DNA from: Cellvibrio sp. UBA7671
GTDB lineage: Bacteria; Pseudomonadota; Gammaproteobacteria; Pseudomonadales; Cellvibrionaceae
Direction: 5' to 3'
Assembly (NCBI GenBank): GCA_002483145.1
Contig: DLHJ01000012.1
Location: 261,463 to 325,462, forward strand
DNA: 64,000 nt
Position 1 is the first letter of the stretch; every line of letters begins with the position of its first letter. The position numbers were made by a program, and so were the translations under genes. The notes below the pieces were generated by a model. It ran no database searches. It was not told the origin of the DNA and was given only the letters and a program-made list of their open reading frames with translations. Of the stretch, positions 1-64,000 are shown in pieces.

Positions 1-53
1 CATTATTAAACGCAAAGGTGGGTCTGTTTTGAGCGCAATTCAACAATACCATG

Positions 54-1094
54 TCATTTACACTGGTCTGGTTTACTCAAACATAATGCCAATCTCTGTT
101 GTTGCGCGATCACGTCTGCCTCAGCTTTCAATTCAGCTGCCTCAGTTGCTGCTGTTTGGGTTGTCGCGATAGCTCCTAACGAATTCAATGCGGCCGAACC
201 AGAAGATGTTTTCCCAAATGTAAGCGCTGTGACTGAGCCTGACTCAGATAATGCTAGAGTGAATGTTTGCTTTCCGAAGAATTTTCCCTTAGGAATTGGT
301 AGTGTGTAAAATGACGGTAGGGGAACTCTGACGTTTGCACTACCTATCTTGTCAGTATTAACTCCATCAGAAATTGTGATCTCAAATGCGCCAGTTTCCT
401 GAAGTGGAATGTGAACGAATCCATCGCCTAAATTTTTTCCAGTATCTTTTCCTGGAGGTACATCTTTTACGACTGTATTTGCAGCCACTTGTGGACGTGG
501 TGTGTTTATTAAATCGTATAACGCCTTGCTCTCCGGTGCCACACTGAGTGTAGTAGCGTCTAACCCCTGAGTTTCATTAACATCTTCATTCGTCAATGTT
601 TTTCTAAATATTAGAGAAATCGGCTTCTGGGCGCCCCATTTCTCGATCTCAGAACATATCGTTCCGATATTGGCAACTGGCGTCGGAGTAGTTGCCCTTA
701 CTCTGTAAGGACCAGTCAGTCCAGCCGCTGCTGCCGCCAATACCGTAACCGCTGATTTAACAATAGCCTCGCCTTGACCATTGCTGGTTTGATTGATTCC
801 TTTTAATCGCCCATCATCGGTAAGCGTTATACCGGTATCGACGTCAGAATACCATTTATCAATATCTCGAATATTGAACTCTAATTTAGTTTCCTCCTTA
901 TCTGCCGCATATGCTGTTATGACTGATGATTGTGATAGAACAATGATTTTTGATTTATCAAAATTGCATGCGAGCGTTTGTGTAACGGTGATCGTTGAGG
1001 CCCATGTTGCTTTATTATATGAATAGACAACATCTGGTAATGTCGAACATCCAGACAGACACGTAAAAACCGTTAGTAGAATTGCTTTTCTCAT
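54..1094 (-). CDS. Putative outer-membrane lipoprotein, function unknown
   Basis: 346 residues. The N-terminus is a short charged stretch, a hydrophobic core and a lipobox LSGC, so Cys16 is the predicted lipidation site; Ser at +2 favours the outer membrane. The body has no family I recognise. It contains a central Ala-rich stretch, a Pro-rich segment and an Ala/Glu-rich, probably helical, stretch near residues 305-335, ending with two closely spaced cysteines. It lies 29 bp downstream of the metalloprotease gene on the same strand, so the two are probably co-transcribed with the protease first. A role as surface partner of the protease is inference only. The region is AT-rich compared with the core genes beyond 28 kb. 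Confidence 0.75.
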   Translation of the reverse strand: MRKAILLTVFTCLSGCSTLPDVVYSYNKATWASTITVTQTLACNFDKSKIIVLSQSSVITAYAADKEETKLEFNIRDIDKWYSDVDTGITLTDDGRLKGINQTSNGQGEAIVKSAVTVLAAAAAGLTGPYRVRATTPTPVANIGTICSEIEKWGAQKPISLIFRKTLTNEDVNETQGLDATTLSVAPESKALYDLINTPRPQVAANTVVKDVPPGKDTGKNLGDGFVHIPLQETGAFEITISDGVNTDKIGSANVRVPLPSFYTLPIPKGKFFGKQTFTLALSESGSVTALTFGKTSSGSAALNSLGAIATTQTAATEAAELKAEADVIAQQQRLALCLSKPDQCK

Positions 1095-1123
1095 TTTACA
1101 TTTCCTTTCTTTTGATGATGGAC

Positions 1124-2083
1124 CTACATAAAGTTCTTTTTACATAAATGTGTTGAAAATGAGGTGCCAGGCTTAGGTCCGTAAAGGCAAGCTGCACCTA
1201 TTTTATCCATGGCTGTTAAATTGAGGGTCCAATCAACTAAGTCATTACACGTCGGGTAGTGCATTACAGAAAATGCATCGTAGTCTGTTACAGGCTCCCA
1301 TTTAGTATCTTCAATGCATTGGCCTGCTTCGGGTCTGATATGTTCATGCCTGAAAGCAAGGGTGTGCCCCAATTCGTGACGAAGTATTCCAACAAGTGTA
1401 AGTTTGTGTGGCCCATCTTTCTCTAGGGTGAATGCGCTCTTATTTATAAGTATATTACGCTTTGTTCTGTCCGATTTAGGGAAGAAAGCTCGCGCAAAAT
1501 ATTTTCTTCCCACATCCACTGGCCTAACGTCAAATACGACTCCTTTGGTAGATGAATCGCAGTTCTGATCAAGAGACGAAATATGGACATATTTAACATC
1601 ACTACTGTTCTCCCATGCATCGGCGGCGAGGCGTAACGCTTTCACCACTGTTTCGTATTTATCAGCAAAGGTTCGACTTACACAATATGAAAGATTTTTT
1701 TTCTCTGCGCTGCTCCAAGTAACGGGTTTGCCATTGTCTGTATCAATTATTGCAAAGGGATCGTTAGCATCTAGCTGAATACCAAATTTAGTGGACTTCC
1801 ATTCTCTTACTATCTCCCGATAATAAAATTCCTTTAGTTCTTCCTCATCAACTATAGGGGTGTCCCCATTCACGATAAATACTCCGTGTTCAAAAGGCTC
1901 TTTGTACACTGTCTTTCTAAACTCTTCATACCCTGCTTGTGCTGATTCAAATCTTGAAATCAAAGCTTTCGATCTAGCATGCATTAAGGCGTTGTTAATA
2001 GCTTTATTTTGCTGATAGGTATAGGCAACCTGGGAAGGTATTGAGAACAAAATCAGCAGCGCAATACATTTTGCGATTTTCAT
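1124..2083 (-). CDS. Secreted zinc metalloprotease, metzincin type
   Basis: 319 residues with an N-terminal hydrophobic signal segment (about residues 5-21). The zinc site HELGHTLAFRHEH lies at residues 236-248: the three His of an HExxHxxxxxH metzincin motif are present, but the usual Gly after the second His is Ala. The downstream SVMHYP stretch (Met near residue 274) is a good Met-turn, most like astacin-type enzymes. The upstream part probably holds the propeptide. Known of the family: extracellular or periplasmic endopeptidases that use Glu of HExxH as the base. Substrate is unknown. It is the first gene of a likely two-gene operon with the lipoprotein gene. Confidence 0.8.
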   Translation of the reverse strand: MKIAKCIALLILFSIPSQVAYTYQQNKAINNALMHARSKALISRFESAQAGYEEFRKTVYKEPFEHGVFIVNGDTPIVDEEELKEFYYREIVREWKSTKFGIQLDANDPFAIIDTDNGKPVTWSSAEKKNLSYCVSRTFADKYETVVKALRLAADAWENSSDVKYVHISSLDQNCDSSTKGVVFDVRPVDVGRKYFARAFFPKSDRTKRNILINKSAFTLEKDGPHKLTLVGILRHELGHTLAFRHEHIRPEAGQCIEDTKWEPVTDYDAFSVMHYPTCNDLVDWTLNLTAMDKIGAACLYGPKPGTSFSTHLCKKNFM

Positions 2084-3189
2084 AAGTCCAATTCCTGTTA
2101 GTTGATAGCTATTCCCTACCTCTATTTAACTTTCAAGATATATTTGAGTGAATTTACTTTAATTCCGAGACATTTCATAATGTGGTGCATGTTGCTACTT
2201 TAAATGAACGGTGGAATAAACTTAATTGGCATTATGCTCTTCCACTTTAAGTGTTTGTCTATTACACATGATTACACGGCGTTGCCGAGGTATAAAATTA
2301 ATTTCTATAATATGTAAGATTTTATTTCTTTATGAAATAAGGATATGGCGCCTCATAGTTCACGCTAAGAACTTTATGAAACACTTAAACAGCTCCAAAA
2401 TATCTTTTTCGTTGTAGTCAATGTCTCACAATAGTTAGAGCATTTTCCTACAGACCGCTATCTCAACGATCACTAAGATTGTGGCACCAGATCTATCTAT
2501 AAAAAGGATTTTAAATTGAGAATTAGTATCGTTGGCTCTACGAGTACCCACGAAATCAGATTTTTTGAGTTTCGTGCCCCGAGTGGATGGACCATCACAT
2601 CCTTCTTTCAGATTGTAGAAAAACCCGATACTGGGATTGGTTGTGTTGATACATTTCACGAGGCCCTTGAGCTGATCAATTACCCTTCTTCTAAAGCAAA
2701 AGCATATATTGAAGCTACTTATCCGCTATCGCTTGGGATTAGTGAGTTCGATTGCGTCGCTAGTTCATCTTGTTCTGGTGGGAGTTCATGTATTCTGTCG
2801 GATCGGTCGAGACCTAGCCTATAAATGTTTGACTGGCGTAATACTGAGATCAGAAAAAGTTCGGGCATTTGATAGTAGAGAAATTTGCGGCTGAATCTCA
2901 CCGGAATCGCCTAACCACAACTTCAGAATTGCAGCAAAGCAAGAAAATGCGCGAGGGCATTTTTATTCGATTGAGTTTTGTATCTAACTTCACACCAGTC
3001 TGACAGAAATTTCACTGACCTTATGTGTTCATCTGAAATGCTTATCTAAGTTCACTTTAATTCTGAGAAGGAATGGATTTTTACAGGTAAAAAGCGCAAG
3101 TATTCAAAGGGGGCGAGCTGAATAACATGAAGCTTTAAGCGACAGTCTCTTTTGGTTTTTTGAATTATGAAAATAGTTTTTATGTTTTT
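2084..3189. other. Long AT-rich intergenic stretch with no convincing gene
   Basis: More than 1 kb separates the protease gene from the RiPP operon. Apart from one doubtful small reading frame (2516-2824), I see only short frames without ribosome sites or recognisable products. It may be decayed sequence at the junction of two acquired segments. Confidence 0.5.
2516..2824 (+). CDS. Doubtful small hypothetical protein
   Basis: 102 codons from a TTG start preceded by AGGA at a usable distance. The first 60 residues have normal amino-acid composition, but the C-terminal part turns Ser/Cys-rich and looks like out-of-frame reading. The neighbouring +1/+2 frame also stays open past 2709, so this may be a frameshifted remnant. 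No family recognised. I list it only as a possible gene. Confidence 0.25.
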   Translation: MRISIVGSTSTHEIRFFEFRAPSGWTITSFFQIVEKPDTGIGCVDTFHEALELINYPSSKAKAYIEATYPLSLGISEFDCVASSSCSGGSSCILSDRSRPSL

Positions 3190-3219
3190 TTGACATTAAT
3201 TATATTGTGCTGATATATT
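3190..3219 (+). promoter_or_regulatory. Sigma-70 promoter of the RiPP operon
   Basis: A perfect -35 TTGACA (3190-3195) is followed after 18 bp by TATATT (3214-3219), with a TG extended -10 element directly before it. It lies 40 bp before the first gene of the plus-strand operon and is the best promoter in the region. Confidence 0.65.
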
Positions 3220-3258
3220 CTTAGGAATTGGAATTAATAATAATGGAGATTTATATCA

Positions 3259-3606
3259 ATGAAGTATTTCCCGTCACGTTTCCTCTTTACCCTTTTTCTG
3301 TTTGCTATTTCGATTTGCAGTGCGAAAGCTGAAGAGCTAGCGTTCGTAACGTTCTTAAATGATGTAATAACTCCCATAGAAATTAAAAAAGATTTGACGC
3401 GCGATGAACTCGTAGAGTTAACGTTCACTACAGGTTATAAGGTCACGGTATATACTGAAATAAAGAATCAAGAACAAATCTACTATTTTAAATGCGAAGA
3501 TCAACCCCTCATGGAAGTCCGAAATGATGTTGGCCAGCCAGGCACATATATGTTTCGCGACTTGAAAGATAATGTCTATCAAATAAAAGCGAGCATTAAA
3601 CAATAA
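3259..3606 (+). CDS. Small secreted protein, first gene of the RiPP operon
   Basis: 115 residues with a clear Sec signal peptide (positively charged start, hydrophobic core to about residue 20, cleavage near SAKA-EE). The mature part, about 90 residues, is probably beta-rich, with one Cys. No family recognised. It is transcribed from the promoter at 3190 and ends only 11 bp before the radical SAM gene. Being periplasmic and leading the operon, it could be an immunity factor or a chaperone for the peptide product; this is inference from position. Confidence 0.75.
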   Translation: MKYFPSRFLFTLFLFAISICSAKAEELAFVTFLNDVITPIEIKKDLTRDELVELTFTTGYKVTVYTEIKNQEQIYYFKCEDQPLMEVRNDVGQPGTYMFRDLKDNVYQIKASIKQ

Positions 3607-3617
3607 GGATGTTTTAA

Positions 3618-4874
3618 ATGATTTCTACAAATGGAGTATTTGTACCGCTGCATGAAACCAGTCAACCTATAACGCGATTGTCAAAGATACAAATTGTTTT
3701 GAAGTTGATATCTACTTGCAATCTGCGTTGCACCTATTGCTATTGGTTCTTCAAAGGTGATGAGACATGGAAAAAGTCCAGCATTTCTCTAAAGTCTGGC
3801 ACTGTCGAACATCTAATAGAATTTCTAAGTGAAGCACAGGCCGAGCTAGGCGTGGGTGAAATCGATATCATTTATCATGGTGGTGAACCCATGATGATGA
3901 AAGTTTTAGAATTTGATGATGTTTGCAAAAAGCTTAAGAATGCTTTAGGTGGAATTTGCCGCTTGCATTTTAAGATGCAAACTAATGCAACTTTAATAGA
4001 TCAGCAGTGGATGGCTGTTCTTGAGGAGCATAAAGTCTTTATGGGCGTTAGTTTGGATGGCCCAAAAGAAATAAACGATATAGCTCGGGTCGATATCCGT
4101 GGGAATAGTTCGTACGACAATTCTATACGCGGAATTAAGATGCTTATGGACTCAGCGGATCAGGGAAGGCTTGCTAAGCCTGGGTTGATTGCAGTCCTAA
4201 ACCCGTCTCTCAACAATGCAGATATGTACAGGTTTTTTCTGGATCTAGGATTCCAGAGTATGAATTATCTGCTTCCCAATTATTCATATGATGATAAGCC
4301 TCAAGATCTTGATGTGGCATCAATCGGTAGTGCAATGATTGAGGTTTTTGATACATGGAGTTCGCTCGAAAGCCCGTTGTCATATTCCGTTGCCTTTATT
4401 GAGAATACCTTAAATTTCTTCCAGTATATAAATGCCAAAAACTTTAAGGCTCAAGAAAATATACGGTATAACGCAATTATTGCATGTACAACTGACGGAG
4501 ATATCTCAGTCGACGACAATTTGATGTGCACTGATTGGCGGCGCAATCTTATAGCTCCGAAGTTAGAAGAGACAACGGCCGGTGACTTCATAAATGGTGA
4601 AATATATTCAGTAATAGATCGTGCCTCTCAACAGCTCCCCACGGCGTGCGAGCGTTGTAAATATAGAAACCTTTGCCGTGGTGGTGAGCTTCCTCACAGA
4701 TATTCTAATAAAAATGGTTTCGATAATCCCTCAATTTACTGTGACGGTTTAATCATGTTTTTCGAGCACGTGATTAATTACTTGCTCAATAACGGATATC
4801 CTGTCAGTGAGATTAATCGGAGGCTGGCGCCAGGTTATTCAATGATTCTGCAGGTTCAAGAGCGGGTTTTCTAA
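3618..4874 (+). CDS. Radical SAM/SPASM peptide maturase, cyclophane-forming type
   Basis: 418 residues. The radical SAM cluster motif C34-x3-C38-x2-C41 is followed by HGGEP (about residues 88-92), typical of SPASM-type peptide maturases. The C-terminal third has two groups of Cys, including CERCKYRNLCRGG, then a conserved HRYS-x3-NGFDNPS-x-YC stretch. From memory, that end is characteristic of the FxsB/GrrM/XyeB/YhhB group, which crosslinks an aromatic side chain to the beta carbon of the residue two positions on (three-residue cyclophanes). Its likely substrate is the 52-residue peptide encoded at 6799. The gene is second in the operon. Enzyme class is secure; the exact crosslink is inferred. 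Confidence 0.88.
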   Translation: MISTNGVFVPLHETSQPITRLSKIQIVLKLISTCNLRCTYCYWFFKGDETWKKSSISLKSGTVEHLIEFLSEAQAELGVGEIDIIYHGGEPMMMKVLEFDDVCKKLKNALGGICRLHFKMQTNATLIDQQWMAVLEEHKVFMGVSLDGPKEINDIARVDIRGNSSYDNSIRGIKMLMDSADQGRLAKPGLIAVLNPSLNNADMYRFFLDLGFQSMNYLLPNYSYDDKPQDLDVASIGSAMIEVFDTWSSLESPLSYSVAFIENTLNFFQYINAKNFKAQENIRYNAIIACTTDGDISVDDNLMCTDWRRNLIAPKLEETTAGDFINGEIYSVIDRASQQLPTACERCKYRNLCRGGELPHRYSNKNGFDNPSIYCDGLIMFFEHVINYLLNNGYPVSEINRRLAPGYSMILQVQERVF

Positions 4875-4902
4875 GATCGCCGGGAATATTCAAATAAAAT
4901 TT

Positions 4903-5706
4903 ATGCGAAAAATAAAATTCTTCGATTTCACAGAGCAGCGTGCGCAAAACCGGGTTTCATTTTATCAAAGCGTTAGACTAGCGAGCGAGGAAAAGTTCAC
5001 TGAGTATTTTCAAGATGCGCACATACCTGCTGGAAGTATTTCCACGTGTGATTACGAAAGTGAATTTAACACTGGAGGTCTTTGGCGGCAAGGAAGTTCG
5101 GTAGCTGTGGTATCAGTCAACAGAGCTCTTTGTAGTGAAGCTCTTTGCGCACTTACGAGAATTCGGGCTCACAAAAGCTATCGCACTGAATTAGAGATGG
5201 TAACGAACGAACTGGTATCAAATATTTTTCAGAGCAATATTTTCAGTGGTGATGTACATGCCATCGGCTATGTGTCGACTAATGACTCCCTTCCTACTTT
5301 GACTAAAAACTTTGGTTCATCGGAGCGCGTAGGATTGCATGTCGATGATTGGACATCCGAGCCCATAATGCATCGGGGTGATTCACCCAATAGATTGGTT
5401 ATAAATTTGGGTCCCGACGAACGCTTCTTTCTCTTTGTAGGTGTTTCCATCGTTTACATTGCGAAAATATATAAGAGGATATATTCCACTTCATGTGAAA
5501 ACTCGTCGGATCTTTGTAATTGGTATTTAAGAAATAAAAAAAACATTAAGGTGTATGCGGTAAAAATTCTTCCAGGGGAAGCATATATAGCTCCGACAGA
5601 GAATTGCATTCATGATGCATTTACCCCAAATGGGTTAGCCAATACTACTTTTATGCTTCGATCTAATATATCACCCAAGTTGTTTGATAATGCAAAAGCC
5701 GGGTAA
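4903..5706 (+). CDS. 2OG-Fe(II) oxygenase-like RiPP tailoring protein
   Basis: 267 residues. I see a possible iron triad H146-x-D148 (in LHVDDW) and H237 (in CIHDAF), with Arg253 suitably placed to hold 2-oxoglutarate, giving the HxD...H...R order of the 2OG dioxygenase fold. The spacing is longer than usual, so a domain insertion is likely. It follows the radical SAM gene by 28 bp and overlaps the next gene. Oxygenases of this kind accompany cyclophane RiPP maturases in other clusters (the YhhC-type genes, from memory). Hydroxylation of the precursor is the likely role. A family assignment by profile was not possible. Confidence 0.6.
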   Translation: MRKIKFFDFTEQRAQNRVSFYQSVRLASEEKFTEYFQDAHIPAGSISTCDYESEFNTGGLWRQGSSVAVVSVNRALCSEALCALTRIRAHKSYRTELEMVTNELVSNIFQSNIFSGDVHAIGYVSTNDSLPTLTKNFGSSERVGLHVDDWTSEPIMHRGDSPNRLVINLGPDERFFLFVGVSIVYIAKIYKRIYSTSCENSSDLCNWYLRNKKNIKVYAVKILPGEAYIAPTENCIHDAFTPNGLANTTFMLRSNISPKLFDNAKAG

Positions 5707-6652
5707 AAACATACTTGTTATCGCCGAGAATGCGATAGGTGATTGTATTATGATGTTGCCAGCGTTGAGGGCGCTAAGTCGGAATTCTACGGAGGGATTT
5801 AGACTTTTGGTAAGTCCGAATAAAAGAGAATCCGTTTTCTTCGAATTTGAAAAACAAATTGAATTATGGACGGATTATACATCTGAAGGTGATTACATTT
5901 TTCCGTCAGATGAAAATATCCGTAGGGCAAGTGGAGGTTGCGATAGTTTAGTGAACTTGTGTACTTGGTGGAATGATTTTGATTCTTTTATGATTGATGG
6001 CATTACAGCGTATTCTGTTGCTGAAACAAAATTCGAATCTTATCCATCATCCTTGCGCACTCACGATCTCTTACATGCTTTTGAGAATTATTTTAAAGTT
6101 GTTAACCAAATATTTGAAACTGAATCAATCGAAAATTATGTTGCACCAGTTATGCTTCCTTCTGAAGCTATCGGCTTTGCAAAAAGCATAAAGGAAAGAC
6201 TAGGAACCAAAATTAAATTACTAGGAATTCATAGTTATTCTCGACCTGACAAGACAATGACGTCATGTGCATTTCCAACGGAGATAAATAAATTCCTTGT
6301 AAAAAACCCTGATTGGGTAATCGTGAATTTAGACCCAATCAAAGGAACCATCTTGGACGCAGTGTCGAGGGAAAAGGTGTTAAGGCTTTATGGGCGGCCG
6401 CTTTCATATTATTTAGCCATGGTAAACGTGTGCGATGCTTTTATTGGTGTTGATTCCTGTTTTCTACATGCGGCTGATCTTGCTCGAATTCCAAGTGTGG
6501 GCCTTTTTTCACCCACATCACCCAAAATCTGGGGTCTGAAATTTTCTAAAGGCTTAAACCTTTGCGCCGATAGTATGAGTCTGTTTGAAGGTGCGGACAT
6601 TAATCTTGCGCTGGGGTCATTGATGCATGAAGTGAATGCGCAGTATTGTTAA
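5690..6652 (+). CDS. Glycosyltransferase family 9 (heptosyltransferase-like)
   Basis: About 320 residues from the ATG at 5690; a TTG two codons earlier is possible. The N-terminus (NILVIAENAIGD) and the C-terminal FIGVDSCFLHAADLARIPSV followed by FSPTSP match the two Rossmann halves of GT9 ADP-heptose:LPS heptosyltransferases, including the nucleotide-sugar binding GVDS-x3-HAA stretch. The start overlaps the end of the preceding oxygenase gene, so the two are translationally coupled. In this setting it may glycosylate the peptide product rather than LPS core; that is inference from position. Confidence 0.72.
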   Translation: MQKPGKNILVIAENAIGDCIMMLPALRALSRNSTEGFRLLVSPNKRESVFFEFEKQIELWTDYTSEGDYIFPSDENIRRASGGCDSLVNLCTWWNDFDSFMIDGITAYSVAETKFESYPSSLRTHDLLHAFENYFKVVNQIFETESIENYVAPVMLPSEAIGFAKSIKERLGTKIKLLGIHSYSRPDKTMTSCAFPTEINKFLVKNPDWVIVNLDPIKGTILDAVSREKVLRLYGRPLSYYLAMVNVCDAFIGVDSCFLHAADLARIPSVGLFSPTSPKIWGLKFSKGLNLCADSMSLFEGADINLALGSLMHEVNAQYC

Positions 6653-6798
6653 TCTTGAAAATTAAATGTTGCGTATTCATTTTGAAGGAATTTATTAACT
6701 GCCTTAAACCTATATCTAGTTTATGGTTTTTAATAAATGTCGACCTCCCTAGAGTTGGGCGCGGTGTCTAACTGGGAGTTAATTGTAAGGAGAATGTT

Positions 6799-6957
6799 AT
6801 GAAAGAGATTAACAAAGACGATTCACTTACATCTGAAGTTACTTCGGATGTTGTTGGTAGATTATTGCAAGAAATGGAGCTGGATGCTGTACAAGGCGCC
6901 GGTTGCTCATTTTTGCAAGGTCGTGGGTTTAGTAACACCGCTTCCAGTCACTGCTAA
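6799..6957 (+). CDS. RiPP precursor peptide, 52 residues
   Basis: Short reading frame with a strong ribosome site TAAGGAG six bases before the ATG. The N-terminal part is acidic and leader-like and ends in EMELDAVQGA, which fits the ELxxVxG(G/A) recognition site of C39 peptidases. Cleavage after GA would release an 18-residue core, GCSFLQGRGFSNTASSHC. The core has Cys at both ends, two Phe, and FSN, which fits the aromatic-x-polar motif crosslinked by cyclophane-forming radical SAM enzymes. The Ser-rich tail could be a glycosylation or acylation site. A terminator-like hairpin follows 9 bases after the stop. Precursor identity rests on size, leader and neighbours. Confidence 0.8.
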   Translation: MKEINKDDSLTSEVTSDVVGRLLQEMELDAVQGAGCSFLQGRGFSNTASSHC

Positions 6958-6966
6958 GTAAAAGAG

Positions 6967-6997
6967 CCCTCTCTTGCTAAAGTGAGGGAGGGTTTTT
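6967..6997 (+). terminator. Terminator/attenuator after the precursor gene, overlapping the next ribosome site
   Basis: A 9-bp stem (6967-6975 with 6984-6992, two G-U pairs) is followed directly by five T. It would make the precursor transcript the most abundant, with partial readthrough into the exporter genes. The 3' arm contains GGAGG (6987-6991), placed 8 bases before the ATG at 7000, so the same hairpin also hides that ribosome site. Confidence 0.65.
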
Positions 6998-6999
6998 AT

Positions 7000-7146
7000 A
7001 TGAAAACTACACTATTTCGTGAGACCGCCCTCAAGAAATATTCCAATAAAAATATTGGAAAGATATTTCCGTTTTCACCCAATAGAGACATCCGATTTTC
7101 GGTGGCTTTGGTTATCATTTCAATAATAGTAATCATGGCATTGTAG
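7000..7146 (+). CDS. 48-residue membrane peptide resembling the N-terminus of an HlyD-type adaptor
   Basis: Too short for most gene finders. It reads from an ATG with GGAGG upstream to a TAG 22 bp before the exporter gene. The first part (LFRETALKKYSNKNIGKIF) resembles the start of HlyD/CvaA-type membrane fusion proteins, which begin with LFR-x-EAL and a short linker before the transmembrane anchor. A single hydrophobic segment (about residues 33-48) follows, and the frame stops exactly where the periplasmic part would begin. It is either a truncated HlyD gene or a free-standing anchor. A full adaptor is encoded at 13726. Confidence 0.55.
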   Translation: MKTTLFRETALKKYSNKNIGKIFPFSPNRDIRFSVALVIISIIVIMAL

Positions 7147-7168
7147 AATACTTTATCGTGCGAATAAT

Positions 7169-9205
7169 ATGATTTTTCAATCTGAAACTTCGGAGTGCGG
7201 TATTGCCTGCACCGCTATGATCTTGAAGCATTTCGGACATGACTGTTCGATTGAATCGTTAAGAGCTAAAGTGAAAGATAGGACGTTTGGCATTAGCTTA
7301 CGCGAAATGGTAGAAATTCTTTCTTCTTATAACGTACAAAGCCGACCCATCAGAATCGAAGTTGAAGATCTCACAAAGATTACGTTGCCATCCATTTTAC
7401 ATTGGAATATGAACCACTATGTTGTGGTTGATAAAGTCAACCGTAACGGCATTAGAATTAAAGACCCGTCACACGGTGTTAGGTGGGTTGGTTTGAAGGA
7501 ACTAGATGGCTCATTTACAGGAGTGTGTCTGGAGCCTTCTTTTGATGATGCACTAAAAATTCCAGCACAAAATGGAAAGAGTAAAAATGATTTTTTTGTT
7601 CTCCTTGAGAGTTTGAGGAAAAGCTACTTTACCATATTTGTTGTCATAATTTTATCTATACTAATTCAATTTCTAACAACAAAACTTCCCGTCTATATTC
7701 AAAAATACATAGATGCCCATGATTCAATTGACTCACTGCCAAAAATTCTGCTGGCTTTACTCACCATTGGTTTCCTAATTAATTTATCCGAATTCATGAG
7801 AGCCAGACTCATAAATTATTTATCTGGAAAAATTCACATAAATATAATAACAGCGATAGTCGGTAAGTTGTTCAATCTTCCGGTGGAATATTTTAGAAAA
7901 CGTTCCGTAGGCTCTATGTTGTCCCGGATCGGGTCAATAAATGAAATTAGGCGCATATTAACGGACGATGTTATATCCATCTTCGTGGATTCTATATTCC
8001 TATTATTCGCTCTATACGCCACCTCGTTATACAGTCCAAAGTTAACACTAATACTTGTAGTGAGTATCGTTTTGATGGTTCTTCTGCAAATATACCATTT
8101 TCGTAATCTAGATTCCGCAGCAGCAGAAGAGGTTCAAGCTCTGTCGAACTGTGAGTCGAGTTTGATTGAGTCTATTCAATCGATAGAATCTCTGAAAAGT
8201 AGCGCATCTGATACGGTTAAATATACTCAGTGGAAAAATCATGTTTTTGAAGCAACCGGATCGGAAATAAAATTTCGTAATTTGAAGGCTCTCGTTGATT
8301 TACAACGAGGAATTATCGTTTCTGCAGAAATAGCGTTGTTAATTGTTGTATCAATCAGTCTTATGGGAAAAGGCGAAATCACTATTGGCATAGTGATGGC
8401 CTTTATAACTCTTAGAGTTATAGTGAGTTTAAGGGTCATAGGCCTGCTAAATAATATATCTAATATTCGACTTATTGGAATTCATCTTTCAAGGGTCAGA
8501 GATATTATGTATGAAGAGGAAGAGGTCTTCGGTGACCACAAGATAGAAAAGGGTAATATTGAGCTTGAAAATATTTATTTTGGCTATGGGAACAATACCA
8601 TTTTCAATGGTATGAGCCTAACAATTGAAAATGAATCCCATGTCGCTGTAATAGGGGGTTCAGGCTCAGGCAAGACCACATTTGTGAATTTGATTTGCGG
8701 ACTAGTCCAGCCCTCAGAAGGAAGTATAAAAATAGGCGGTATTCCCAATATCCATCTGGGCGCAAAATCATTGCGAAAAGAAATTGGTTTGGTGTTACAA
8801 GGCGATAAGTGCATTTTCGAGGGCACATTTATAGACAACATTACGATGTTTGAACCAAATCCAAATTTGGAGCATGTTAGGAATGTGATAAATATATGTC
8901 TACTTGATGATGTTGTATCAAAGCTTCCCAATGATATTCGCTCGATGATGCCAAACGGGAACATGTTATCCGGCGGACAAGTTCAAAGGATAATGATAGC
9001 TCGCGCTATCTACAGGGAGCCAAAGATACTAATAATGGATGAGGCTACAAATAATCTCGACGCTGAAACAGAAAAAAAATTACTCGAGAATATTAACAAA
9101 TTGAATTTTACAAAGATATCCATCACTCATAGAAACACGGTGCTATCACATGTGAATAGCACATATAAAATTGTTGACTTAAAAATGGAAAAAATCGATA
9201 CATAG
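7169..9205 (+). CDS. Peptidase-containing ABC exporter (C39 peptidase, membrane domain, ATPase)
   Basis: 678 residues, the usual length for bacteriocin exporters of this class. Residues 1-125 form the C39 peptidase: catalytic Cys10 in SETSECGIAC, His in NHYVVVD (about 88) and Asp in KDPSHG (about 103). A membrane domain with about six segments spans residues 150-440. The ATPase has Walker A GGSGSGKTT, signature LSGGQ, Walker B ILIMDEAT and an H-loop ITHR. It should cut the precursor after its GA site and export the core in one step. The N-terminus is somewhat short before the catalytic Cys and the ribosome site is weak, suggesting coupling to the upstream 48-codon gene. Confidence 0.9.
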   Translation: MIFQSETSECGIACTAMILKHFGHDCSIESLRAKVKDRTFGISLREMVEILSSYNVQSRPIRIEVEDLTKITLPSILHWNMNHYVVVDKVNRNGIRIKDPSHGVRWVGLKELDGSFTGVCLEPSFDDALKIPAQNGKSKNDFFVLLESLRKSYFTIFVVIILSILIQFLTTKLPVYIQKYIDAHDSIDSLPKILLALLTIGFLINLSEFMRARLINYLSGKIHINIITAIVGKLFNLPVEYFRKRSVGSMLSRIGSINEIRRILTDDVISIFVDSIFLLFALYATSLYSPKLTLILVVSIVLMVLLQIYHFRNLDSAAAEEVQALSNCESSLIESIQSIESLKSSASDTVKYTQWKNHVFEATGSEIKFRNLKALVDLQRGIIVSAEIALLIVVSISLMGKGEITIGIVMAFITLRVIVSLRVIGLLNNISNIRLIGIHLSRVRDIMYEEEEVFGDHKIEKGNIELENIYFGYGNNTIFNGMSLTIENESHVAVIGGSGSGKTTFVNLICGLVQPSEGSIKIGGIPNIHLGAKSLRKEIGLVLQGDKCIFEGTFIDNITMFEPNPNLEHVRNVINICLLDDVVSKLPNDIRSMMPNGNMLSGGQVQRIMIARAIYREPKILIMDEATNNLDAETEKKLLENINKLNFTKISITHRNTVLSHVNSTYKIVDLKMEKIDT

Positions 9206-9254
9206 ATCGATCAAGTCTGCAGTATTTTGAAAATTTGGTTTGTGTGGAGTTGCC

Positions 9255-10850
9255 ATGGAAAAACATAATTTAATCGAACTCAAAGATATAGATCGCTACA
9301 GAAACATGCTTGACGTAAAAGTATGGGGTAGCGAAGAAAATCATTTCAAATTAAGGCATGCTAAATCCGTCAAATGTGAGAGATATGGCGGATTTGGTAT
9401 CGGCCGACATGGCGGCGGGGCTCGATCCGTGATTCTCGATGACCTGCAAGTGAAAGGCAGCGGACTAACACCCCTGGCAGGCATTACAAAAAATCTGAAT
9501 TATGCTCATGGCACTTTAACGCTGAATGATGCAGTGTTGGAGGTGATCTATTCCGGTGTACTAGACAGATTGTTGCCTCACGGAGTTATTCCATGTAGAG
9601 CAATTTACTATACGGGAAAGGAAGGTTCGTTTGAATATGATTGGAGGGCCGGATTCCCATCAGCGAGTTTGGACGAATCAATAGTATTAAAAAAAACGCA
9701 TGGAGCGATATTAATCAGAGATAACTGTAATAGACCTGCACATTACATGAGGGCAGGAGAATTTGATCCGAAGGATATATATGCTGAATTTATTTCTGCT
9801 GATCTGATAAGAATAAGAAATATAATCAAAGACCTCGATGAGGATGGTGCAAAGAATTTTATTTCTACAATAGTTAATTTTCTTACCAAATGTGCAGATC
9901 AATTTTCGTTTTCATGGATAGCTGGTTTGATGCACGGGGGTATTTCGCCTTCCAATATTTCTGTAGAGGGGGCGTGGCTCGATCTTGCAACATCTACTTT
10001 TATTGATAGGGGAAAAGATTTTCTAATTGTAGAGTATGAGTTTAGTAACGAATACAAACGTGTAGAGTCAATTATTAAAGAATGGGTATATACGTTTTCA
10101 AAATATAGCGGAAAGGAGTTAGGTTCAAGGCCTCTAATAGAACTCTATAACACGAGTTTTAACGAAAAAAAGGCTTATCACTTCCCATACATTCTTGGTC
10201 TGGCTAGAAATAAGGAAACAATGGAAGTCATTCTCGCTAACTATTGCAGGTCGTTTACAGATATTTGTAAGTTAATTACCCCGTCAGGTCGGACATATGG
10301 TGTTCCGGAAATTGGTATGGCTAATGCATTTCACCCTAGTGACTATATCTGCGGTATGGCATTGACCCCCGATAGTGAAATTCAAAAATTATATCGAGAC
10401 ATTTACTCCCTCAATGATAGGCCACTTAGTTTTAATGCATTCTTAACACAAGCGTTGTTGAAATGTACGAAGCGGGATTACTTGGCTTCAAAATACTACA
10501 AAAATAATGTAGAAGAGAATTTGGAGCTCAAGCTTGAGTGTCATGCCCCCGAACTATTCATAGACTCTTTTATAGAGACTTACATAAGCGATTCAGAATG
10601 GATTTTTTCCGATGAATTCTATGTTAACGAGGTTGTTTATCGTGATTCAGTTATTGATATTTTTTACGACACTAGTTCCAATTCTTTTAAGAAAAGAAAT
10701 TCATCTGGAATCGTGAGTATAAATGTAGTGTCCGAGTTGGAAGCAGTAATAACCGGTAACAGAAATTCAGCTAATAGAATATATGTTAGCTATTTAAATA
10801 GAATAGAGTTTATCTACTCGGAACTAAGAAAATACATAGGGTCACACTAA
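9255..10850 (+). CDS. SelO-like (UPF0061-like) protein in the RiPP operon
   Basis: About 531 residues from the ATG at 9255, which has GGAG five bases upstream; an in-frame TTG at 9240 is less likely. Two stretches resemble the SelO pseudokinase-fold AMP transferases: QVKGSGLTP (residues 65-73, like the KGSGxTP nucleotide loop) and MHGGISPSNISVEGAWLDL (226-244, like HGVMNTDNMSILGxTIDYG), including the metal-binding Asn and Asp. The Asp before that Asn in SelO is Ser233 here. The next gene encodes a HlyC-like protein; in class IIb microcin clusters a large protein (MceJ/MchC) is paired with a HlyC-like one (MceI). Similarity was judged by eye. Confidence 0.55.
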   Translation: MEKHNLIELKDIDRYRNMLDVKVWGSEENHFKLRHAKSVKCERYGGFGIGRHGGGARSVILDDLQVKGSGLTPLAGITKNLNYAHGTLTLNDAVLEVIYSGVLDRLLPHGVIPCRAIYYTGKEGSFEYDWRAGFPSASLDESIVLKKTHGAILIRDNCNRPAHYMRAGEFDPKDIYAEFISADLIRIRNIIKDLDEDGAKNFISTIVNFLTKCADQFSFSWIAGLMHGGISPSNISVEGAWLDLATSTFIDRGKDFLIVEYEFSNEYKRVESIIKEWVYTFSKYSGKELGSRPLIELYNTSFNEKKAYHFPYILGLARNKETMEVILANYCRSFTDICKLITPSGRTYGVPEIGMANAFHPSDYICGMALTPDSEIQKLYRDIYSLNDRPLSFNAFLTQALLKCTKRDYLASKYYKNNVEENLELKLECHAPELFIDSFIETYISDSEWIFSDEFYVNEVVYRDSVIDIFYDTSSNSFKKRNSSGIVSINVVSELEAVITGNRNSANRIYVSYLNRIEFIYSELRKYIGSH

Positions 10851-11281
10851 TGGATGAGAAAAAGTATGCAATTTTAGGAGAAATCGTGACGATTCGAGCC
10901 ACGATCGGATTAGTGACAGATGCCGAAAAAATCCGAGTGCTTGTGAATTCTATAAATTATGATCATGTAGCTGTAATTAAGGACCAATTCGAGTCGCCAG
11001 CTGGATACATATCTTGGGCAAAAATTAATGAAGAGTCATTAAAGCGATTCGTTAATAACTCACTATACCCAGAATACTTCTATGAGTGGAATGAGGGGGA
11101 TATTGTTATGATCACGGATATTGCGGCAGTGCATAGATATAGGTTCCAAACTCTTTCCAAGCTAAAAGATTTGGTGCGCACCTTCAATTGTTACACTTAT
11201 AAAAAGGGAGATAGGGCCCCTCGCCTCAGAAATATCCGCGAAGAATACTGTGAAAATGAAATCTCAGGGAAACATTCCTAG
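10850..11281 (+). CDS. HlyC-like toxin-activating acyltransferase homologue
   Basis: 143 residues, near the usual size for RTX toxin lysine acyltransferases. The matching core is SPAGYISWAKINEESLKRF followed by EWNEGD and ITDIAAV, comparable with PVAYCSWANLS, DW-x2-GD and FIDWIAP of HlyC. The Asp of the catalytic pair is kept (in TDIAA), but I find no His where HlyC has its catalytic His (SPLH corresponds to about GLVT here). ATG overlaps the previous stop (TAATG), so it is coupled to the SelO-like gene. In microcin E492 the HlyC homologue MceI helps attach the siderophore to the peptide C-terminus; a similar non-classical role is possible. Confidence 0.65.
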   Translation: MDEKKYAILGEIVTIRATIGLVTDAEKIRVLVNSINYDHVAVIKDQFESPAGYISWAKINEESLKRFVNNSLYPEYFYEWNEGDIVMITDIAAVHRYRFQTLSKLKDLVRTFNCYTYKKGDRAPRLRNIREEYCENEISGKHS

Positions 11282-11331
11282 TCAGAATTTCACTGCAAAA
11301 AATGAAGCTTTTTGTGCGATGAGAATGGAAT

Positions 11332-13098
11332 ATGAATATTAGTATAAATAGTGATGAAGTATCTCATCAAGAATTCAAAGATGGAAATGAACGAGTCGAC
11401 TACCAATTAAGCTTAGGTAAAACAAACGGGATATGTTTTGCGGTTACTGTTTTTAATGAGACTCCAAATGAATTCGCACTCAGCCTTAGTGCTTTAGTTG
11501 ACAATATCGATAAGTTGGCGTCTGTCGGCTTAGACAATAGTTCGATGCGCTTCACCATAGTTGTTATTTGTGATGGTAAGGAGTTTATTCATCCGGGTAC
11601 GTTGGCATTATTTGCTAAGTTTGGATTTTTAATCGATGCAGATCAGGTAAGTGTTACCCGTTCGATCCTAAAAGAATTTTCTACTGATGTTATTAGAGGC
11701 ATTTTGGGTGAATCTCAACCAAGTTTAATCCCTAGTAATGGTTCCATCCTGAATCAGTGGTCTGCTGACAATTTTACCGATGCACAATGCCAGCCAGTTG
11801 AATTTCTACTCGTCGTCAAAGAAAAAAATTTGGGGAAACTTAATTCTCATTGGCATTTTTATAATGTTATCTGCGTTGCGTTGAAACCTGACTATTGCGT
11901 GCAGATTGATGTGGGAACAGTTCCTCGGATTGATGCTCTTTCGGTCGCGATAGGGGTTTTGCAGAATGATTTAAATTGTGCTGCAGTGTCACCTTTCATA
12001 ATGGCAAATTCAGGGATAGTTAGGTCAAAATTGCTTGAGCTATGGCAGCTTGGAGGTTTTGCGAAAGCTGGATATTTTGATTGGAAATTAGAGTCATTTT
12101 CCGGATACTTAAGTGTAATACCGGGTCAGTTTAGTGTAATTAGATGGTCTTCAATTTACTTTGACACCAATGGGGCTAATAACGGTAAGAGTCCTTTAGA
12201 TACATATTTTGAGGGTTTAAGAGTCTCCTCCCCCTTTGAATCTAATTTGTACCTTGCCGAGGATAGGGTTCTTTGCTCTGGCATTTTCCTTAAATCAAAT
12301 GAATCATGGAGGATTCGTTATGACAGCAAATGCGTCGCCATAACAGATACATGTAAATCATGGGAGGAACTATTTAGACAAAGACGCCGCTGGAATTTAG
12401 GGTTTTTAGCGGCGAGGTTAAATTTTCTAAGTCAATTATGGGACAGAATAAAAAGTAGAACCAATGGCGGTCGTATGAAAAATGACGTGGCTGTGTTTCT
12501 ATACCACTCAATACAATTTTTGTTGGACTGGTTGACCCCGTCATTCATCGTGTCCATATATATATTTATGCGCTATGTCAATATTGACCTTTTAGGTGAT
12601 TTTTACATACTGAAAATTGCATCTGAGTTGATCTTCGCAGGAATAGTTTTGACGACAATGGCGTGCTTTTTTTTATCATTGTCTTCGGGACTTTCGTATA
12701 AATATCTATCGTGTTTTAAAGCGTCAATTGCTCTACAGATAGCTTACATTGTTTTAAGTGGCGCACTAATTTCTGTTTATCTTGTTCCTAATTTTGTAAC
12801 TGCAGCCGTTGGGCTCGCTGTATTTTTTCTAATTTTTAAAATCGGTTTTAAACGGATTTTTGAGGCTAGTCTATATTTTTTGATAAGAGCACCTATCAGC
12901 TTGCATGTATGGATGTACGCGATCACAAACTGTCATGATTCCAGTTGGGGCACTAAAGGGTTGCACCAATCAGCGATATCTGGATCCTGCAACTCGAAGA
13001 AAGGCTTTTCAAAATATAGGAGAAATGTGTTGATGACGTGGCTCGCAACCAACATCCTCACTATTTTGGCCGCCGTGATCATGTTCCAAAATATATAA
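11332..13098 (+). CDS. Membrane glycosyltransferase family 2, chitin-synthase-like
   Basis: 588 residues. The N-terminal catalytic domain starts near residue 35 and shows the motifs of processive GT2 enzymes: QIDVGT, AEDRVLC and QRRRW (the QxxRW motif). The exact wording is closer to eukaryotic-type chitin synthases than to NodC or cellulose synthase. Four to six hydrophobic segments follow (about residues 390-520, plus one at the C-terminus), placing it in the inner membrane. It stands in the middle of the RiPP operon, 50 bp after the HlyC-like gene. It could add sugar to the peptide or build a short glycan; donor and acceptor are unknown. Confidence 0.75.
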   Translation: MNISINSDEVSHQEFKDGNERVDYQLSLGKTNGICFAVTVFNETPNEFALSLSALVDNIDKLASVGLDNSSMRFTIVVICDGKEFIHPGTLALFAKFGFLIDADQVSVTRSILKEFSTDVIRGILGESQPSLIPSNGSILNQWSADNFTDAQCQPVEFLLVVKEKNLGKLNSHWHFYNVICVALKPDYCVQIDVGTVPRIDALSVAIGVLQNDLNCAAVSPFIMANSGIVRSKLLELWQLGGFAKAGYFDWKLESFSGYLSVIPGQFSVIRWSSIYFDTNGANNGKSPLDTYFEGLRVSSPFESNLYLAEDRVLCSGIFLKSNESWRIRYDSKCVAITDTCKSWEELFRQRRRWNLGFLAARLNFLSQLWDRIKSRTNGGRMKNDVAVFLYHSIQFLLDWLTPSFIVSIYIFMRYVNIDLLGDFYILKIASELIFAGIVLTTMACFFLSLSSGLSYKYLSCFKASIALQIAYIVLSGALISVYLVPNFVTAAVGLAVFFLIFKIGFKRIFEASLYFLIRAPISLHVWMYAITNCHDSSWGTKGLHQSAISGSCNSKKGFSKYRRNVLMTWLATNILTILAAVIMFQNI

Positions 13099-13111
13099 GG
13101 ATAAAACGTTT

Positions 13112-13687
13112 ATGGAAGTTTTTAGTAACTATATACATATATCGCATAATCCAGAGATTGCATCCGCCCTCTATGATGAATGTAAGTCAATTCTCGACAG
13201 AGTTAACCTAGATGAAAAATATCTCTATGGTAAGACTTCATATTTCGATTCGGGTGCCAAGAGCATAATTGAAGACAGTCAGTTGCTTAGGGAATTTATA
13301 ATTAAAAATGTTGTGGAATACTGTCAAATTGTTGGTCTTGATATTGGGCAGTCAAAACCAAACATTACGGATTTTTGGATCTCCGACATGTATAAACACG
13401 GGCATCACGACTTTCACACCCATAATATGTCTCATATAAGTGGTACCTTTTACATCAGAGTTGAAGAAAATAGCTCGCCAATAGTTTTTTGGGGTAACGA
13501 TTTCGCAAGTGATCCGTGGTGGAATTTAAAAAAATCGTCCTTCAACCGATTCAATGCAGCATGTTGGAAGATCCCTGTAAAAGATGGGATGCTGCTGTTG
13601 TGGAAATCAAATATTATCCATAGTGTACCGCCAAACGAGTCTTGTAGCCGTCTCGCGGCGAGCTTTAATATTTTACTAGAATGCTAG
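13112..13687 (+). CDS. 2OG-Fe(II) oxygenase, prolyl-hydroxylase-like small family
   Basis: 191 residues. The pattern fits the small 2OG-FeII_Oxy_5-type family: HHDFHTHNMSHISGTFYI carries the first iron ligands, GMLLLWKSNIIHSVPPN the distal His, and SCSRLAASFNI the 2-oxoglutarate Arg. It lies 13 bp after the GT2 gene. It is unrelated in sequence to the oxygenase-like protein at 4903, so the cluster has two candidate hydroxylases. Its substrate is presumably the peptide; that is inferred from the operon. Confidence 0.75.
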   Translation: MEVFSNYIHISHNPEIASALYDECKSILDRVNLDEKYLYGKTSYFDSGAKSIIEDSQLLREFIIKNVVEYCQIVGLDIGQSKPNITDFWISDMYKHGHHDFHTHNMSHISGTFYIRVEENSSPIVFWGNDFASDPWWNLKKSSFNRFNAACWKIPVKDGMLLLWKSNIIHSVPPNESCSRLAASFNILLEC

Positions 13688-13725
13688 TCATTCATTTGCA
13701 ACTTTACTGACGCTGGGTATGTAAG

Positions 13726-14922
13726 ATGGACGAGATGATAGATCAGAGGCGAAATATTAAAAAGCCGTTAGTTATCATTGCTTTGATAGTGCTATTTTTA
13801 ATAGTTGTAGTTGTTTTTTTCAAAAATTTCAACAAGAGCGAATTTTATGAAATTCAAAGCGGAGTTATGGAGAAGTCAATTAGCGGCAACGGTATCTTAC
13901 GCCCGTTAAACCAACAAAAAATATATGCTCCCTTTGAGGCAACTGTAGTAAAAATCCATCGCAGAGAGGGTGAGGATGTTGATAGTGGCGATGTTATTAT
14001 TAGCTTAGCAAATGAAGATGTGACAGCTAAATTGCTGGAAGCAGAGCTCGTCGTTTCAAAGGAGCAATATAACTACGAAGAAAAGAAGGCGTTAGGGTCA
14101 CAGCGGATCATCGAACTCGAACTCCGAAAAATAAAAGTAGAAGCAGATCTTAAGCGGCAGTCTCTCGAGTTTGATGCTTTTTCACATCTTAAAGTGGCAG
14201 ATGTGATTTCAAAATTGGAGTACTCAAGAAAACATGCCGAAATTGAATCTTTACAGCTTGAGCTGCAGCAGTTAAAAATTTTGCTTAAAAAGGAAGAGGC
14301 ACAATCTGCTATTTTCAATGCCGCAGTTAAGTCATTGCTTGAGAAGCAAAAAGAAAATCTTGAGGCAATTAAAAGCGCAGCTCAATTGTTAGAAGTTCGA
14401 AGTAATTTACCGGGAAAAGTAGATTCGATTTTCGAAAACTTAGAAGTTGGATCCATCGTCAAAAAAGGCCAGGATCTTGTTATAGTTGCCGATTACCTAA
14501 AGTGGATCGTAGATCTTGATGTTCCCGCTGCAGGCGCAGAGCTTATTCGCCAAGGTGACAAAGTGAATGTAAATATTCAAGAAAAGTCATTTGAAGGAAG
14601 GGTTGACAGAATTTATCCGTCAGCCAAAAACCAGCTTGTCAAAATTTCCGTGAACGTAATTGGGTTGGATGAAAGCTTTCGTGTTGGACTCCGTGTATTT
14701 GGGAAGATAACAACCCAAAAGCCAGAAAAAATAATGTTTGTTGAGAATGCTCCGAGTTACTTAGTGGATGGGTATCAGGATGTTCTCATTTCCGACGAGC
14801 GTCAGAATGAAATTGTCATTAAAGCCAGAGTGCTTAAAATTGACGATAACAAAGTCATGTTGGACGGAAATTTTTCTTCATTTACAAAAATTCGATTTAT
14901 AAATCCATCGAGAACGCTATGA
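13726..14922 (+). CDS. Periplasmic adaptor (membrane fusion) protein, MacA/HlyD-like
   Basis: 398 residues. One N-terminal membrane anchor (about 17-35), then a lipoyl-like half (GNGILRPLN to EGEDVDSGDVI), a long coiled coil (about 100-220), the second lipoyl half (RSNLPGKVDSIF) and a beta-barrel region. It would link the inner-membrane ABC pump encoded next to an outer-membrane channel. No TolC-like gene lies in this window, so a chromosomal TolC is probably used. Its stop overlaps the ATPase gene start by 4 bp (ATGA). Confidence 0.85.
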   Translation: MDEMIDQRRNIKKPLVIIALIVLFLIVVVVFFKNFNKSEFYEIQSGVMEKSISGNGILRPLNQQKIYAPFEATVVKIHRREGEDVDSGDVIISLANEDVTAKLLEAELVVSKEQYNYEEKKALGSQRIIELELRKIKVEADLKRQSLEFDAFSHLKVADVISKLEYSRKHAEIESLQLELQQLKILLKKEEAQSAIFNAAVKSLLEKQKENLEAIKSAAQLLEVRSNLPGKVDSIFENLEVGSIVKKGQDLVIVADYLKWIVDLDVPAAGAELIRQGDKVNVNIQEKSFEGRVDRIYPSAKNQLVKISVNVIGLDESFRVGLRVFGKITTQKPEKIMFVENAPSYLVDGYQDVLISDERQNEIVIKARVLKIDDNKVMLDGNFSSFTKIRFINPSRTL

Positions 14923-15602
14923 GTTCAATTATTAAACTAACGGACGTGACTAGGACTTTCGAATTACATCATATGCGTACAAAAGCAGTAAGCGGGGTCA
15001 ATCTTGAGATTTCTTCAGGGGACTATTTGTCTATTGAGGGTGCTTCGGGGTCTGGAAAATCGACTTTGCTAAACATATTATCTCTTATCGATAAGCCTAC
15101 TGAAGGTACGGTTACATACTATGGTGAAAATGCGGCTCATTTATCATCACGTAATCTAGCAAAAATTCGGAATAAGAAAATTGGATTTGTTTTTCAGACA
15201 TTTAATTTGCTTGGCCATTTAACTGTCTACGACAATGTATATTTGCCAATTAAGTACTCAAGCGATCGAATCCCGGGCATTGAGCAAAGAATTGATGCTT
15301 TATTGGATGACCTTAAGCTAATCAATAGAAAGCAACATTACCCCCACCAGCTTTCTGGTGGACAACAACAACGGGTCGCTATTGCTCGTGCCGTGGTGAA
15401 TGATCCTGATATCGTATTCGCAGATGAGCCTACAGGGAATCTAGATGATAGTAGCGCCAGCGATGTTATAGGTATTCTTGAGTCTCTGCATAAGAGGGGG
15501 AAAACGCTTTGCATTGTTACGCATAATTCAGGTATAGCAATGCGAGCTCACCGAAGAATTCGTTTAGACGGCGGTAAGTTAACTGAATTTTTTGTCGAGT
15601 AA
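14919..15602 (+). CDS. ABC transporter ATPase, MacB/LolD type
   Basis: 227 residues with Walker [11 protein letters not shown]-loop FVFQTFNLL, signature LSGGQQQR and Walker [13 protein letters not shown], the pattern of the MacB/LolD/FtsE ATPases. It starts within the adaptor stop and ends 4 bp before the permease ATG. With the adaptor and permease it forms a MacAB-like pump in which ATPase and permease are separate chains. Likely roles are export of the mature product or self-protection. Confidence 0.9.
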
Positions 15603-15606
15603 CAGT

Positions 15607-17928
15607 ATGTATAAGCGTGCGGCCTTCTTAATTATAAGTATTGTAGTTATATCTACGTTCTTTCTATTCCTTCAAGTCGCGGTCTTCAAGACTCTTTCGG
15701 TTAAGAAAGTAGTGCCGGATGGCTTAAAGGATAACAGTTTCATCTCATTTTTTAGCGCAAAGCATGAAGACGTTAGGCGAATCGGTCATGAGGATACGTT
15801 GAAAATTAATGGGGTTATTGACAATGAAATTGCCACATTCTCGCTAGTTTCATCGAATTATAATGACAATACTATTCACTTGGGGCTTGTTTCCGCTAAT
15901 TTTTTTAATGTTTTAGATTTGGACGGCGTCAAATCACAAGTGCTTGACTCACCTCAGAAAATCATACTGAGCAAAGAGCATGGGCAGATCCTCGGTAGGA
16001 CATACCAAGTAAACGATGTCTTTTATTTAAATAGAGATACACCTTTGATTGTGACGGCGATAGCACCAGATGGTTTTAAGGGTATATCATCTGGCGGCGA
16101 GATTGGCTGGATTGCCCACAAGGGTAACGAGTTACTGTACTCCGGATACCCCACTGTAGATAAAGAAAGTCGTGCAGAATTATTTAGATTTGCACCAGAG
16201 CAATTGGCATTTGCACGTGTTGATGCGAGTTCTATTGACGCTGTTCGTAAAGCTTTGGAAAACGCCACACTTAGACCTGCCGAATATTTTCAAGCTACAG
16301 AATCTGTTGCTGTTAAATTTGGGCTGGAGGGATACATCATCTCCGCAAGGGAGGGAATGATCTATGAATGGGCCCAGTATCAGCAAGAAAGGCGTAAGGC
16401 ATTTATTTTTATCGTTGCAAGTACTTTAATTTCAATCTTCGTGGTTTTCGGTCAGATTCTAAGTCAGCTTGCCAGCACACTTAAGTTGGTAGATGTATTG
16501 AAGTTGGAGGAAATTTTAGGAGCTGCACCTTTCGCAATATTTAGGCGATTAATGTTTTTTGCCTTAATTCCCGTTTTGCCCGCATTCGGTGTGTCAGTTG
16601 TTTCGGGTCTAGTCCTGTATTTTCTTCCTACAGGACAGCTTGTATTTGGCCCATCCCATTCAAATTATCTATTTATTTCTATCTTGGTAGCTTTTGTAAT
16701 TGCTTTGCTAATTATTGTTCTCTCAACGTCGTTGAGCCTATTAGTCTATAACAACAAAAAAACCATGAGCTTGTCTCAAAGAGCAAGTATATCTCTTGGC
16801 GAATTATGGATGATTAGATCGTCGGTGCTTATACAAGTTGTAATTTTTTTTATCGTTGTATGTGCCATTATTCTAGGTATTAGAGAATCTAAAACGTTTT
16901 TTAAGCAGGCCCTGGGGTTTGAGAAATCTGATCTAATCTATTTATCTTTACGTGAAGTATCACAAGTACAAAATGGTGTATTTAATCATATTCAAAGCGC
17001 ATTAATGAACGAGCCCAACTTCAAAAATGTGAAAATCGCATCGTTAGTTGGTGCCCCTGGGTTTGGGAAAGCTTGGTCTGGTCAAGCAAGCATCAATCAG
17101 AAATCTGCAGTAAGTGCTAACATGCTTTTTATATCAAGAAGCTTCCTTGATGTTGTTGGTTCCTCTTTAGTTTCGGGGGATGCAATCGACGATAGCGGTG
17201 CTCCTGGAGTTTTGGTTAATTATGCATTAGCTAAAACATTCTACACGGAAGATGCTGATGAATTAGTTGGGAGGGAAATAAATATTAATGTTATGGGAGT
17301 CGATATAGTTAAACCAATAATAGGCGTGGTGTCTGATTCATATGTCTCCGTACCCACTGTATATTTTAATGGTGCGGACAAACAGGGGATTGTTGTTGAG
17401 GGTGATCAATTTTTAATCGATTTCGATGGGGATGTAAATGAGCTTAGAGATTTCTTGGATCGTACATTAAGTCCCATTGGTTGGGGAGTAGGATCTCTAA
17501 TTCCTCTAGAGCAGATGGTTCAAGAGATGCGTCCGAATTTAAGAAACATGAATCTAATTGTGGCTCTAACGAGTGCTGCGCTAACTTTACTAATTGTGTA
17601 CACAATGGTTGTTGGAATTTTTCATGAAATTACCGCGAGGTGGGCAGAGTTTAAACTAAAGTATTATTTGGGCGCAGATTTAAGAAGCCTAATTATAGAA
17701 CTCTCTCGATCCAGTGGTAAGTTAATACTATTGGGTGTGAGTATTGGTTTAGTTTTTATATTTTTTATCCGCGGATTTTTACAGGGTGCTTACCCTGCAG
17801 TTGCATTTTCTGAATTCGTTGTCGTTGCGATATTTGCTGCACTGACGGTCATAGTCGCGTTGTTTCTGGTTATATTGGCTCTTGGTTTTTTTGGTTTGAA
17901 TCGATTGGCTAATCCTAGCTTGAGCTAA
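15607..17928 (+). CDS. FtsX-family ABC permease with two FtsX-like modules
   Basis: About 773 residues from the ATG at 15607, 4 bp after the ATPase stop. A signal-anchor segment at the N-terminus is followed by a periplasmic domain, three membrane segments near residues 265-380, a fifth near 400-420, a second periplasmic domain, and three segments near the C-terminus. This eight-segment layout is that of tandem FtsX permeases rather than four-segment MacB. It is the last gene of the operon. Mechanotransmission across the periplasm through the adaptor is the known mode for this class. Confidence 0.85.
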   Translation: MYKRAAFLIISIVVISTFFLFLQVAVFKTLSVKKVVPDGLKDNSFISFFSAKHEDVRRIGHEDTLKINGVIDNEIATFSLVSSNYNDNTIHLGLVSANFFNVLDLDGVKSQVLDSPQKIILSKEHGQILGRTYQVNDVFYLNRDTPLIVTAIAPDGFKGISSGGEIGWIAHKGNELLYSGYPTVDKESRAELFRFAPEQLAFARVDASSIDAVRKALENATLRPAEYFQATESVAVKFGLEGYIISAREGMIYEWAQYQQERRKAFIFIVASTLISIFVVFGQILSQLASTLKLVDVLKLEEILGAAPFAIFRRLMFFALIPVLPAFGVSVVSGLVLYFLPTGQLVFGPSHSNYLFISILVAFVIALLIIVLSTSLSLLVYNNKKTMSLSQRASISLGELWMIRSSVLIQVVIFFIVVCAIILGIRESKTFFKQALGFEKSDLIYLSLREVSQVQNGVFNHIQSALMNEPNFKNVKIASLVGAPGFGKAWSGQASINQKSAVSANMLFISRSFLDVVGSSLVSGDAIDDSGAPGVLVNYALAKTFYTEDADELVGREININVMGVDIVKPIIGVVSDSYVSVPTVYFNGADKQGIVVEGDQFLIDFDGDVNELRDFLDRTLSPIGWGVGSLIPLEQMVQEMRPNLRNMNLIVALTSAALTLLIVYTMVVGIFHEITARWAEFKLKYYLGADLRSLIIELSRSSGKLILLGVSIGLVFIFFIRGFLQGAYPAVAFSEFVVVAIFAALTVIVALFLVILALGFFGLNRLANPSLS

Positions 17929-18067
17929 CATTACGCTGACCAACCATTCAGGAAAGATGCTCTTGGCTAGCCAATTGCTTTATCACACTCTTCCAAGAAT
18001 GTCGGTGGATACTTCTAGAGCATTATTTGCCACAACGGAAGTGTATGAGGCAAAGAAAAAGCCATTA

Positions 18068-18217
18068 TGTTGATTTGCACCTAAATTTGACCCACTTTTG
18101 CGTTTAATAGTGACGCAAGTTAATGGGTATAAGACACTATCCTAACTGGATATTTCATTATTCTAGGGGGGTCAAAATTCGAAACAAAAGTGGGTCAAAT
18201 TTATGTGCAAATCAACA
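18068..18217. mobile_element. MITE-like element with 33-bp terminal inverted repeats
   Basis: The ends 18068-18100 and 18185-18217 are inverted repeats matching at 32 of 33 positions (TGTTGATTTGCAC... / ...GTGCAAATCAACA). The 84-bp interior encodes nothing. The ends begin TGT and finish ACA, as in several transposon families, so it is probably a non-autonomous derivative moved by a transposase elsewhere in the genome. I see no clear target-site duplication. Confidence 0.7.
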
Positions 18218-18375
18218 GTTTACTATCAAACCCATCCTGCCGCTATAAACCCGCCGCACTAAGAATCCTGATCTTATATTGCCTAATAAAAAAAGCCCCA
18301 TAAGGAGCCTTCTCAGTTTTCATTAAGGTATCCAGACACCACTAGCCAAAGCTTGGAGCCGCCTTGCGCGGCTAC

Positions 18376-18474
18376 CCATTAGGGGATAACGGGCTGGGGA
18401 GCGCTCAATCTCATCTGGTCAGTCGCCCCGCCAGATAATTCTGAGCCAAGTATTGGGAGGAAGCAAGCTAAAAT
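18376..18474. repeat. Hairpin-bearing repeat, left copy
   Basis: Shares with 27474-27590 the order CAT-AGGGG, ATAAC, then about 27 bases later GGTC and CGCC, then TCTGAGCCAA and AGCAA-x-CTAA. The stem is GGC-GGGG-CG type (left arm 18392-18403, right arm 18424-18432) with two bulged bases in the left arm. Confidence 0.45.
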
Positions 18475-18592
18475 GGTCTTCTCTAGAGGGATAGTATCAA
18501 GGCACTTTAGCTTGGCTGTCTGCATAGCTAAAGCAAGTAACGTCTTTGAGTGGGTGCCAACCCAATGAGGCAGGTTAAAACAAAGGTTAACT

Positions 18593-18633
18593 GATGTAGA
18601 CTGTTACGTCCTTAGGACGTAACAGTCTACATC
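18593..18633. promoter_or_regulatory. Palindromic operator 1 upstream of abiE
   Basis: Perfect 20-bp inverted repeat around a single T: arms 18593-18612 and 18614-18633. The centre reads CGTCCT-T-AGGACG. The same GTCCT-N-AGGAC core is in operator 2. AbiEi antitoxins of other species repress their own promoter by binding inverted repeats, so these are the likely targets. Confidence 0.7.
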
Positions 18634-18680
18634 TGAAAGTCATTTATTGACAAGCTTTTCAAAGCATTAAAAACATTTTC

Positions 18681-18709
18681 TTGACTTGTGATAATCCGAC
18701 TGCTATATG
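18681..18709 (+). promoter_or_regulatory. abiE promoter, -10 inside operator 2
   Basis: TTGACT (18681-18686), a 17-bp spacer, then TATATG (18704-18709) with an upstream TG. The -10 lies within the left arm of the second palindrome, so a bound repressor would block polymerase. A second TTGACA at 18647 lacks a good -10. Confidence 0.55.
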
Positions 18710-18733
18710 TCCTAAGGACATATAGCAGTCGGA
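18695..18733. promoter_or_regulatory. Palindromic operator 2 upstream of abiE
   Basis: Perfect 19-bp inverted repeat around a single A: arms 18695-18713 and 18715-18733, ending 10 bp before the abiEi start codon. The core TGTCCT-A-AGGACA matches that of operator 1; the outer arms differ. The centres are 101 bp apart. Confidence 0.72.
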
Positions 18734-18743
18734 ATACCAACAA

Positions 18744-19646
18744 ATGAAAGTAACAAAAGCTCTTACTCTTTCGTTGGGCGAACTTAATATGCCCGTAATA
18801 ACCGAATATCAGGTGGGCCTAGCTCTTCATAAAATCTATCGTCAAAAAGAATACAAGGGTGAGCCTGTAGCTCTACAAAAGGATGCAGCGGAGCGTAGGG
18901 ATTTTAATAAGTATCTTTTGAATTTGATTGAAGACGGTGTTCTCAACACGCAATCTGATTTGCCCCCAAAGGTGTTTGCTTTCGTGGGTCATCTCCGGTG
19001 GACCCCAGAAGAAGTTGTATGTGCTGCGGACCCTTTCTCTTACATTTCTCATCTAAGTGCAATGGCTTATCATGGATTGACGGATAGGATTCCAGTGAAG
19101 CTTTATGTTTCATCTCCTGGCCCAACCGAATGGAAAAAATTTGCCCAAGAGCGAATGGAAAAAGATTTAGGTGCGAATTTAGATGAGTACACAAATAACG
19201 GACTCCCCCTGCTAACTCGATCCAACTTTGTAAAGATTGGAAAAACTGAAATTCATTCATTTAAATCCAAGCATCTTGGCGCTTATAAAAATGCGCATGA
19301 AAGAGTAATCAGGGTTTCTACAATAGGCCGTACATTTTTGGATATGCTGAGAAGCCCGGAGTTGTGTGGCGGAATCAATCATGTCCTTGAGGTTTATGAT
19401 GAATATGCCGGGAAGTATTTACGATTAATAACCGATGAAATAAATACTCATGGTGCTCCCATCGATAAGGTGAGAGCTGGCTATATTATTAGCGAAAGAT
19501 TAAATATTAAAAATGATGTCGTAGAGCGCTGGAGTGAATATGCACAGCGAGGAGGCTCAAGAAAACTTGACGCTGCTGGTGAATATGTCCCTACGTGGTC
19601 TGACAGATGGTGCCTTTCTATAAATATATTTGAGAAGGCAAAATGA
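18744..19646 (+). CDS. abiEi: AbiEi-type antitoxin and autorepressor of a type IV toxin-antitoxin system
   Basis: 300 residues. The N-terminal 90 residues look like a winged-helix DNA-binding domain. The middle has DPFSYISHLSAMAYHGLTDR, which is typical of AbiEi antitoxins (Y-x2-HLSA-x2-YHGL), and STIGRTFLDMLRSPELCGG closes the antitoxin domain. Known of the family: it neutralises AbiEii without binding it stably and represses the operon by binding inverted repeats. Two such palindromes lie directly upstream. It overlaps abiEii by 4 bp (ATGA). Confidence 0.85.
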   Translation: MKVTKALTLSLGELNMPVITEYQVGLALHKIYRQKEYKGEPVALQKDAAERRDFNKYLLNLIEDGVLNTQSDLPPKVFAFVGHLRWTPEEVVCAADPFSYISHLSAMAYHGLTDRIPVKLYVSSPGPTEWKKFAQERMEKDLGANLDEYTNNGLPLLTRSNFVKIGKTEIHSFKSKHLGAYKNAHERVIRVSTIGRTFLDMLRSPELCGGINHVLEVYDEYAGKYLRLITDEINTHGAPIDKVRAGYIISERLNIKNDVVERWSEYAQRGGSRKLDAAGEYVPTWSDRWCLSINIFEKAK

Positions 19647-20512
19647 ATACCAAATTTGAAGAGATCAAGATTGCTCAATGGGTGCAATCTGCAGATAACG
19701 ATGCAAATAAAGAGTTTAGAGCTGCCGTACATACTATTCTTTCTGCAATTTCGGCAGAAAAAGAATTAAAAGCCAATATGGTTTTGAAGGGCGGAATATT
19801 ATTGGCAATACGCTATCAAAGCCACAGATTTACAAAAGATATTGATTTATCAACTGCTCAAACATTAAAAGATATTCGGCCTGAAAGTATTGCCGTCGCT
19901 CTCGACAGAAGTTTGGCCAATATGGTTGAAACGCTGGACTATGATTTGGACTGTAGAATCCAGAATTATAAGGTACAGCCAGCAAATCAACCTGATGCAA
20001 TATATCCATCAATGAAATTCAGCATAGGCTACGCTTATAAAGGCACGTCAAAACATAAGCGTTTAATTAGCCTGCAATCTCCCAACATAATATCCATTGA
20101 CTACAGTCTGAACGAATCAACACCGAACGTTGACAATTTCGAGTTGGCGCAAGGAGAAGAGCTTCTTGTGTATTCGTTGACCGACCTGATTGCTGAAAAA
20201 TTTCGTTCGCTACTGCAGCAAGAAGAGCGCAACAGGTACCGTAGGCAAGATATTTTTGATTTATGCATTTTGTTGCAATGCATCGACGATTTTGATTCGG
20301 TTGAGAAGAAAAAGATCCTAGACTCATTGTTAGAGAAATCTAGAGCTAGAGGTATTGAACCTGCTGTGGATTCTTTTGAAAACGAGGAGTTAAAGAGAAG
20401 AGCGAAGGAGTATTACTCCACTATTGCTGATGAAATAGAAGGAGATCTCCCTGATTTTGAAAAATCATTTGGATATGTGGCAAATTTTTATACATCATTG
20501 CCATGGAGATAG
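19643..20512 (+). CDS. abiEii: AbiEii-type nucleotidyltransferase toxin
   Basis: 289 residues. The nucleotidyltransferase core has VLKGGILLAIRY (GG at 50-51) and RFTKDIDLS with the catalytic Asp pair D66-x-D68, then a C-terminal EKF...RYRRQDIFDL helical region typical of AbiEii/AbiGii. Known of the family: NTP-dependent toxins, some of which modify tRNA 3' ends, giving abortive phage infection or plasmid maintenance. It is coupled to the antitoxin gene by the ATGA overlap. No damage to the motifs is visible. Confidence 0.87.
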   Translation: MNTKFEEIKIAQWVQSADNDANKEFRAAVHTILSAISAEKELKANMVLKGGILLAIRYQSHRFTKDIDLSTAQTLKDIRPESIAVALDRSLANMVETLDYDLDCRIQNYKVQPANQPDAIYPSMKFSIGYAYKGTSKHKRLISLQSPNIISIDYSLNESTPNVDNFELAQGEELLVYSLTDLIAEKFRSLLQQEERNRYRRQDIFDLCILLQCIDDFDSVEKKKILDSLLEKSRARGIEPAVDSFENEELKRRAKEYYSTIADEIEGDLPDFEKSFGYVANFYTSLPWR

Positions 20513-20731
20513 TCATATTCAGTACTTAAGCATATGAAGTATTAGCAGTAGATTGTTGAGAATAACGACATTAGGTATTGGTGTTGGTGAACAGCAGCCA
20601 CGATGTTATTTAATGTAATGGCAATACCGAAGTGACTGAATTATCTTATTCAATCCTTGATGAATTCAAATTTAATCATTCATAGATATTGAGACAATTA
20701 TTTATATATAACTAAGGCTGAGGAGCAAGCC

Positions 20732-23059
20732 ATGCGAATCGAATTCATTGAGATTGCTAATTTTAGAAAGTTATTATCGACTCGCGTGGGGCTGTCTTCA
20801 GAAAGAACCGTTTTCGTTGGTGCTAACAATAGTGGTAAAACATCAGCTATCACGGCGCTCCGATATTTCCTTGTTGACCGCGAACGATCAAGCTTTTGTT
20901 TCAATGACTTCACGCTATCCCACTGGCCAACTATCAATGCGATGGGGGCGGAGTGGGAAGACCTGCATATTGCGAATCAGCCTTTACCAGATCCCCGATG
21001 GGATCAGGTTTTACCCTTCTTGGATGTGTGGCTTCAAGTTGCTGAAAATGAAATTCACTATGTTCAGAAAATTCTACCTACTCTTGATTGGGACGGTGGA
21101 CGGCTTGGTGTGCGCATGCGTTTGGAGCCACGGCACACAGCGACACTTCAGCAGGAATATTTGTCAGCACGATCTCAAGCACGAGCATTGCAAGAGGCAG
21201 CTGCTGCACTAGCGGTAGCGCAAGGCAACGCTGCTGCGGATTTTCAGATAACAATTTGGCCTCAAACGCTCGTCGAGTTCCTGCAGCGTCGGCTGAAGGC
21301 TTTTTTCACTGTTAAGGCTTATGTGCTTGACCCCGCCAGTTGTGTCGAACCGCTACACGGTATTGCTAGACCGCAGGTACTAAATGGAAGCGACCCAATT
21401 GATGGTGATCCCTTTCGCGGTCTTATACGCATTGATGAGATCAGTGCTCAACGCGGATTTGGTGTAGCAGGTGAGAGTAGTAGCGATGACAATGAAGATG
21501 TCATCAGTGGGTCAAGAAAACTGTCAGTTCAGCTCCGCCAGTATTATGCTCGTCATCTTGACCCTTACGAAAATCCGGACGCGCAAGATCTCCTCGCACT
21601 CAAGGCAATTGAAGAGGCACAGAAAGTCTTTAATCTACGACTGAGTGATGGATTCAAGGATCCGCTCAAAGAAATGCATACGCTTGGCTATCCTGGTGTT
21701 ACGGATCCTAAGTTGAACATTTCGACTAGGTTGCGTCCAGTAGAGGGATTGAATCACGATGCCGCAGTTCAATTTGTTGTGCCCGTCCATAATGGCGAAA
21801 CCTCGATAAATCTTTATCTACCGGAAGATTCCAATGGGCTCGGCTATCAGAATCTGATCTCTATGGTCTTTCGTCTCATGGCTTTCCGTGACAGTTGGAT
21901 GCGAGTTGGTAAAGCCAAGCACAAAGTTTTAGACGATACGATTATTCCACCCTTACACCTAGTTCTGATCGAAGAACCTGAAGTGCATCTTCACACCCAG
22001 GTTCAGCAGGTTTTCATTCGCCAGGCACACAAAATCTTACGCAATCATGTCGATCTTGCTGCGAATCAGAATTTAGTAACGCAGATGGTGGTTAGTACGC
22101 ATTCGAGCCACATAGCTCATGAGTGTGAATTTGATTCACTACGTTATTTTCGCCGCTTACCAAACGGCGAAAATTCGATTCCAACCTCATGTGTAGTTAA
22201 CCTTGAAAATGCTTTCGGAGCCGACCAAGACACGAAACGCTTTGTCACCCGCTATTTGCGGGTTACGCATTGCGACCTATTTTTTGCAGATGCTGCGGTC
22301 TTGATAGAGGGGCCGGCCGAACGCATCTTGGTTCCCCATTTTGTAAACCATCATGCCGAGTTTGCAAAGCTCTCTGAGGGTTATATCACTTGGCTGGAAA
22401 TTGGCGGTAGCCATGCTCATAGGCTCAGAAGTCTGATCGAAAAAATTGGACTCACTACGTTAGTTATCACCGATATCGACTCGTGCAACGTTGCGGGCGA
22501 TAGTGCTCCACCGATTCGCAACTCAGGCTTTACAACACGCAATGCGACACTACGGACATGGTGGCCAGTATGCAATGAACTTGATCCTTTGCTAGACAAA
22601 CCTGAAGGCGATAAGGCCAAAATATACGGTGAGCAACATTTCTCTATACGCGTCGCTTATCAGTCACCCACCCAAGTAACCTTCAAAGGAGCTACTGCTG
22701 AGGCCCTTTCCTACACTTTGGAAGATGCAATAGTAATGGCGAATATTGATATGTTTGGTGCGCTGCCTGGAGTTGGACTTATAGCTAAATTTCGCGCTGC
22801 CATTACTGATAGCGTTGATCTTGCTGACTTGGGGGCGACACTCAAAGCTGCTCTCAGCTCTGGAGGGAAAGCTGAATTTGCACTGGACTTGCTTGAACTT
22901 GAAAACCCTCTTGCTCTAAAACCTCCAGCTTACATTCGCGAAGGACTGCTATGGTTAGCCGCTCAGCTTGAGCACAAGCAAGTTGAGCTTGGGCTTTTAC
23001 AGGTAGCAGGTGAGGAACAAATCGAGGAAGCTGTTGTTGCGAAGGAGATTGTTGCATGA
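20732..23059 (+). CDS. OLD-family ATPase-TOPRIM nuclease (GajA-like)
   Basis: 775 residues starting at an ATG with GAGGAG upstream. N-terminal ABC-type ATPase half: Walker A GANNSGKT (30-37); after a long insertion with an Ala/Gln-rich coiled coil (about 135-165), Walker B LIEEPEVHLH and the STHSSH stretch. The C-terminal TOPRIM domain begins at VLIEGPAER and has the metal-binding VITDIDS. Together with the overlapping UvrD-like gene this is the layout of the Gabija anti-phage system, where the nuclease cuts DNA when nucleotide levels fall. It is clearly longer than the GajA proteins I remember, so I call it Gabija-like only. Confidence 0.8.
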   Translation: MRIEFIEIANFRKLLSTRVGLSSERTVFVGANNSGKTSAITALRYFLVDRERSSFCFNDFTLSHWPTINAMGAEWEDLHIANQPLPDPRWDQVLPFLDVWLQVAENEIHYVQKILPTLDWDGGRLGVRMRLEPRHTATLQQEYLSARSQARALQEAAAALAVAQGNAAADFQITIWPQTLVEFLQRRLKAFFTVKAYVLDPASCVEPLHGIARPQVLNGSDPIDGDPFRGLIRIDEISAQRGFGVAGESSSDDNEDVISGSRKLSVQLRQYYARHLDPYENPDAQDLLALKAIEEAQKVFNLRLSDGFKDPLKEMHTLGYPGVTDPKLNISTRLRPVEGLNHDAAVQFVVPVHNGETSINLYLPEDSNGLGYQNLISMVFRLMAFRDSWMRVGKAKHKVLDDTIIPPLHLVLIEEPEVHLHTQVQQVFIRQAHKILRNHVDLAANQNLVTQMVVSTHSSHIAHECEFDSLRYFRRLPNGENSIPTSCVVNLENAFGADQDTKRFVTRYLRVTHCDLFFADAAVLIEGPAERILVPHFVNHHAEFAKLSEGYITWLEIGGSHAHRLRSLIEKIGLTTLVITDIDSCNVAGDSAPPIRNSGFTTRNATLRTWWPVCNELDPLLDKPEGDKAKIYGEQHFSIRVAYQSPTQVTFKGATAEALSYTLEDAIVMANIDMFGALPGVGLIAKFRAAITDSVDLADLGATLKAALSSGGKAEFALDLLELENPLALKPPAYIREGLLWLAAQLEHKQVELGLLQVAGEEQIEEAVVAKEIVA

Positions 23060-24951
23060 GTAATGATTTCATAATGGAGTCGAACGTTACACTCGATGAT
23101 CATGTAGACGAAGCATTGGCTGGATTTCTCAATCTGGAAAAACCAACGAGTTTCTTTCTATTTGCTGGCGCTGGCTCGGGTAAAACACGGTCATTGGTAA
23201 ATGCGCTGAAGTATTTAGCGAAAACCTATCGTGACCTCCTCCGTTTACGTGGACGGCAAGTTGCTGTTATCACTTATACGAACGCAGCATGCGATGAAAT
23301 AAAACGACGAACCGAGTACGATCCGCTATTTGTTGTAAGCACTATCCACAGTTTTGCTTGGTCGCAAGTGCAAGGGTTCAACACAGATATCCGCGCTTGG
23401 TTGAAAGATAATTTGACGCATGAAATTACCGAGCTTCAGCACGAAGAGGCAAAGGGACGACCTGGCACTAAAGCATCTGCTGCTCGTCAGGCTCAGATTC
23501 AGTCTAAGCAGCGCCGATTGGATCGACTCGAAGAAATTAAGGCATTTACTTACAGTCCCAGTGGAGATAATGGCGAGCGCAACGCACTAAACCACAGCGA
23601 AGTTATAAAAATTTTTTCAACGTTTCTGCTTATAAAACCGCTTATGCAGCGTATGTTCGTTGAAAGATTTCCATTTCTTATAATTGATGAGAGTCAAGAT
23701 ACCAGTCGGGGGCTCATCGACGCTTTATTTGCTGTACAGAATGTTCATTCTCACCGTTTTTGCTTGGGGTTGATCGGCGACACGATGCAGCGTATTTACC
23801 CGGATGGTAAAGAGCGAATCGAAAATGAAATCCCTCAGAATTGGGCAACGCCAGAGAAAAAGCTAAACCATCGCTCCCCTCATCGTATCGTGAAGCTTAT
23901 CAACCAAATTCGAGCCAGTGTCGATGATCATAAACAGGTGCCGCGGGACGATAGGCCAGAGGGTTGGGTAAGGTTATTTATCTTCTCCGTTGATACACCA
24001 AACAAACCTGCGTTAGAACAGCGAGTACGAGATTACATGGCAACACTAACTAGTGATCAGAATTGGTCTGACTCTAGTAAATGCAAAATCTTGGCCTTAG
24101 AGCATCACATGTCCGCTCGGCGCATGGGTTTTGAAAATATGTTTGAAGCGATTGCCTCGGTGGATGAATATCGCACGGGGTTTCTCGATGGAAGCTTTGC
24201 TCCTACACAATTATTTACCCAATACGTATTACCTCTCGTCGCTGCGCAGCAGAAAGGAGATAAGTTTTTTGCAACAAAGCTGGTGAGAGAGCACTCCCCC
24301 TTGCTGAGTGAAGACGTTTTGAAGCACAGTGATAATCCGATAACACAACTTCGAGCCACCCAAGTTGCAATCGATAACTTAATGACACTTTGGGCTAACG
24401 GCGAACCCTCATGTGCTGCGATTACCGAAAGTCTTGCTAGTAGCAACCTATTCATGATTCCCGACAGCCTCAAAGCTGCTTTGGCTGCAAAGCAAACCGT
24501 ATTAACAGTAACACCTGGCGATGATGCAATTGATCCACTAAGTGATCAAATTGCTGCTCTTGTTAAATTTCTGGATTGCTCATTTTCGGAAATTGCACCA
24601 TATGCTGCTTATGTAGCAGGTGAGGCTCCATTTGATACTCATCAGGGGGTGAAAGGCTTGGAGTTCGAGCGCGTGATGGTTCTCATGGACGATGAAGAAG
24701 CCCGAGGTTTCTTGTTCGGTTATGAAAAGCTGTTAGGTGCTAAAGCCCCTACTGCTACCGACATAAAAAATGCGCAGGAGGGCAAAGAAACATCCTTTGA
24801 TCGTACTCGGCGACTATTCTATGTAACGTGCAGTAGGGCCCAGTCAGGTTTGGCGCTCGTGGCCTATTCTTCTAATACCGCAGCTGTTCGTGAGCAGGTT
24901 ATTGCCAATGGGTGGTTTACTGTGGACGAGGTTCTTTCAGCGTTACCTTAA
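23056..24951 (+). CDS. UvrD/Rep-like superfamily 1 helicase (GajB-like)
   Basis: 631 residues, starting inside the nuclease stop codon (ATGA). Superfamily 1 motifs in order: Walker A GAGSGKT (38-44), ITYTNAA (motif Ia), STIHSFAW, Walker B LIIDESQDTS, LIGDTMQRIYP (motif III), HRSPHRIV (motif IV region), and HQGVKGLEFERVMVLMDDEE near the C-terminus (motif V). It is predicted to work with the OLD nuclease as a two-gene defence system, sensing or unwinding invading DNA ends. The tight coupling supports a fixed stoichiometry. Confidence 0.82.
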   Translation: MSNDFIMESNVTLDDHVDEALAGFLNLEKPTSFFLFAGAGSGKTRSLVNALKYLAKTYRDLLRLRGRQVAVITYTNAACDEIKRRTEYDPLFVVSTIHSFAWSQVQGFNTDIRAWLKDNLTHEITELQHEEAKGRPGTKASAARQAQIQSKQRRLDRLEEIKAFTYSPSGDNGERNALNHSEVIKIFSTFLLIKPLMQRMFVERFPFLIIDESQDTSRGLIDALFAVQNVHSHRFCLGLIGDTMQRIYPDGKERIENEIPQNWATPEKKLNHRSPHRIVKLINQIRASVDDHKQVPRDDRPEGWVRLFIFSVDTPNKPALEQRVRDYMATLTSDQNWSDSSKCKILALEHHMSARRMGFENMFEAIASVDEYRTGFLDGSFAPTQLFTQYVLPLVAAQQKGDKFFATKLVREHSPLLSEDVLKHSDNPITQLRATQVAIDNLMTLWANGEPSCAAITESLASSNLFMIPDSLKAALAAKQTVLTVTPGDDAIDPLSDQIAALVKFLDCSFSEIAPYAAYVAGEAPFDTHQGVKGLEFERVMVLMDDEEARGFLFGYEKLLGAKAPTATDIKNAQEGKETSFDRTRRLFYVTCSRAQSGLALVAYSSNTAAVREQVIANGWFTVDEVLSALP

Positions 24952-25008
24952 GCAGTTTTAGCTTGAAGAGTTGTCAGGACGTAAGTGTGTATACAAATAG
25001 GATTTCAA

Positions 25009-26487
25009 ATGAATAGCTGGTCCTCAACCACCAAAATCCCTCAAATCCCAATAGTTATTGATTCGAAGACAAATGAACATGTCTCGATAATTGGGATGAA
25101 TTATTTATATGCAAAAGACGAGTTGGCTTATGTCAGGCTTAATAATTTGCGAGAACAGCGATTCAGATGTTACCGCTGCAAGCATGTAGTCATACTTTCC
25201 TGTCGATCAGATCCTGATAGTTTACACGGCCATTACTATTTTTTCAGGCATACACCTGATGTGCAATGTGAGTGGAGATATGACAGCCCATCAAAGGCGG
25301 AAATATATCAGGGTGTTCAAGAAGGATTTAGGCACTATGAGCTAAAACAGTTAATAGCAAATACATTAAATCAACTAAATGGTTGGACGATTATTTCCAT
25401 TGATAAAAAATTTGTCTATAGCCCTAAAACAAATGAAAGAACCAAGCCTGACCTACTTGCCACCTTCGGCGGGAAAGAAATCGCAATAGAAATTCAATTG
25501 CGTGGAGAAAGCCCTTTAAGAATACTGAAAAGACATGAGATACATAAAGAGCGCGAAGCATATATTTTATGGGTTACTTCTAATTCTAGAGGTCATACGA
25601 GTGATGACGAAAATGAGTCTATTGATTTTCGGCAGGTTCATAAGGATATAGCATATTCCAATCGAGGAAATAGATACATCTTTACTAAAGAATTAGCTGC
25701 TGAATCTGTTAAGCGCGGGAAATTTATCCTTACAGCAGTATACGAATATCCCGAAATAAATGACAAAGCTATAAAAACATCTTGGCAATCAATCAATGTT
25801 CCTGTGGATGATCTAACATTTGATTCTGGAAATATATATTTCGTTGATTCAGTAAAGCTACAAGCTGTATTAAGGGATCGATTAAGGTCTGAGGGATTAT
25901 TGTCAGCAAAAAAACTGCTAACAACTAAACGGCCAGATAGCTTTGAAAATTTTCAAATGTTAGTGAAACCTGTTTGGCCGACCTTTGACAAGGACGAGGA
26001 TATACTCAGGCTGAAATCAATGTATGATGAAGATTTTAATGAGCGACAACTAAAGCTAAAGAAATCTATCGTAAGGTACTTTCAATCGGCGAGTTGGCGA
26101 ACCAGGATGGATGGAAAGTGGTGGAAAAATACTGCGCTTGCTGTTAGTGCCCATAATTTTGGAATTAAATCTGAGAGTGATTTAAGAATAGTAGAAAAAA
26201 TAATATTAATCTTGGGGATTCCGTTGTCAGAGCATTTATGCATTGATCATAAAAGCCATATTAGAGCGTGCCATTACTTTTTTGATTCAAAATCGTTTAT
26301 CCCATACCGGCATCTGTGTAAAGCAGCGATGATTGAAAGTGTGCATGGCACAGAAATTCTTCTGCACCCCACAATAACATCCCGGATAGAAAAAGAGTCG
26401 AAAATTGTTGTGAAGTCGGATGATCTTGATAGATTCTATGAGTGGTTTATATCAGCACCTAATTTACATAAGTCATTGCTTCAATAA
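25009..26487 (+). CDS. CoiA-like nuclease with N-terminal zinc ribbon
   Basis: About 492 residues from the ATG at 25009, with AGGA six bases upstream; a GTG at 24985 is less likely. The N-terminal region has C54-x2-C57, C65, H81 and C87, a plausible zinc site like the CoiA N-terminus. A restriction-endonuclease-like core follows: KPDLL (Asp148) and AIEIQL (E161-x-Q163), then a conserved helix with HEIHKEREAYILWV, as in competence CoiA proteins. The C-terminal 250 residues are unrecognised. It sits 57 bp after the helicase gene, so it may belong to the same defence operon. Confidence 0.6.
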   Translation: MNSWSSTTKIPQIPIVIDSKTNEHVSIIGMNYLYAKDELAYVRLNNLREQRFRCYRCKHVVILSCRSDPDSLHGHYYFFRHTPDVQCEWRYDSPSKAEIYQGVQEGFRHYELKQLIANTLNQLNGWTIISIDKKFVYSPKTNERTKPDLLATFGGKEIAIEIQLRGESPLRILKRHEIHKEREAYILWVTSNSRGHTSDDENESIDFRQVHKDIAYSNRGNRYIFTKELAAESVKRGKFILTAVYEYPEINDKAIKTSWQSINVPVDDLTFDSGNIYFVDSVKLQAVLRDRLRSEGLLSAKKLLTTKRPDSFENFQMLVKPVWPTFDKDEDILRLKSMYDEDFNERQLKLKKSIVRYFQSASWRTRMDGKWWKNTALAVSAHNFGIKSESDLRIVEKIILILGIPLSEHLCIDHKSHIRACHYFFDSKSFIPYRHLCKAAMIESVHGTEILLHPTITSRIEKESKIVVKSDDLDRFYEWFISAPNLHKSLLQ

Positions 26488-26751
26488 ATAACTAAATTCT
26501 GGAAAAAGATACAGGTAATTTAGTTTGCTAACCTCAATATTTTTTGGTTGTTTTTTATTGATATACATAAACAGTATACCGAGATGATGCGTCAGGAATT
26601 CATGAGCTGGTTGGCGGCATTGGCTTGCTTATGCCTGCTTTTTGTTGATGATATAAACCTCATCAATCCGCAATACTCGATGTAGGTAGCATATTCGTTT
26701 TCCAACTTTTATTTATGTCGTCGGTCACCTAATAGGTTGTTAGGATTTTTT

Positions 26752-27468
26752 ATGGCGGAATCACTTGAATCTCGTTTTACAAAATTTCTAGAGCTTACAG
26801 TTGGCGCTGAATCTATTGATTTGCTTCATACCCCAGGTTCAAACGACCCCAAAATGGCTGATTATTACTTGGCTGATCGAAAAATTGTGGCAGAGATAAA
26901 GTCGCTTAATGCCGACCAGATGACTAAAGGTGCTGCTGTAATCGATGAATATTTATCTGATAAAGGGGTGGTCATCTTTGGAACTTTATCATCGGCAGGA
27001 TTTACGGAAAATCTAGATGAGGAGAACGCACTTAAGCTTAAAATCCAAAATAAAATGACAACGCGAATTAAAAAAGTATGTAGCGATGCCAACAAACAAA
27101 TAGCTAAACAATTCGAAAGTCTTCCGCACCTAGCCACTGGTGTTTTAATTTTAATCAATGAAAATAATACCAGTTTGCATCCCAGCATGGTGGCTGATCG
27201 AATAATTGAATATGCTGCATCACAACCTAGAAGTATTCACTATTGTCTCATGATATTTGAATCTCACAGAATAAAGGTAAAGGGTAAATTGCTTCCTTAT
27301 CCATTGCTATTAGACTTAACTCGTAGTTTTCGACAAAGACGTTCACTAGGTTTTCTACAGTCAATCCAATGGGAATGGGCAAAAACATATGGTCATACGG
27401 ATGAGGTGTTATCTGACGAAGGTAATTTAATTTCGTATTATCCGGAAGTGCTTACATTTGGTGAGTAA
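26752..27468 (+). CDS. Hypothetical protein with PD-(D/E)XK-like signature
   Basis: About 238 residues from the ATG at 26752 (preceded by AGGA); a TTG 5 codons earlier is possible. KMADYYLADRKIVAEIKSL gives Asp37, Glu48-x-Lys50, the spacing expected of a PD-(D/E)XK nuclease core, preceded by a helix containing a conserved-looking Glu. Otherwise no family is recognised. It is separated from the CoiA-like gene by 264 bp of AT-rich sequence and probably has its own promoter. A nuclease role is inferred from the motif and the defence-gene setting. Confidence 0.55.
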   Translation: MAESLESRFTKFLELTVGAESIDLLHTPGSNDPKMADYYLADRKIVAEIKSLNADQMTKGAAVIDEYLSDKGVVIFGTLSSAGFTENLDEENALKLKIQNKMTTRIKKVCSDANKQIAKQFESLPHLATGVLILINENNTSLHPSMVADRIIEYAASQPRSIHYCLMIFESHRIKVKGKLLPYPLLLDLTRSFRQRRSLGFLQSIQWEWAKTYGHTDEVLSDEGNLISYYPEVLTFGE

Positions 27469-27473
27469 AATCT

Positions 27474-27590
27474 CATAGGGGGCTTATAACCCGACATTGG
27501 CGCCCCTTTCGAGTTCCGGTCTGCGCCAACGCGTTAAGTATACTAATTAAGCAAATCTGAGCCAATACTTGATAGGTGAGCAAACTAATG
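27474..27590. repeat. Hairpin-bearing repeat, right copy
   Basis: Diverged direct repeat of 18376-18474. The best-conserved part is TCTGAGCCAA followed by a 23-bp stretch matching at about 16 positions. Its hairpin uses TTGGCGC / GCGCCAA, a different stem from that of the left copy at the equivalent place. It begins 5 bp after the stop of the preceding gene. Confidence 0.45.
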
Positions 27591-27730
27591 CCTGTTAATT
27601 CTTAATTAACCGTGTCCACTTCCCTTATCCTGAGACCTACATAACTGGAATCCTCTGAGAAATATAGCCTCGGGAAGCGGCGAATTTTCTGGCGCTGGAC
27701 TAGAATGTTGGCGCGCTCCTCTAAAACGAA

Positions 27731-27758
27731 GAAAGCCCAACTTTTAGGTTGGGCTTTC
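27731..27758. terminator. Hairpin with A/T flanks, possible bidirectional terminator
   Basis: GAAAGCCCAAC (27731-27741) pairs perfectly with GTTGGGCTTTC (27748-27758) around a 6-base loop. Confidence 0.5.
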
Positions 27759-28013
27759 AAGTCCTCGAAGGAGGGAAAAATACAATAAGGCCTCTTGGGC
27801 AACGACTTTATGCTAGGGTTCATCGAAGAACCTGTCAATTACAAACCTCGATAAGATGTAACAATTTCGATGCAGTGCATGGGTTTTGTGTGGAATATTT
27901 AAGCATGAATGAGTAAAGTAACGAAATTGGGCTTTTCGCTCACACCGTAATAAATGGTCGCCCGTCTGGTTTGGAGCATAGTCCCGCAGGCGGTTCCGGC
28001 CAGTCTATTCAAG

Positions 28014-28038
28014 AGGTCGACCTTTGTCGGCCTTTTTT
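28014..28038 (+). terminator. Rho-independent terminator
   Basis: AGGTCGAC (28014-28021) pairs with GTCGGCCT (28026-28033), one G-T pair, then a run of T. No intact gene precedes it on this strand, so it may terminate a lost or unseen transcript. Confidence 0.55.
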
Positions 28039-28257
28039 ATTTTTACCGGGCAGCTGTTATGGCCCCTGCAGTATGCGCCCTTATCCTTCCGCCCCCTAAA
28101 GCATTTACCCCTCGTTTATGATACTCCCACTGCTTATGCAGACCGCCTAGCAAAATTCCCCCTGCCAGCTCTGCCGGATTCAGTGTTACCCCTTTGCAAA
28201 ACCACTGCGCCCTCCTAGCCAGAGTCCTCACTTTAACCGAGTGATCCGAAAATTTTC

Positions 28258-28521
28258 TTGGTCCAAGTGGCGACACTGAATGTTTCAGCACTTACACTAT
28301 ATAAACGCCTGATGGCGTCAAAAACATTAAATGACCGATCTGTTCTGTTGCTCTGTAAAAGCCACAACCATCCCAGTGGTGTGGCCGAACCTAGTCAAGC
28401 CGACTGCCGTATTACCCAGCGCCTGCAGGCAGCGCTGGACTTGATCGATGTGCGGGTGATCGACCATATGGTGGTGGGCGACAGCGAGGTAATTTCCTTT
28501 GCAGAGCGGGGATTGCTCTGA
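28258..28521 (+). pseudogene. radC: radC remnant (C-terminal JAB/MPN domain part only)
   Basis: 87 codons. The C-terminal half of RadC is unmistakable: [15 protein letters not shown], then [24 protein letters not shown] and SFAERGLL. The helix-hairpin-helix N-terminus and roughly 130 residues before the metal motif are missing, and the 30 residues before HNHPSG are degenerate compared with the family. There is no start codon with a ribosome site at the right place. radC normally precedes rpmB-rpmG in this group, so the gene was probably cut when the accessory block arrived or was rearranged. Confidence 0.75.
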
Positions 28522-28577
28522 AATCGCGCTATTAATTGGAGTAGCCCAGTTTTTTTGGTTAAAAAAACAGCTTTTCA

Positions 28578-28606
28578 TTGCTATTGGAGGACTGTTTTGG
28601 TATAAA
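28578..28606 (+). promoter_or_regulatory. rpmB promoter
   Basis: TTGCTA (28578-28583), 17-bp spacer, TATAAA (28601-28606), then a long leader of about 210 bases before rpmB. Confidence 0.5.
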
Positions 28607-28821
28607 ACGCGGCTCTTTGCGGCAGGGTTGTGAAGGCGTATTAAAAGAGCGCCATTTCCGCGCAAATTTCCCTTGGGATTTGCTGCTCCAACCCTGAAAT
28701 TAACCCGCGTTTAGGAAAGAATAGGCTGCTTACAACAATGCTCTAGGCTGGTTGTTAGTCTGTTTTACGGTTCTAACACAGCGTCCAGCTTAGCGCGCTG
28801 AATTTTTAATGAGGCAATAAA

Positions 28822-29058
28822 ATGTCCAAGGTATGTCAAGTTACTGGTAAACGTCCCATTACCGGCAACAATGTTTCCCACGCAAAAAACCACACCAAGC
28901 GTCGTTTTTTGCCAAACCTGCAATCTCACCGTTTTTGGGTGGAAGCTGAGAAGCGTTTCGTGACTCTGCGCCTGACTCCAAAAGGTATGCGTATCATCGA
29001 CAAGCGTGGCATTGACGCTGTGTTGGCTGATGTTCGTGCCAACGGCCACAAAGTGTAA
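28822..29058 (+). CDS. rpmB: 50S ribosomal protein L28
   Basis: 78 residues, full length. Begins [12 protein letters not shown] and contains the RRFLPNLQ and [12 protein letters not shown] stretches of bacterial L28. It binds 23S rRNA in the large subunit. It is followed by rpmG after 15 bp, the standard rpmB-rpmG operon. Confidence 0.98.
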
Positions 29059-29073
29059 TTAGGAGCTATAGTC

Positions 29074-29229
29074 ATGCGCGAAAAAATTCGTCTGAACTCT
29101 TCTGCTGGTACTGGTCACTTCTACACCACTGACAAGAACAAGCGCACCATGCCAGAAAAGATGGAAATCAAAAAGTTTGATCCAGTTGTGCGCAAGCACG
29201 TGGTCTACAAAGAAGGCAAAATCAAGTAA
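29074..29229 (+). CDS. rpmG: 50S ribosomal protein L33
   Basis: 51 residues, starting at the ATG after TAGGAGC. The sequence ([18 protein letters not shown], then [17 protein letters not shown]) is typical L33 of the cysteine-free, zinc-independent type. It is co-transcribed with rpmB and closed by a terminator. Confidence 0.97.
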
Positions 29230-29260
29230 TTTAGTGTTCAATTCTTGATAGTTGGTTTCG

Positions 29261-29292
29261 CTAAAAAGCCCGGTCTGTGTACCGGGTTTTTT
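29261..29292 (+). terminator. Terminator of rpmB-rpmG
   Basis: CCCGGT (29269-29274) pairs with ACCGGG (29281-29286), followed by six T. Confidence 0.85.
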
Positions 29293-29493
29293 ATTGCCTG
29301 AAATTCCCTTCAGTTAATAAGAAATGAATCTGAGGTGCCAAAAGGCAGAATTCAGCGACCTGAACTACACTCAAGCCAATAATCGATAACAAATGCAGTC
29401 AGTAGCGCTGGAGTCCAAGGTTTGAATGCGTCAATAGTCTCAACCCAACGTCTAGTCGCAGAGCCGAAAGTCACGCCAACACAGGTTTTCCCT

Positions 29494-30894
29494 ATGACAG
29501 AAATTCGCGGGCTTGAGGAATGGATGACCACTCTAGCCGAACAAGAACTGCCGACGCTCAACGCGGTGGTAAGGGAGATCTGCGAGCTGAGTGAAAATGA
29601 AAAATGTCGCGCGGAGGATTTAACCAAAATTATTTTGCGCGATGCTGACCTCACTTCCAAAGTATTAAAGATCGCCAACTCGGTCCATTACAACCCATCA
29701 TTTGCGTCGATCAAAACAGTGTCGCGCGCGATTGTCCATTTGGGTTTTGACAACCTGCGCAATATCACTCTCGCGACGACGTTGATTGAGAATTTTTTAA
29801 AGGGCAAGCCAAAAACTTTATTGATCCAAAGTTTGGCGCGCTCATTTCATGCCGCCGTGCAGGCGAAAGCGATGGTGCCGTTTTTGGATGGCGATAAAAA
29901 AGAGCAAGTATTTATTGCAGCGCTATTGCGCAATATTAGCGAACTTGCGCTTATCTCTACCGGGCGCAAAGTGGTAGAAAATTTTATTGAGGCGCGCGAT
30001 CAGGACCCACAGGCCGAACACAGTTTGGCGTTGGAATATCTGGGTGTGGATACCAGTTTGCTATCGCGCCATTTAATTAAAGACTGGACACTCGGTGATC
30101 TGCTGAGCGAAGCCTGCGAAAACCATGTGCACTCCAGCGCAGCCGCGCGCGCGGTAAATTTAGGCAACCAAATCAGCACCTATATCCAGCGGGGAATGAA
30201 AAGTCAGGAGATGCAAAAAATTTGTCAACAAACGGCGAATCTGTGCAAGATTTCTTTGGACGATGCAAAAAAACAAATACTGATGATGGCGGATGAGGCT
30301 TCGGTAATTGCCAAGATTTATGGTGTAGAAGTATTGATCAGTTCTTTGCCGGATCCAGCGCTAATAGAACAAAAAGAAGAGAGTGCGGTAAAGCCTGATT
30401 ATTTATTCCAACAGCAACTCAACCAAATTCACAAAGCAATGTTAGCAGGGGATGACTTCCCGAAAATTACGCAGCTGTCGCTTGCGGCATTGCATGAAGG
30501 CTCAGGTATATCCCGGGTGGCGATTTTGGTCGTGGATCATAAAAGTAAAATGCTTGATGTCCGTTATGTTGTTGGCAAGGGAACACATCTCTGGCGGCAA
30601 CGCATTAAAATCAATCTTGAACAATTACACAAAGGTGAATTGTTGCACGAGTTTTTGCGCACCCAACAACCGCTCTGGTATCAACCATCCAGCGTACAGA
30701 AAGATATCGGTGCTCTACAGATGATGGGAGCTACCGGCGCTATTTTTCTCGCCCCTCTGTTACTGAATAAGCGTCTGATGGCCTTGGCTTATGCCGATGC
30801 GGAAACCGGTGTACTGAGTGCGCGCCAATTTGAGGAATTTCAACTCATTGCCAATCAATTGAATTTAATGATGCGTTTTAGCGCAAGCAGCTGA
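29494..30894 (+). CDS. HDOD domain signalling protein with C-terminal GAF-like domain
   Basis: About 466 residues from the ATG at 29494; an in-frame TTG at 29422 would add 24 residues. The HDOD domain (about 15-230) begins with LAEQELPTLNAVVREICEL and keeps ILRDADLTSKVLKIANS, typical of this HD-like family without the catalytic HD pair. The C-terminal 180 residues look like a GAF sensor (ISRVAILVVDHKSKMLDVRYVVG, ending AYADAETG). Known members regulate motility, biofilm and cyclic-di-GMP signalling. It stands alone between the rpmG terminator and a convergent gene. Confidence 0.85.
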   Translation: MTEIRGLEEWMTTLAEQELPTLNAVVREICELSENEKCRAEDLTKIILRDADLTSKVLKIANSVHYNPSFASIKTVSRAIVHLGFDNLRNITLATTLIENFLKGKPKTLLIQSLARSFHAAVQAKAMVPFLDGDKKEQVFIAALLRNISELALISTGRKVVENFIEARDQDPQAEHSLALEYLGVDTSLLSRHLIKDWTLGDLLSEACENHVHSSAAARAVNLGNQISTYIQRGMKSQEMQKICQQTANLCKISLDDAKKQILMMADEASVIAKIYGVEVLISSLPDPALIEQKEESAVKPDYLFQQQLNQIHKAMLAGDDFPKITQLSLAALHEGSGISRVAILVVDHKSKMLDVRYVVGKGTHLWRQRIKINLEQLHKGELLHEFLRTQQPLWYQPSSVQKDIGALQMMGATGAIFLAPLLLNKRLMALAYADAETGVLSARQFEEFQLIANQLNLMMRFSASS

Positions 30895-30923
30895 TATAGG
30901 TGAGAATACTTGAGCAACAAAAA

Positions 30924-30956
30924 ACCGCTGAGGATAATCCGCAGCGGTTTTTTTTC
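30924..30956. terminator. Bidirectional terminator between convergent genes
   Basis: ACCGCTG (30924-30930) pairs with CAGCGGT (30942-30948); T-run on the plus strand and A-run before it, so it can serve both directions. Confidence 0.8.
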
Positions 30957-30966
30957 GTGTATTAAT

Positions 30967-31608
30967 TTATTGGCGGCTAATGCGTTCTTGACGACGCGCC
31001 AGTGCCAACCCAATCAGCCCCAGCAAAAATAATAGCGCCGTGGTAGGCTCGGTAACCGAGACCAGCTTTTTAAAGGCGTGGTTATCGCTTTCGAAGGCAA
31101 AGCCATGGCTGGTTAATTTAACGCTGTCGAAAGACTCGCTGCCAAAATCAAAATTGATATAGCGGTTGGAGCTGTAACCCAGTTGGTTGCCATTGGCAAA
31201 TTGGCCCACAATATCGCTGCCGGAATAACTTGCTACCAAGCTATTGTTCAAATAAAAACTGATGAAGTTATAGCTGTCGATTGAGCCCCAAAAAATACCA
31301 AAATAATCCGCTGCAGTACCTAAGTTAAAAATGGCACTTTGGGTGGTGGGCGCTGGGTTGGGCACTGTCAAATATTGTGAGTTGACGCCAAAGGGTTGCG
31401 CATATTTCCCGCTCTGATTACCAGTGACAAGGGCAAAGTCACCGCTACAGCTGGCATAACCGCAACCGGAATTAAAATCAATCGTCGTTGCGCCGGCGAC
31501 TGAGCTAGTCACATCGCCCGCATTGGATAAAGAGACAATCGGCAGTGCTTGTGCAGCACATGTGGCTAACAACAGCGGGAAAAGCAACGCGGTAAACAGG
31601 TTTTTCAT
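30967..31608 (-). CDS. PEP-CTERM-like sorted exoprotein
   Basis: 213 residues with a signal peptide (about 1-21) and a C-terminal sorting tail: VTEPTTALLFLLGLIGLALARR. This is the PEP-CTERM arrangement with TEP in place of PEP, a membrane span and a terminal Arg cluster. The middle is Ser/Gly/Asn-rich and probably beta-sandwich. Such proteins are cut by exosortase and often join the matrix or surface. No exosortase gene is in the window. It has its own promoter region with a CRP-type site at 31777. Confidence 0.8.
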   Translation of the reverse strand: MKNLFTALLFPLLLATCAAQALPIVSLSNAGDVTSSVAGATTIDFNSGCGYASCSGDFALVTGNQSGKYAQPFGVNSQYLTVPNPAPTTQSAIFNLGTAADYFGIFWGSIDSYNFISFYLNNSLVASYSGSDIVGQFANGNQLGYSSNRYINFDFGSESFDSVKLTSHGFAFESDNHAFKKLVSVTEPTTALLFLLGLIGLALARRQERISRQ

Positions 31609-31942
31609 TCAACACTCCAGAAGGTAAAGAGGCCGCGACGGCGTCGGGCTAATAAGCTGTCCAAACAGTCATACACACATTTGGCACTTATCCGTTACCG
31701 CTGGATTTTTGCCAACATCATCGAATCAGCAACTTGTAGGCCAATTTCTCCTAAAAATGCGAATTGGTTCTCATTTGTTTGTGATGCACATCACATTCAG
31801 AATTCTAGCTAGGGTTTTGTGTATTTCAACGTCACAGAGAGAATATTTCGGCTTATTTTGATGAAATTTGCGCCAAATTCGATGATTTACTTCTATTAGC
31901 CATTTAGCATGTGACCATTAGCGATAAAAAACAGGAATTCCT
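31609..31942. other. Divergent intergenic region before mutM
   Basis: 334 bp without a gene between the PEP-CTERM gene and mutM. The only feature I recognise is the CRP/Vfr-type site. Confidence 0.6.
31777..31798. promoter_or_regulatory. CRP/Vfr-type binding site
   Basis: TGTGA-TGCACA-TCACA (31780-31795): both half sites are perfect with the 6-bp spacing known for CRP. It lies 169 bp before the PEP-CTERM gene and 145 bp before mutM; the former is the likelier target. Confidence 0.65.
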
Positions 31943-32755
31943 ATGCCTGAGTTACCCGAAGTCGAAACCACCCTGCGCGGTATCAGTCCCCATGTGCTTG
32001 GGCAAAAAGTGACGGAGATTGTCATTCGCCAGCCGCGCTTGCGCTGGCCAATCCCACCTGAGCTGGCGGAGTTGGTCAGTGGGCGGCGGCTGGTGAATGC
32101 AATGCGGCGCGGCAAATATCTGCTGCTCGATTTTGGCAATGGCCATGCCCTTATCCATCTGGGCATGTCGGGCAGCTTGCGCGTCGTTAACACCGACGAG
32201 CCACCATCATTCCACGACCATTTTGATTTGGTATTTGGCAAACGTGCTCTGCGCTATTGCGATCCGCGCCGCTTTGGTTGTTTGCTCTGGGTGGACGGCG
32301 AGCCGCAGTTGCACAAACTGCTGGCCGATTTGGGGCCGGAGCCGCTGACCGATGGCTTCACGGCAGATTATCTGTACGAGCGCACTCGCAAGCGCAGCCA
32401 GGCGATCAAGCAGTTCATCATGGACAGTAAAATCGTTGTTGGGGTGGGCAACATCTACGCCAATGAATCCCTGTTTATGGCGGGTATCAAACCCATCCGC
32501 AAGGCGGGTTCGCTGACACAAAAAAATTGTGAAGATCTGGTGCGCGATATCAAATTTGTATTGCAGCGCTCGATTAACCAGGGCGGGACAACACTGCGCG
32601 ACTTTGTCGGCGGCGAAGGTAAGCCCGGTTACTTCAAACAGCAGTTACTGGTGTACGGGCGCGGTGGCGAGCCCTGCACCCGGTGTAAAAAGCCGCTTAA
32701 AGAGGTGCGAATGAATGATCGCACCACTGTGTATTGTGTGGCTTGCCAGAAATAA
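31943..32755 (+). CDS. mutM: Formamidopyrimidine-DNA glycosylase
   Basis: 270 residues, the standard length. Starts MPELPEVETTLRG, with the catalytic Pro2 and Glu3, and ends with the zinc finger CTRCKKPL...YCVACQK that grips DNA. GNIYANESLF, the helix-two-turn-helix motif, lies near residue 168. It removes 8-oxoguanine and related lesions in base excision repair. Convergent with coaD, 21 bp away. Confidence 0.97.
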   Translation: MPELPEVETTLRGISPHVLGQKVTEIVIRQPRLRWPIPPELAELVSGRRLVNAMRRGKYLLLDFGNGHALIHLGMSGSLRVVNTDEPPSFHDHFDLVFGKRALRYCDPRRFGCLLWVDGEPQLHKLLADLGPEPLTDGFTADYLYERTRKRSQAIKQFIMDSKIVVGVGNIYANESLFMAGIKPIRKAGSLTQKNCEDLVRDIKFVLQRSINQGGTTLRDFVGGEGKPGYFKQQLLVYGRGGEPCTRCKKPLKEVRMNDRTTVYCVACQK

Positions 32756-32776
32756 TCGATCAGTAAAGGCGGCGGG

Positions 32777-33307
<531 letters not shown>

Positions 33308-33352
33308 TCACTGGTCACTAGCCAGCGCGAGCACCATCGCAGCAGATACAGT

Positions 33353-33964
33353 TTAGTTGCTATCGTCCAGAGTGTGGCGATGGTACAGGCGGAAGCTAAC
33401 TTGGCCGGCCTGTTTGTCACGGTGCAATTGCCAGTTGCCGGGCAGTTGCAATTGGGCATCGCGTGGTGCTTCAAGGTAGATAACTGCCGCATCGCTCAAC
33501 CAATCCTGTGCTTCCAACTCAGCAGCAATAGGCTCCCACAATTCGAGCGCAAAGGGGGGATCGATAAAAACAATATCAAATGGTTTGGGCGGTTGTTGCT
33601 TGAGCCATTGAAGGCTGTCCACCTGTTCGACCCGGCCATTGTCGGCCTGTAATAATTGCAGATTACTTTTGAGTTGCTGCGCAGCTGCGGCGTGTTTCTC
33701 CAGCAGCAAGCTGGACGTTGCGCCTCGCGATAGTGCTTCCAGGCCCAGCGCCCCCGATCCGGCAAACAGGTCGAGACAGCGTGCGCCCTGGATATCCGGC
33801 GCCAGCCAGTTAAATAAGGTTTCGCGGATGCGGTCGCCAGTCGGGCGCAGGCCATTGACGTCGGGAAAACTGAGTTTGCGTCCGCGCCAGATGCCACCAA
33901 TGATGCGCAATTGGTTGCTGCCAGCCGGCTTGGGTTTGGATGATTTTGCGACAGGTTTGGGCAA
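33353..33964 (-). CDS. rsmD: 16S rRNA (guanine966-N2)-methyltransferase
   Basis: 203 residues, starting at TTG (33964). Begins with a basic tail, then LRIIGGIWRGRKLSF and RPTGDRIRETLFNWL; the SAM site is CLDLFAGSGALGLEALSRG and the catalytic motif is DIVFIDPPF (an NPPY-type DPPF). It methylates G966 of 16S rRNA. The pair rsmD-coaD is divergent from ftsY, a conserved arrangement. The TTG start is an inference, since no in-frame ATG fits the family length. Confidence 0.94.
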   Translation of the reverse strand: MPKPVAKSSKPKPAGSNQLRIIGGIWRGRKLSFPDVNGLRPTGDRIRETLFNWLAPDIQGARCLDLFAGSGALGLEALSRGATSSLLLEKHAAAAQQLKSNLQLLQADNGRVEQVDSLQWLKQQPPKPFDIVFIDPPFALELWEPIAAELEAQDWLSDAAVIYLEAPRDAQLQLPGNWQLHRDKQAGQVSFRLYHRHTLDDSN

Positions 33965-34080
33965 GGCATTTCTCTACCGGTAGATCAGAAGTGGTAGGAT
34001 AGCGCCTTTGCCGGATTTGCAGAAACCCTATCTGCCCGGGCACAGCATCCATCTCTCAGGTTAAGACCCAGACCAACACT

Positions 34081-35166
34081 ATGTTTTTCAATCTGTTTAA
34101 AAAATCCGATAAGCCCGATACCGCAACGCCCACCGCTGATGCGCCGCCAGCCGCCGAAAAGGCGCCCGCTGAAACGGCCGTTGTGCAAGCGGAGATCGTC
34201 GCTGCGCAAGTGCAAGTAGAAGCGGCGCCAGAAGTCCCCGCCAAACTCGGCTTTTTTGCGCGCATCAAACAGGGATTGAGCCGTACCAGCAGCCACTTTG
34301 CCGAAGGGCTTGGCAATTTATTCCTCGGCCGTAAAACCATCGATGATGAGCTGTTTGAAGAGCTGGAAACCCAGCTATTGGTCGCCGATGTGGGGATGGA
34401 GGCAACGACGGAAATTATCGACAGCCTGACTGCACGCGTGGCGCGCAAACAGCTCAACGATGTCGATGCGCTCTATAAAGCGCTGCGCGACCAGCTCACT
34501 GACCTGCTGCGCCCGGTGGAAAAACCCCTAGTGATTGACAGCAGCAAACAGCCCTATGTCATCCTTGTTGTAGGCGTGAATGGTGTGGGTAAAACCACCA
34601 CTATCGGCAAACTCGCCAAGCGCCTGCAAAACGAGGGCAAAAAAGTCATGTTGGCGGCAGGGGATACTTTCCGCGCTGCGGCGGTCGAACAGCTGCAAGT
34701 CTGGGGCGAGCGCAACAATGTTCCGGTGATTGCCCAACATACAGGAGCAGATTCGGCCTCAGTTATCTATGACGCGTTAAATGCGGCGAAAGCGCGTGGA
34801 ATTGATGTGATCATCGCCGATACCGCTGGTCGTTTGCACAATAAAAACCATTTGATGGATGAGCTGTCCAAGGTCAAACGGGTGATGGCCAAGGTAGATG
34901 GCTCAGCGCCGCATGAAGTGTTGTTGGTGTTGGACGCGGGCACTGGCCAGAATGCCGTCAATCAGGCCGAGCAATTCCGTGATGCGGCTGGAGTAACCGG
35001 GTTGGTACTGACCAAACTTGATGGTACCGCCAAGGGTGGGGTGATCTTTGCACTGAGCAAAAAATTTGCGCTGCCGGTGCGGTTTATCGGTGTCGGTGAA
35101 TCCATCGACGACCTTCAGCCGTTTGCGGCTGAGGCATTTATCAAGGCACTTTTTGACCAAAACTGA
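34081..35166 (+). CDS. ftsY: Signal recognition particle receptor
   Basis: 361 residues. A hydrophobic MFFNLF start is followed by an Ala/Glu/Pro-rich acidic A domain (to about residue 65), then the N and G domains: GVNGVGKTTTIGKLA (P loop), DTAGRLHNKNHL and TKLDGTAKGG. It receives ribosome-SRP complexes at the inner membrane and passes them to SecYEG. First gene of the ftsY-ftsE-ftsX(-rpoH) group. Confidence 0.97.
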   Translation: MFFNLFKKSDKPDTATPTADAPPAAEKAPAETAVVQAEIVAAQVQVEAAPEVPAKLGFFARIKQGLSRTSSHFAEGLGNLFLGRKTIDDELFEELETQLLVADVGMEATTEIIDSLTARVARKQLNDVDALYKALRDQLTDLLRPVEKPLVIDSSKQPYVILVVGVNGVGKTTTIGKLAKRLQNEGKKVMLAAGDTFRAAAVEQLQVWGERNNVPVIAQHTGADSASVIYDALNAAKARGIDVIIADTAGRLHNKNHLMDELSKVKRVMAKVDGSAPHEVLLVLDAGTGQNAVNQAEQFRDAAGVTGLVLTKLDGTAKGGVIFALSKKFALPVRFIGVGESIDDLQPFAAEAFIKALFDQN

Positions 35167-35214
35167 AGTTAACCAATCTGATGCTTCCTAATAATTTAGC
35201 AAACAGGGTTTGTT

Positions 35215-35883
35215 GTGATTCGATTTGAAACTGTAAGCAAGCGCTACGACACCGGCTACGAAGCCTTGGCGCGGGTCGACTTTGAGGTGGAGTCAGGAGA
35301 AATGCTGTTCCTTACCGGGCATTCAGGAGCCGGTAAGAGTACCTTGATGAAGCTTATTCTGCTGATGGAGCAGCCGTCCAATGGCAATGTATTTGTGGAT
35401 GGCCATCACTTGGCGCGTATGCCGAAAAGCCAGCTGCCGTATTTCCGCCGCAATATCGGCGTGGTGTTCCAGAATCACCAGCTGCTGTTTGACCGCACTG
35501 TCTACGACAACGTCGCCCTGCCATTGCAGGTGGCCGGTTATCCTCATCAGGAAATCGGCAAACGGGTGCGCGCGGCACTTGATAAGGTGGATCTGCTCGA
35601 TAAAGAGCGCAGCAATCCTATGACCTTATCGGGCGGAGAGCAGCAGCGTGTCGGTATCGCGCGCGCTGTGGTCAACAAGCCCACCTTGTTATTGGCAGAT
35701 GAACCAACCGGTAACCTGGATCCGGAATTATCCAATGAAATCATGACCTTATTCCGCCAGTTCAACGAAGTTGGTACGACTGTAATGATCGCCACCCACG
35801 ATGTGGAATTGCTCAAGCGCATGAACAAACGGGTATTGGGCCTCGTGCAAGGCAAACTGGTCCACGATGGGGTGCTCTGGTGA
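35215..35883 (+). CDS. ftsE: Cell division ATP-binding protein
   Basis: 222 residues from a GTG start. Walker A GHSGAGKST, signature LSGGEQQRVGIARA, Walker [13 protein letters not shown]. With FtsX it forms an ABC-like complex that activates septal peptidoglycan hydrolases through EnvC-type partners. Overlaps ftsX by 4 bp (GTGA). Confidence 0.97.
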   Translation: MIRFETVSKRYDTGYEALARVDFEVESGEMLFLTGHSGAGKSTLMKLILLMEQPSNGNVFVDGHHLARMPKSQLPYFRRNIGVVFQNHQLLFDRTVYDNVALPLQVAGYPHQEIGKRVRAALDKVDLLDKERSNPMTLSGGEQQRVGIARAVVNKPTLLLADEPTGNLDPELSNEIMTLFRQFNEVGTTVMIATHDVELLKRMNKRVLGLVQGKLVHDGVLW

Positions 35884-36953
35884 AATCGAATCGTCCTTCA
35901 AAACCCGAGCGCCGCCCCAATCGTATGGGTGCCAGTGCTACACCGCGCAACGAGCGCCCGCGTCGCGAGGCGCCTCCACGATTAGAGAATGTCCGCCCGC
36001 AAGGTGCGGTGTCGAGCCAGATGTCCTGGCGCGACAAGTTCGATGCTTGGAGTGCGCATCACAGCAACTCGGCAATTGAAAGCCTGTTGCGCATGCTGGG
36101 CACGCCGCTGCAAAGCCTGATGACCTGGCTGGTAATCGCCATCGCCATCGCCCTGCCGGCCGCGCTTTTCGTGGTGTTTAGCAATGTGCAGCAAATCGGC
36201 CAGAGCTGGCAGGACTCCAGCCAGATCTCGGTATTCCTGAAAAAGGAAGCTAGTGCCGGTCAGGCGCAGGATCTGCGCAGCCGCTGGGCGAAGCGACCGG
36301 ATGTTGTCCAGGCTACCTACGTATCACCTGAGCAGGCGCTGGAAGAGTTCAAATTGGGTTCGGGTTTGGGCGAGCTGGCCAATCATCTCGATGAAAACCC
36401 ATTGCCAGCGGTGATTTTGGTCAAACCCAAAATTGGCGGCAATGCGCCCGATGCGCTCACCTCCTTGCAACAAGCGCTGGTGGCTGATCCGCTGGTGGCC
36501 GATGTACGTCTCGATATGCTCTGGGTTAAGCGCCTGCATCAATTTATTACTGTCGCCGAGCGCTTTGTGGTTGCACTTGCGGGGCTGCTGGCCTTAGGAG
36601 TGCTGTTGGTAATTGGCAACACTATTCGTATGGCGATAGAAAATCGGCGCGATGAAATTGTCGTCGTCAAACTGGTCGGTGCGACCGATGCCTATGTCCG
36701 TCGCCCCTTTCTTTACACCGGCCTTTGGTTTGGCGTGGGCGGTGGAATACTGGCGGCAATATTGCTGGCGTTAGGATTTTGGTGGTTATCGGCGCCTGTT
36801 ACCCAGCTTGCTGATCTGTATCAAAGTAGTTTTCGTTTACAGGGGCTAGGCTTTATTGAGAGCCTGCAATTAATTCTGATCGCCGGTTTTACCGGATTAA
36901 TAGGAGCCTGGATCGCAGTGGCGCGGCATTTGTACCAAATCCAGCCGCGTTGA
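35880..36953 (+). CDS. ftsX: Cell division membrane protein
   Basis: 357 residues from GTG. A long basic cytoplasmic N-terminus (about 1-70) precedes the first membrane segment (about 82-104), a periplasmic domain (105-220), and three further segments ending at the C-terminus. This is the normal four-segment FtsX layout. It couples FtsE ATP hydrolysis to periplasmic amidase activation at the septum. Confidence 0.95.
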   Translation: MKSNRPSKPERRPNRMGASATPRNERPRREAPPRLENVRPQGAVSSQMSWRDKFDAWSAHHSNSAIESLLRMLGTPLQSLMTWLVIAIAIALPAALFVVFSNVQQIGQSWQDSSQISVFLKKEASAGQAQDLRSRWAKRPDVVQATYVSPEQALEEFKLGSGLGELANHLDENPLPAVILVKPKIGGNAPDALTSLQQALVADPLVADVRLDMLWVKRLHQFITVAERFVVALAGLLALGVLLVIGNTIRMAIENRRDEIVVVKLVGATDAYVRRPFLYTGLWFGVGGGILAAILLALGFWWLSAPVTQLADLYQSSFRLQGLGFIESLQLILIAGFTGLIGAWIAVARHLYQIQPR

Positions 36954-37072
36954 TAGATGTTTTCTATCGCGCCAATTGAGAGTGCAACATCCGCGTAAAG
37001 TGAACTTTTTGGGTGCTGGCGGAACCAATAGGCGGGTGATACACTCGGGCAATCTTGAAATTGGAGGTAAAC

Positions 37073-37933
37073 ATGAGCACAAGCACAAGTCTGCAACCTA
37101 TCGGCATTTTGGCCCCTGGTGCAAACCTGAATGCCTATGTTCAGGCAGTCAGCAGCTTCTCTATTCTCTCCGTTGAGCAGGAGCAGGAGCTGGCACGCGA
37201 TTTGGTCACCAATGGCAACCTCGATGCCGCCCGTAAATTGGTTATGGCGCACCTGCGCTTTGTGGTGCATATTGCCCGCTCATACAACGGCTATGGCCTG
37301 CCACTGGGCGATCTGGTGCAGGAAGGCAATGTCGGCCTGATGAAAGCGGTTAAACGTTTCGATCCGGACAAAGGCGTGCGTTTGGTATCGTTTGCCGTGC
37401 ACTGGATCAAAGCCGAAATTCACGAATTTATCTTGAAAAACTGGCGCATCGTTAAAATCGCCACCACCAAAGCCCAGCGTAAATTGTTCTTCAATCTGCG
37501 CGGCGCCAAAAAGCGTTTGGCCTGGTTGAGCAATGATGAAGCCCATGCGGTCGCGGCAGATCTGGGTGTTGACGTCAAACAAGTGCGCGAAATGGAAGGT
37601 CGTTTAGCGTCCTATGACGCAGGGTTTGACGCTGGTGAAGACGACGAAGATGATGGCTATGTAGCGCCGGCACATTACCTCGAAGACAATCGCTATGATC
37701 CCGCTGTGCGCTTGGAAGAATCCAATTGGGAAGAGTCCAACGTCAATGGCTTGGAAAAGGCGATGGAAAAACTGGATGACCGCAGCCGTGTCATCCTGCA
37801 GCGCCGCTGGTTGAATGATGACAAGGCGACCCTGCACGATCTAGCTGCAGAATATGGCGTATCAGCCGAGCGTATCCGCCAGCTCGAAAAGAATGCCATG
37901 AACAAAGTCAAAACCATGATGATGGAAGCCTAA
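37073..37933 (+). CDS. rpoH: RNA polymerase heat-shock sigma factor sigma-32
   Basis: 286 residues from the ATG at 37073, which follows TTGGAGG; the longer reading is excluded by that ribosome site. Region 2 includes [43 protein letters not shown]; the RpoH box is near QRKLFFNLR; region 4 ends [25 protein letters not shown]. Controls chaperone and protease genes. Lies after ftsX, as in enteric bacteria and pseudomonads. Translation is usually thermally controlled by the 5' mRNA; I did not fold it. Confidence 0.97.
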
Positions 37934-37956
37934 TTCTCGCTCCAATAGCACCCTGA

Positions 37957-37985
37957 AAAGCCGCGCTTAGCGCGGCTTTTTTATT
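37957..37985 (+). terminator. rpoH terminator
   Basis: AAGCCGCGC (37959-37967) pairs with GCGCGGCTT (37970-37978 onward) around a 2-3-base loop, followed by T. Confidence 0.85.
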
Positions 37986-38024
37986 GTCTGCCCATTTATA
38001 AAACGTATTTTTGAAGGTGATATT

Positions 38025-38408
38025 GTGGCGCGATTTTTTCTGGTGATCGCCGCTGTTAGCGGTTTTTTCGCAGTTGTTATAGGTGCTTTTGCAGCGCATG
38101 GTCTCAAGCAAATGCTCGCTCCGGAGATGATAGAGGTGGTCAAAACCGGTGTGCAGTACCAGATGTATCACGCGCTTGTGCTTATGCTGGTTGCACTTTG
38201 GTTTAAACAGAAACCTGCTGCATCAGGGTTAAAAGCCGCTGGCCTAGCCTTTATACTGGGCACCCTACTGTTCAGTGGCAGTCTTTACGCGTTGGCGCTG
38301 GGTGCTCCGCGTTGGTTGGGGCCAATTACCCCGTTGGGCGGACTCTGTTTTTTGGTTGGTTGGTTGCTGCTCACGATTTCTGCATGGCGGACCAGTTCGG
38401 CCGATTGA
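38025..38408 (+). CDS. DUF423 (YgdD-like) inner-membrane protein
   Basis: 127 residues from GTG. Four hydrophobic segments; AAVSGFFAVVIGAFAAHGLK at the start and QYQMYHALVLMLVAL are the hallmark stretches of DUF423. The molecular role is unknown. It stands between rpoH and trmB, apparently expressed with trmB (29 bp gap). Confidence 0.9.
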   Translation: MARFFLVIAAVSGFFAVVIGAFAAHGLKQMLAPEMIEVVKTGVQYQMYHALVLMLVALWFKQKPAASGLKAAGLAFILGTLLFSGSLYALALGAPRWLGPITPLGGLCFLVGWLLLTISAWRTSSAD

Positions 38409-38437
38409 TTTCTTTTACTTTATAACTTGTAGCCTTT

Positions 38438-39184
38438 ATGTCCGAATTACCTGAGTTAACGCCCGATGTTGAGTCCGGCGAGGAAGGGTTTTTAATTAAG
38501 CCCGAATTTAAACCCAAATCGATCCGCAGTTTTGTGATCCGCGCCGGGCGCATTACTGTCGGCCAAAAAAATGCGTTCGATAGCTGGTGGCCGGTATTTG
38601 GTCTGAGCTTATTCAAGGGGCCCATTGATCCGGAGCAGGTGTTTGGCCGCAAGGCGCCGCTGGTACTGGAAATCGGTTTTGGGATGGGCGATTCTCTGCT
38701 GGAGATGGCGCGCAATGAGCCGGATAAAAATTTTATCGGCATTGAAGTGCATCCGCCCGGTGTTGGCCGCCTGATTAACGTAGCGGGGCAGGAAAAACTT
38801 ACCAACCTGCGCGTATACATGGCCGATGCCATGGATGTGCTGGAAGATTGTATTCCCGATGCTGCTATTGACCGTTTACAGCTCTACTTTCCCGATCCTT
38901 GGCATAAGAAGAAACATCACAAACGCCGCATACTCCAGTCAGCCTTTGTTCAGAAACTCCGCCCTAAAATCGCGCCCGGCGGCATATTCCACATGGCGAC
39001 CGACTGGCAGGCCTACGCCGAGCATATGTTGGAAGTGATGAATGCTGCGCCAGGCTTTGCTACCGAGTTTAGCGAAACCGGCTACGCACCGAGGCCGGAT
39101 TACCGTCCGATCACCAAGTTTGAAAAACGTGGGGAGCGCCTCGGTCATGGCGTGTGGGATCTGCTGTTCAAAAAAACATCGTAA
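38438..39184 (+). CDS. trmB: tRNA (guanine46-N7)-methyltransferase
   Basis: 248 residues. LVLEIGFGMGDSLLEMA is the SAM site, NFIGIEVHPPGVGRL follows, and LQLYFPDPWHKKKHHKRR is the family signature. The C-terminal TDWQAYAEHM stretch is also conserved. It makes m7G46 in the variable loop of tRNA. Downstream comes a promoter region and the OmpA-family gene. Confidence 0.96.
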   Translation: MSELPELTPDVESGEEGFLIKPEFKPKSIRSFVIRAGRITVGQKNAFDSWWPVFGLSLFKGPIDPEQVFGRKAPLVLEIGFGMGDSLLEMARNEPDKNFIGIEVHPPGVGRLINVAGQEKLTNLRVYMADAMDVLEDCIPDAAIDRLQLYFPDPWHKKKHHKRRILQSAFVQKLRPKIAPGGIFHMATDWQAYAEHMLEVMNAAPGFATEFSETGYAPRPDYRPITKFEKRGERLGHGVWDLLFKKTS

Positions 39185-39379
39185 ATTGGCATAAACTGCC
39201 TTAATTTGCTAAGGTAACCACCTGAAAATAATCATGAAACGGATTTCTGCAGACAATCAGCTTTTAGATCGGTAACTATTGATAGATTTACAACAGATAC
39301 GTTTTAACAGCTTTAGCAACTAATCAATCGAGGGAATCAGATTGTCTTTTGGAACCTCGCTATTTTCTACGGAGAACAA

Positions 39380-40426
39380 ATGGCTATGAAACACACACAC
39401 GTACTTGCCTTATCAGCTGCTATTGCGGCAGTAATTTCAACTGGCGCCAGTGCCGACAACCACAAAGTAGAAATCCATGCTGACGCTGGCCGTACATTTT
39501 TTGAAGACTCACTGGAAGATGCCAACACTTGGGGTCTTGGTGTTGGTTTTGCCCTGACTGAAAACTGGATGTTGGATTTGGTAGCAAGTCGCTGGGACAG
39601 CGAAACCCAATCCGGTGGTGTCGATGTAGATGGCACCCAATACCGTTTAGATATGCTTTACCACATCAATACCGAGAGCGCATGGCGCCCTTATGTCGCC
39701 TTTGGCGTGGGCGATCAGGAGCGTGAATTCAACGCTGCCGATCCGTCTTCCGAGCGTGACACCCTGCTCAACCTGGGTGCTGGTATAAAGCGCAGCTTGG
39801 GCGATAGCTGGCAGTTCCGCACCGACGTGCGTGCCTTTAACAGCCTCGACAATGAATACACCGATTTAGCCGTAACTGCTGGTATTGGTTTTGTTTTTGG
39901 TGGTGAGTCAGCACCTGTCGCCGCTGCTCCTGTTGTTGCTGCACCGGTAGAAGCAGATAGCGATGGCGACGGTGTATTGGATTCTAAAGACCAATGCCCT
40001 GATACCCCCAAAACGCACAAAGTGGATGCAGTGGGTTGTTCACTGAAATTGACCGAAAGTGTAGCCATCGAATTGAACATCACCTTCGATACCGCCAAGT
40101 CGATTATCAAACCTGAATTTGAAAGCGAAGTAGCCAATTTGGCAACCTTTATGAACCAATATGCTGATACCGTTGTGACTGTTGAAGGTCACACCGACAG
40201 CCAGGGTTCTGATGCCTACAACCAAAAGCTGTCACAAAGCCGTGCTGACTCGGTGAAAGCGGCATTGATTACCAAATATGGTATAGGTGCAGATCGTGTT
40301 AATGCGATTGGTTACGGCGAAGCCAAACCGATTGCAGACAATATGAATGCAGCTGGCCGCGAGCAGAACCGTCGTGTAGTAGGCCAGGTGTCTACTGCAG
40401 TGACCAAGACTGAAACACGCAATTAA
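39380..40426 (+). CDS. OmpA-family outer-membrane protein
   Basis: 348 residues. Signal peptide to about residue 26, an N-terminal 8-strand beta-barrel (about 30-175; FVFGGES ends it), an Ala/Pro/Val hinge, one calcium-binding thrombospondin type 3-like repeat (DSDGDGVLDSKDQCPDTP), and a C-terminal OmpA peptidoglycan-binding domain (VEGHTDSQGSDAYNQKLSQSR near 270). It links outer membrane and cell wall. A 195-bp leader region precedes it and a strong terminator follows. Confidence 0.93.
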   Translation: MAMKHTHVLALSAAIAAVISTGASADNHKVEIHADAGRTFFEDSLEDANTWGLGVGFALTENWMLDLVASRWDSETQSGGVDVDGTQYRLDMLYHINTESAWRPYVAFGVGDQEREFNAADPSSERDTLLNLGAGIKRSLGDSWQFRTDVRAFNSLDNEYTDLAVTAGIGFVFGGESAPVAAAPVVAAPVEADSDGDGVLDSKDQCPDTPKTHKVDAVGCSLKLTESVAIELNITFDTAKSIIKPEFESEVANLATFMNQYADTVVTVEGHTDSQGSDAYNQKLSQSRADSVKAALITKYGIGADRVNAIGYGEAKPIADNMNAAGREQNRRVVGQVSTAVTKTETRN

Positions 40427-40445
40427 TTACTGCGCGTGTGACGAA

Positions 40446-40472
40446 AAACCCGGCCAGTGTGCCGGGTTTTTT
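40446..40472. terminator. Terminator after the OmpA-family gene
   Basis: CCCGGC (40449-40454) pairs with GCCGGG (40461-40466), then six T; the A-run before it may also serve the convergent epimerase gene. Confidence 0.85.
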
Positions 40473-40476
40473 ATAT

Positions 40477-41337
40477 CTATAAGTTGATGAGTCCGTTATA
40501 GCCCGAGCGGAAATCCGGGTAGAGAAATGAATAACCCGTCGCCAACAAACTCCGGTTGCTAATGCGTTTATTGCCGCGTTCATTGACGGCGTCGGATGCA
40601 AAAAAATCCACAATTCCCAATTGGCTGGCAATCCAGTTGACGACCTCAACCATCGGAGTGGGTGATGAGTCCGTCGCTAGATAAACCGGCGCAAGATCTT
40701 GTTTGTGCTGCAGTTCGATCAAATGTGCGAGCACTCCGGCGCCATCATCGGCATGGATGCGGTTGGTGTAGTGCGGGCTGGCCGATGCGCGGTGTTGCCT
40801 CACCTGCTCAATCAAACGGTTGCGGCCGGGGCCGTAAATCCCGCTGAAGCGGACGCAACTGTGGGCGAAGCCGCTTTCTCGTATCACCTGTTCCGCCTCC
40901 AGCAAGCGCTTGCCGCTAAAGTTTTCGGGTTGGGTGGGCGATGATTCATCGACCCAACTGCCGTCGTTTTGTCCGTACACGGCGGTACTGGAGACAAACA
41001 GGATCAAACGCGGCTGGTGTTGGTGTTGTTTCAATCCCGTCACGAGATTGCGGCAAGTTTGCACATAAGCTTGTTCATAACCTCCATCGCTGCGCTCGGC
41101 GGGCGTCATGCTGATCACGATGACATCAAACGCTTCGCTGCCGAGCAGGGCGTCGAGTTGCCCGGTCTGGGTGGCATCGCACACGCGGTACTGGAGGTAG
41201 GGTAAATCTTCCGGCGGTTGGCGGCGCAGGCCGGTAATCCGATAGTGATGAGAGGCGAGTTGCTGTGCGAGGCGCTGGCCGATATCGCCACAACCGATGA
41301 TTAATAGCTTTTCTTGTGAAGATGCGTTAATTGTCAT
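40477..41337 (-). CDS. NAD(P)-binding SDR/epimerase family protein (YeeZ-like)
   Basis: 286 residues. Nucleotide site IIGCGDIGQRLAQQL; substrate-side stretches FVSSTAVYGQNDG and RFSGIYGPGRNRL replace the usual YxxxK region, as in the YeeZ group of extended SDRs. Function in cells is not established. Divergent from oxyR. Confidence 0.85.
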   Translation of the reverse strand: MTINASSQEKLLIIGCGDIGQRLAQQLASHHYRITGLRRQPPEDLPYLQYRVCDATQTGQLDALLGSEAFDVIVISMTPAERSDGGYEQAYVQTCRNLVTGLKQHQHQPRLILFVSSTAVYGQNDGSWVDESSPTQPENFSGKRLLEAEQVIRESGFAHSCVRFSGIYGPGRNRLIEQVRQHRASASPHYTNRIHADDGAGVLAHLIELQHKQDLAPVYLATDSSPTPMVEVVNWIASQLGIVDFFASDAVNERGNKRISNRSLLATGYSFLYPDFRSGYNGLINL

Positions 41338-41403
41338 TTGATAAAAGTCGCCAATCTGATAGTTTTAGGCTATTCACAGAAGTCTTAGTAACGGAGCTGC
41401 ATT

Positions 41404-42312
41404 ATGACCCTGACCGAATTGCGCTATATAGTCACGCTTGCCCAGGAGCAACATTTTGGCCGCGCGGCCGATCGCTGCTACGTAAGCCAGCCGACCCTGA
41501 GTATTGCAGTTAAAAAACTGGAAGATGAGCTGGGCATAGCGCTGTTCGAGCGCACCAAATCGCGCGTGCAGCCCACACCGCTCGGCGAGCAAATCGTAGC
41601 GCAAGCGAATCTGGTGCTCGAGCAGACAGCGGCCATTAAAGACCTCGCCGATGCCGGTAAAGACCAACTTAGCAGCCCCCTGTCGGTCGGCGCGATTTTC
41701 ACTATCGGCCCCTATTTGCTGCCCAAGTTTATCCCCCATTTGCAAAAATTAGCGAGCAAAATGCCGCTTTATGTAGAAGAGGGCTACACCCACAACCTCC
41801 GCAAAAAACTGCGCAATGGTGAGTTGGATGTGATTATTGTGGCGCTGCCATTCGTTGAGCCGGATGTGGTTACCCAAGCCCTTTATGAAGAACCCTTTGT
41901 GGTGCTGATGCCTAAAGACCATCCGCTCGCCGCCAAAGAAGCCCTGAAACCGGATGACCTGAATGATCAACAGCTGTTGCTTCTTGGTGAAGGTCATTGT
42001 TTCCGCGACCAGGTGCTCACTACCTGCCCGAGCCTGCAACATCACGGCGAGGCCAACGCCAGCAACGTGCGCACCGCCGCCGAGGGCAGTTCACTGGAAA
42101 CCCTGCGCCATATGGTCGCCTCGGGCCTCGGCCTGACTATATTGCCCGCCTCGGCCGCCGAGAGTTCGCTCTACAGCTCAGAAGTATTGGTCACCCGCCC
42201 GTTTATTGAACCGTCACCCAGTCGTACAGTTGCACTTGCCTGGCGCGCCAGCTTTCCGCGCCATAAAGCGATTGATGCCTTGCGTGCGGCGATTAAAGCC
42301 TGCCGCCACTGA
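41404..42312 (+). CDS. oxyR: Hydrogen-peroxide sensing LysR-type regulator
   Basis: 302 residues. N-terminal winged helix begins MTLTELRYIVTLAQEQHFGRAA. The redox pair is present at exactly the E. coli positions: Cys199 in GEGHCFRDQ and Cys208 in TTC. Oxidation to the disulfide activates catalase, peroxiredoxin and related genes. recG follows 21 bp later, an arrangement common in this bacterial group. Confidence 0.95.
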   Translation: MTLTELRYIVTLAQEQHFGRAADRCYVSQPTLSIAVKKLEDELGIALFERTKSRVQPTPLGEQIVAQANLVLEQTAAIKDLADAGKDQLSSPLSVGAIFTIGPYLLPKFIPHLQKLASKMPLYVEEGYTHNLRKKLRNGELDVIIVALPFVEPDVVTQALYEEPFVVLMPKDHPLAAKEALKPDDLNDQQLLLLGEGHCFRDQVLTTCPSLQHHGEANASNVRTAAEGSSLETLRHMVASGLGLTILPASAAESSLYSSEVLVTRPFIEPSPSRTVALAWRASFPRHKAIDALRAAIKACRH

Positions 42313-42333
42313 TCCTGGCGAGTAATATCTACT

Positions 42334-44448
42334 TTGGCATCTGCTAGCGAGAGAACCCTCGACCAAATCCCCGCCAGTGCTCTGAAGGGCGTTGGCGCCA
42401 GTTTGGCTGCCAAATTGGCGAAGATAGGCCTATTTAGCCTGCAAGACATCCTTCTGCATTTGCCTTTGCGTTACCTAGACCGCACCCGCATCACACCGAT
42501 TGGCGCCCTGCAGCCCAACGTCAATGCGGTGATCGAGGCGGAGGTGCGCGCCTGCGATATCGTCTTTGGCAAGCGCCGCAGCCTAGTGTGTAAAGTGCAG
42601 GATGGCACCGGTACAATCACGCTGCGTTTCTACCATTTCAACAATGCGCAAAAGCAGCGGTTGGTGAGCGGCACACGTTTGCGGATTTTTGGTGAGACGC
42701 GCCGCGGCGCCTCGGGACTGGAGATGTACCATCCCGAATACGATGAGTTGAGCGCAGCGGCGCCCCTGCCGCTGGCGCAGTCGCTCACCCCGATATACCC
42801 AGCCACCGAAGGCCTGACCCAGCCACGCCTGCGCTCACTGGCACTGCAGGCACTGACATGGCTCGATACGCACGCGCTTAAAGAGTTGCTGCCCGATGTG
42901 GTGCGCCGCCAGTTGAACCAGTCTTCGCTTGCCGATGCTTTGCGCTATCTGCATCAGCCGCCGACCAATGCCAATATCCAGCAGTTGATGGATGTTGAGC
43001 ATCCCTACCAGCAGCGTTTGGCGTTTGAAGAATTGTTGGCGCATCACCTGAGCCTATTGCTGTTGCGCCGAGAAACCCAGGCCGACGGCGCTACCCGCCT
43101 GAATTTGGATGCGAGTTTGCAGGCCCGCTTTTTGGCGCAGTTGGGCTTCAACCTAACTCGCGCCCAGAGCCGCGTCGTCAGTGAAATTGCCGCCGATCTG
43201 GCCAAACCTATCCCCATGCTTAGGCTAGTGCAGGGCGATGTAGGCTCCGGTAAGACGGTAGTGGCGGCACTTGCGGCTTTGGCTGCCGTCGCCAGCGGTA
43301 AACAGGCGGTGATTATGGCGCCGACCGAAATCCTCGCCGAGCAACATCGGCTCAATTTTGGCAAATGGCTGACGCCGTTCGGCATCCAACTTGGCTGGCT
43401 GACCGGCAAGTTAAAAGTGGCTGAGCGGCGCACCCAGCTGGCGGCTATCGCCAGCGGTGAAGCGCAGGTGGTGGTTGGCACTCACGCACTATTTCAGGAG
43501 GCGGTAGAGTTTGCGAATCTGGGTTTGATTGTGATCGATGAGCAGCACCGCTTTGGTGTTCATCAGCGCCTTACGTTATCGGAAAAAGGTACCAATAGAG
43601 AGAAAAATCGGCGATCCGGCTTGCTTCGCCCGCATCAGTTGATAATGACTGCTACACCTATCCCACGCACCTTGGCGATGAGCGCTTACGCCGATCTCGA
43701 TTGTTCGGTGATCGACGAGCTCCCTCCCGGACGCACGCCGATTACCACGGTGGTGATCAGCGATAATCGCCGAGAAGAGGTGATCGAACGGGTGCGTCTG
43801 GCCTGCGAGCAGGGGCGGCAGGCCTACTGGGTGTGCACGTTGATCGAAGAGTCCGATGCGCTAGAGGCGCAAGCAGCCGAGGCGACCTTGACCAATCTGA
43901 CGGAATCCTTGCCGCATCTGCGTATCGGCCTGATCCACGGTCGGTTGAAGCCAGCGGAAAAAGAGGCAGTGATGGCGGCGTTCAAGGCTAATACATTAGA
44001 TTTATTGGTCGCCACTACGGTGATTGAGGTGGGGGTGGATGTGCCCAACGCCAGCCTTATGATTATCGAAAACCCCGAACGGCTTGGTCTTGCGCAATTG
44101 CATCAGCTGCGTGGCCGCGTAGGGCGCGGTTCGGCGGCGAGCCACTGCGTGCTGTTGTACGGTTCGCCACTATCGCACAACAGCCGCGAGCGCTTGCGGG
44201 TGATGCGTGAAAGCAGCGACGGCTTTTATATCGCCGAACAGGACTTACTGCTGCGTGGACCTGGAGAAGTGTTGGGAACCCGCCAAACCGGTGAAATGCA
44301 ATTCAAAATTGCCGATTTGCAGCGCGACAGTCATTTACTACCCGAAGTCAAAGATGCCGCGCTCTTATTAATGAGTGATTATCCACAGCTGTGCGGCCAG
44401 TTAGTGTTGCGCTGGTTGGGTGAAAACCAACGCTATCTACAGGTATAA
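42334..44448 (+). CDS. recG: ATP-dependent DNA helicase
   Basis: 704 residues from TTG. N-terminal wedge domain with the LKGVGASLAAKL start and LPLRYLDRTR; helicase motifs VQGDVGSGKTVVA (I), VIDEQHRFG (II), TATPIPRTLAM (III), and the C-terminal QLRGRVGRG and RGPGEVLGTRQ-x-G stretches. It reverses stalled forks and migrates Holliday junctions. Full length. Confidence 0.97.
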   Translation: MASASERTLDQIPASALKGVGASLAAKLAKIGLFSLQDILLHLPLRYLDRTRITPIGALQPNVNAVIEAEVRACDIVFGKRRSLVCKVQDGTGTITLRFYHFNNAQKQRLVSGTRLRIFGETRRGASGLEMYHPEYDELSAAAPLPLAQSLTPIYPATEGLTQPRLRSLALQALTWLDTHALKELLPDVVRRQLNQSSLADALRYLHQPPTNANIQQLMDVEHPYQQRLAFEELLAHHLSLLLLRRETQADGATRLNLDASLQARFLAQLGFNLTRAQSRVVSEIAADLAKPIPMLRLVQGDVGSGKTVVAALAALAAVASGKQAVIMAPTEILAEQHRLNFGKWLTPFGIQLGWLTGKLKVAERRTQLAAIASGEAQVVVGTHALFQEAVEFANLGLIVIDEQHRFGVHQRLTLSEKGTNREKNRRSGLLRPHQLIMTATPIPRTLAMSAYADLDCSVIDELPPGRTPITTVVISDNRREEVIERVRLACEQGRQAYWVCTLIEESDALEAQAAEATLTNLTESLPHLRIGLIHGRLKPAEKEAVMAAFKANTLDLLVATTVIEVGVDVPNASLMIIENPERLGLAQLHQLRGRVGRGSAASHCVLLYGSPLSHNSRERLRVMRESSDGFYIAEQDLLLRGPGEVLGTRQTGEMQFKIADLQRDSHLLPEVKDAALLLMSDYPQLCGQLVLRWLGENQRYLQV

Positions 44449-44730
44449 CGATTGGCTTATAAGGATTTGGCGGATGTTTCTTCCTGTGGATGAGAATTGT
44501 TCCATTTTTTGACCGAGTTATCGATATCTTCCACCAGATTGCCCTGTGCACCCCTAAATCTCGACTATGCTTGGATAGATCGTCTGCCGGGAAACAATGC
44601 GCTCCGCCAATTATGTTGTTTGACTATATGAGAATTGCTTTTACTGGATTACACTCGTCAGACTAAAGCGGCCCAGAGTCATTTAAACCTATGCATATCA
44701 ACCACTTGGAATTAAAAAGAGGAGTAGGCC

Positions 44731-46134
44731 GTGTCAGTCCCTACCAGTGTTCAATCATTGCTCAACAAGCAAAATGTGCATTATCAGGTGTCTGAAGTGC
44801 CAGTGAATGAGAATGAACGAGCGCTCTGGCATGACCAGCATTTACGTACTATGAGCGCAGCTAAGTCAGTAATCCTGCAGGACGGCAAAGGTCGGGTACA
44901 GGTGATTTTTGCAGCGGATCGCCTGCTGGATCTCAAGGCGGTCAACCGTCAATTAAGCCGCGAACTCCATGCCGCCAAACCGGAGGATGTCCATAAATTC
45001 TGTGTATCCCACAATCTGCAATCCATACCTGCGCTTCCCAAGCTCGCCGGCCTGCTGACGCTGATCGACCGCAGTCTGGTTGAGCGCAGTGAACTCTTGG
45101 CCGATTCGGGCGATGAGAAACAGCTGCTGCGTTTTAGCCGCGAAGAATTCCAGCAAATTATGGATGATGCGACTATTTGCGATATAGCCGTGCCGCTTGA
45201 GCCGCTGGAGGTGGACGATACCAGTACCAGCGATACCGATCAGATCCTCGGTGCAGTGCGCAATTTCACCCAACTGCGGGTGAAGCAGCGCTTAGAGGAA
45301 ACCCTCGAATTACCGCCTTTATCGGATACTGCCCAGCGCATTATCAAGCTGCGTGTTAACCCCAATGCCGATATCAGCGATCTCGCCCAAATTGTGGAGA
45401 CTGACCCTAGCCTTGCCGCGCAAGTGGTGAGCTGGGCAGCGTCGCCTTACTATTCGGCGCCGGGCAAAATCAAATCCATCCACGACGCCATAGTGCGGGT
45501 GCTGGGTTTTGACATGGTGCTCAATCTGGCGCTGGGCTTGTCGCTTGGTAAAGCCATGACCATCCCCAAAGAAGGCCCTCACGGTGCACTGCCTTACTGG
45601 CAGCAAGCGGTGTATATGGCAGCCACGATTGAAGGTTTGGTAACTGCCATTCCGCGCGACCACCGCCCCAGTTTTGGTATGGCCTACCTGTGCGGCCTGC
45701 TGCATAACTTCGGCTACCTGATTCTCGCAGAGGTGTTTCCACCCTATTTCCACAACTACTGCGAACTGGCGGATACCAATCCCCATGTGGATCATCAAGC
45801 CGTAGAGCGCCATTTGCTCGGCGTTACCCGCGAGCAACTAGGGGCAGCGTTGATGTCGCTGTGGTCGATGCCGGAGGAAGTAGTAGTGGGCTTGCGCCAC
45901 CAGAACAATCCGCATTACCAGGGTGAGTACGCTGCTTACGCGAAGCTGATCTTTGTCGCACAGCGCTTGTTGCACCAGCACAATATTGGCCGCGGACCGA
46001 AATTGGCAATTCCTCCGCAGGTGTTTGAAGATTTGCATCTTGATCCGGAAAAAGCCTATACCACCGTGGCGAATATTATTGAGTCCAGCGATGACCTCAA
46101 ACACATCGCCCATGAGCTGTCGCCGCACCACTAA
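44731..46134 (+). CDS. YbaK-like deacylase domain fused to HDOD domain
   Basis: 467 residues. Residues 1-160 resemble the YbaK/ProX aminoacyl-tRNA deacylase fold (AAKSVILQDGKGRVQVIFAAD, then a PALPKLAGLLTLIDRSL stretch). Residues 190-400 are an HDOD domain (LPPLSDTAQRIIKLRVNPNADISDLAQIVETDPSLAAQVV). The key Lys of the deacylase may be K45 (AAKS). It is the second HDOD protein in the window. Role unknown; probably signalling. Confidence 0.82.
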   Translation: MSVPTSVQSLLNKQNVHYQVSEVPVNENERALWHDQHLRTMSAAKSVILQDGKGRVQVIFAADRLLDLKAVNRQLSRELHAAKPEDVHKFCVSHNLQSIPALPKLAGLLTLIDRSLVERSELLADSGDEKQLLRFSREEFQQIMDDATICDIAVPLEPLEVDDTSTSDTDQILGAVRNFTQLRVKQRLEETLELPPLSDTAQRIIKLRVNPNADISDLAQIVETDPSLAAQVVSWAASPYYSAPGKIKSIHDAIVRVLGFDMVLNLALGLSLGKAMTIPKEGPHGALPYWQQAVYMAATIEGLVTAIPRDHRPSFGMAYLCGLLHNFGYLILAEVFPPYFHNYCELADTNPHVDHQAVERHLLGVTREQLGAALMSLWSMPEEVVVGLRHQNNPHYQGEYAAYAKLIFVAQRLLHQHNIGRGPKLAIPPQVFEDLHLDPEKAYTTVANIIESSDDLKHIAHELSPHH

Positions 46135-46153
46135 CAGCTGGATCAGCGGCAGC

Positions 46154-46178
46154 CAAAACCCCTTTCGAGGGGTTTTTT
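46154..46178 (+). terminator. Terminator with UUCG loop
   Basis: CCCCT (46159-46163), loop TTCG, AGGGG (46168-46172), then six T. Confidence 0.85.
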
Positions 46179-46246
46179 GTTTATGGTGTAAGTGATTTTT
46201 GATCGGTATGCTGCAGGTCATCTCCCACCAAATTGAGTAATGATTT

Positions 46247-47044
46247 ATGAACGATTTCCCCGCTGCCGAGGCGGCCGCTATTTTGGTTGAACGCCGTATT
46301 AGTGGCAGTCAGTCTGAGCGATTGCCTGAACACTACCGCCCACAAAATCTGGACCAGGCGCTGGCTATTCAGGCCGCTGTCACTGATGCGTGGTGCGAAA
46401 AAATGGACGACAGCATCGGTGGCTGGAAATGCCTGTTACCACCGGAAGATAAGTTGGTTGTCGGCCCGATTTACACCCGCACCATAGACTCTGTACCACC
46501 GGTCAGCCTCTGGACTAAAACCACGGCTGAGGGCGAGCGAGCACGTATAGAACCTGAACTCGCGTTCTTTTTCGGCCAGGATTTACCCGCGCGCGCTGAG
46601 CCATATACCCCCACCGAAGTTGATGCCGCCATCGTCCGCACCCATATGGCATTGGAGTTGATCAACAGCCGCTACGCCGACCCGGCCAGCTGTGAATTCC
46701 CTGAAATGCTCGCCGATGGTCTCGTTAACCAGGGCCTGTTTATCGGCCCGCAGGTGGATTGCGCCAGCGCCCGTGGCGCCAGCAGCTTTACAGTGACCAT
46801 GACCTGCGCCACTGGCGAAGTGATCGAGCGGCAGGGGCAGCACCCTAATACCCATCCGCGCGCGCCGCTCTATTGGCTGGCCGAATTCCTGCGCAGCAGG
46901 GGGGAGGGCATAGTCGCCGGACAGGCAGTGATTACCGGTTCCTATGCCGGGGTGATTGAAGTGCCACTCAACACCGATATCCGGATCGACTATGCTGGTT
47001 TAGGCAGCATGCAGGTGAGTTTTATGGCCAAACAGACCGCATAA
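46247..47044 (+). CDS. 2-keto-4-pentenoate hydratase-like protein (FAH superfamily)
   Basis: 265 residues. The MhpD-type layout is visible: an N-terminal helix with ALAIQAAVTDAW, the metal-binding RIEPELAFFFGQDL and ALELINSRY, and the C-terminal GEGIVAGQAVITGSY. Members add water to 2-hydroxypentadienoate in meta-cleavage or decarboxylate oxaloacetate-type acids. No meta-cleavage genes are nearby. It is followed by a thioesterase (14 bp), so a small acid or acyl-CoA pathway is possible. Confidence 0.8.
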   Translation: MNDFPAAEAAAILVERRISGSQSERLPEHYRPQNLDQALAIQAAVTDAWCEKMDDSIGGWKCLLPPEDKLVVGPIYTRTIDSVPPVSLWTKTTAEGERARIEPELAFFFGQDLPARAEPYTPTEVDAAIVRTHMALELINSRYADPASCEFPEMLADGLVNQGLFIGPQVDCASARGASSFTVTMTCATGEVIERQGQHPNTHPRAPLYWLAEFLRSRGEGIVAGQAVITGSYAGVIEVPLNTDIRIDYAGLGSMQVSFMAKQTA

Positions 47045-47058
47045 AGGAGTAGAAACCA

Positions 47059-47469
47059 ATGAGCCATGATGAATCACAACCGTTTTTTTCCTGCGACATT
47101 CCCGTCCGCTGGGGCGATATGGACGCCTATGGCCACGTCAATAATACGCTCTACTTTCGCTACTTTGAGGAAGCGCGTTTTATGTGGATGCTGGAGAAAG
47201 GGCTACCCCTCAAAAGTGATACCCACCCAGTAGTCGTCACTATTGGCTGCACATTTTTGCGCCCGATTTTCCACCCCGAGACCCTGCGTATTGACGTCTT
47301 TATCAGCGAGCCGGGGCGTTCCAGCTTTATGGTCAAGTACAAGGTCTACACCGCATCCCAACCGGACACCATGGCGGCAGAGGGCTATTCCAAAGTGGTG
47401 TGGGTGAGCAGTGTTGATGGCCGGTCGGTCCCGTTGCCCGATCTGGTGCGCGGCTGGTTTGGCAGTTGA
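47059..47469 (+). CDS. Acyl-CoA thioesterase, 4HBT hotdog family
   Basis: 136 residues. RWGDMDAYGHVNNTLYFRYFEEAR is the 4-hydroxybenzoyl-CoA thioesterase signature with the catalytic Asp in DMDAYGHVNN. Single hotdog domain, complete. It lies in a tight group with the hydratase-like gene before it and the ZIP gene after it, whose start overlaps its stop. Confidence 0.9.
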   Translation: MSHDESQPFFSCDIPVRWGDMDAYGHVNNTLYFRYFEEARFMWMLEKGLPLKSDTHPVVVTIGCTFLRPIFHPETLRIDVFISEPGRSSFMVKYKVYTASQPDTMAAEGYSKVVWVSSVDGRSVPLPDLVRGWFGS

Positions 47470-47471
47470 CC

Positions 47472-48218
47472 ATGCCGCTGTGGCTGGAGGCTGGCGCTTG
47501 GGGGCTTATCGCCGCCAGCGCACTCTTACTGGGTTCGGCATTGGGCTGGTTTATCTACTTTCCTCCCAAAGTTGTCGCTTACATCATGGCTTTCGGCAGT
47601 GGCGTTCTATTTGCGGCGCTCAGTTTTGATTTGGTAGATGGTGCTTTGGCCGAAGCGGTTATGGGCTGGATTGCGGGTGGTTTTATGCTGGGTGCAGCGG
47701 GTTTTTCGCTGATCAACCACTGGCTGAATACATCCGGCGTCAAACATCGCAAACGTTCCCACAGCCAGCAACCGGCGGCGAACAATACCGGCGTGGCGAT
47801 TGCGGCGGGCACCTTGCTCGATGGTCTACCCGAATCCATTGCGATAGGCTTGCTGGTTGCCAGTGGTGGCAAACTCAGCCTTGCCACTATCGCTGCTATT
47901 TTTATTTCCAATATTCCTGAAGCGCTTTCCAGTACTGCCGGTATGCGCCGTGCCGGCCATGGTGGTTGGTTTATGTTGCGGCTCTGGGGTGGTATGGCAG
48001 TCTTATCGGGGGTATTTGCGATTATCGGCGCAGTGTTTTTTGGCGGCGCGCCCGGGCACATCAAAGCGCTGATAACCTGCATCGCCGCCGGCGGCATTTT
48101 TGCGATGCTGGTGGAGACTATGATCCCCGAAGCCTTTGCCGAAACCCATGAGCTGTCAGGATTGATTGCCGCTGCTGGCTTTATCGCCGCTGTTACCATG
48201 CAGGCACTGGAAACCTGA
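47472..48218 (+). CDS. ZIP-family metal transporter
   Basis: About 248 residues from the ATG at 47472 (a TTG two codons earlier overlaps the thioesterase stop). Around eight hydrophobic segments; GTLLDGLPESIAIGL and SNIPEALSSTAGM are the paired metal-site helices (HxxPE-like DGLPES and NIPEA) of ZIP transporters, with a variable His-containing loop near residue 95. Likely imports divalent cations or, by the group, of unknown direction. The zinc uptake locus 1.3 kb away is unrelated in sequence. Confidence 0.82.
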   Translation: MPLWLEAGAWGLIAASALLLGSALGWFIYFPPKVVAYIMAFGSGVLFAALSFDLVDGALAEAVMGWIAGGFMLGAAGFSLINHWLNTSGVKHRKRSHSQQPAANNTGVAIAAGTLLDGLPESIAIGLLVASGGKLSLATIAAIFISNIPEALSSTAGMRRAGHGGWFMLRLWGGMAVLSGVFAIIGAVFFGGAPGHIKALITCIAAGGIFAMLVETMIPEAFAETHELSGLIAAAGFIAAVTMQALET

Positions 48219-48235
48219 ATCCCTATCGTTAAACC

Positions 48236-49084
48236 TTAGGCGCTCTGTAACTCCTGCCAATGAATCTTATCGCTGTGATGCAGCAGGCGCATGCAGCCTT
48301 GATGATCTTCCACTAACGCGGTGCAGTTTTCGATCCAATCACCGCAGTTGGCGTAGCGTAAGCCGCCTTCTTCGCGCAGTGCCGGGTAGTGGATATGACC
48401 GCAGACCACGCCGTCGTAGCCGCGTCTCTTGGCCTCGGCAATGGCCTCCCGCTCATAGGTGGCAATCGCCGCTTTGGCGCCTTTGATGTTGCTTTTGATT
48501 AACCCGGCGAGCGAGAAGTAGGGGCGTCCCAGCAATTTGCGGAAGCGGTCTGACCAGCGATTGATAAACAATAACAACTCGTAACCGTGGTCGCCAATAA
48601 CCCGCTTAAGCCAGCTATGGTTGATATAGGCGTCCATTGCGTCGCCGTGCATGATCAGCAGACGTTTGCCATCGGCCGTCACATACTCGTGCTCGCGCGC
48701 GATTTCAATCGGCCCGAACAACTGGCCGCTAAAGTGGCGGATCGGGTCGTCGTGGTTGCCGGGTACGTACACCACACGCACGCCTTTGGCAGCCAGTTCG
48801 TAGAATTTCAACATCACTTGATAGTGTTTTTGCGGCCAGCAAAAGCGACGCTTGAGCGACCACAAGTCCACAATGTCGCCCACCAGATAGAGGGTGTCGC
48901 AATGGATGTGGTTGAGGAAATCGAGCAAATAATCGGCCTTACAGTCGCGGAAACCCAGATGAATATCCGAGATCCACACAGTGCGGGCGTTAATCAGGTA
49001 GCTGGCAGGTTTGGGGCTATCCAGATAGTCGCTGCTGGCAGCAACAGGCAAGGGCGCAACAAGGGCATTGGCGGAAGAAGTCAT
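48236..49084 (-). CDS. UDP-2,3-diacylglucosamine diphosphatase-like metallophosphoesterase
   Basis: 282 residues from the ATG at 49084. Two-metal phosphoesterase motifs in order: WISDIHLGF, LVGDIVDLW, VPGNHDD, LLIMHGD and VCGHIHYPA. This LpxH-like group of longer proteins, common in pseudomonads and relatives, is separate from classic LpxH; the exact substrate is unproven. Convergent with the ZIP gene. Confidence 0.85.
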   Translation of the reverse strand: MTSSANALVAPLPVAASSDYLDSPKPASYLINARTVWISDIHLGFRDCKADYLLDFLNHIHCDTLYLVGDIVDLWSLKRRFCWPQKHYQVMLKFYELAAKGVRVVYVPGNHDDPIRHFSGQLFGPIEIAREHEYVTADGKRLLIMHGDAMDAYINHSWLKRVIGDHGYELLLFINRWSDRFRKLLGRPYFSLAGLIKSNIKGAKAAIATYEREAIAEAKRRGYDGVVCGHIHYPALREEGGLRYANCGDWIENCTALVEDHQGCMRLLHHSDKIHWQELQSA

Positions 49085-49167
49085 AGTGCGTTTCCGTAGC
49101 TGTTTCACCCAAGTCTGCGGTGACCATGTGACGAAAACGCAACATTTTGATGAACTTTGGGTGACAG

Positions 49168-49401
49168 CTAGCCGCCGTTGTGTGCCGCTGTCAGGATCGG
49201 GGCTTGGTCGTGCACTAACCACTCCAATACCGCTTGACGGCTTTCCAGCATTTCCTGGTAGGTATGCAATACCACGGGATTGGGGTTTGGCTGCTGCCGC
49301 AAATGATCAATCCGCGCGAGCAAAAAGTTGATGTCGTTTTGCACCTTTTCGGCAACTTCCGTGCTGTTAAAGGCTTCGTTACCGATATTTAAAATTGTCA
49401 T
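49168..49401 (-). CDS. Small conserved-looking hypothetical protein
   Basis: 77 residues, mostly helical and charged, with no signal peptide or membrane segment. AAGGA is ten bases before the ATG. No family recognised. It lies upstream of the phosphoesterase gene on the same strand. Confidence 0.6.
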   Translation of the reverse strand: MTILNIGNEAFNSTEVAEKVQNDINFLLARIDHLRQQPNPNPVVLHTYQEMLESRQAVLEWLVHDQAPILTAAHNGG

Positions 49402-49566
49402 GTAGGCGTTGTCCTTGCTGATTTTGCCGCCAAACTTTACGTTTGTGTCAAGGCGGGATGTTGACCAGTATCCTTGAATCCCGAATGTGATAATAGTCGC
49501 AATTCTCGCTAAAGTTTGTGCGATTTGGCTTACAAAACGACAGCCTCGGAGGCCTGAATCGGCGCC

Positions 49567-50352
49567 TTAGGTCTGTTGTTTTTTCAGCAGTGTGAGGCTG
49601 AACAACAGGGTGGCGGAGAGCACAATCGCAGGGCCGGCGGGGCTATCCCACCAATAGGATGCCGCGAGTCCAGCCAGTACGGCGATGACACCGAGCAGGC
49701 TAGATACCAGCGCCATCTGCTCAGGTGTATGGGTCAAGCGACGGCTGGCGGCCGCGGGGATAATCAACAGCGCGGTAATCAGTAGTACGCCCACTACTTT
49801 CATCGCGATAGCAATTACCAGCGCCATTAGCAGCATCAAAGCGGTACGCACCTGGGTCACGGGTACGCCTTCCACCTGCGCCAATTCTTCGTGCACCGTA
49901 ATTGCCAGCAGCGGGCGCCAGAGCCAGATAAGGGCGCCAATCACCGCCAGCGAAATAACCCAAATGCTAATCACGTCGCCTTGGCTGACCGAGAGGATAT
50001 CGCCAAACAAATACGCCATAAGGTCGATGCGGTTTTCACTGAAAACACTCACGCAAACAAGCCCGAGCGCGAGAGTGGAGTGGGACAAAATCCCCAGCAG
50101 GGTATCTGTAGCAAGGAAGCGGTTGTTCTGTAGTGCCACCAGAATCAGGGCCAGCAGCAGACAGCCGAGGGCGATGGCGAGATTGAGGTTGATATCCAGT
50201 AACAGACCAAAAGTCACACCGAGCAGGGCGGAATGGGCAAGGGTATCACCGAAATAGGCCATGCGACGCCAGACAGCAAAGGCGCCGAGCGGTCCGGCTA
50301 CTAGTGCTACCGCGATACCGGCGAGTAGAGCAAGCAATAAAAAATCAGGCAT
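49567..50352 (-). CDS. znuB: Zinc ABC transporter permease
   Basis: 261 residues with about eight membrane segments and the conserved [19 protein letters not shown] stretch of the ZnuB/TroC permeases. Last gene of the zur-znuC-znuB operon; it starts 8 bp inside the znuC end. Imports zinc delivered by ZnuA. Regulated with zur by the Zur box at 51723. Confidence 0.95.
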
Positions 50353-51151
50353 GGTGATCGTGTCCGCAAGCGCTGGTGTGGATATGGGCAGAGCCGCCGG
50401 GTTTGGCGTGGATCACGTTGCCGTGTGCATCGTGCTGGTGGTCATGGTGATGGGTATAAATCGCCACTTGCGGCGGATTGGCCGCACCTGCAGCTTCGCC
50501 GAACAGTGCAAGATAGGCCGGGTCGTTAGTCACCTGTTCCGGGTGGCCCTCGCAGCAAACATGCTGGTTAAGGCAGATCACCGTATCGGTTGTCGCCATC
50601 ACCAAATGCAAGTCGTGGGATACCAGTAGCACCCCGCACTGGCGACGGTTGCGGATCTCGTTGATCAGTGCATAGAGCGCCGATTGCCCGGTCACATCTA
50701 CGCCTTGCACAGGTTCATCCAGCACTAATAACTGTGGATCGCGCAAGAGTGCACGCGCCAGTAACACTCGCTGGGTTTCGCCGCCGGAGAGTGATTGCAT
50801 GGGCATGTTAATGAGCTTATCGATACCGGTCAGCGACAGAGTCTCGGCTAGATCTGCGCGCGCTTTACCGCCTAATGCGAGGAAACGCGCCACAGTCAGT
50901 GGCAGGCTGGCATCGATATGGAGTTTTTGTGGCATATAGCCTATGCGTAGATCTGGCGCCTTGAGAACATCGCCTTCATCGACTTTGATCAGTCCGAGTA
51001 CGGCGCGCACCAGAGTGGTTTTGCCCGCGCCATTGGGGCCAATAAGGGTGACAATCTTGCCCGTTCGCAGGGTTAAATCGGCGCGCTGTAAAATCTGGCG
51101 GCCATTGCGTGTCACACCCAAGCCGCGCGCTTTGATCAAATAATCACTCAT
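50345..51151 (-). CDS. znuC: Zinc ABC transporter ATPase
   Basis: 268 residues from the ATG at 51151, overlapping the zur end. Walker [10 protein letters not shown], signature LSGGETQRV, Walker [13 protein letters not shown]. The C-terminus is His-rich ([12 protein letters not shown] and later [12 protein letters not shown]), a typical ZnuC zinc-binding tail. Energises zinc import with ZnuA and ZnuB. Confidence 0.95.
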
Positions 51152-51653
51152 GCCCATGCCCGTCATGTTCAGTGTTACCCGCGCAGTTTGCACAGAGGCC
51201 GGAGACTTCCAGCGACTGGCTCTCCACCTGAAATCCAGCGTCCTGCGCCACGCCAATAATCTGTTGGCTGAGTTGCGGTTGGTCGAGTTCGATAGCGATA
51301 CCACAGGCACGGCATATCAAAAAATGGCTCTGGTGTTTGGTTGTCGGTGAAGGGCAACCGATAAACGCATTGAGTACGTTGATACGGTGAATCAATCCCT
51401 GCTCCAATAGAAAATCCAAGGCGCGATACACTGTCGGCGGCGCCACGCGGCGGGTATTGGCTTTGGCCAACATCTCCATCAATGTATAGGCGCCGAGAGG
51501 CTTGTGGTTTTGCCAGATGAGTTCCAGCACCTGTAAACGCAAATCGGTGAGCCGCACCCCGCGACCTACACAGAGCTGGCGAGCGGCTTCAAGCGCATCG
51601 CTAATGCAATGGTTATGGTCATGATGGCTGCAGGCGATGGGGGTGTGTTCCAT
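51144..51653 (-). CDS. zur: Zinc uptake regulator, Fur family
   Basis: 169 residues. Winged-helix DNA-binding part ([29 protein letters not shown], then [21 protein letters not shown]), then the structural zinc site CRACG...CANC and His-rich ends. Represses zinc uptake genes when zinc is plentiful. First gene of its operon; an excellent Zur box lies between it and znuA, implying self-control. Confidence 0.94.
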
Positions 51654-51722
51654 AATTTCTCTGGCTAGATGCGCCCGGGCAAGTGGTTGGATAGAGCAGG
51701 TAGAGGGCGATGTAAACGTTCA

Positions 51723-51745
51723 GCTATGTTACTCTATAACCTTTC
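51723..51745. promoter_or_regulatory. Zur box in the zur-znuA divergent region
   Basis: 23-bp palindrome-like site with ATGTTA on the left and TATAAC plus TTTC on the right; about 17 of 22 fixed positions match the gammaproteobacterial Zur consensus I remember (GAAATGTTATA-N-TATAACATTTC). It lies between the two start codons, so it can control both directions. Confidence 0.8.
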
Positions 51746-51778
51746 ATCTGGCATGTATTTACGGGATTGGTTTGGGTT

Positions 51779-52687
51779 ATGCGGTATTGCGGGGTTTCTT
51801 TCCAGCAGGGCTTGGCGCTTATCAGTCTGGCGTTGTTATTGGCGGTGCCAGCACAGGCGAAATTGCAGGTATTGGCGAGCATCAAACCGCTGGCGCTTAT
51901 CGCACGGGAAGTGGCCGGTGACCAGGCCGACGTTGTCACCCTCTTGCCGATTACGGCTTCCCCGCACGACTATCCACTCAAAATGTCTGACCACAAACGC
52001 TTGCTCGCCGCGGATTTGGTGCTCTGGGTCGGGCCGGAATTGGAGAGTTTTCTTGCGCGCCCGCTCGCCAATCTTCCTGCGAATAGGTTAATCACCAGTT
52101 ATGAGTTAACCGGCTTGCACTGGCCGTTAGCAGTGAAGGGCGATCATCATCACAGCAACCATGTCCATGTTGGGCATGATCCCCATATTTGGCTTGATCC
52201 ACGCAATGCTGTGCTGATTGCGCAGGTATTGGCGGCACGTTTGGGGGAATTGCAGCCTGAGTTTGCTTCAGTCTTCCGCACTAATGCGGAGCGTTTCGCT
52301 ACATCGGTACAATTATTGGATCAACAGTTGGCAAAGCAGCTGGAGCCGGTAAAGACTATGGGTTTTGCGGTTTACCATGAGGGCTATGGGCATTTTGTTG
52401 GGCGTTATGGCCTGCATCAAGTTGCTTATGTGACCTACACGCCCGAGCGGCGGCCTGGCGCACGACATCTGCAGGAGTTACGGGAGGTGCTAGCAAAGGA
52501 GGGGCAATGTCTATTTATGGAGCCATACTACAAAGCGCAGGGGATGGATGAGCTGGCAAAAACACTCAATCTGCGTATCGGTCTGCTGGATCCCATCGGT
52601 GAACAACAGGTATCCAGCTATCAACAACTGCTACAACAACTCGGCCAGAGCTTTTTAACCTGCCTTGCGGATCGGCGTGGTCACTGA
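51779..52687 (+). CDS. znuA: Periplasmic zinc-binding protein
   Basis: About 302 residues from the ATG at 51779. Signal peptide to about 28, then the cluster A-1 binding protein fold: ASIKPLALIAREVAGD, SPHDYPLKMSD (His ligand), the His loop HHHSNHVHVGHDPHIWLDPRN, and FAVYHEGYGHF. Binds zinc and passes it to ZnuBC. Divergent from zur, under the shared Zur box. Its end overlaps the next, convergent gene by 33 bp. Confidence 0.95.
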   Translation: MRYCGVSFQQGLALISLALLLAVPAQAKLQVLASIKPLALIAREVAGDQADVVTLLPITASPHDYPLKMSDHKRLLAADLVLWVGPELESFLARPLANLPANRLITSYELTGLHWPLAVKGDHHHSNHVHVGHDPHIWLDPRNAVLIAQVLAARLGELQPEFASVFRTNAERFATSVQLLDQQLAKQLEPVKTMGFAVYHEGYGHFVGRYGLHQVAYVTYTPERRPGARHLQELREVLAKEGQCLFMEPYYKAQGMDELAKTLNLRIGLLDPIGEQQVSSYQQLLQQLGQSFLTCLADRRGH

Positions 52688-52939
52688 GGCGTAGAAGGGT
52701 TTACGCATACTGACATCGCGCGCTTCCAGCATATCCAATTGACGCTTATTCAATTCCATGACGAACGAGTCGTAGTATTGACGAATATCTCGATCAGCTG
52801 ATGCACCCGCCTCCCGCAACAACGCCAACATGCCATCCTGTGTAGCCATGCGATGGCGAACCCCGGTTTTGTGATAAACACAGCTCGCCAATTGTTGCAT
52901 GCGAAAGATAGCGGTTTGGGAAAAAATTAAGGTGTCCAT
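52655..52939 (-). CDS. Small conserved-looking hypothetical protein
   Basis: 94 residues; a very strong ribosome site (GGAGG) lies seven bases before the ATG, which is the main support for reality. Mostly helical with a C-terminal Ser/Lys/Arg-rich tail. No signal peptide. Its 3' end overlaps the end of znuA on the other strand. Function unknown. Confidence 0.7.
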   Translation of the reverse strand: MDTLIFSQTAIFRMQQLASCVYHKTGVRHRMATQDGMLALLREAGASADRDIRQYYDSFVMELNKRQLDMLEARDVSMRKPFYASVTTPIRKAG

Positions 52940-53095
52940 GACATCCTCCAGTGCGGTTATAAGCGGTTGGGCGCGTTTTTCGCGAGGAAGCTGTCCAGTA
53001 ATTCAGCTTCACAGTTCGATTCTAGGTCAAGAAATAAACACCGTGAGGGGCTTAGGCGCCACTGTAAAAGCAAATTACAAATTTGTGACTGGTAC

Positions 53096-53150
53096 AAAAA
53101 AAGAGCCCCGCAGCGACCAAACAAAAAGTTATAAGGTCAAATGCAGGGCT
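53096..53150 (-). terminator. Terminator of the 85-residue secreted-protein gene
   Basis: On the minus strand, AGCCCTGCA (53150-53142) pairs with TGCGGGGCT (53112-53104); an inner GACC/GGTC pair closes the stem; seven T follow (53102-53096). Confidence 0.65.
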
Positions 53151-53249
53151 AATACACGAGGAGAAAATAAGGGAGATAGTCCAATCAAAACAACAGCTTA
53201 AAGAAAACTCACTGCAGCGATGACTAATCGCTGCGGCTACAACTTAAAA

Positions 53250-53507
53250 TTAAAGAGCGAACTCTTGTGCAAGTTTGGCTTCCAATTTTTGTTCGAGGTT
53301 GGCGTTAGCTTTCTCGTTCAACACATCAGTCTTGGCAGCCAATTCTTCAGCAATACGCGCTTCCGCGTCTTCCTGGGTTTCAACCCAAGCTGTCTTAACG
53401 CCTAAATCGGCTGCAGCTAGAGTCAGTTCGGTGTTAATGGCCTCGTCAGCAAAAGCGCTGGTGGCGGTCAGTACTAAAGTTGCAAATATCAGTGCGGTCT
53501 TTTTCAT
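53250..53507 (-). CDS. Small secreted protein, acidic and helical
   Basis: 85 residues. Clear signal peptide (MKKTALIFATLVLTATSAFA, cut before DEA). The mature 65 residues are Ala/Glu/Leu-rich and predicted to form a continuous helix, possibly a coiled coil. GGAGG precedes the ATG. No family recognised. Its upstream region is the GTAAC-rich stretch described below. Confidence 0.8.
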   Translation of the reverse strand: MKKTALIFATLVLTATSAFADEAINTELTLAAADLGVKTAWVETQEDAEARIAEELAAKTDVLNEKANANLEQKLEAKLAQEFAL

Positions 53508-53906
53508 CGTGGGTTCCTCCGATGGTTTGAAAATTTCAGTTGCCTTGTGAGCAACCTTTTTGTCTTGAGTTAAGGGTTACTCGGTAACAAAACGTCTTTG
53601 GTATTTTCGATCTGTTACCTTATGTAACGCATAGTAACAGACTTTTTAGATTTGCCTAGCCCTTAATTAAACTTTTTAGCTATACAAAACTATAAAATGT
53701 GAATAAATACCGAAACTTAGCGTTATAAGGTAAATTTTTCATGAGGTATGGCGCCTGGTAACACATCTTCTCGCAGGTAACACTTTTGGCTTGGTTGGCA
53801 TTTAAGATGTTACCGGCGTCACTGATGCCCAGGTGTTGCGGCTCGGCAAGCAAGGGTTTGGTGTATCCTGCGGCCATCAAAAACCGCCTTATTGCAGATA
53901 TTGACT
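53508..53906. other. Divergent intergenic region with GTAAC-element cluster
   Basis: 399 bp without a gene. Eight copies of GTAAC or its complement GTTAC occur between 53576 and 53813, three of them (53614, 53624, 53634) exactly 10 bp apart. Contains the promoters of polA (plus strand) and of the small secreted protein (minus strand). Confidence 0.6.
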
Positions 53907-56699
53907 ATGACTGAAACTCAAACTGTCGCACCCTTGGTGCTTGTCGATGGATCTTCCTACCTCTACCGCGCTTACCATGCGCTACCCCCACTTACCAACT
54001 CCAAAGGTCAGCCCACCGGCGCAGTTAAAGGTGTGATCAATATGATGCGCCGCTTGCTGAAGGATTATCCGCGCAGCCCCATAGCCGTCATTTTTGATGC
54101 TAAAGGCAAGACGTTTCGCGATGACATGTACGCTGAATACAAAGCCAATCGCCCGCCCATGCCCGACGACCTGCGCCCGCAAGTGCAACCGATTCACGAC
54201 ATAGTGCAGGCAATGGGGCTGCCGCTCTTTGTTATTGAAGGAGTGGAAGCCGACGATGTAATAGGTACGCTCGCGCGTCAGGCGACTGAGCTGCAAATGC
54301 CAGTGGTGATTTCCACTGGCGATAAAGATATGGCGCAGTTGGTGAATGAGCACGTCACTCTGGTGAACACCATGACCGAAACGGTATTGGATATTCCCGG
54401 CGTCAATGCCAAATACGGTTTTGGCCCCGAGCTAATGATCGATTACCTCGCGTTGATGGGCGATAAGGTCGATAACATTCCCGGCGTGCCCGGTGTCGGC
54501 GAAAAAACTGCACAGGGATTAATCCAGGGGCTCGGTGGGCTTGACGCGATTTATGCCGATCTTGAAAACGTACGCACGCTTTCATTTCGTGGCGCGAAGA
54601 CTATGCCGGAGAAATTAATTGAACACCGCGAGATGGCCTATTTATCCTATCGCCTCGCCACTATCAAAACTGATGTGGAATTAGCTATTGCTCCTGAAGC
54701 TATTCATTGCGGCCAACCTGACCGGAATCGTCTACGCGAATTGTTCGAAGATCTGGAATTTAAAAGCTGGGTTAAAGAAATAGACGATGAAAAAAATGTA
54801 TCGCCTACTGCGACCGCTCTACCGCTGGTGTGCGAAGAAAATGCGGGTACAGAAAATAACCTGTCATCAGAATTACCTACAGCACCCTCCGAAACCAATT
54901 ACGACATTATTACCGATAAAATCCTATTTGCTGATTGGTTAAAACGTTTGCAACACGCCGCGCAGTTTTCCTTTGATACCGAAACGACTGCGCTGGAAAT
55001 TATGGATGCAAAAATTGTCGGTGTGAGTTTTGCGATTGAAGCGGGCGTTGCTGCTTACATTCCCTGCGCTCACGATTACATGGGCGCACCGGAACAATTA
55101 CCGCTTGAGTGGGTGCTGCAAGAACTAAAACCAATCCTGGAAGATGCAAAAAAAATAAAAATTGGCCAGAATTTAAAATACGATCGCAGTGTACTGCTTA
55201 ACTATGGTATTGAATTGCGCGGTATTCAATTTGATACCATGCTCGAATCCTATGTGTGGAATTCCATCGGCAGTCGCCACAATATGGATGACCTTGCACA
55301 AAACTATCTCGATTATAAAACAGTAACCTTTGAAGAAATTGCTGGCAAAGGTGTAAAACAACTCACTTTTAATCAATTAAAAGTGGAAGATGCAGGTCAT
55401 TACGCTGCTGAAGATGCTGATATCACTTTGCGTTTGCATCAATTTTTTTGGCCGCAGCTGGAAAAAGTTGCGCCATTAAAATCGATATTTGAAACTATTG
55501 AAATGCCGCTCTTGCCAGTGCTCTCACATATTGAGCGCAATGGCGCATTGGTCGATGCCAAACTGCTTGGTCAGCAGAGTGTTGAACTGGGCGAGCGCCT
55601 CGTGCAATTGGAGCGCAAAGCCTATGATATCGCCGGGCAGGAATTCAATTTAAGTTCGCCCAAACAACTGGGTGTGATTTTGTTTGAACAACAAAAATTG
55701 CCGGTACTGAAAAAAACGCCTACGGGCACACCATCAACTGCAGAAGAAGTTTTGCAAGAATTAGCGCTGGATTATCCGCTGCCAAAAGTATTGATGGAAT
55801 ATCGCGGCCTGGCTAAATTAAAATCCACTTACACGGACAAGTTGCCCTTGGTGATCAACAAGCGCACTGGTCGCATACACACCAGCTATCATCAAGCTGT
55901 AGCCGCTACCGGGCGGCTGTCCTCGCAAGACCCGAACTTGCAAAATATCCCGATTAAAACTGAAGAAGGGCGCCGCATCCGCCAATCGTTTATCGCGCCT
56001 AAAGGTTATAAGTTAGTTGCAGCGGATTACTCGCAAATTGAGTTGCGCATTATGGCGCACTTGTCTGGCGACGCCGGGTTACTCAGCGCGTTTGAAAAAG
56101 GTTTGGATGTGCACCGCGCTACCGCGGCCGAAGTATTTGGTGTGGGTTTGGATGGTGTTACTTCGGAAATGCGCCGCAGTGCCAAGGCAATTAACTTTGG
56201 GTTGATCTACGGTATGTCGGCCTTTGGTCTCGCCAAGCAGTTGCATGTCGGACGCAATGAGGCGCAGCAATATATTGACCGCTACTTTGAGCGCTACCCA
56301 GGTGTACAGCGCTACATGAATAATATCCGCGCGCTCGCCCATGAGCAGGGATACGTAGAAACAATTTTTGGCCGCCGTTTGTATTTACCTGACATCAATG
56401 CCAAAAACAAAAACCTGCAGATGGGTGCTGAGCGCACTGCAATCAATGCGCCTATGCAAGGTACCGCTGCCGATATTATAAAAACGGCGATGATCAAAGT
56501 GCAGGCCTGGCTCGATCAAACGCAACTCGATGCAAAAATCATTATGCAGGTGCACGATGAGCTTGTACTCGAAGTGGCTGAAACCCAAGTTGAGCAAGTG
56601 CGCGCAGGATTGATTGAGCGCATGTCTGGCGCGGCTATACTTAAAGTGCCGCTGCTGGTGGAGGCTGGAGTAGGTAATAACTGGGATGAAGCACATTAA
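53907..56699 (+). CDS. polA: DNA polymerase I
   Basis: 930 residues from the ATG at 53907. N-terminal 5'-3' exonuclease domain (LVDGSSYLYRAYHALP; GVEADDVIGTLA; MGDKVDNIPGVPGVGEKTA), a 3'-5' exonuclease domain with intact motifs (FDTETTALE; IGQNLKYDRSVL; YAAEDADITLRLH), and the polymerase domain (VAADYSQIELRIMAHLS; RRSAKAINFGLIYGMSAFGLAKQL; QVHDELVLE). Repair and Okazaki-fragment processing. Followed by a substrate-binding protein gene and the small RNA locus. Confidence 0.97.
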   Translation: MTETQTVAPLVLVDGSSYLYRAYHALPPLTNSKGQPTGAVKGVINMMRRLLKDYPRSPIAVIFDAKGKTFRDDMYAEYKANRPPMPDDLRPQVQPIHDIVQAMGLPLFVIEGVEADDVIGTLARQATELQMPVVISTGDKDMAQLVNEHVTLVNTMTETVLDIPGVNAKYGFGPELMIDYLALMGDKVDNIPGVPGVGEKTAQGLIQGLGGLDAIYADLENVRTLSFRGAKTMPEKLIEHREMAYLSYRLATIKTDVELAIAPEAIHCGQPDRNRLRELFEDLEFKSWVKEIDDEKNVSPTATALPLVCEENAGTENNLSSELPTAPSETNYDIITDKILFADWLKRLQHAAQFSFDTETTALEIMDAKIVGVSFAIEAGVAAYIPCAHDYMGAPEQLPLEWVLQELKPILEDAKKIKIGQNLKYDRSVLLNYGIELRGIQFDTMLESYVWNSIGSRHNMDDLAQNYLDYKTVTFEEIAGKGVKQLTFNQLKVEDAGHYAAEDADITLRLHQFFWPQLEKVAPLKSIFETIEMPLLPVLSHIERNGALVDAKLLGQQSVELGERLVQLERKAYDIAGQEFNLSSPKQLGVILFEQQKLPVLKKTPTGTPSTAEEVLQELALDYPLPKVLMEYRGLAKLKSTYTDKLPLVINKRTGRIHTSYHQAVAATGRLSSQDPNLQNIPIKTEEGRRIRQSFIAPKGYKLVAADYSQIELRIMAHLSGDAGLLSAFEKGLDVHRATAAEVFGVGLDGVTSEMRRSAKAINFGLIYGMSAFGLAKQLHVGRNEAQQYIDRYFERYPGVQRYMNNIRALAHEQGYVETIFGRRLYLPDINAKNKNLQMGAERTAINAPMQGTAADIIKTAMIKVQAWLDQTQLDAKIIMQVHDELVLEVAETQVEQVRAGLIERMSGAAILKVPLLVEAGVGNNWDEAH

Positions 56700-56775
56700 T
56701 CGCACGCTACAATTGATCCGGGTGCACTAAAAAACTGGATCGATTGCAGCAATCAGTTCGGAGGGAATAGGCACC

Positions 56776-57672
56776 ATGAAAAATAAATGGTTTTGTTATC
56801 TCGCATTGCTGTTGCTGCCATCATCCCCGGCGCTGGCCGAATTTGTGGTCAGCCATCGCGCGCCCTTCACTGAAGGTGATAAACACCACATTTACAGCAC
56901 TGAATTGTTGCGCCTTGCGTTGGAGAAAACGCGCAAGGAATATGGAAATTTCGCTCTGCGACCTATACCGCCGCGCAACTATGCACGTGCACTCAAAGCA
57001 GCGGTCGATGATGCTTACCCCAATTTGATTATTGAGACGAGCTACGAGCAGGCGCTGACGCATCACGCCAAATTGGATTTTATTAATTTCCCGATGGATT
57101 TGGGCGTATTGGGTTATCGCGTCTGTTTTATTAATCCCAAGCTCAAGGCGAGCGGTAAAAAAATTACCTCTCTTGAGGATTTACGGCAATACACCTTTGC
57201 GCATGGTGTGGGTTGGGCGGATACGATTATTTTTCGCCACAACGGGTTAAAAGTGCAGGAGATCGATAATTACGATGGCATGTTCTTGATGGTGATTGGA
57301 GGGCGGGTTGATTTTTTTTGTCGCGGTGCAAATGAAATATTAGGAGAGATGGAGCAATTTAGTCAGCTGAAGGAACTTGATATTGATGAACAATTCTTGC
57401 TGGTTTATCCGCTGCCCCGGTTTTTCTATTTGAATGGTAAAAACAAACTGGCCAAAAAGCGTATCGAACTCGGATTGCAGCGCGCCTACGCCGATGGATC
57501 GCTGCAGGCGTTATGGGGAACACATTTCCTGCCCAGTTTGGCTCTGGTGGATCTAGGCAAGCGCCAAGTTATCCCGCTTCAAAACCCATTGCTGGATAAC
57601 CTTGAGGTGAGTTTTGTGCCCGACTTTATGCCGCTATTGGACGGTGCGGGAAAAAAGCCACAGCCTGAATGA
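56776..57672 (+). CDS. Periplasmic substrate-binding-like protein
   Basis: 298 residues. Signal peptide to about 21; the rest resembles the family 3 solute-binding fold without transporter genes (DLRQYTFAHGVGWADTIIFRHNGL in the second lobe, GLQRAYADGSLQALWG near the end). Such orphans often act as sensors or ligand-binding proteins. The GGAGG-type ribosome site supports the start. Ligand unknown. Confidence 0.78.
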   Translation: MKNKWFCYLALLLLPSSPALAEFVVSHRAPFTEGDKHHIYSTELLRLALEKTRKEYGNFALRPIPPRNYARALKAAVDDAYPNLIIETSYEQALTHHAKLDFINFPMDLGVLGYRVCFINPKLKASGKKITSLEDLRQYTFAHGVGWADTIIFRHNGLKVQEIDNYDGMFLMVIGGRVDFFCRGANEILGEMEQFSQLKELDIDEQFLLVYPLPRFFYLNGKNKLAKKRIELGLQRAYADGSLQALWGTHFLPSLALVDLGKRQVIPLQNPLLDNLEVSFVPDFMPLLDGAGKKPQPE

Positions 57673-57806
57673 ACAGATTCTTAACAGATTGGTGGTTGAA
57701 CGCTAATTTGTGCCTATATATGCGCAATTTAAGATTCATAACTGATTGTTTTTAAAGGAGTTTTCTGAAGTAACAAAAAATTGTGCAAATTATTTAAAAA
57801 TAGTTT

Positions 57807-57834
57807 GAACTAATTTGGAGAAGGCTGGGTCTCA
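57807..57834 (+). promoter_or_regulatory. Sigma-E/AlgU-type promoter
   Basis: GAACTA (57807-57812), 17-bp spacer, TCTCA (57830-57834). Known consensus: GAACTT-N16/17-TCTGA. Placed to start the small RNA below. Confidence 0.65.
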
Positions 57835-57841
57835 GTTATGT

Positions 57842-57947
57842 GTGTTTTACGATCATGAGCTAACTCCTCCCCTAATGGCTTTTAAGCCAGCTGAGCGCGA
57901 AGTAATTTTAAAGCTAAGCCAACCCCGATTTTATCGGGGTTTTTTTT
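57842..57947 (+). ncRNA. ErsA/Spot 42-position small RNA candidate
   Basis: About 105 bases from the sigma-E-type promoter to a strong terminator (stem ACCCCGAT / ATCGGGGT, then eight T). The body has an open pyrimidine stretch CTCCTCCCC (57864-57872), complementary to Shine-Dalgarno sequences, then a small hairpin TGGCTTTTAAGCCA. It lies between polA and engB, where enterics have spf (Spot 42) and Pseudomonas has the AlgU-dependent ersA. Start and end were read by eye. Confidence 0.68.
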
Positions 57948-58020
57948 GCCTGTAATTTGGCCCGTCGTAATGGGAATTGTGCAAAAACTGTTGCAGTTAC
58001 AAAGCTTTACGTTTTCTGCT

Positions 58021-58047
58021 GAACTTCATGGGACGCGCCAAGTCATA
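58021..58047 (+). promoter_or_regulatory. Second possible sigma-E-type promoter
   Basis: GAACTT (58021-58026, perfect), 16-bp spacer, GTCATA with TCATA at 58043-58047. The -35 is perfect; the -10 is partial. Confidence 0.4.
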
Positions 58048-58052
58048 GCTAC

Positions 58053-58177
58053 AACTTGTTTAATGGAGCCGTTTTTTCTCGTAGCACTTGTCTTGTCTCT
58101 CCGACCTAGCCCATCTGGCATCACCCCAAGGGTGCCAGTTCTTTTCCGATGATTTACTTAAATCATCGGATTTTTTT
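58053..58177 (+). ncRNA. Second small RNA candidate before engB
   Basis: A further plus-strand transcript of about 120 bases is implied by an 11-bp perfect terminator stem (58145-58155 with 58160-58170) and seven T. It contains a pyrimidine-rich CTCTCCGACC and a bulged hairpin CTGGCA...TGCCAG (58115-58138). The terminator points along the plus strand and no plus-strand gene ends here, which is the main reason to suspect it. Its T-run overlaps the engB stop region. Confidence 0.42.
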
Positions 58178-58814
58178 ATTGGGATGCGCTTTCTTCGCTG
58201 CCTTGGTCCGGCACTGGCGCCAGCCAGGACTGCAATTTTGCTTTGAGCTCATCGAGCCCGGCATATTTCAGCGCAGAAAAACACTGGATGCTCACCAGCT
58301 CATCGAGCTTCGCCTGTTTTAGCTGCTTTTGCACCGCAAATAGCGCGTTGTTAGCCTGCATACGGCTGAGTTTGTCGGCCTTGGTCAGCAGAATATGCAC
58401 GGGCATATTGCCGCGGATCGCCCAGTCGAGCATGGTGGTATCAAATTCTTGCAGGGGATGGCGAATGTCCATCAACAGTATCAAGCCTTTCAGGCACTGG
58501 CGTTTTTGCAGGTATTCCGACAAATCCCGTTGCCACTTTTCTTTTTGATCGCGCGATACCTTGGCGTAGCCATACCCGGGTAGATCAACCAGCCGCTGGT
58601 CGTTGCCCACATTAAAAAAGTTGATCAACTGGGTGCGGCCGGGTGTCTTACTGGTCCGCGCCAGCTTTTGGTTGGTTAATGCGTTGATAGCACTGGATTT
58701 GCCCGCGTTTGAGCGGCCGGCAAAAGCGACCTCGCAACCAGTCTCAGGTGGGCATTCGCGGATGCTGGGGGCACTCTTGGTAAAATAAGCCTTGGTAAAT
58801 ACGATCTCGGTCAA
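58176..58814 (-). CDS. engB: Ribosome biogenesis GTPase
   Basis: 212 residues (YihA/YsxC type). [12 protein letters not shown] (G1), [11 protein letters not shown] (G2), [11 protein letters not shown] (G3) and LTKADKL (G4) are all present. Needed for 50S subunit assembly. Synteny with polA and the small RNA is conserved in gammaproteobacteria. Confidence 0.96.
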
Positions 58815-59049
58815 GATAATAACCCTTCAAAATAGTGTGTTATTAGCGCGTTGGTAATATAATGCCGCCGCTTTTACCGGCCGCCGTGCGCGCCAAAAGC
58901 AGGATTCATGCGGAATCAAGTGGAATTTAAGGTGCGATTGTAGCTTGTTGGCCTGCCATTAAGCGAACCGTCCGCCGAATTCCTACGTATACTTGCCTGT
59001 TAAAGACGCACGCATAACAATCAGATTCATCGATCAATCGGATTAGCCA

Positions 59050-59733
59050 ATGAAACATATCGTAAGAAATGCACTTTTATCGCTGGGTTTGGTAGCAGTT
59101 GCGCAGGGCGCTATGGCTGCGGGAGATGCGGCAGCAGGCGCAACCAAGGCTGCTGTATGTGGCGCATGCCACGGTGCCGATGGCAATAGCCTCCTTGGTA
59201 CCTTCCCAAAATTGGCTGGTTTGGGTGAGCGTTATCTGCTTAAGCAGCTGACTGATATCCAGGCTTGGGATCTGGAAAAAGATGCTGCCAAAAAAGCCAC
59301 TACCGGCCGTGAAGTGCCAGAGATGACTGGGCAGCTTGTCAATATGAGCAAGCAAGATCTGGCCGATATAGCCGCGCACTTTGCCAGCCAAACCACTCAA
59401 TTGTCTGGCTCCAAGAAAATCGAAGTACAAGTGAACTCGGGTATTAAAGTTGATGGCCTGGAATTGGGCGAGCGCATTTATCGCGCTGGCAACCCAACCA
59501 CTGGTGTGCCCGCTTGTACTGGCTGCCATGCACCCGATGGCAAAGGCAACATCCCTGCCGGGTTCCCCCGGTTGAGTGGGCAGCACCCGGAATACATTGA
59601 GAAGCAACTACGTGCTTTCCGAGCGGGTGATCGTACTAACGATGGCGACCAAATGATCATGCGTTCAGTAGCCGACAAGCTGAGCGATGCTGAGATCATC
59701 GCCTTGGCCAACTTTATTGCTGGGTTAAATTAA
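59050..59733 (+). CDS. Cytochrome c4, dihaem
   Basis: 227 residues. Signal peptide to about 23; two haem sites CGACH (37-41) and CTGCH in the second half, each with a following Met ligand region (EMTG and QMIM). Periplasmic or membrane-associated electron carrier to cytochrome c oxidases. It precedes dsbA, as in pseudomonads. A UUCG terminator follows. Confidence 0.93.
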   Translation: MKHIVRNALLSLGLVAVAQGAMAAGDAAAGATKAAVCGACHGADGNSLLGTFPKLAGLGERYLLKQLTDIQAWDLEKDAAKKATTGREVPEMTGQLVNMSKQDLADIAAHFASQTTQLSGSKKIEVQVNSGIKVDGLELGERIYRAGNPTTGVPACTGCHAPDGKGNIPAGFPRLSGQHPEYIEKQLRAFRAGDRTNDGDQMIMRSVADKLSDAEIIALANFIAGLN

Positions 59734-59764
59734 TCATCGCCAAAGGATGATTAATGAAGACGAA

Positions 59765-59789
59765 AAAGGCGACTTCGGTCGCCTTTTTT
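59765..59789 (+). terminator. Cytochrome c4 terminator
   Basis: GGCGAC (59768-59773), loop TTCG, GTCGCC (59778-59783), then six T. Confidence 0.85.
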
Positions 59790-59944
59790 GTATCTTTGCT
59801 TTACAGATCTAACGGCGCGCTGGAGAATCCGGCTTCAGATTGGGAACTTGGATAACATTTACAGGACTAATGCCGCAGGCATTCAACCGAATTCATGATT
59901 CACACACATTATTTATTCACAATAAAAGTACTGAGGAGCGATTT

Positions 59945-60595
59945 ATGCGTATTTTGGTAGCCCTGTTGGGTTTGGTTTTTTCCCTGAGTGCATGTGCTCA
60001 AGAGGCGTCAGGTGAGTATCAGGAAGGCAAGCATTACGAGGTATTAGAGCAGGCAGTGCGCACTACTGACCCGAGTAAAATCGAGGTGGCCGAGGTATTT
60101 GCTTATTCCTGTTCGCACTGCTTTGACTTTGAGCCGCTGTTACAAGCTTGGGAAAAGAAACAAGCTGTAGATGTTTATCTGGCTCAAACCCACGCTATGT
60201 GGAATCCGCAAATGGAACCATTGGTCCGCGGTTACTACACTTCGATTGCATTGAAAGTTAAAGAAAAAACCCATATGGCAATTTTTAATGCCCTTCATTT
60301 AGAGCGCAAACAAATCGTAACTGCCGAGCAATGGGCGGACTTCTTTGCTACCTACGGTGTGGATAAAGCCAAGGCATTGAGCACATTTAATTCCTTCGGT
60401 GTCACCAGCCAAATCAAACAAGCCGAAGCGCGCGCGCGCGGCTATAAAGTAGCTGGCACTCCTGAGATGGTTGTTGAAGGTAAATACCGTGTCAGCTCCC
60501 GTTTGGCTGGCGGCCACGCTGAAATGCTGAAAGTGGTCGATTTCCTGGTTGCCAAAACACGTGCAGAGCGCGGAACTAAAGCACCGGCACAGTAA
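59945..60595 (+). CDS. dsbA: Thiol:disulfide interchange protein DsbA, with lipobox and CSHC site
   Basis: 216 residues from the ATG at 59945, which has GAGGAG eight bases upstream; the longer reading lacks this. The active site is C56-S-H-C59 (usual CPHC in this family), with the cis-Pro loop VAGTPEM near the end. The signal ends LSAC at residues 14-17, a full lipobox, so the protein may be a lipoprotein; most DsbA proteins have a plain signal peptide. Introduces disulfides into periplasmic proteins. Confidence 0.88.
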   Translation: MRILVALLGLVFSLSACAQEASGEYQEGKHYEVLEQAVRTTDPSKIEVAEVFAYSCSHCFDFEPLLQAWEKKQAVDVYLAQTHAMWNPQMEPLVRGYYTSIALKVKEKTHMAIFNALHLERKQIVTAEQWADFFATYGVDKAKALSTFNSFGVTSQIKQAEARARGYKVAGTPEMVVEGKYRVSSRLAGGHAEMLKVVDFLVAKTRAERGTKAPAQ

Positions 60596-60611
60596 TCGAT
60601 AGGATATCTGT

Positions 60612-60650
60612 CTAAAAAGCCCGCGCCGGGAATCCGGGGCGGGCTTTTTA
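60612..60650 (+). terminator. dsbA terminator
   Basis: AAGCCCGC and GCGGGCTT arms with an inner CCGG pair, followed by T (60645-60649). Confidence 0.8.
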
Positions 60651-60771
60651 TTGGTGGCAGGTTTTGCGCTTGGGGTTATTTTGGGTCAGGGAAAAGGTGA
60701 ATCAGCGATGACTGGCTATACTCAGGAATAGTTTTTTCCGACAGCCCTAGCCCATAGGTTACAAGCGCGTT

Positions 60772-62445
60772 ATGACAGTCAATTCTGGTGATAAAAACAA
60801 CTGGCGAGAGAAGTATCTCAATGCGCTGGATGAGCAGGAGCAACTAGAGAAGCAGTTTGCCAGCCAGCAGGAATTGCTGCGCAGTGCATTGGTGCGGCTC
60901 AGTATTGCTGCCGATGGTCAGGATGAAACACTAGACCAGATTATGGCCAAGCTGCGCGAACAGCTGCGCAGCAAAATGAGCGCGACAGAATTCAACAGTA
61001 TTCTCGCCCAACTGGAAACGGCAGCACTGGCATTTGAGCAAAACCGCGAACAGGGTGCTCAGGATATTCGCCAGGCGATTATGGATGCAGCCAAACCGCT
61101 GCAACATTTCAAATTATCGCGCGGAGTTAAAAAAGAACTCAGTGATTATCTTGCGCAGTTGCCGCAGCGCAGTAAAAAAGTGCGCCTCTATCCTGCGCTC
61201 CTGCAACAACTCGCCAAAATCCAACAACAGGCGTTGGGCGAAATCGAGCAACCCAAAACCGGTTTGTTCGATAAAATTCTCGGCAGTAAAACCAATCCAA
61301 AAATGGCCGACGCTGGCGGCGAACAGGATGAATACGCAATCGCCGATTTACCGCCGATGATCGATTCCCCATCCGCTAGCGTAGAGCCTATCGTTAGTCA
61401 TTTAACAGAAGAATATTCCGCGCAAATTATTCGCGTGCTCAACCAGTTTTTTACCAGCCTTGAAAATGAAACGGCGATTAAAAACAAAGTAGAGGTGATG
61501 CGCCGGAAACTGGAGCAAGGCGTGAGTGTGGACAGTTTGGTTCCGCTGCTCGACAGCGTACGCGATCTGGTGATGGAAGCCTACCTCGCAGCCAACCAAG
61601 CCTTTGCTACCTATTTAAAAAACGTTAATCAGGAACTGGCCGAAATTTATATGCTGCTCGGCGGCGCAGTAAAAAATACGCAAGACGAACGCGCTGCATC
61701 GCGCAAACTGCAAGATGACGTGATGCGCGAAATGAACGATCTGGAAGTCACCGCCACCAGTGCTACCGATATCAACCAACTCAAGGATACGGTGAAATCC
61801 CAGCTGGGTAATATTCGTCAGGTGATCGATCACTATCAGCAAACCGATCAGGCACAACAATTTTTAGCCGAGCAATTGCAAACACTCGGCGCAAAAATTA
61901 AAACGATGGAAGTCGAAGCGGAAAAAAATCGTACTACTCTTGAAGCGCATCGCCAAAAAGCCTTGCATGATCCGCTCACCGAGTTGCCTAACCGCGAAGC
62001 CTACAATGAGCGCGCCAGTGCGGAGGTGCAGCGCTGGCAACGCTACGGCCGCCCGCTGACCATTGCGATTTTTGATATCGACCACTTCAAACGCATCAAC
62101 GATACCTACGGCCACCAGGCGGGGGACAGGGTTATTAAAGTGATTGGCCGCTCTATTGCCAAACGCTTACGCGAAGTGGATTTTTTCTGTCGCTATGGCG
62201 GCGAAGAATTTGTCGCGCTTATGCCGGAAACCGATAGTGCAACGGCCTTGACTGTATTGGAAAAAGTGCGCGATGCAATTGCCAACGCTGCGTTTAATTA
62301 TAAAGAGCAACCTATGTCGATCACCTTATCGGTGGGCCTGACAGAATTTAAAACCAATGACAGTTTGGAATCTGCGTTTGAGCGCGCCGATCAAGCGCTT
62401 TACACCGCTAAATCCAATGGCCGCAATCGCTGCCAACTAAGCTAG
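60772..62445 (+). CDS. Diguanylate cyclase with long helical N-terminal region
   Basis: 557 residues. Residues 1-380 are mostly helical, with coiled-coil stretches and no membrane segment. The C-terminal GGDEF domain has RYGGEEFVALMPE as its active site and RxxD (REVD) five residues earlier, so it has the inhibitory c-di-GMP site. Makes c-di-GMP. The input signal is unknown. Confidence 0.92.
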   Translation: MTVNSGDKNNWREKYLNALDEQEQLEKQFASQQELLRSALVRLSIAADGQDETLDQIMAKLREQLRSKMSATEFNSILAQLETAALAFEQNREQGAQDIRQAIMDAAKPLQHFKLSRGVKKELSDYLAQLPQRSKKVRLYPALLQQLAKIQQQALGEIEQPKTGLFDKILGSKTNPKMADAGGEQDEYAIADLPPMIDSPSASVEPIVSHLTEEYSAQIIRVLNQFFTSLENETAIKNKVEVMRRKLEQGVSVDSLVPLLDSVRDLVMEAYLAANQAFATYLKNVNQELAEIYMLLGGAVKNTQDERAASRKLQDDVMREMNDLEVTATSATDINQLKDTVKSQLGNIRQVIDHYQQTDQAQQFLAEQLQTLGAKIKTMEVEAEKNRTTLEAHRQKALHDPLTELPNREAYNERASAEVQRWQRYGRPLTIAIFDIDHFKRINDTYGHQAGDRVIKVIGRSIAKRLREVDFFCRYGGEEFVALMPETDSATALTVLEKVRDAIANAAFNYKEQPMSITLSVGLTEFKTNDSLESAFERADQALYTAKSNGRNRCQLS

Positions 62446-62483
62446 CCGGGAATTGGGCAATGAAATCCATACAGGATAGGTTT

Positions 62484-63128
62484 ATGAATAGTAAATTTAC
62501 AGGTCAACTTCTGCTGGTGGCGGCGTTATTAATGTCGCCACCTGGTATATCGGCGCAATTGGAATTAAGTGTGGTGGATGACAAAGGCAATCCACTTAAA
62601 GATGCGGTTGCAGCCCTGGTGCCACAGCAAAAAATAGATTACACCGCTGTGCCGACCGCGATTATGGATCAGCGCCAAAATATGTTTGTGCCGGGAGTGT
62701 TGGCCATCCGCGTAAATACGCAGGTGCGCTTCCCCAATAGCGATGATGTGCGCCACCATGTCTATTCATTTTCTCCGGCAAAAAAATTCGAGTTGCGTTT
62801 GTATCACGGCATGACTGCTGAACCCGTGCTTTTCGATAAGCCGGGCACCGTAGTATTGGGCTGTAATATCCACGATTCCATGGTGGCATATATTTATGTT
62901 GTAGAGACAGAGTATTTTGCGGTTGCCGATGCGCAGGGAAATATTAGCCTTGCGGCGCCTGCGGGAAAATACCAAGTGCAAATTTATCATCCGCAGATGA
63001 GCGGAAATTTTCCTGAATCGACCATTACCTTGGATGATTCACAAACTCTGAATAACAAGATCACCGTGAATAATTTGTCGGCGGCGAAAACTGCTGAAAC
63101 CGTTGACGAATTTTCCAACTTATTCTAA
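62484..63128 (+). CDS. Periplasmic cupredoxin-like protein
   Basis: About 214 residues from the ATG at 62484 (AGGATAGG upstream); an ATG 24 bp earlier is weaker. Signal peptide to about 24, then a plastocyanin-like fold with His in DDVRHHVYSF and Cys/His in GCNIHDSM, the usual type 1 copper ligands. This methylamine-utilization-like group often precedes a c-di-GMP sensor gene, as here. Confidence 0.78.
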   Translation: MNSKFTGQLLLVAALLMSPPGISAQLELSVVDDKGNPLKDAVAALVPQQKIDYTAVPTAIMDQRQNMFVPGVLAIRVNTQVRFPNSDDVRHHVYSFSPAKKFELRLYHGMTAEPVLFDKPGTVVLGCNIHDSMVAYIYVVETEYFAVADAQGNISLAAPAGKYQVQIYHPQMSGNFPESTITLDDSQTLNNKITVNNLSAAKTAETVDEFSNLF

Positions 63129-63140
63129 GCAGAATCCTGC

Positions 63141-64000
63141 ATGCCAAAATTTAGTTACCTGCTCAAACTGCTTACCTTTCTTATTGGTCTGGTTGTGATA
63201 CTGGAGGCTATCTCGTATGTAGCTACCCGCGTAGTGATCAACAAAGCAGTTACCCAAAATGCGCGCGCTGAACTGTTATCAGGCGGTGAATTATTTACGC
63301 GCATCATGCAAACAAAAGTTGAGCAGCTTGCACTCTCGGTAAAGGTGCTCACTGAAGATTTTGGTTTTAAAGATGCCGTTGCCACTAGCGATGAAAAAAC
63401 CATTGCCTCTGCCCTAATCAATCACTCCGCACGGGTTAAAGCTGACGTAGGCATTCTGATTGCCAGCGATGGAAAATTAATTGCCAGCGATCAGACCTTT
63501 GGCCTGCAAATTGTCGATGAATTCAATAATCTCAAAGAGCAAGCACAAGTGCGCGGGCAGGCATACGACATTATTATTGTTGATGGTCGTGCTTATCAAT
63601 TTGTAATGTTTTCCGTAAAAGCGCCCGTTGTTATCGGCCTTGCTGCAATGGGGTTTGAAATCAAACAGGATTTAAGTGTTGAGCTACAACGTTTGACTGG
63701 ATTGGAAGTATCCTTTGTTATTCACGATGGCAAACAATACCAATATCTCAGTGGCACACAGGATGAAAAAAGCCGTGTAGATCTATTGCAACAAATGCAA
63801 ACAGAAAACAAACAGGGTGAAGTATTTGTATACGATGAACTGATTTCATTGGCGGTGCCTGCCGCGCGTCAAAACAATGATTTACTGGCGGTATTGCAAG
63901 TGCCACTAAGCCAAGTACTGGCGCCTTTCTCGCGTTTAAATGTGCAGTTGTTTTTATTGGCGCTAGTATTTTCAGTATTGGCGGGAATTGCGGCGCTCTT
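63141..64000 (+). CDS. Membrane sensor protein with periplasmic Cache-like domain, truncated by window end
   Basis: Starts at ATG 63141, 12 bp after the cupredoxin-like gene, and is still open at 64000 (286 codons seen). Membrane segment at about 8-28, a large periplasmic domain of double-Cache type (AISYVATRVVINKAV start; DVGILIASDGKLIASDQ), and a second membrane segment beginning near 272. The output domain lies beyond the window; GGDEF/EAL is the likely type. Probably senses a ligand with the cupredoxin-like protein. Confidence 0.7.
   Translation, partial: MPKFSYLLKLLTFLIGLVVILEAISYVATRVVINKAVTQNARAELLSGGELFTRIMQTKVEQLALSVKVLTEDFGFKDAVATSDEKTIASALINHSARVKADVGILIASDGKLIASDQTFGLQIVDEFNNLKEQAQVRGQAYDIIIVDGRAYQFVMFSVKAPVVIGLAAMGFEIKQDLSVELQRLTGLEVSFVIHDGKQYQYLSGTQDEKSRVDLLQQMQTENKQGEVFVYDELISLAVPAARQNNDLLAVLQVPLSQVLAPFSRLNVQLFLLALVFSVLAGIAAL

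Follow-up and report, generated by a model that had tools for sequence, protein, structure and literature searches.

Positions 3259-17928 of the window (the whole 64,000-nucleotide stretch of Cellvibrio DNA analysed) hold a single tightly packed plus-strand cluster of 14 genes, with intergenic gaps of −23 to +146 bp, and this is likely to be a hybrid RiPP cluster for a doubly ringed, probably oxidised peptide that is joined to a glycosyl-bearing partner and exported. Two antibiotic-making kits treated as separate, those for cyclophane peptides and the MceIJ conjugating enzymes, are so brought together; the individual parts are already known and it is their combination that is new, no description of the triceptide and microcin-ligase kits paired in one cluster having been found. 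All the parts that the initial annotation had named on this strand are there (Table 1). Pfam or NCBIfam models back the radical SAM enzyme, the C39 ABC exporter, the HlyC-like protein (above cut-off), the GT2, the 2OG-FeII_Oxy_5 protein and the MacAB-like trio, whereas the GT9 and the SelO-like protein lie just below or below their Pfam cut-offs (18.4 versus 22.8 bits for the latter) and the oxygenase at 4903-5706 matches no Pfam or NCBIfam model.

What is observed is the gene content, the clade of the radical SAM enzyme, the family of the ligase pair and the fact that one relative has kept both peptide and architecture; from this we infer the chemical steps and the sequence in which they occur, the partner molecule and what the product does, as follows. 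The XyeB-type radical SAM enzyme would cross-link the 6799-6957 peptide, FLQ and FSN most likely each becoming a three-residue cyclophane, and one or both 2OG enzymes would probably oxidise it. The MceJ/MceI-type pair, using ATP, would attach the peptide, by its C-terminus or through a side chain, to a glycosyl-bearing partner that the cluster's own glycosyltransferases had prepared. The C39 transporter, assisted by the 48-aa HlyD-like micro-protein, would remove the leader by cutting behind QGA and export the peptide into the periplasm, from where the MacAB-like trio would carry it out of the cell. The earlier suggestion of a peptide bearing a crosslink, a hydroxylation and a sugar or acyl group is thereby supported at the level of predicted modifications, with "sugar or acyl" giving way to a possibly sugar-bearing partner. 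The product is probably antibacterial, and some cyclophane peptides, such as the xenorceptides, act on BamA (excerpt of PMC12971899).

Table 1. Features of the cluster, with positions in the window and the basis of each assignment.
Feature	Position	Strand	Basis
Promoter-like site, TTGACA-18-TATATT, extended	3190..3219	+	upstream of first gene; 11/12 matches, best in scan
115-aa protein, first gene	3259..3606	+	apparent signal peptide (by eye)
Radical SAM/SPASM cyclophane-forming enzyme, XyeB type	3618..4874	+	TIGR04496 262 bits (cut-off 450), clade placement
MicC-like Fe(II)/alpha-ketoglutarate oxygenase	4903..5706	+	PDB 9vkm E 7.4e-10; HxD and later H in sequence
GT9-type glycosyltransferase	5684..6652	+	PF01075 21.9 versus cut-off 22, borderline
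Precursor peptide, 52 aa	6799..6957	+	leader ending ELDAVQGA, core GCSFLQGRGFSNTASSHC, motifs FLQ and FSN
Hairpin 3' of precursor	6962..6997	+	−22.1 kcal/mol, z −5.33
48-aa micro-gene, like HlyD adaptor N-terminal membrane segment	7000..7146	+	directly 3' of hairpin
C39 peptidase-containing ABC exporter	7169..9205	+	PF03412, PF00664, PF00005; TIGR03796 391 bits (cut-off 853)
MchC/MceJ homologue, remote SelO (kinase-like) family	9240..10850	+	annotated MchC proteins 26.0-29.5% identical
HlyC-like partner, MceI/MchD type	10850..11281	+	PF02794 26.1 bits versus cut-off 25
Membrane GT2, chitin-synthase type	11332..13098	+	PF01644 E 2.6e-19; solved chitin synthases E 1.4e-29
Second 2OG-Fe(II) oxygenase, unrelated to first	13112..13687	+	PF13759 E 4e-14; TIGR02466 59.3 versus 62.5
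MacA/HlyD-like periplasmic adaptor	13726..14922	+	PF13437, TIGR01730
MacB/LolD/DarD-like ATPase	14919..15602	+	NF038007 DarD 212.5 bits (cut-off 375)
MacB/DarB-like permease	15592..17928	+	TIGR03434 59.4, NF038008 DarB 22.4 bits, each under its cut-off

The radical SAM enzyme sits within the cyclophane-forming families, as had been proposed: in a tree of 24 rows (25 were intended; L092, with no usable ORF, was dropped) it belongs to a 10-row clade with annotated XyeB at a support of 100/99 and is therefore assigned to the three-residue-cyclophane ("triceptide") type. Among family models XyeB scores best, ahead of DynA (130 bits) and DarE (72 bits), but the curated cut-offs of TIGR04496 and of NF041707 (247 versus 445 bits) are both missed, and the protein is not the XyeB equivalog itself. 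Four clade relatives that were scanned have XyeB (three) or YhhB (one) as best model, every score being below cut-off. The CxxxCxxC motif and four later cysteines (SPASM Cys) are invariant in five aligned enzymes.

The small precursor of the initial annotation is assigned to 6799-6957, the sole ORF with a double-glycine-type leader outside other genes among 32 small plus-strand ORFs (3000-18744). It matches no family model, and its core of 18 aa ends in NTASSHC. The peptide encoded in the same-genus genome G014 is 77% identical to it over 39 aa, and 20 core codons compared between the two (GAGCSF...C) show 13 silent differences and 2 residue-changing ones, so that the core is held by selection. 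The window core has two aromatic-x-Gln/Asn motifs against 0.3 in shuffles (P 0.016-0.018, or 0.051 once Arg/Lys is also counted). A first motif test summed four cores, omitting five other clade relatives, and the later test on all nine gave 14 such motifs against 5.2 shuffled (P 0.0001), an excess owed mostly to Pseudoalteromonas NC201 (5/5 Tyr) and the window peptide and not significant in the G029 or Luteibacter core taken singly. Instead of x-Gln/Asn, aromatic-x-Arg/Lys or FDL repeats occur in several precursors of the clade; a wider x-Gln/Asn/Arg/Lys set, picked after viewing the cores, gives 23 against 7.0 shuffled, with zero in Nitrospirillum. Phe C4 to Asn C-beta links are made by XncB and OscB according to an excerpt of a review (PMC11002830), and FLQ is not among the links quoted there. 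The hairpin 3' of the precursor has a counterpart at the corresponding position in G014 (−21.9 kcal/mol, z −4.58) and is a candidate partial terminator or attenuator.

What had been described as a SelO-like plus HlyC-like pair can be sharpened to the MchC/MchD, that is MceJ/MceI, type. Its larger member (ATG at 9255 is a possible alternative start) is this genome's one MceJ homologue. Searches with MceJ gave 25 matches, 24 of them outside this genome, for which 23 loci were fetched, a second copy in G039 being left out. The relation to SelO is distant: 4 of 27 MceJ homologues match SelO at E<=0.001, a profile of the 27 retrieves SelO from the PDB at E 0.0012, and hhalign of the window protein to its own genome's SelO gives a probability of 79. 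Across the 27, E101, H232, N239 and D248 are invariant and K72 is conserved in at least 90%. The catalytic His of HlyC-type enzymes is not conserved in an alignment of 21 HlyC-like proteins. A lipidated triceptide, in which the peptide receives a fatty acyl group from the HlyC-like protein while the SelO-like one acts only as a regulator by AMPylation, would suit the PF02794 match and the Pfam naming of SelO proteins as protein adenylyltransferases; it is nevertheless improbable, since HlyC acylates Lys and the core is without Lys, and since the pair resembles MchC/MchD, with an HlyC-like gene near the MceJ homologue in 21/24 loci.

MceIJ/MchCD joins C-glycosylated enterobactin to the C-terminal region of a peptide, and a review calls the precise function of MceIJ unknown (both excerpts of PMC7472721). 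The homology of the window pair to these siderophore-microcin ligases, together with one NIS synthetase encoded in the genome (256 bits, 618-aa frame), brings into play a siderophore-conjugated triceptide acting as a Trojan horse in the manner of class IIb microcins, the siderophore being, for example, of the NIS (IucA/IucC) type and the product of genes outside the cluster. The NIS gene however sits on another contig, and two marker searches of the genome (TIGR04316, condensation domain) found no enterobactin-type pathway, the best EntA-type protein reaching 148.6 versus a cut-off of 300 (TIGR04316) and the single condensation-domain match lying just above its own (30.8 versus 30.6). With neither an IroB-type GT1 nor a siderophore esterase among the scanned cluster proteins, and no Fur box apparent in a plus-strand scan of the promoter region, conjugation to a siderophore is considered unlikely.

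A partner made with the cluster's own glycosyltransferases is preferred. Both predicted enzymes, GT9 and GT2, are found, the former borderline in the window while its Luteibacter homologue clears the cut-off at 26.3 bits; GT9 homologues occur in G014 and, in Luteibacter L061, next to an XyeB-type radical SAM gene, and the GT9 AlphaFold model is unusable (pLDDT 40). Neither glycosyltransferase has a tblastn match among plasmids. A glycocin (S-linked GT2) was set aside because the GT2 is of the membrane chitin-synthase type. Counting either strand, a glycosyltransferase lies near 15 of 25 MceJ loci and 0 of 57 radical SAM loci, in a tally whose queries were drawn from the same MceJ loci and whose two locus sets differ in taxa. 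On the radical SAM side 23 of 80 loci, being under 15 kb, were dropped; L061 goes uncounted because GT9 was not among the queries, and in L169 the queries overlooked two annotated glycosyltransferases. Because the pair adjoins diverse glycosyltransferases and sits in a genome without enterobactin markers, the question is raised of whether the ligase family joins peptides to sugars generally, siderophores being one case, and assays of the ligase chemistry could be easier with a substrate of 18 aa whose core is fixed. A specific form of this idea, to which we give little credence, is that the pair ligates peptides to sugars in general and that the cyclophane peptide is esterified to an oligosaccharide as a carbohydrate Trojan horse. 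The oligosaccharide would then come from the cluster's chitin-synthase-type GT2, or via the GH13 enzyme in G014, and uptake by polysaccharide-degrading competitors would be through sugar transporters and not siderophore receptors.

The two 2OG-oxygenase-like proteins are unrelated, as was claimed, and neither has similarity to YhhC. The one at 4903-5706 matches the alpha-ketoglutarate oxygenase named MicC (PDB 9vkm) over residues 139-244, and MicC-like homologues adjoin a Bacteroidota radical SAM gene (L064).

In a 32-kb stretch of G014, 12 of the 14 cluster genes are found again, and peptide and hairpin keep their positions, a recurrence that is more than chance. A search of this stretch gave no GT2 or 2OG5 gene, and the MicC-like gene of G014 is broken by an insert, so these steps may be optional. 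The MceJ-HlyC pair of G014 follows the MacAB trio and so moves as a block. Together with the failure to find GT2 and 2OG5 in that stretch, this would fit a division into two adjacent clusters, one a triceptide unit (3259-9205) and the other an unrelated microcin-like unit (9240-17928) that has lost its own precursor. That division is rather improbable: the G014 pair is still in a run with nearly the same peptide, in G029 a different precursor and radical SAM gene share one cluster with the pair, no second free-standing double-glycine precursor is present among the 32 small ORFs, and the gaps between genes are short. The initial annotation would have counted its reading as refuted had the pair been absent from all related clusters and transcribed separately; G014 and G029 both have the pair. 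Among 144 genomes of the family three carry the radical SAM enzyme at E<=1e-20, all three with the pair in the same cluster and with a GT2 or GH13 gene 3' of it. Further afield the pair is near the radical SAM gene in 0 of 80 named relatives (the best 80 of 175, many distant and none from the window's own genus), and it is absent there in Pseudoalteromonas NC201 too.

Compared with XYE/YhhB-type triceptides (XncB, XyeB, YhhB), the cluster shares the radical SAM clade with XyeB, a double-glycine-type leader and aromatic-x-x motifs, the Xenorhabdus xye cluster also having a C39 exporter and yhhABC likewise a 2OG oxygenase 3' of the radical SAM gene. It differs in its MceJ/MceI-type pair, GT9, chitin-synthase-type GT2 and MacAB-like pump, and in a peptide with two Cys and a Ser/Thr-rich tail. 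With darobactin and dynobactin, whose radical SAM enzymes act on a short core, it shares the MacAB-like export trio, DarD being barely the top ATPase model, and is set apart by its C39 peptidase exporter, XyeB-type enzyme and ligase pair. The class IIb microcins E492, H47 and M have in common with it the MceJ/MchC and MceI/MchD pair, a glycosyltransferase and an ABC exporter. They are defined as peptides of 5-10 kDa with a Ser-rich C-terminal motif (excerpt of PMC11634061), whereas here the 18-aa core ends in Cys, a cross-linking radical SAM enzyme is added, and the scanned proteins include only GT9 and GT2, with no IroB-type glycosyltransferase or IroD-type esterase. Luteibacter anthropi L061 shares the XyeB-type enzyme, C39 and GT9, the ligase pair not being found there. 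A Vibrio alginolyticus plasmid (L038) has HlyC-like, SelO-like, GT2, small precursor, radical SAM, HlyD and C39 genes, its radical SAM protein being short and matching viperin/STM4011 models below cut-off.

The export genes are as first described, a C39 exporter and a MacAB-like pump, the permease of the latter lacking a Pfam match and being 25% identical to the G014 permease. Its ATPase is a near-tie between DarD, LolD (211.7 bits) and FtsE (209.8 bits). The micro-gene is 39% identical over 44 aa to a G014 ORF in the same place (E 2e-6) and resembles HlyD N-termini weakly (best E 0.007 for the G014 copy, 0.05 for the window copy).

The promoter scan overall showed no excess of sites over shuffles (34 versus 48.5). 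An iron-regulated promoter was set aside, the best Fur-box match 5' of the first gene being only 12/19, a level that occurs at 67 window positions (plus strand only). Protein P0005 has a self-match only among 299 genomes of the phylum. The 115-aa first-gene protein has no usable Pfam or NCBIfam match and an AlphaFold model that is all-beta and too weak for a fold search (pLDDT 59); it is 36% identical over 74 aa to the product of the G014 gene in the same place and may have an immunity or periplasmic helper role.

Fourteen plus-strand genes stand in succession in the cluster, with intergenic gaps of -23 to +146 bp, in a window (G000:C1:261463-325462) of a 5.04 Mb genome. The initial annotation had taken this for a hybrid of cyclophane and microcin-like pathways, and the hybrid is real; a radical SAM enzyme of the XyeB clade and an MceJ/HlyC pair share one cluster. 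Each ingredient is known already: triceptide clusters, 2OG enzymes beside cyclophane radical SAM enzymes (yhhABC), MceIJ pairs and MacAB-type export; no publication describing the combination was found in the literature searched, where coverage of subscription journals was thin and the original triceptide and MceIJ papers lay outside.

Cluster genes in order, with neighbouring and comparison loci
Feature	Position
Whole cluster	3259-17928
115-aa apparently secreted protein (by eye)	
Radical SAM/SPASM enzyme	3618-4874
MicC-like 2OG oxygenase	4903-5706
GT9	
Precursor	6799-6957
48-aa micro-gene	
C39 exporter	
MceJ-like	9240-10850
HlyC-like	10850-11281
GT2	
Second 2OG oxygenase	13112-13687
MacA-like	
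MacB-like ATPase	
MacB-like permease	
102-aa candidate ORF	2516-2824
Defence island	18744-24951
Vibrio alginolyticus plasmid run	L038 8800-17500
Second cluster of G014	L041 (G014:C1:344001-358000)
Poly-Ser precursor locus	L047 (G132:C1:3690000-3709900)
NRPS-looking locus	L049 (G010:C61) 4330-16564
Tandem MceJ locus	L051 (G006) 8212-14713
Mucilaginibacter locus	L064 11397-14001

The best models for the radical SAM enzyme are XyeB (262 bits), YhhB (247) and FxsB (197), all cyclophane-forming enzymes and all scoring below the curated cut-offs, with the anaerobic sulfatase maturase model at 163 bits. In a tree of 24 proteins the enzyme and its counterpart in G014, a genome of the same genus with nearly the same peptide, are joined by Pseudoalteromonas NC201, the nearest relative outside the genus, inside a 10-row clade (100/99) that holds a Xenorhabdus bovienii enzyme annotated XyeB and excludes YhhB, FxsB and the sulfatase enzyme; the cyclophane-type assignment made at the outset is thus upheld. 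In Mucilaginibacter a cyclophane-type radical SAM gene is next to two MicC-like oxygenase genes and a LanB-like ORF (by eye).

Among 32 small plus-strand cluster ORFs scanned, only the 52-aa precursor lies outside other genes and has a leader ending in ELDAVQGA, a form that C39 peptidases cleave, leaving the core GCSFLQGRGFSNTASSHC; the G014 counterpart peptide is GCSFLQGRGFSNTASTFC. Along the 20-codon stretch that runs from GAG through the final Cys, 13 codons differ silently between the two genomes, two change the residue and five are identical, so the core is maintained by selection. A strong hairpin lies directly 3' of the precursor, in the same place in G014, and would fit the usual arrangement where precursor is needed in excess. 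A promoter-like site is found about 40 bp 5' of the first gene, the promoter scan overall showing no excess over shuffles. FLQ and FSN of the core match triceptide aromatic-x-x motifs; the links quoted in a review (PMC11002830) include Phe C4 to Asn C-beta by XncB and OscB, with Phe-to-Gln absent from those quoted. Across nine cores of the radical SAM clade 14 aromatic-x-Gln/Asn motifs were observed versus 5.2 in shuffles (P 0.0001). Individually significant are the core in the window and that of NC201, whose precursor has x-Gln after every one of five Tyr; the Luteibacter, Paracoccus, Pandoraea, Rhizobacter, Nitrospirillum and Xenorhabdus cores and that of G029, a family genome with a different peptide, are individually non-significant, and Arg or Lys wholly or partly takes the Gln/Asn place in Paracoccus, Rhizobacter, Pandoraea and Xenorhabdus.

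E101, H232, N239 and D248 are invariant in 27 MceJ homologues and K72 is conserved in at least 90%, presumably forming the ATP site by analogy with SelO. In the PDB the top matches to a profile of the 27 are SelO structures (E 0.0012); the Pfam SelO model recognises only 4 of the 27 at E<=0.001. Against plasmids, tblastn returned annotated MchC proteins at 26.0-29.5% identity, and BLASTP gave 29% over 271 aligned positions of Pantoea MchC. A HlyC-like partner is near the MceJ homologue in 21 of 24 loci, 19 found by BLAST (at one, L048, some 3 kb away) and two by position. A 2012 paper (PMC3281104) treats mchC as a distant SELO subfamily, with five mchC genes in Cellvibrio japonicus Ueda107.

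The radical SAM enzyme has matches in 12 of 144 family genomes at E<=0.001 and in three at 1e-20 (the window genome, G014 and G029), and in all three the pair is in the radical SAM cluster; the SelO-like and HlyC-like genes do recur in related clusters. Of the 144 genomes, 15 contain MceJ homologues; the window genome has one copy, within the cluster, and G014 has five. G014 retains the peptide and carries the pair 3' of the MacAB trio, with a GH13 enzyme instead of GT2 next after the pair; G029 has MceJ, HlyC, GT2, a secreted hydrolase, an F-x-Q-rich precursor, an XyeB-type enzyme, a HlyD-like adaptor and a C39 exporter. Counting against a place for the pair in the pathway, it is near the radical SAM gene in none of the 80 named relatives listed (of 175), nor in NC201. 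On the Vibrio alginolyticus plasmid the HlyC-like and SelO-like genes of the pair stand in one run with GT2, a Gly-rich precursor, a small and unrelated radical SAM enzyme (viperin/STM4011 models, below cut-off), HlyD and C39.

In siderophore microcins the pair attaches C-glycosylated enterobactin to the C-terminal part of the peptide, its precise function being called unknown (PMC7472721). The window genome has no EntA-type protein over cut-off, one condensation-domain match, at threshold, and one NIS siderophore synthetase, outside the cluster. GT1, GT2, GT4 or GH13 genes were found by BLAST at 15 of 25 MceJ loci versus 0 of 57 radical SAM control loci, a tally that is only suggestive of glycosyltransferase-type genes accompanying MceJ because its queries came from the MceJ loci themselves. 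On these grounds a sugar-bearing partner, which the cluster's own glycosyltransferases would make, is favoured over enterobactin.

No separate full-length HlyD stands beside the C39 exporter in the cluster. The MacA-like adaptor contains HlyD-family domains and may serve that exporter; the 48-aa protein, which has a counterpart in G014 (E 2e-6 between the two), resembles the HlyD N-terminus, the matches to HlyD being weak (best 0.007). The trio is like darobactin export, but weakly: for its ATPase the DarD model gives 212.5 bits and the LolD model 211.7, neither reaching its cut-off.

One stretch of L047 groups MceJ, HlyC and C39 with a tryptophan halogenase, GT2/GT1/GT4 genes and three precursors that have aromatic repeats and poly-Ser tails; in L049 the pair adjoins a 2572-aa NRPS-looking ORF (by eye) and a chitin-synthase-type GT2. 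The second microcin-like cluster of G014 adjoins the orthologous one and holds HlyD, C39, a GG precursor, a rhomboid-looking protein (by eye), GT1 (EryCIII-like model), MceJ and HlyC, and L051 has two tandem MceJ homologues with a single HlyC-like gene, a 178-aa ORF with a HlyD-like start and a C39 exporter. Just 5' of the window cluster the 102-aa ORF has a Cys/Ser/Gly-rich end (by eye), and directly 3' the defence island comprises an AbiEi/AbiEii pair and then Gabija GajA/GajB.
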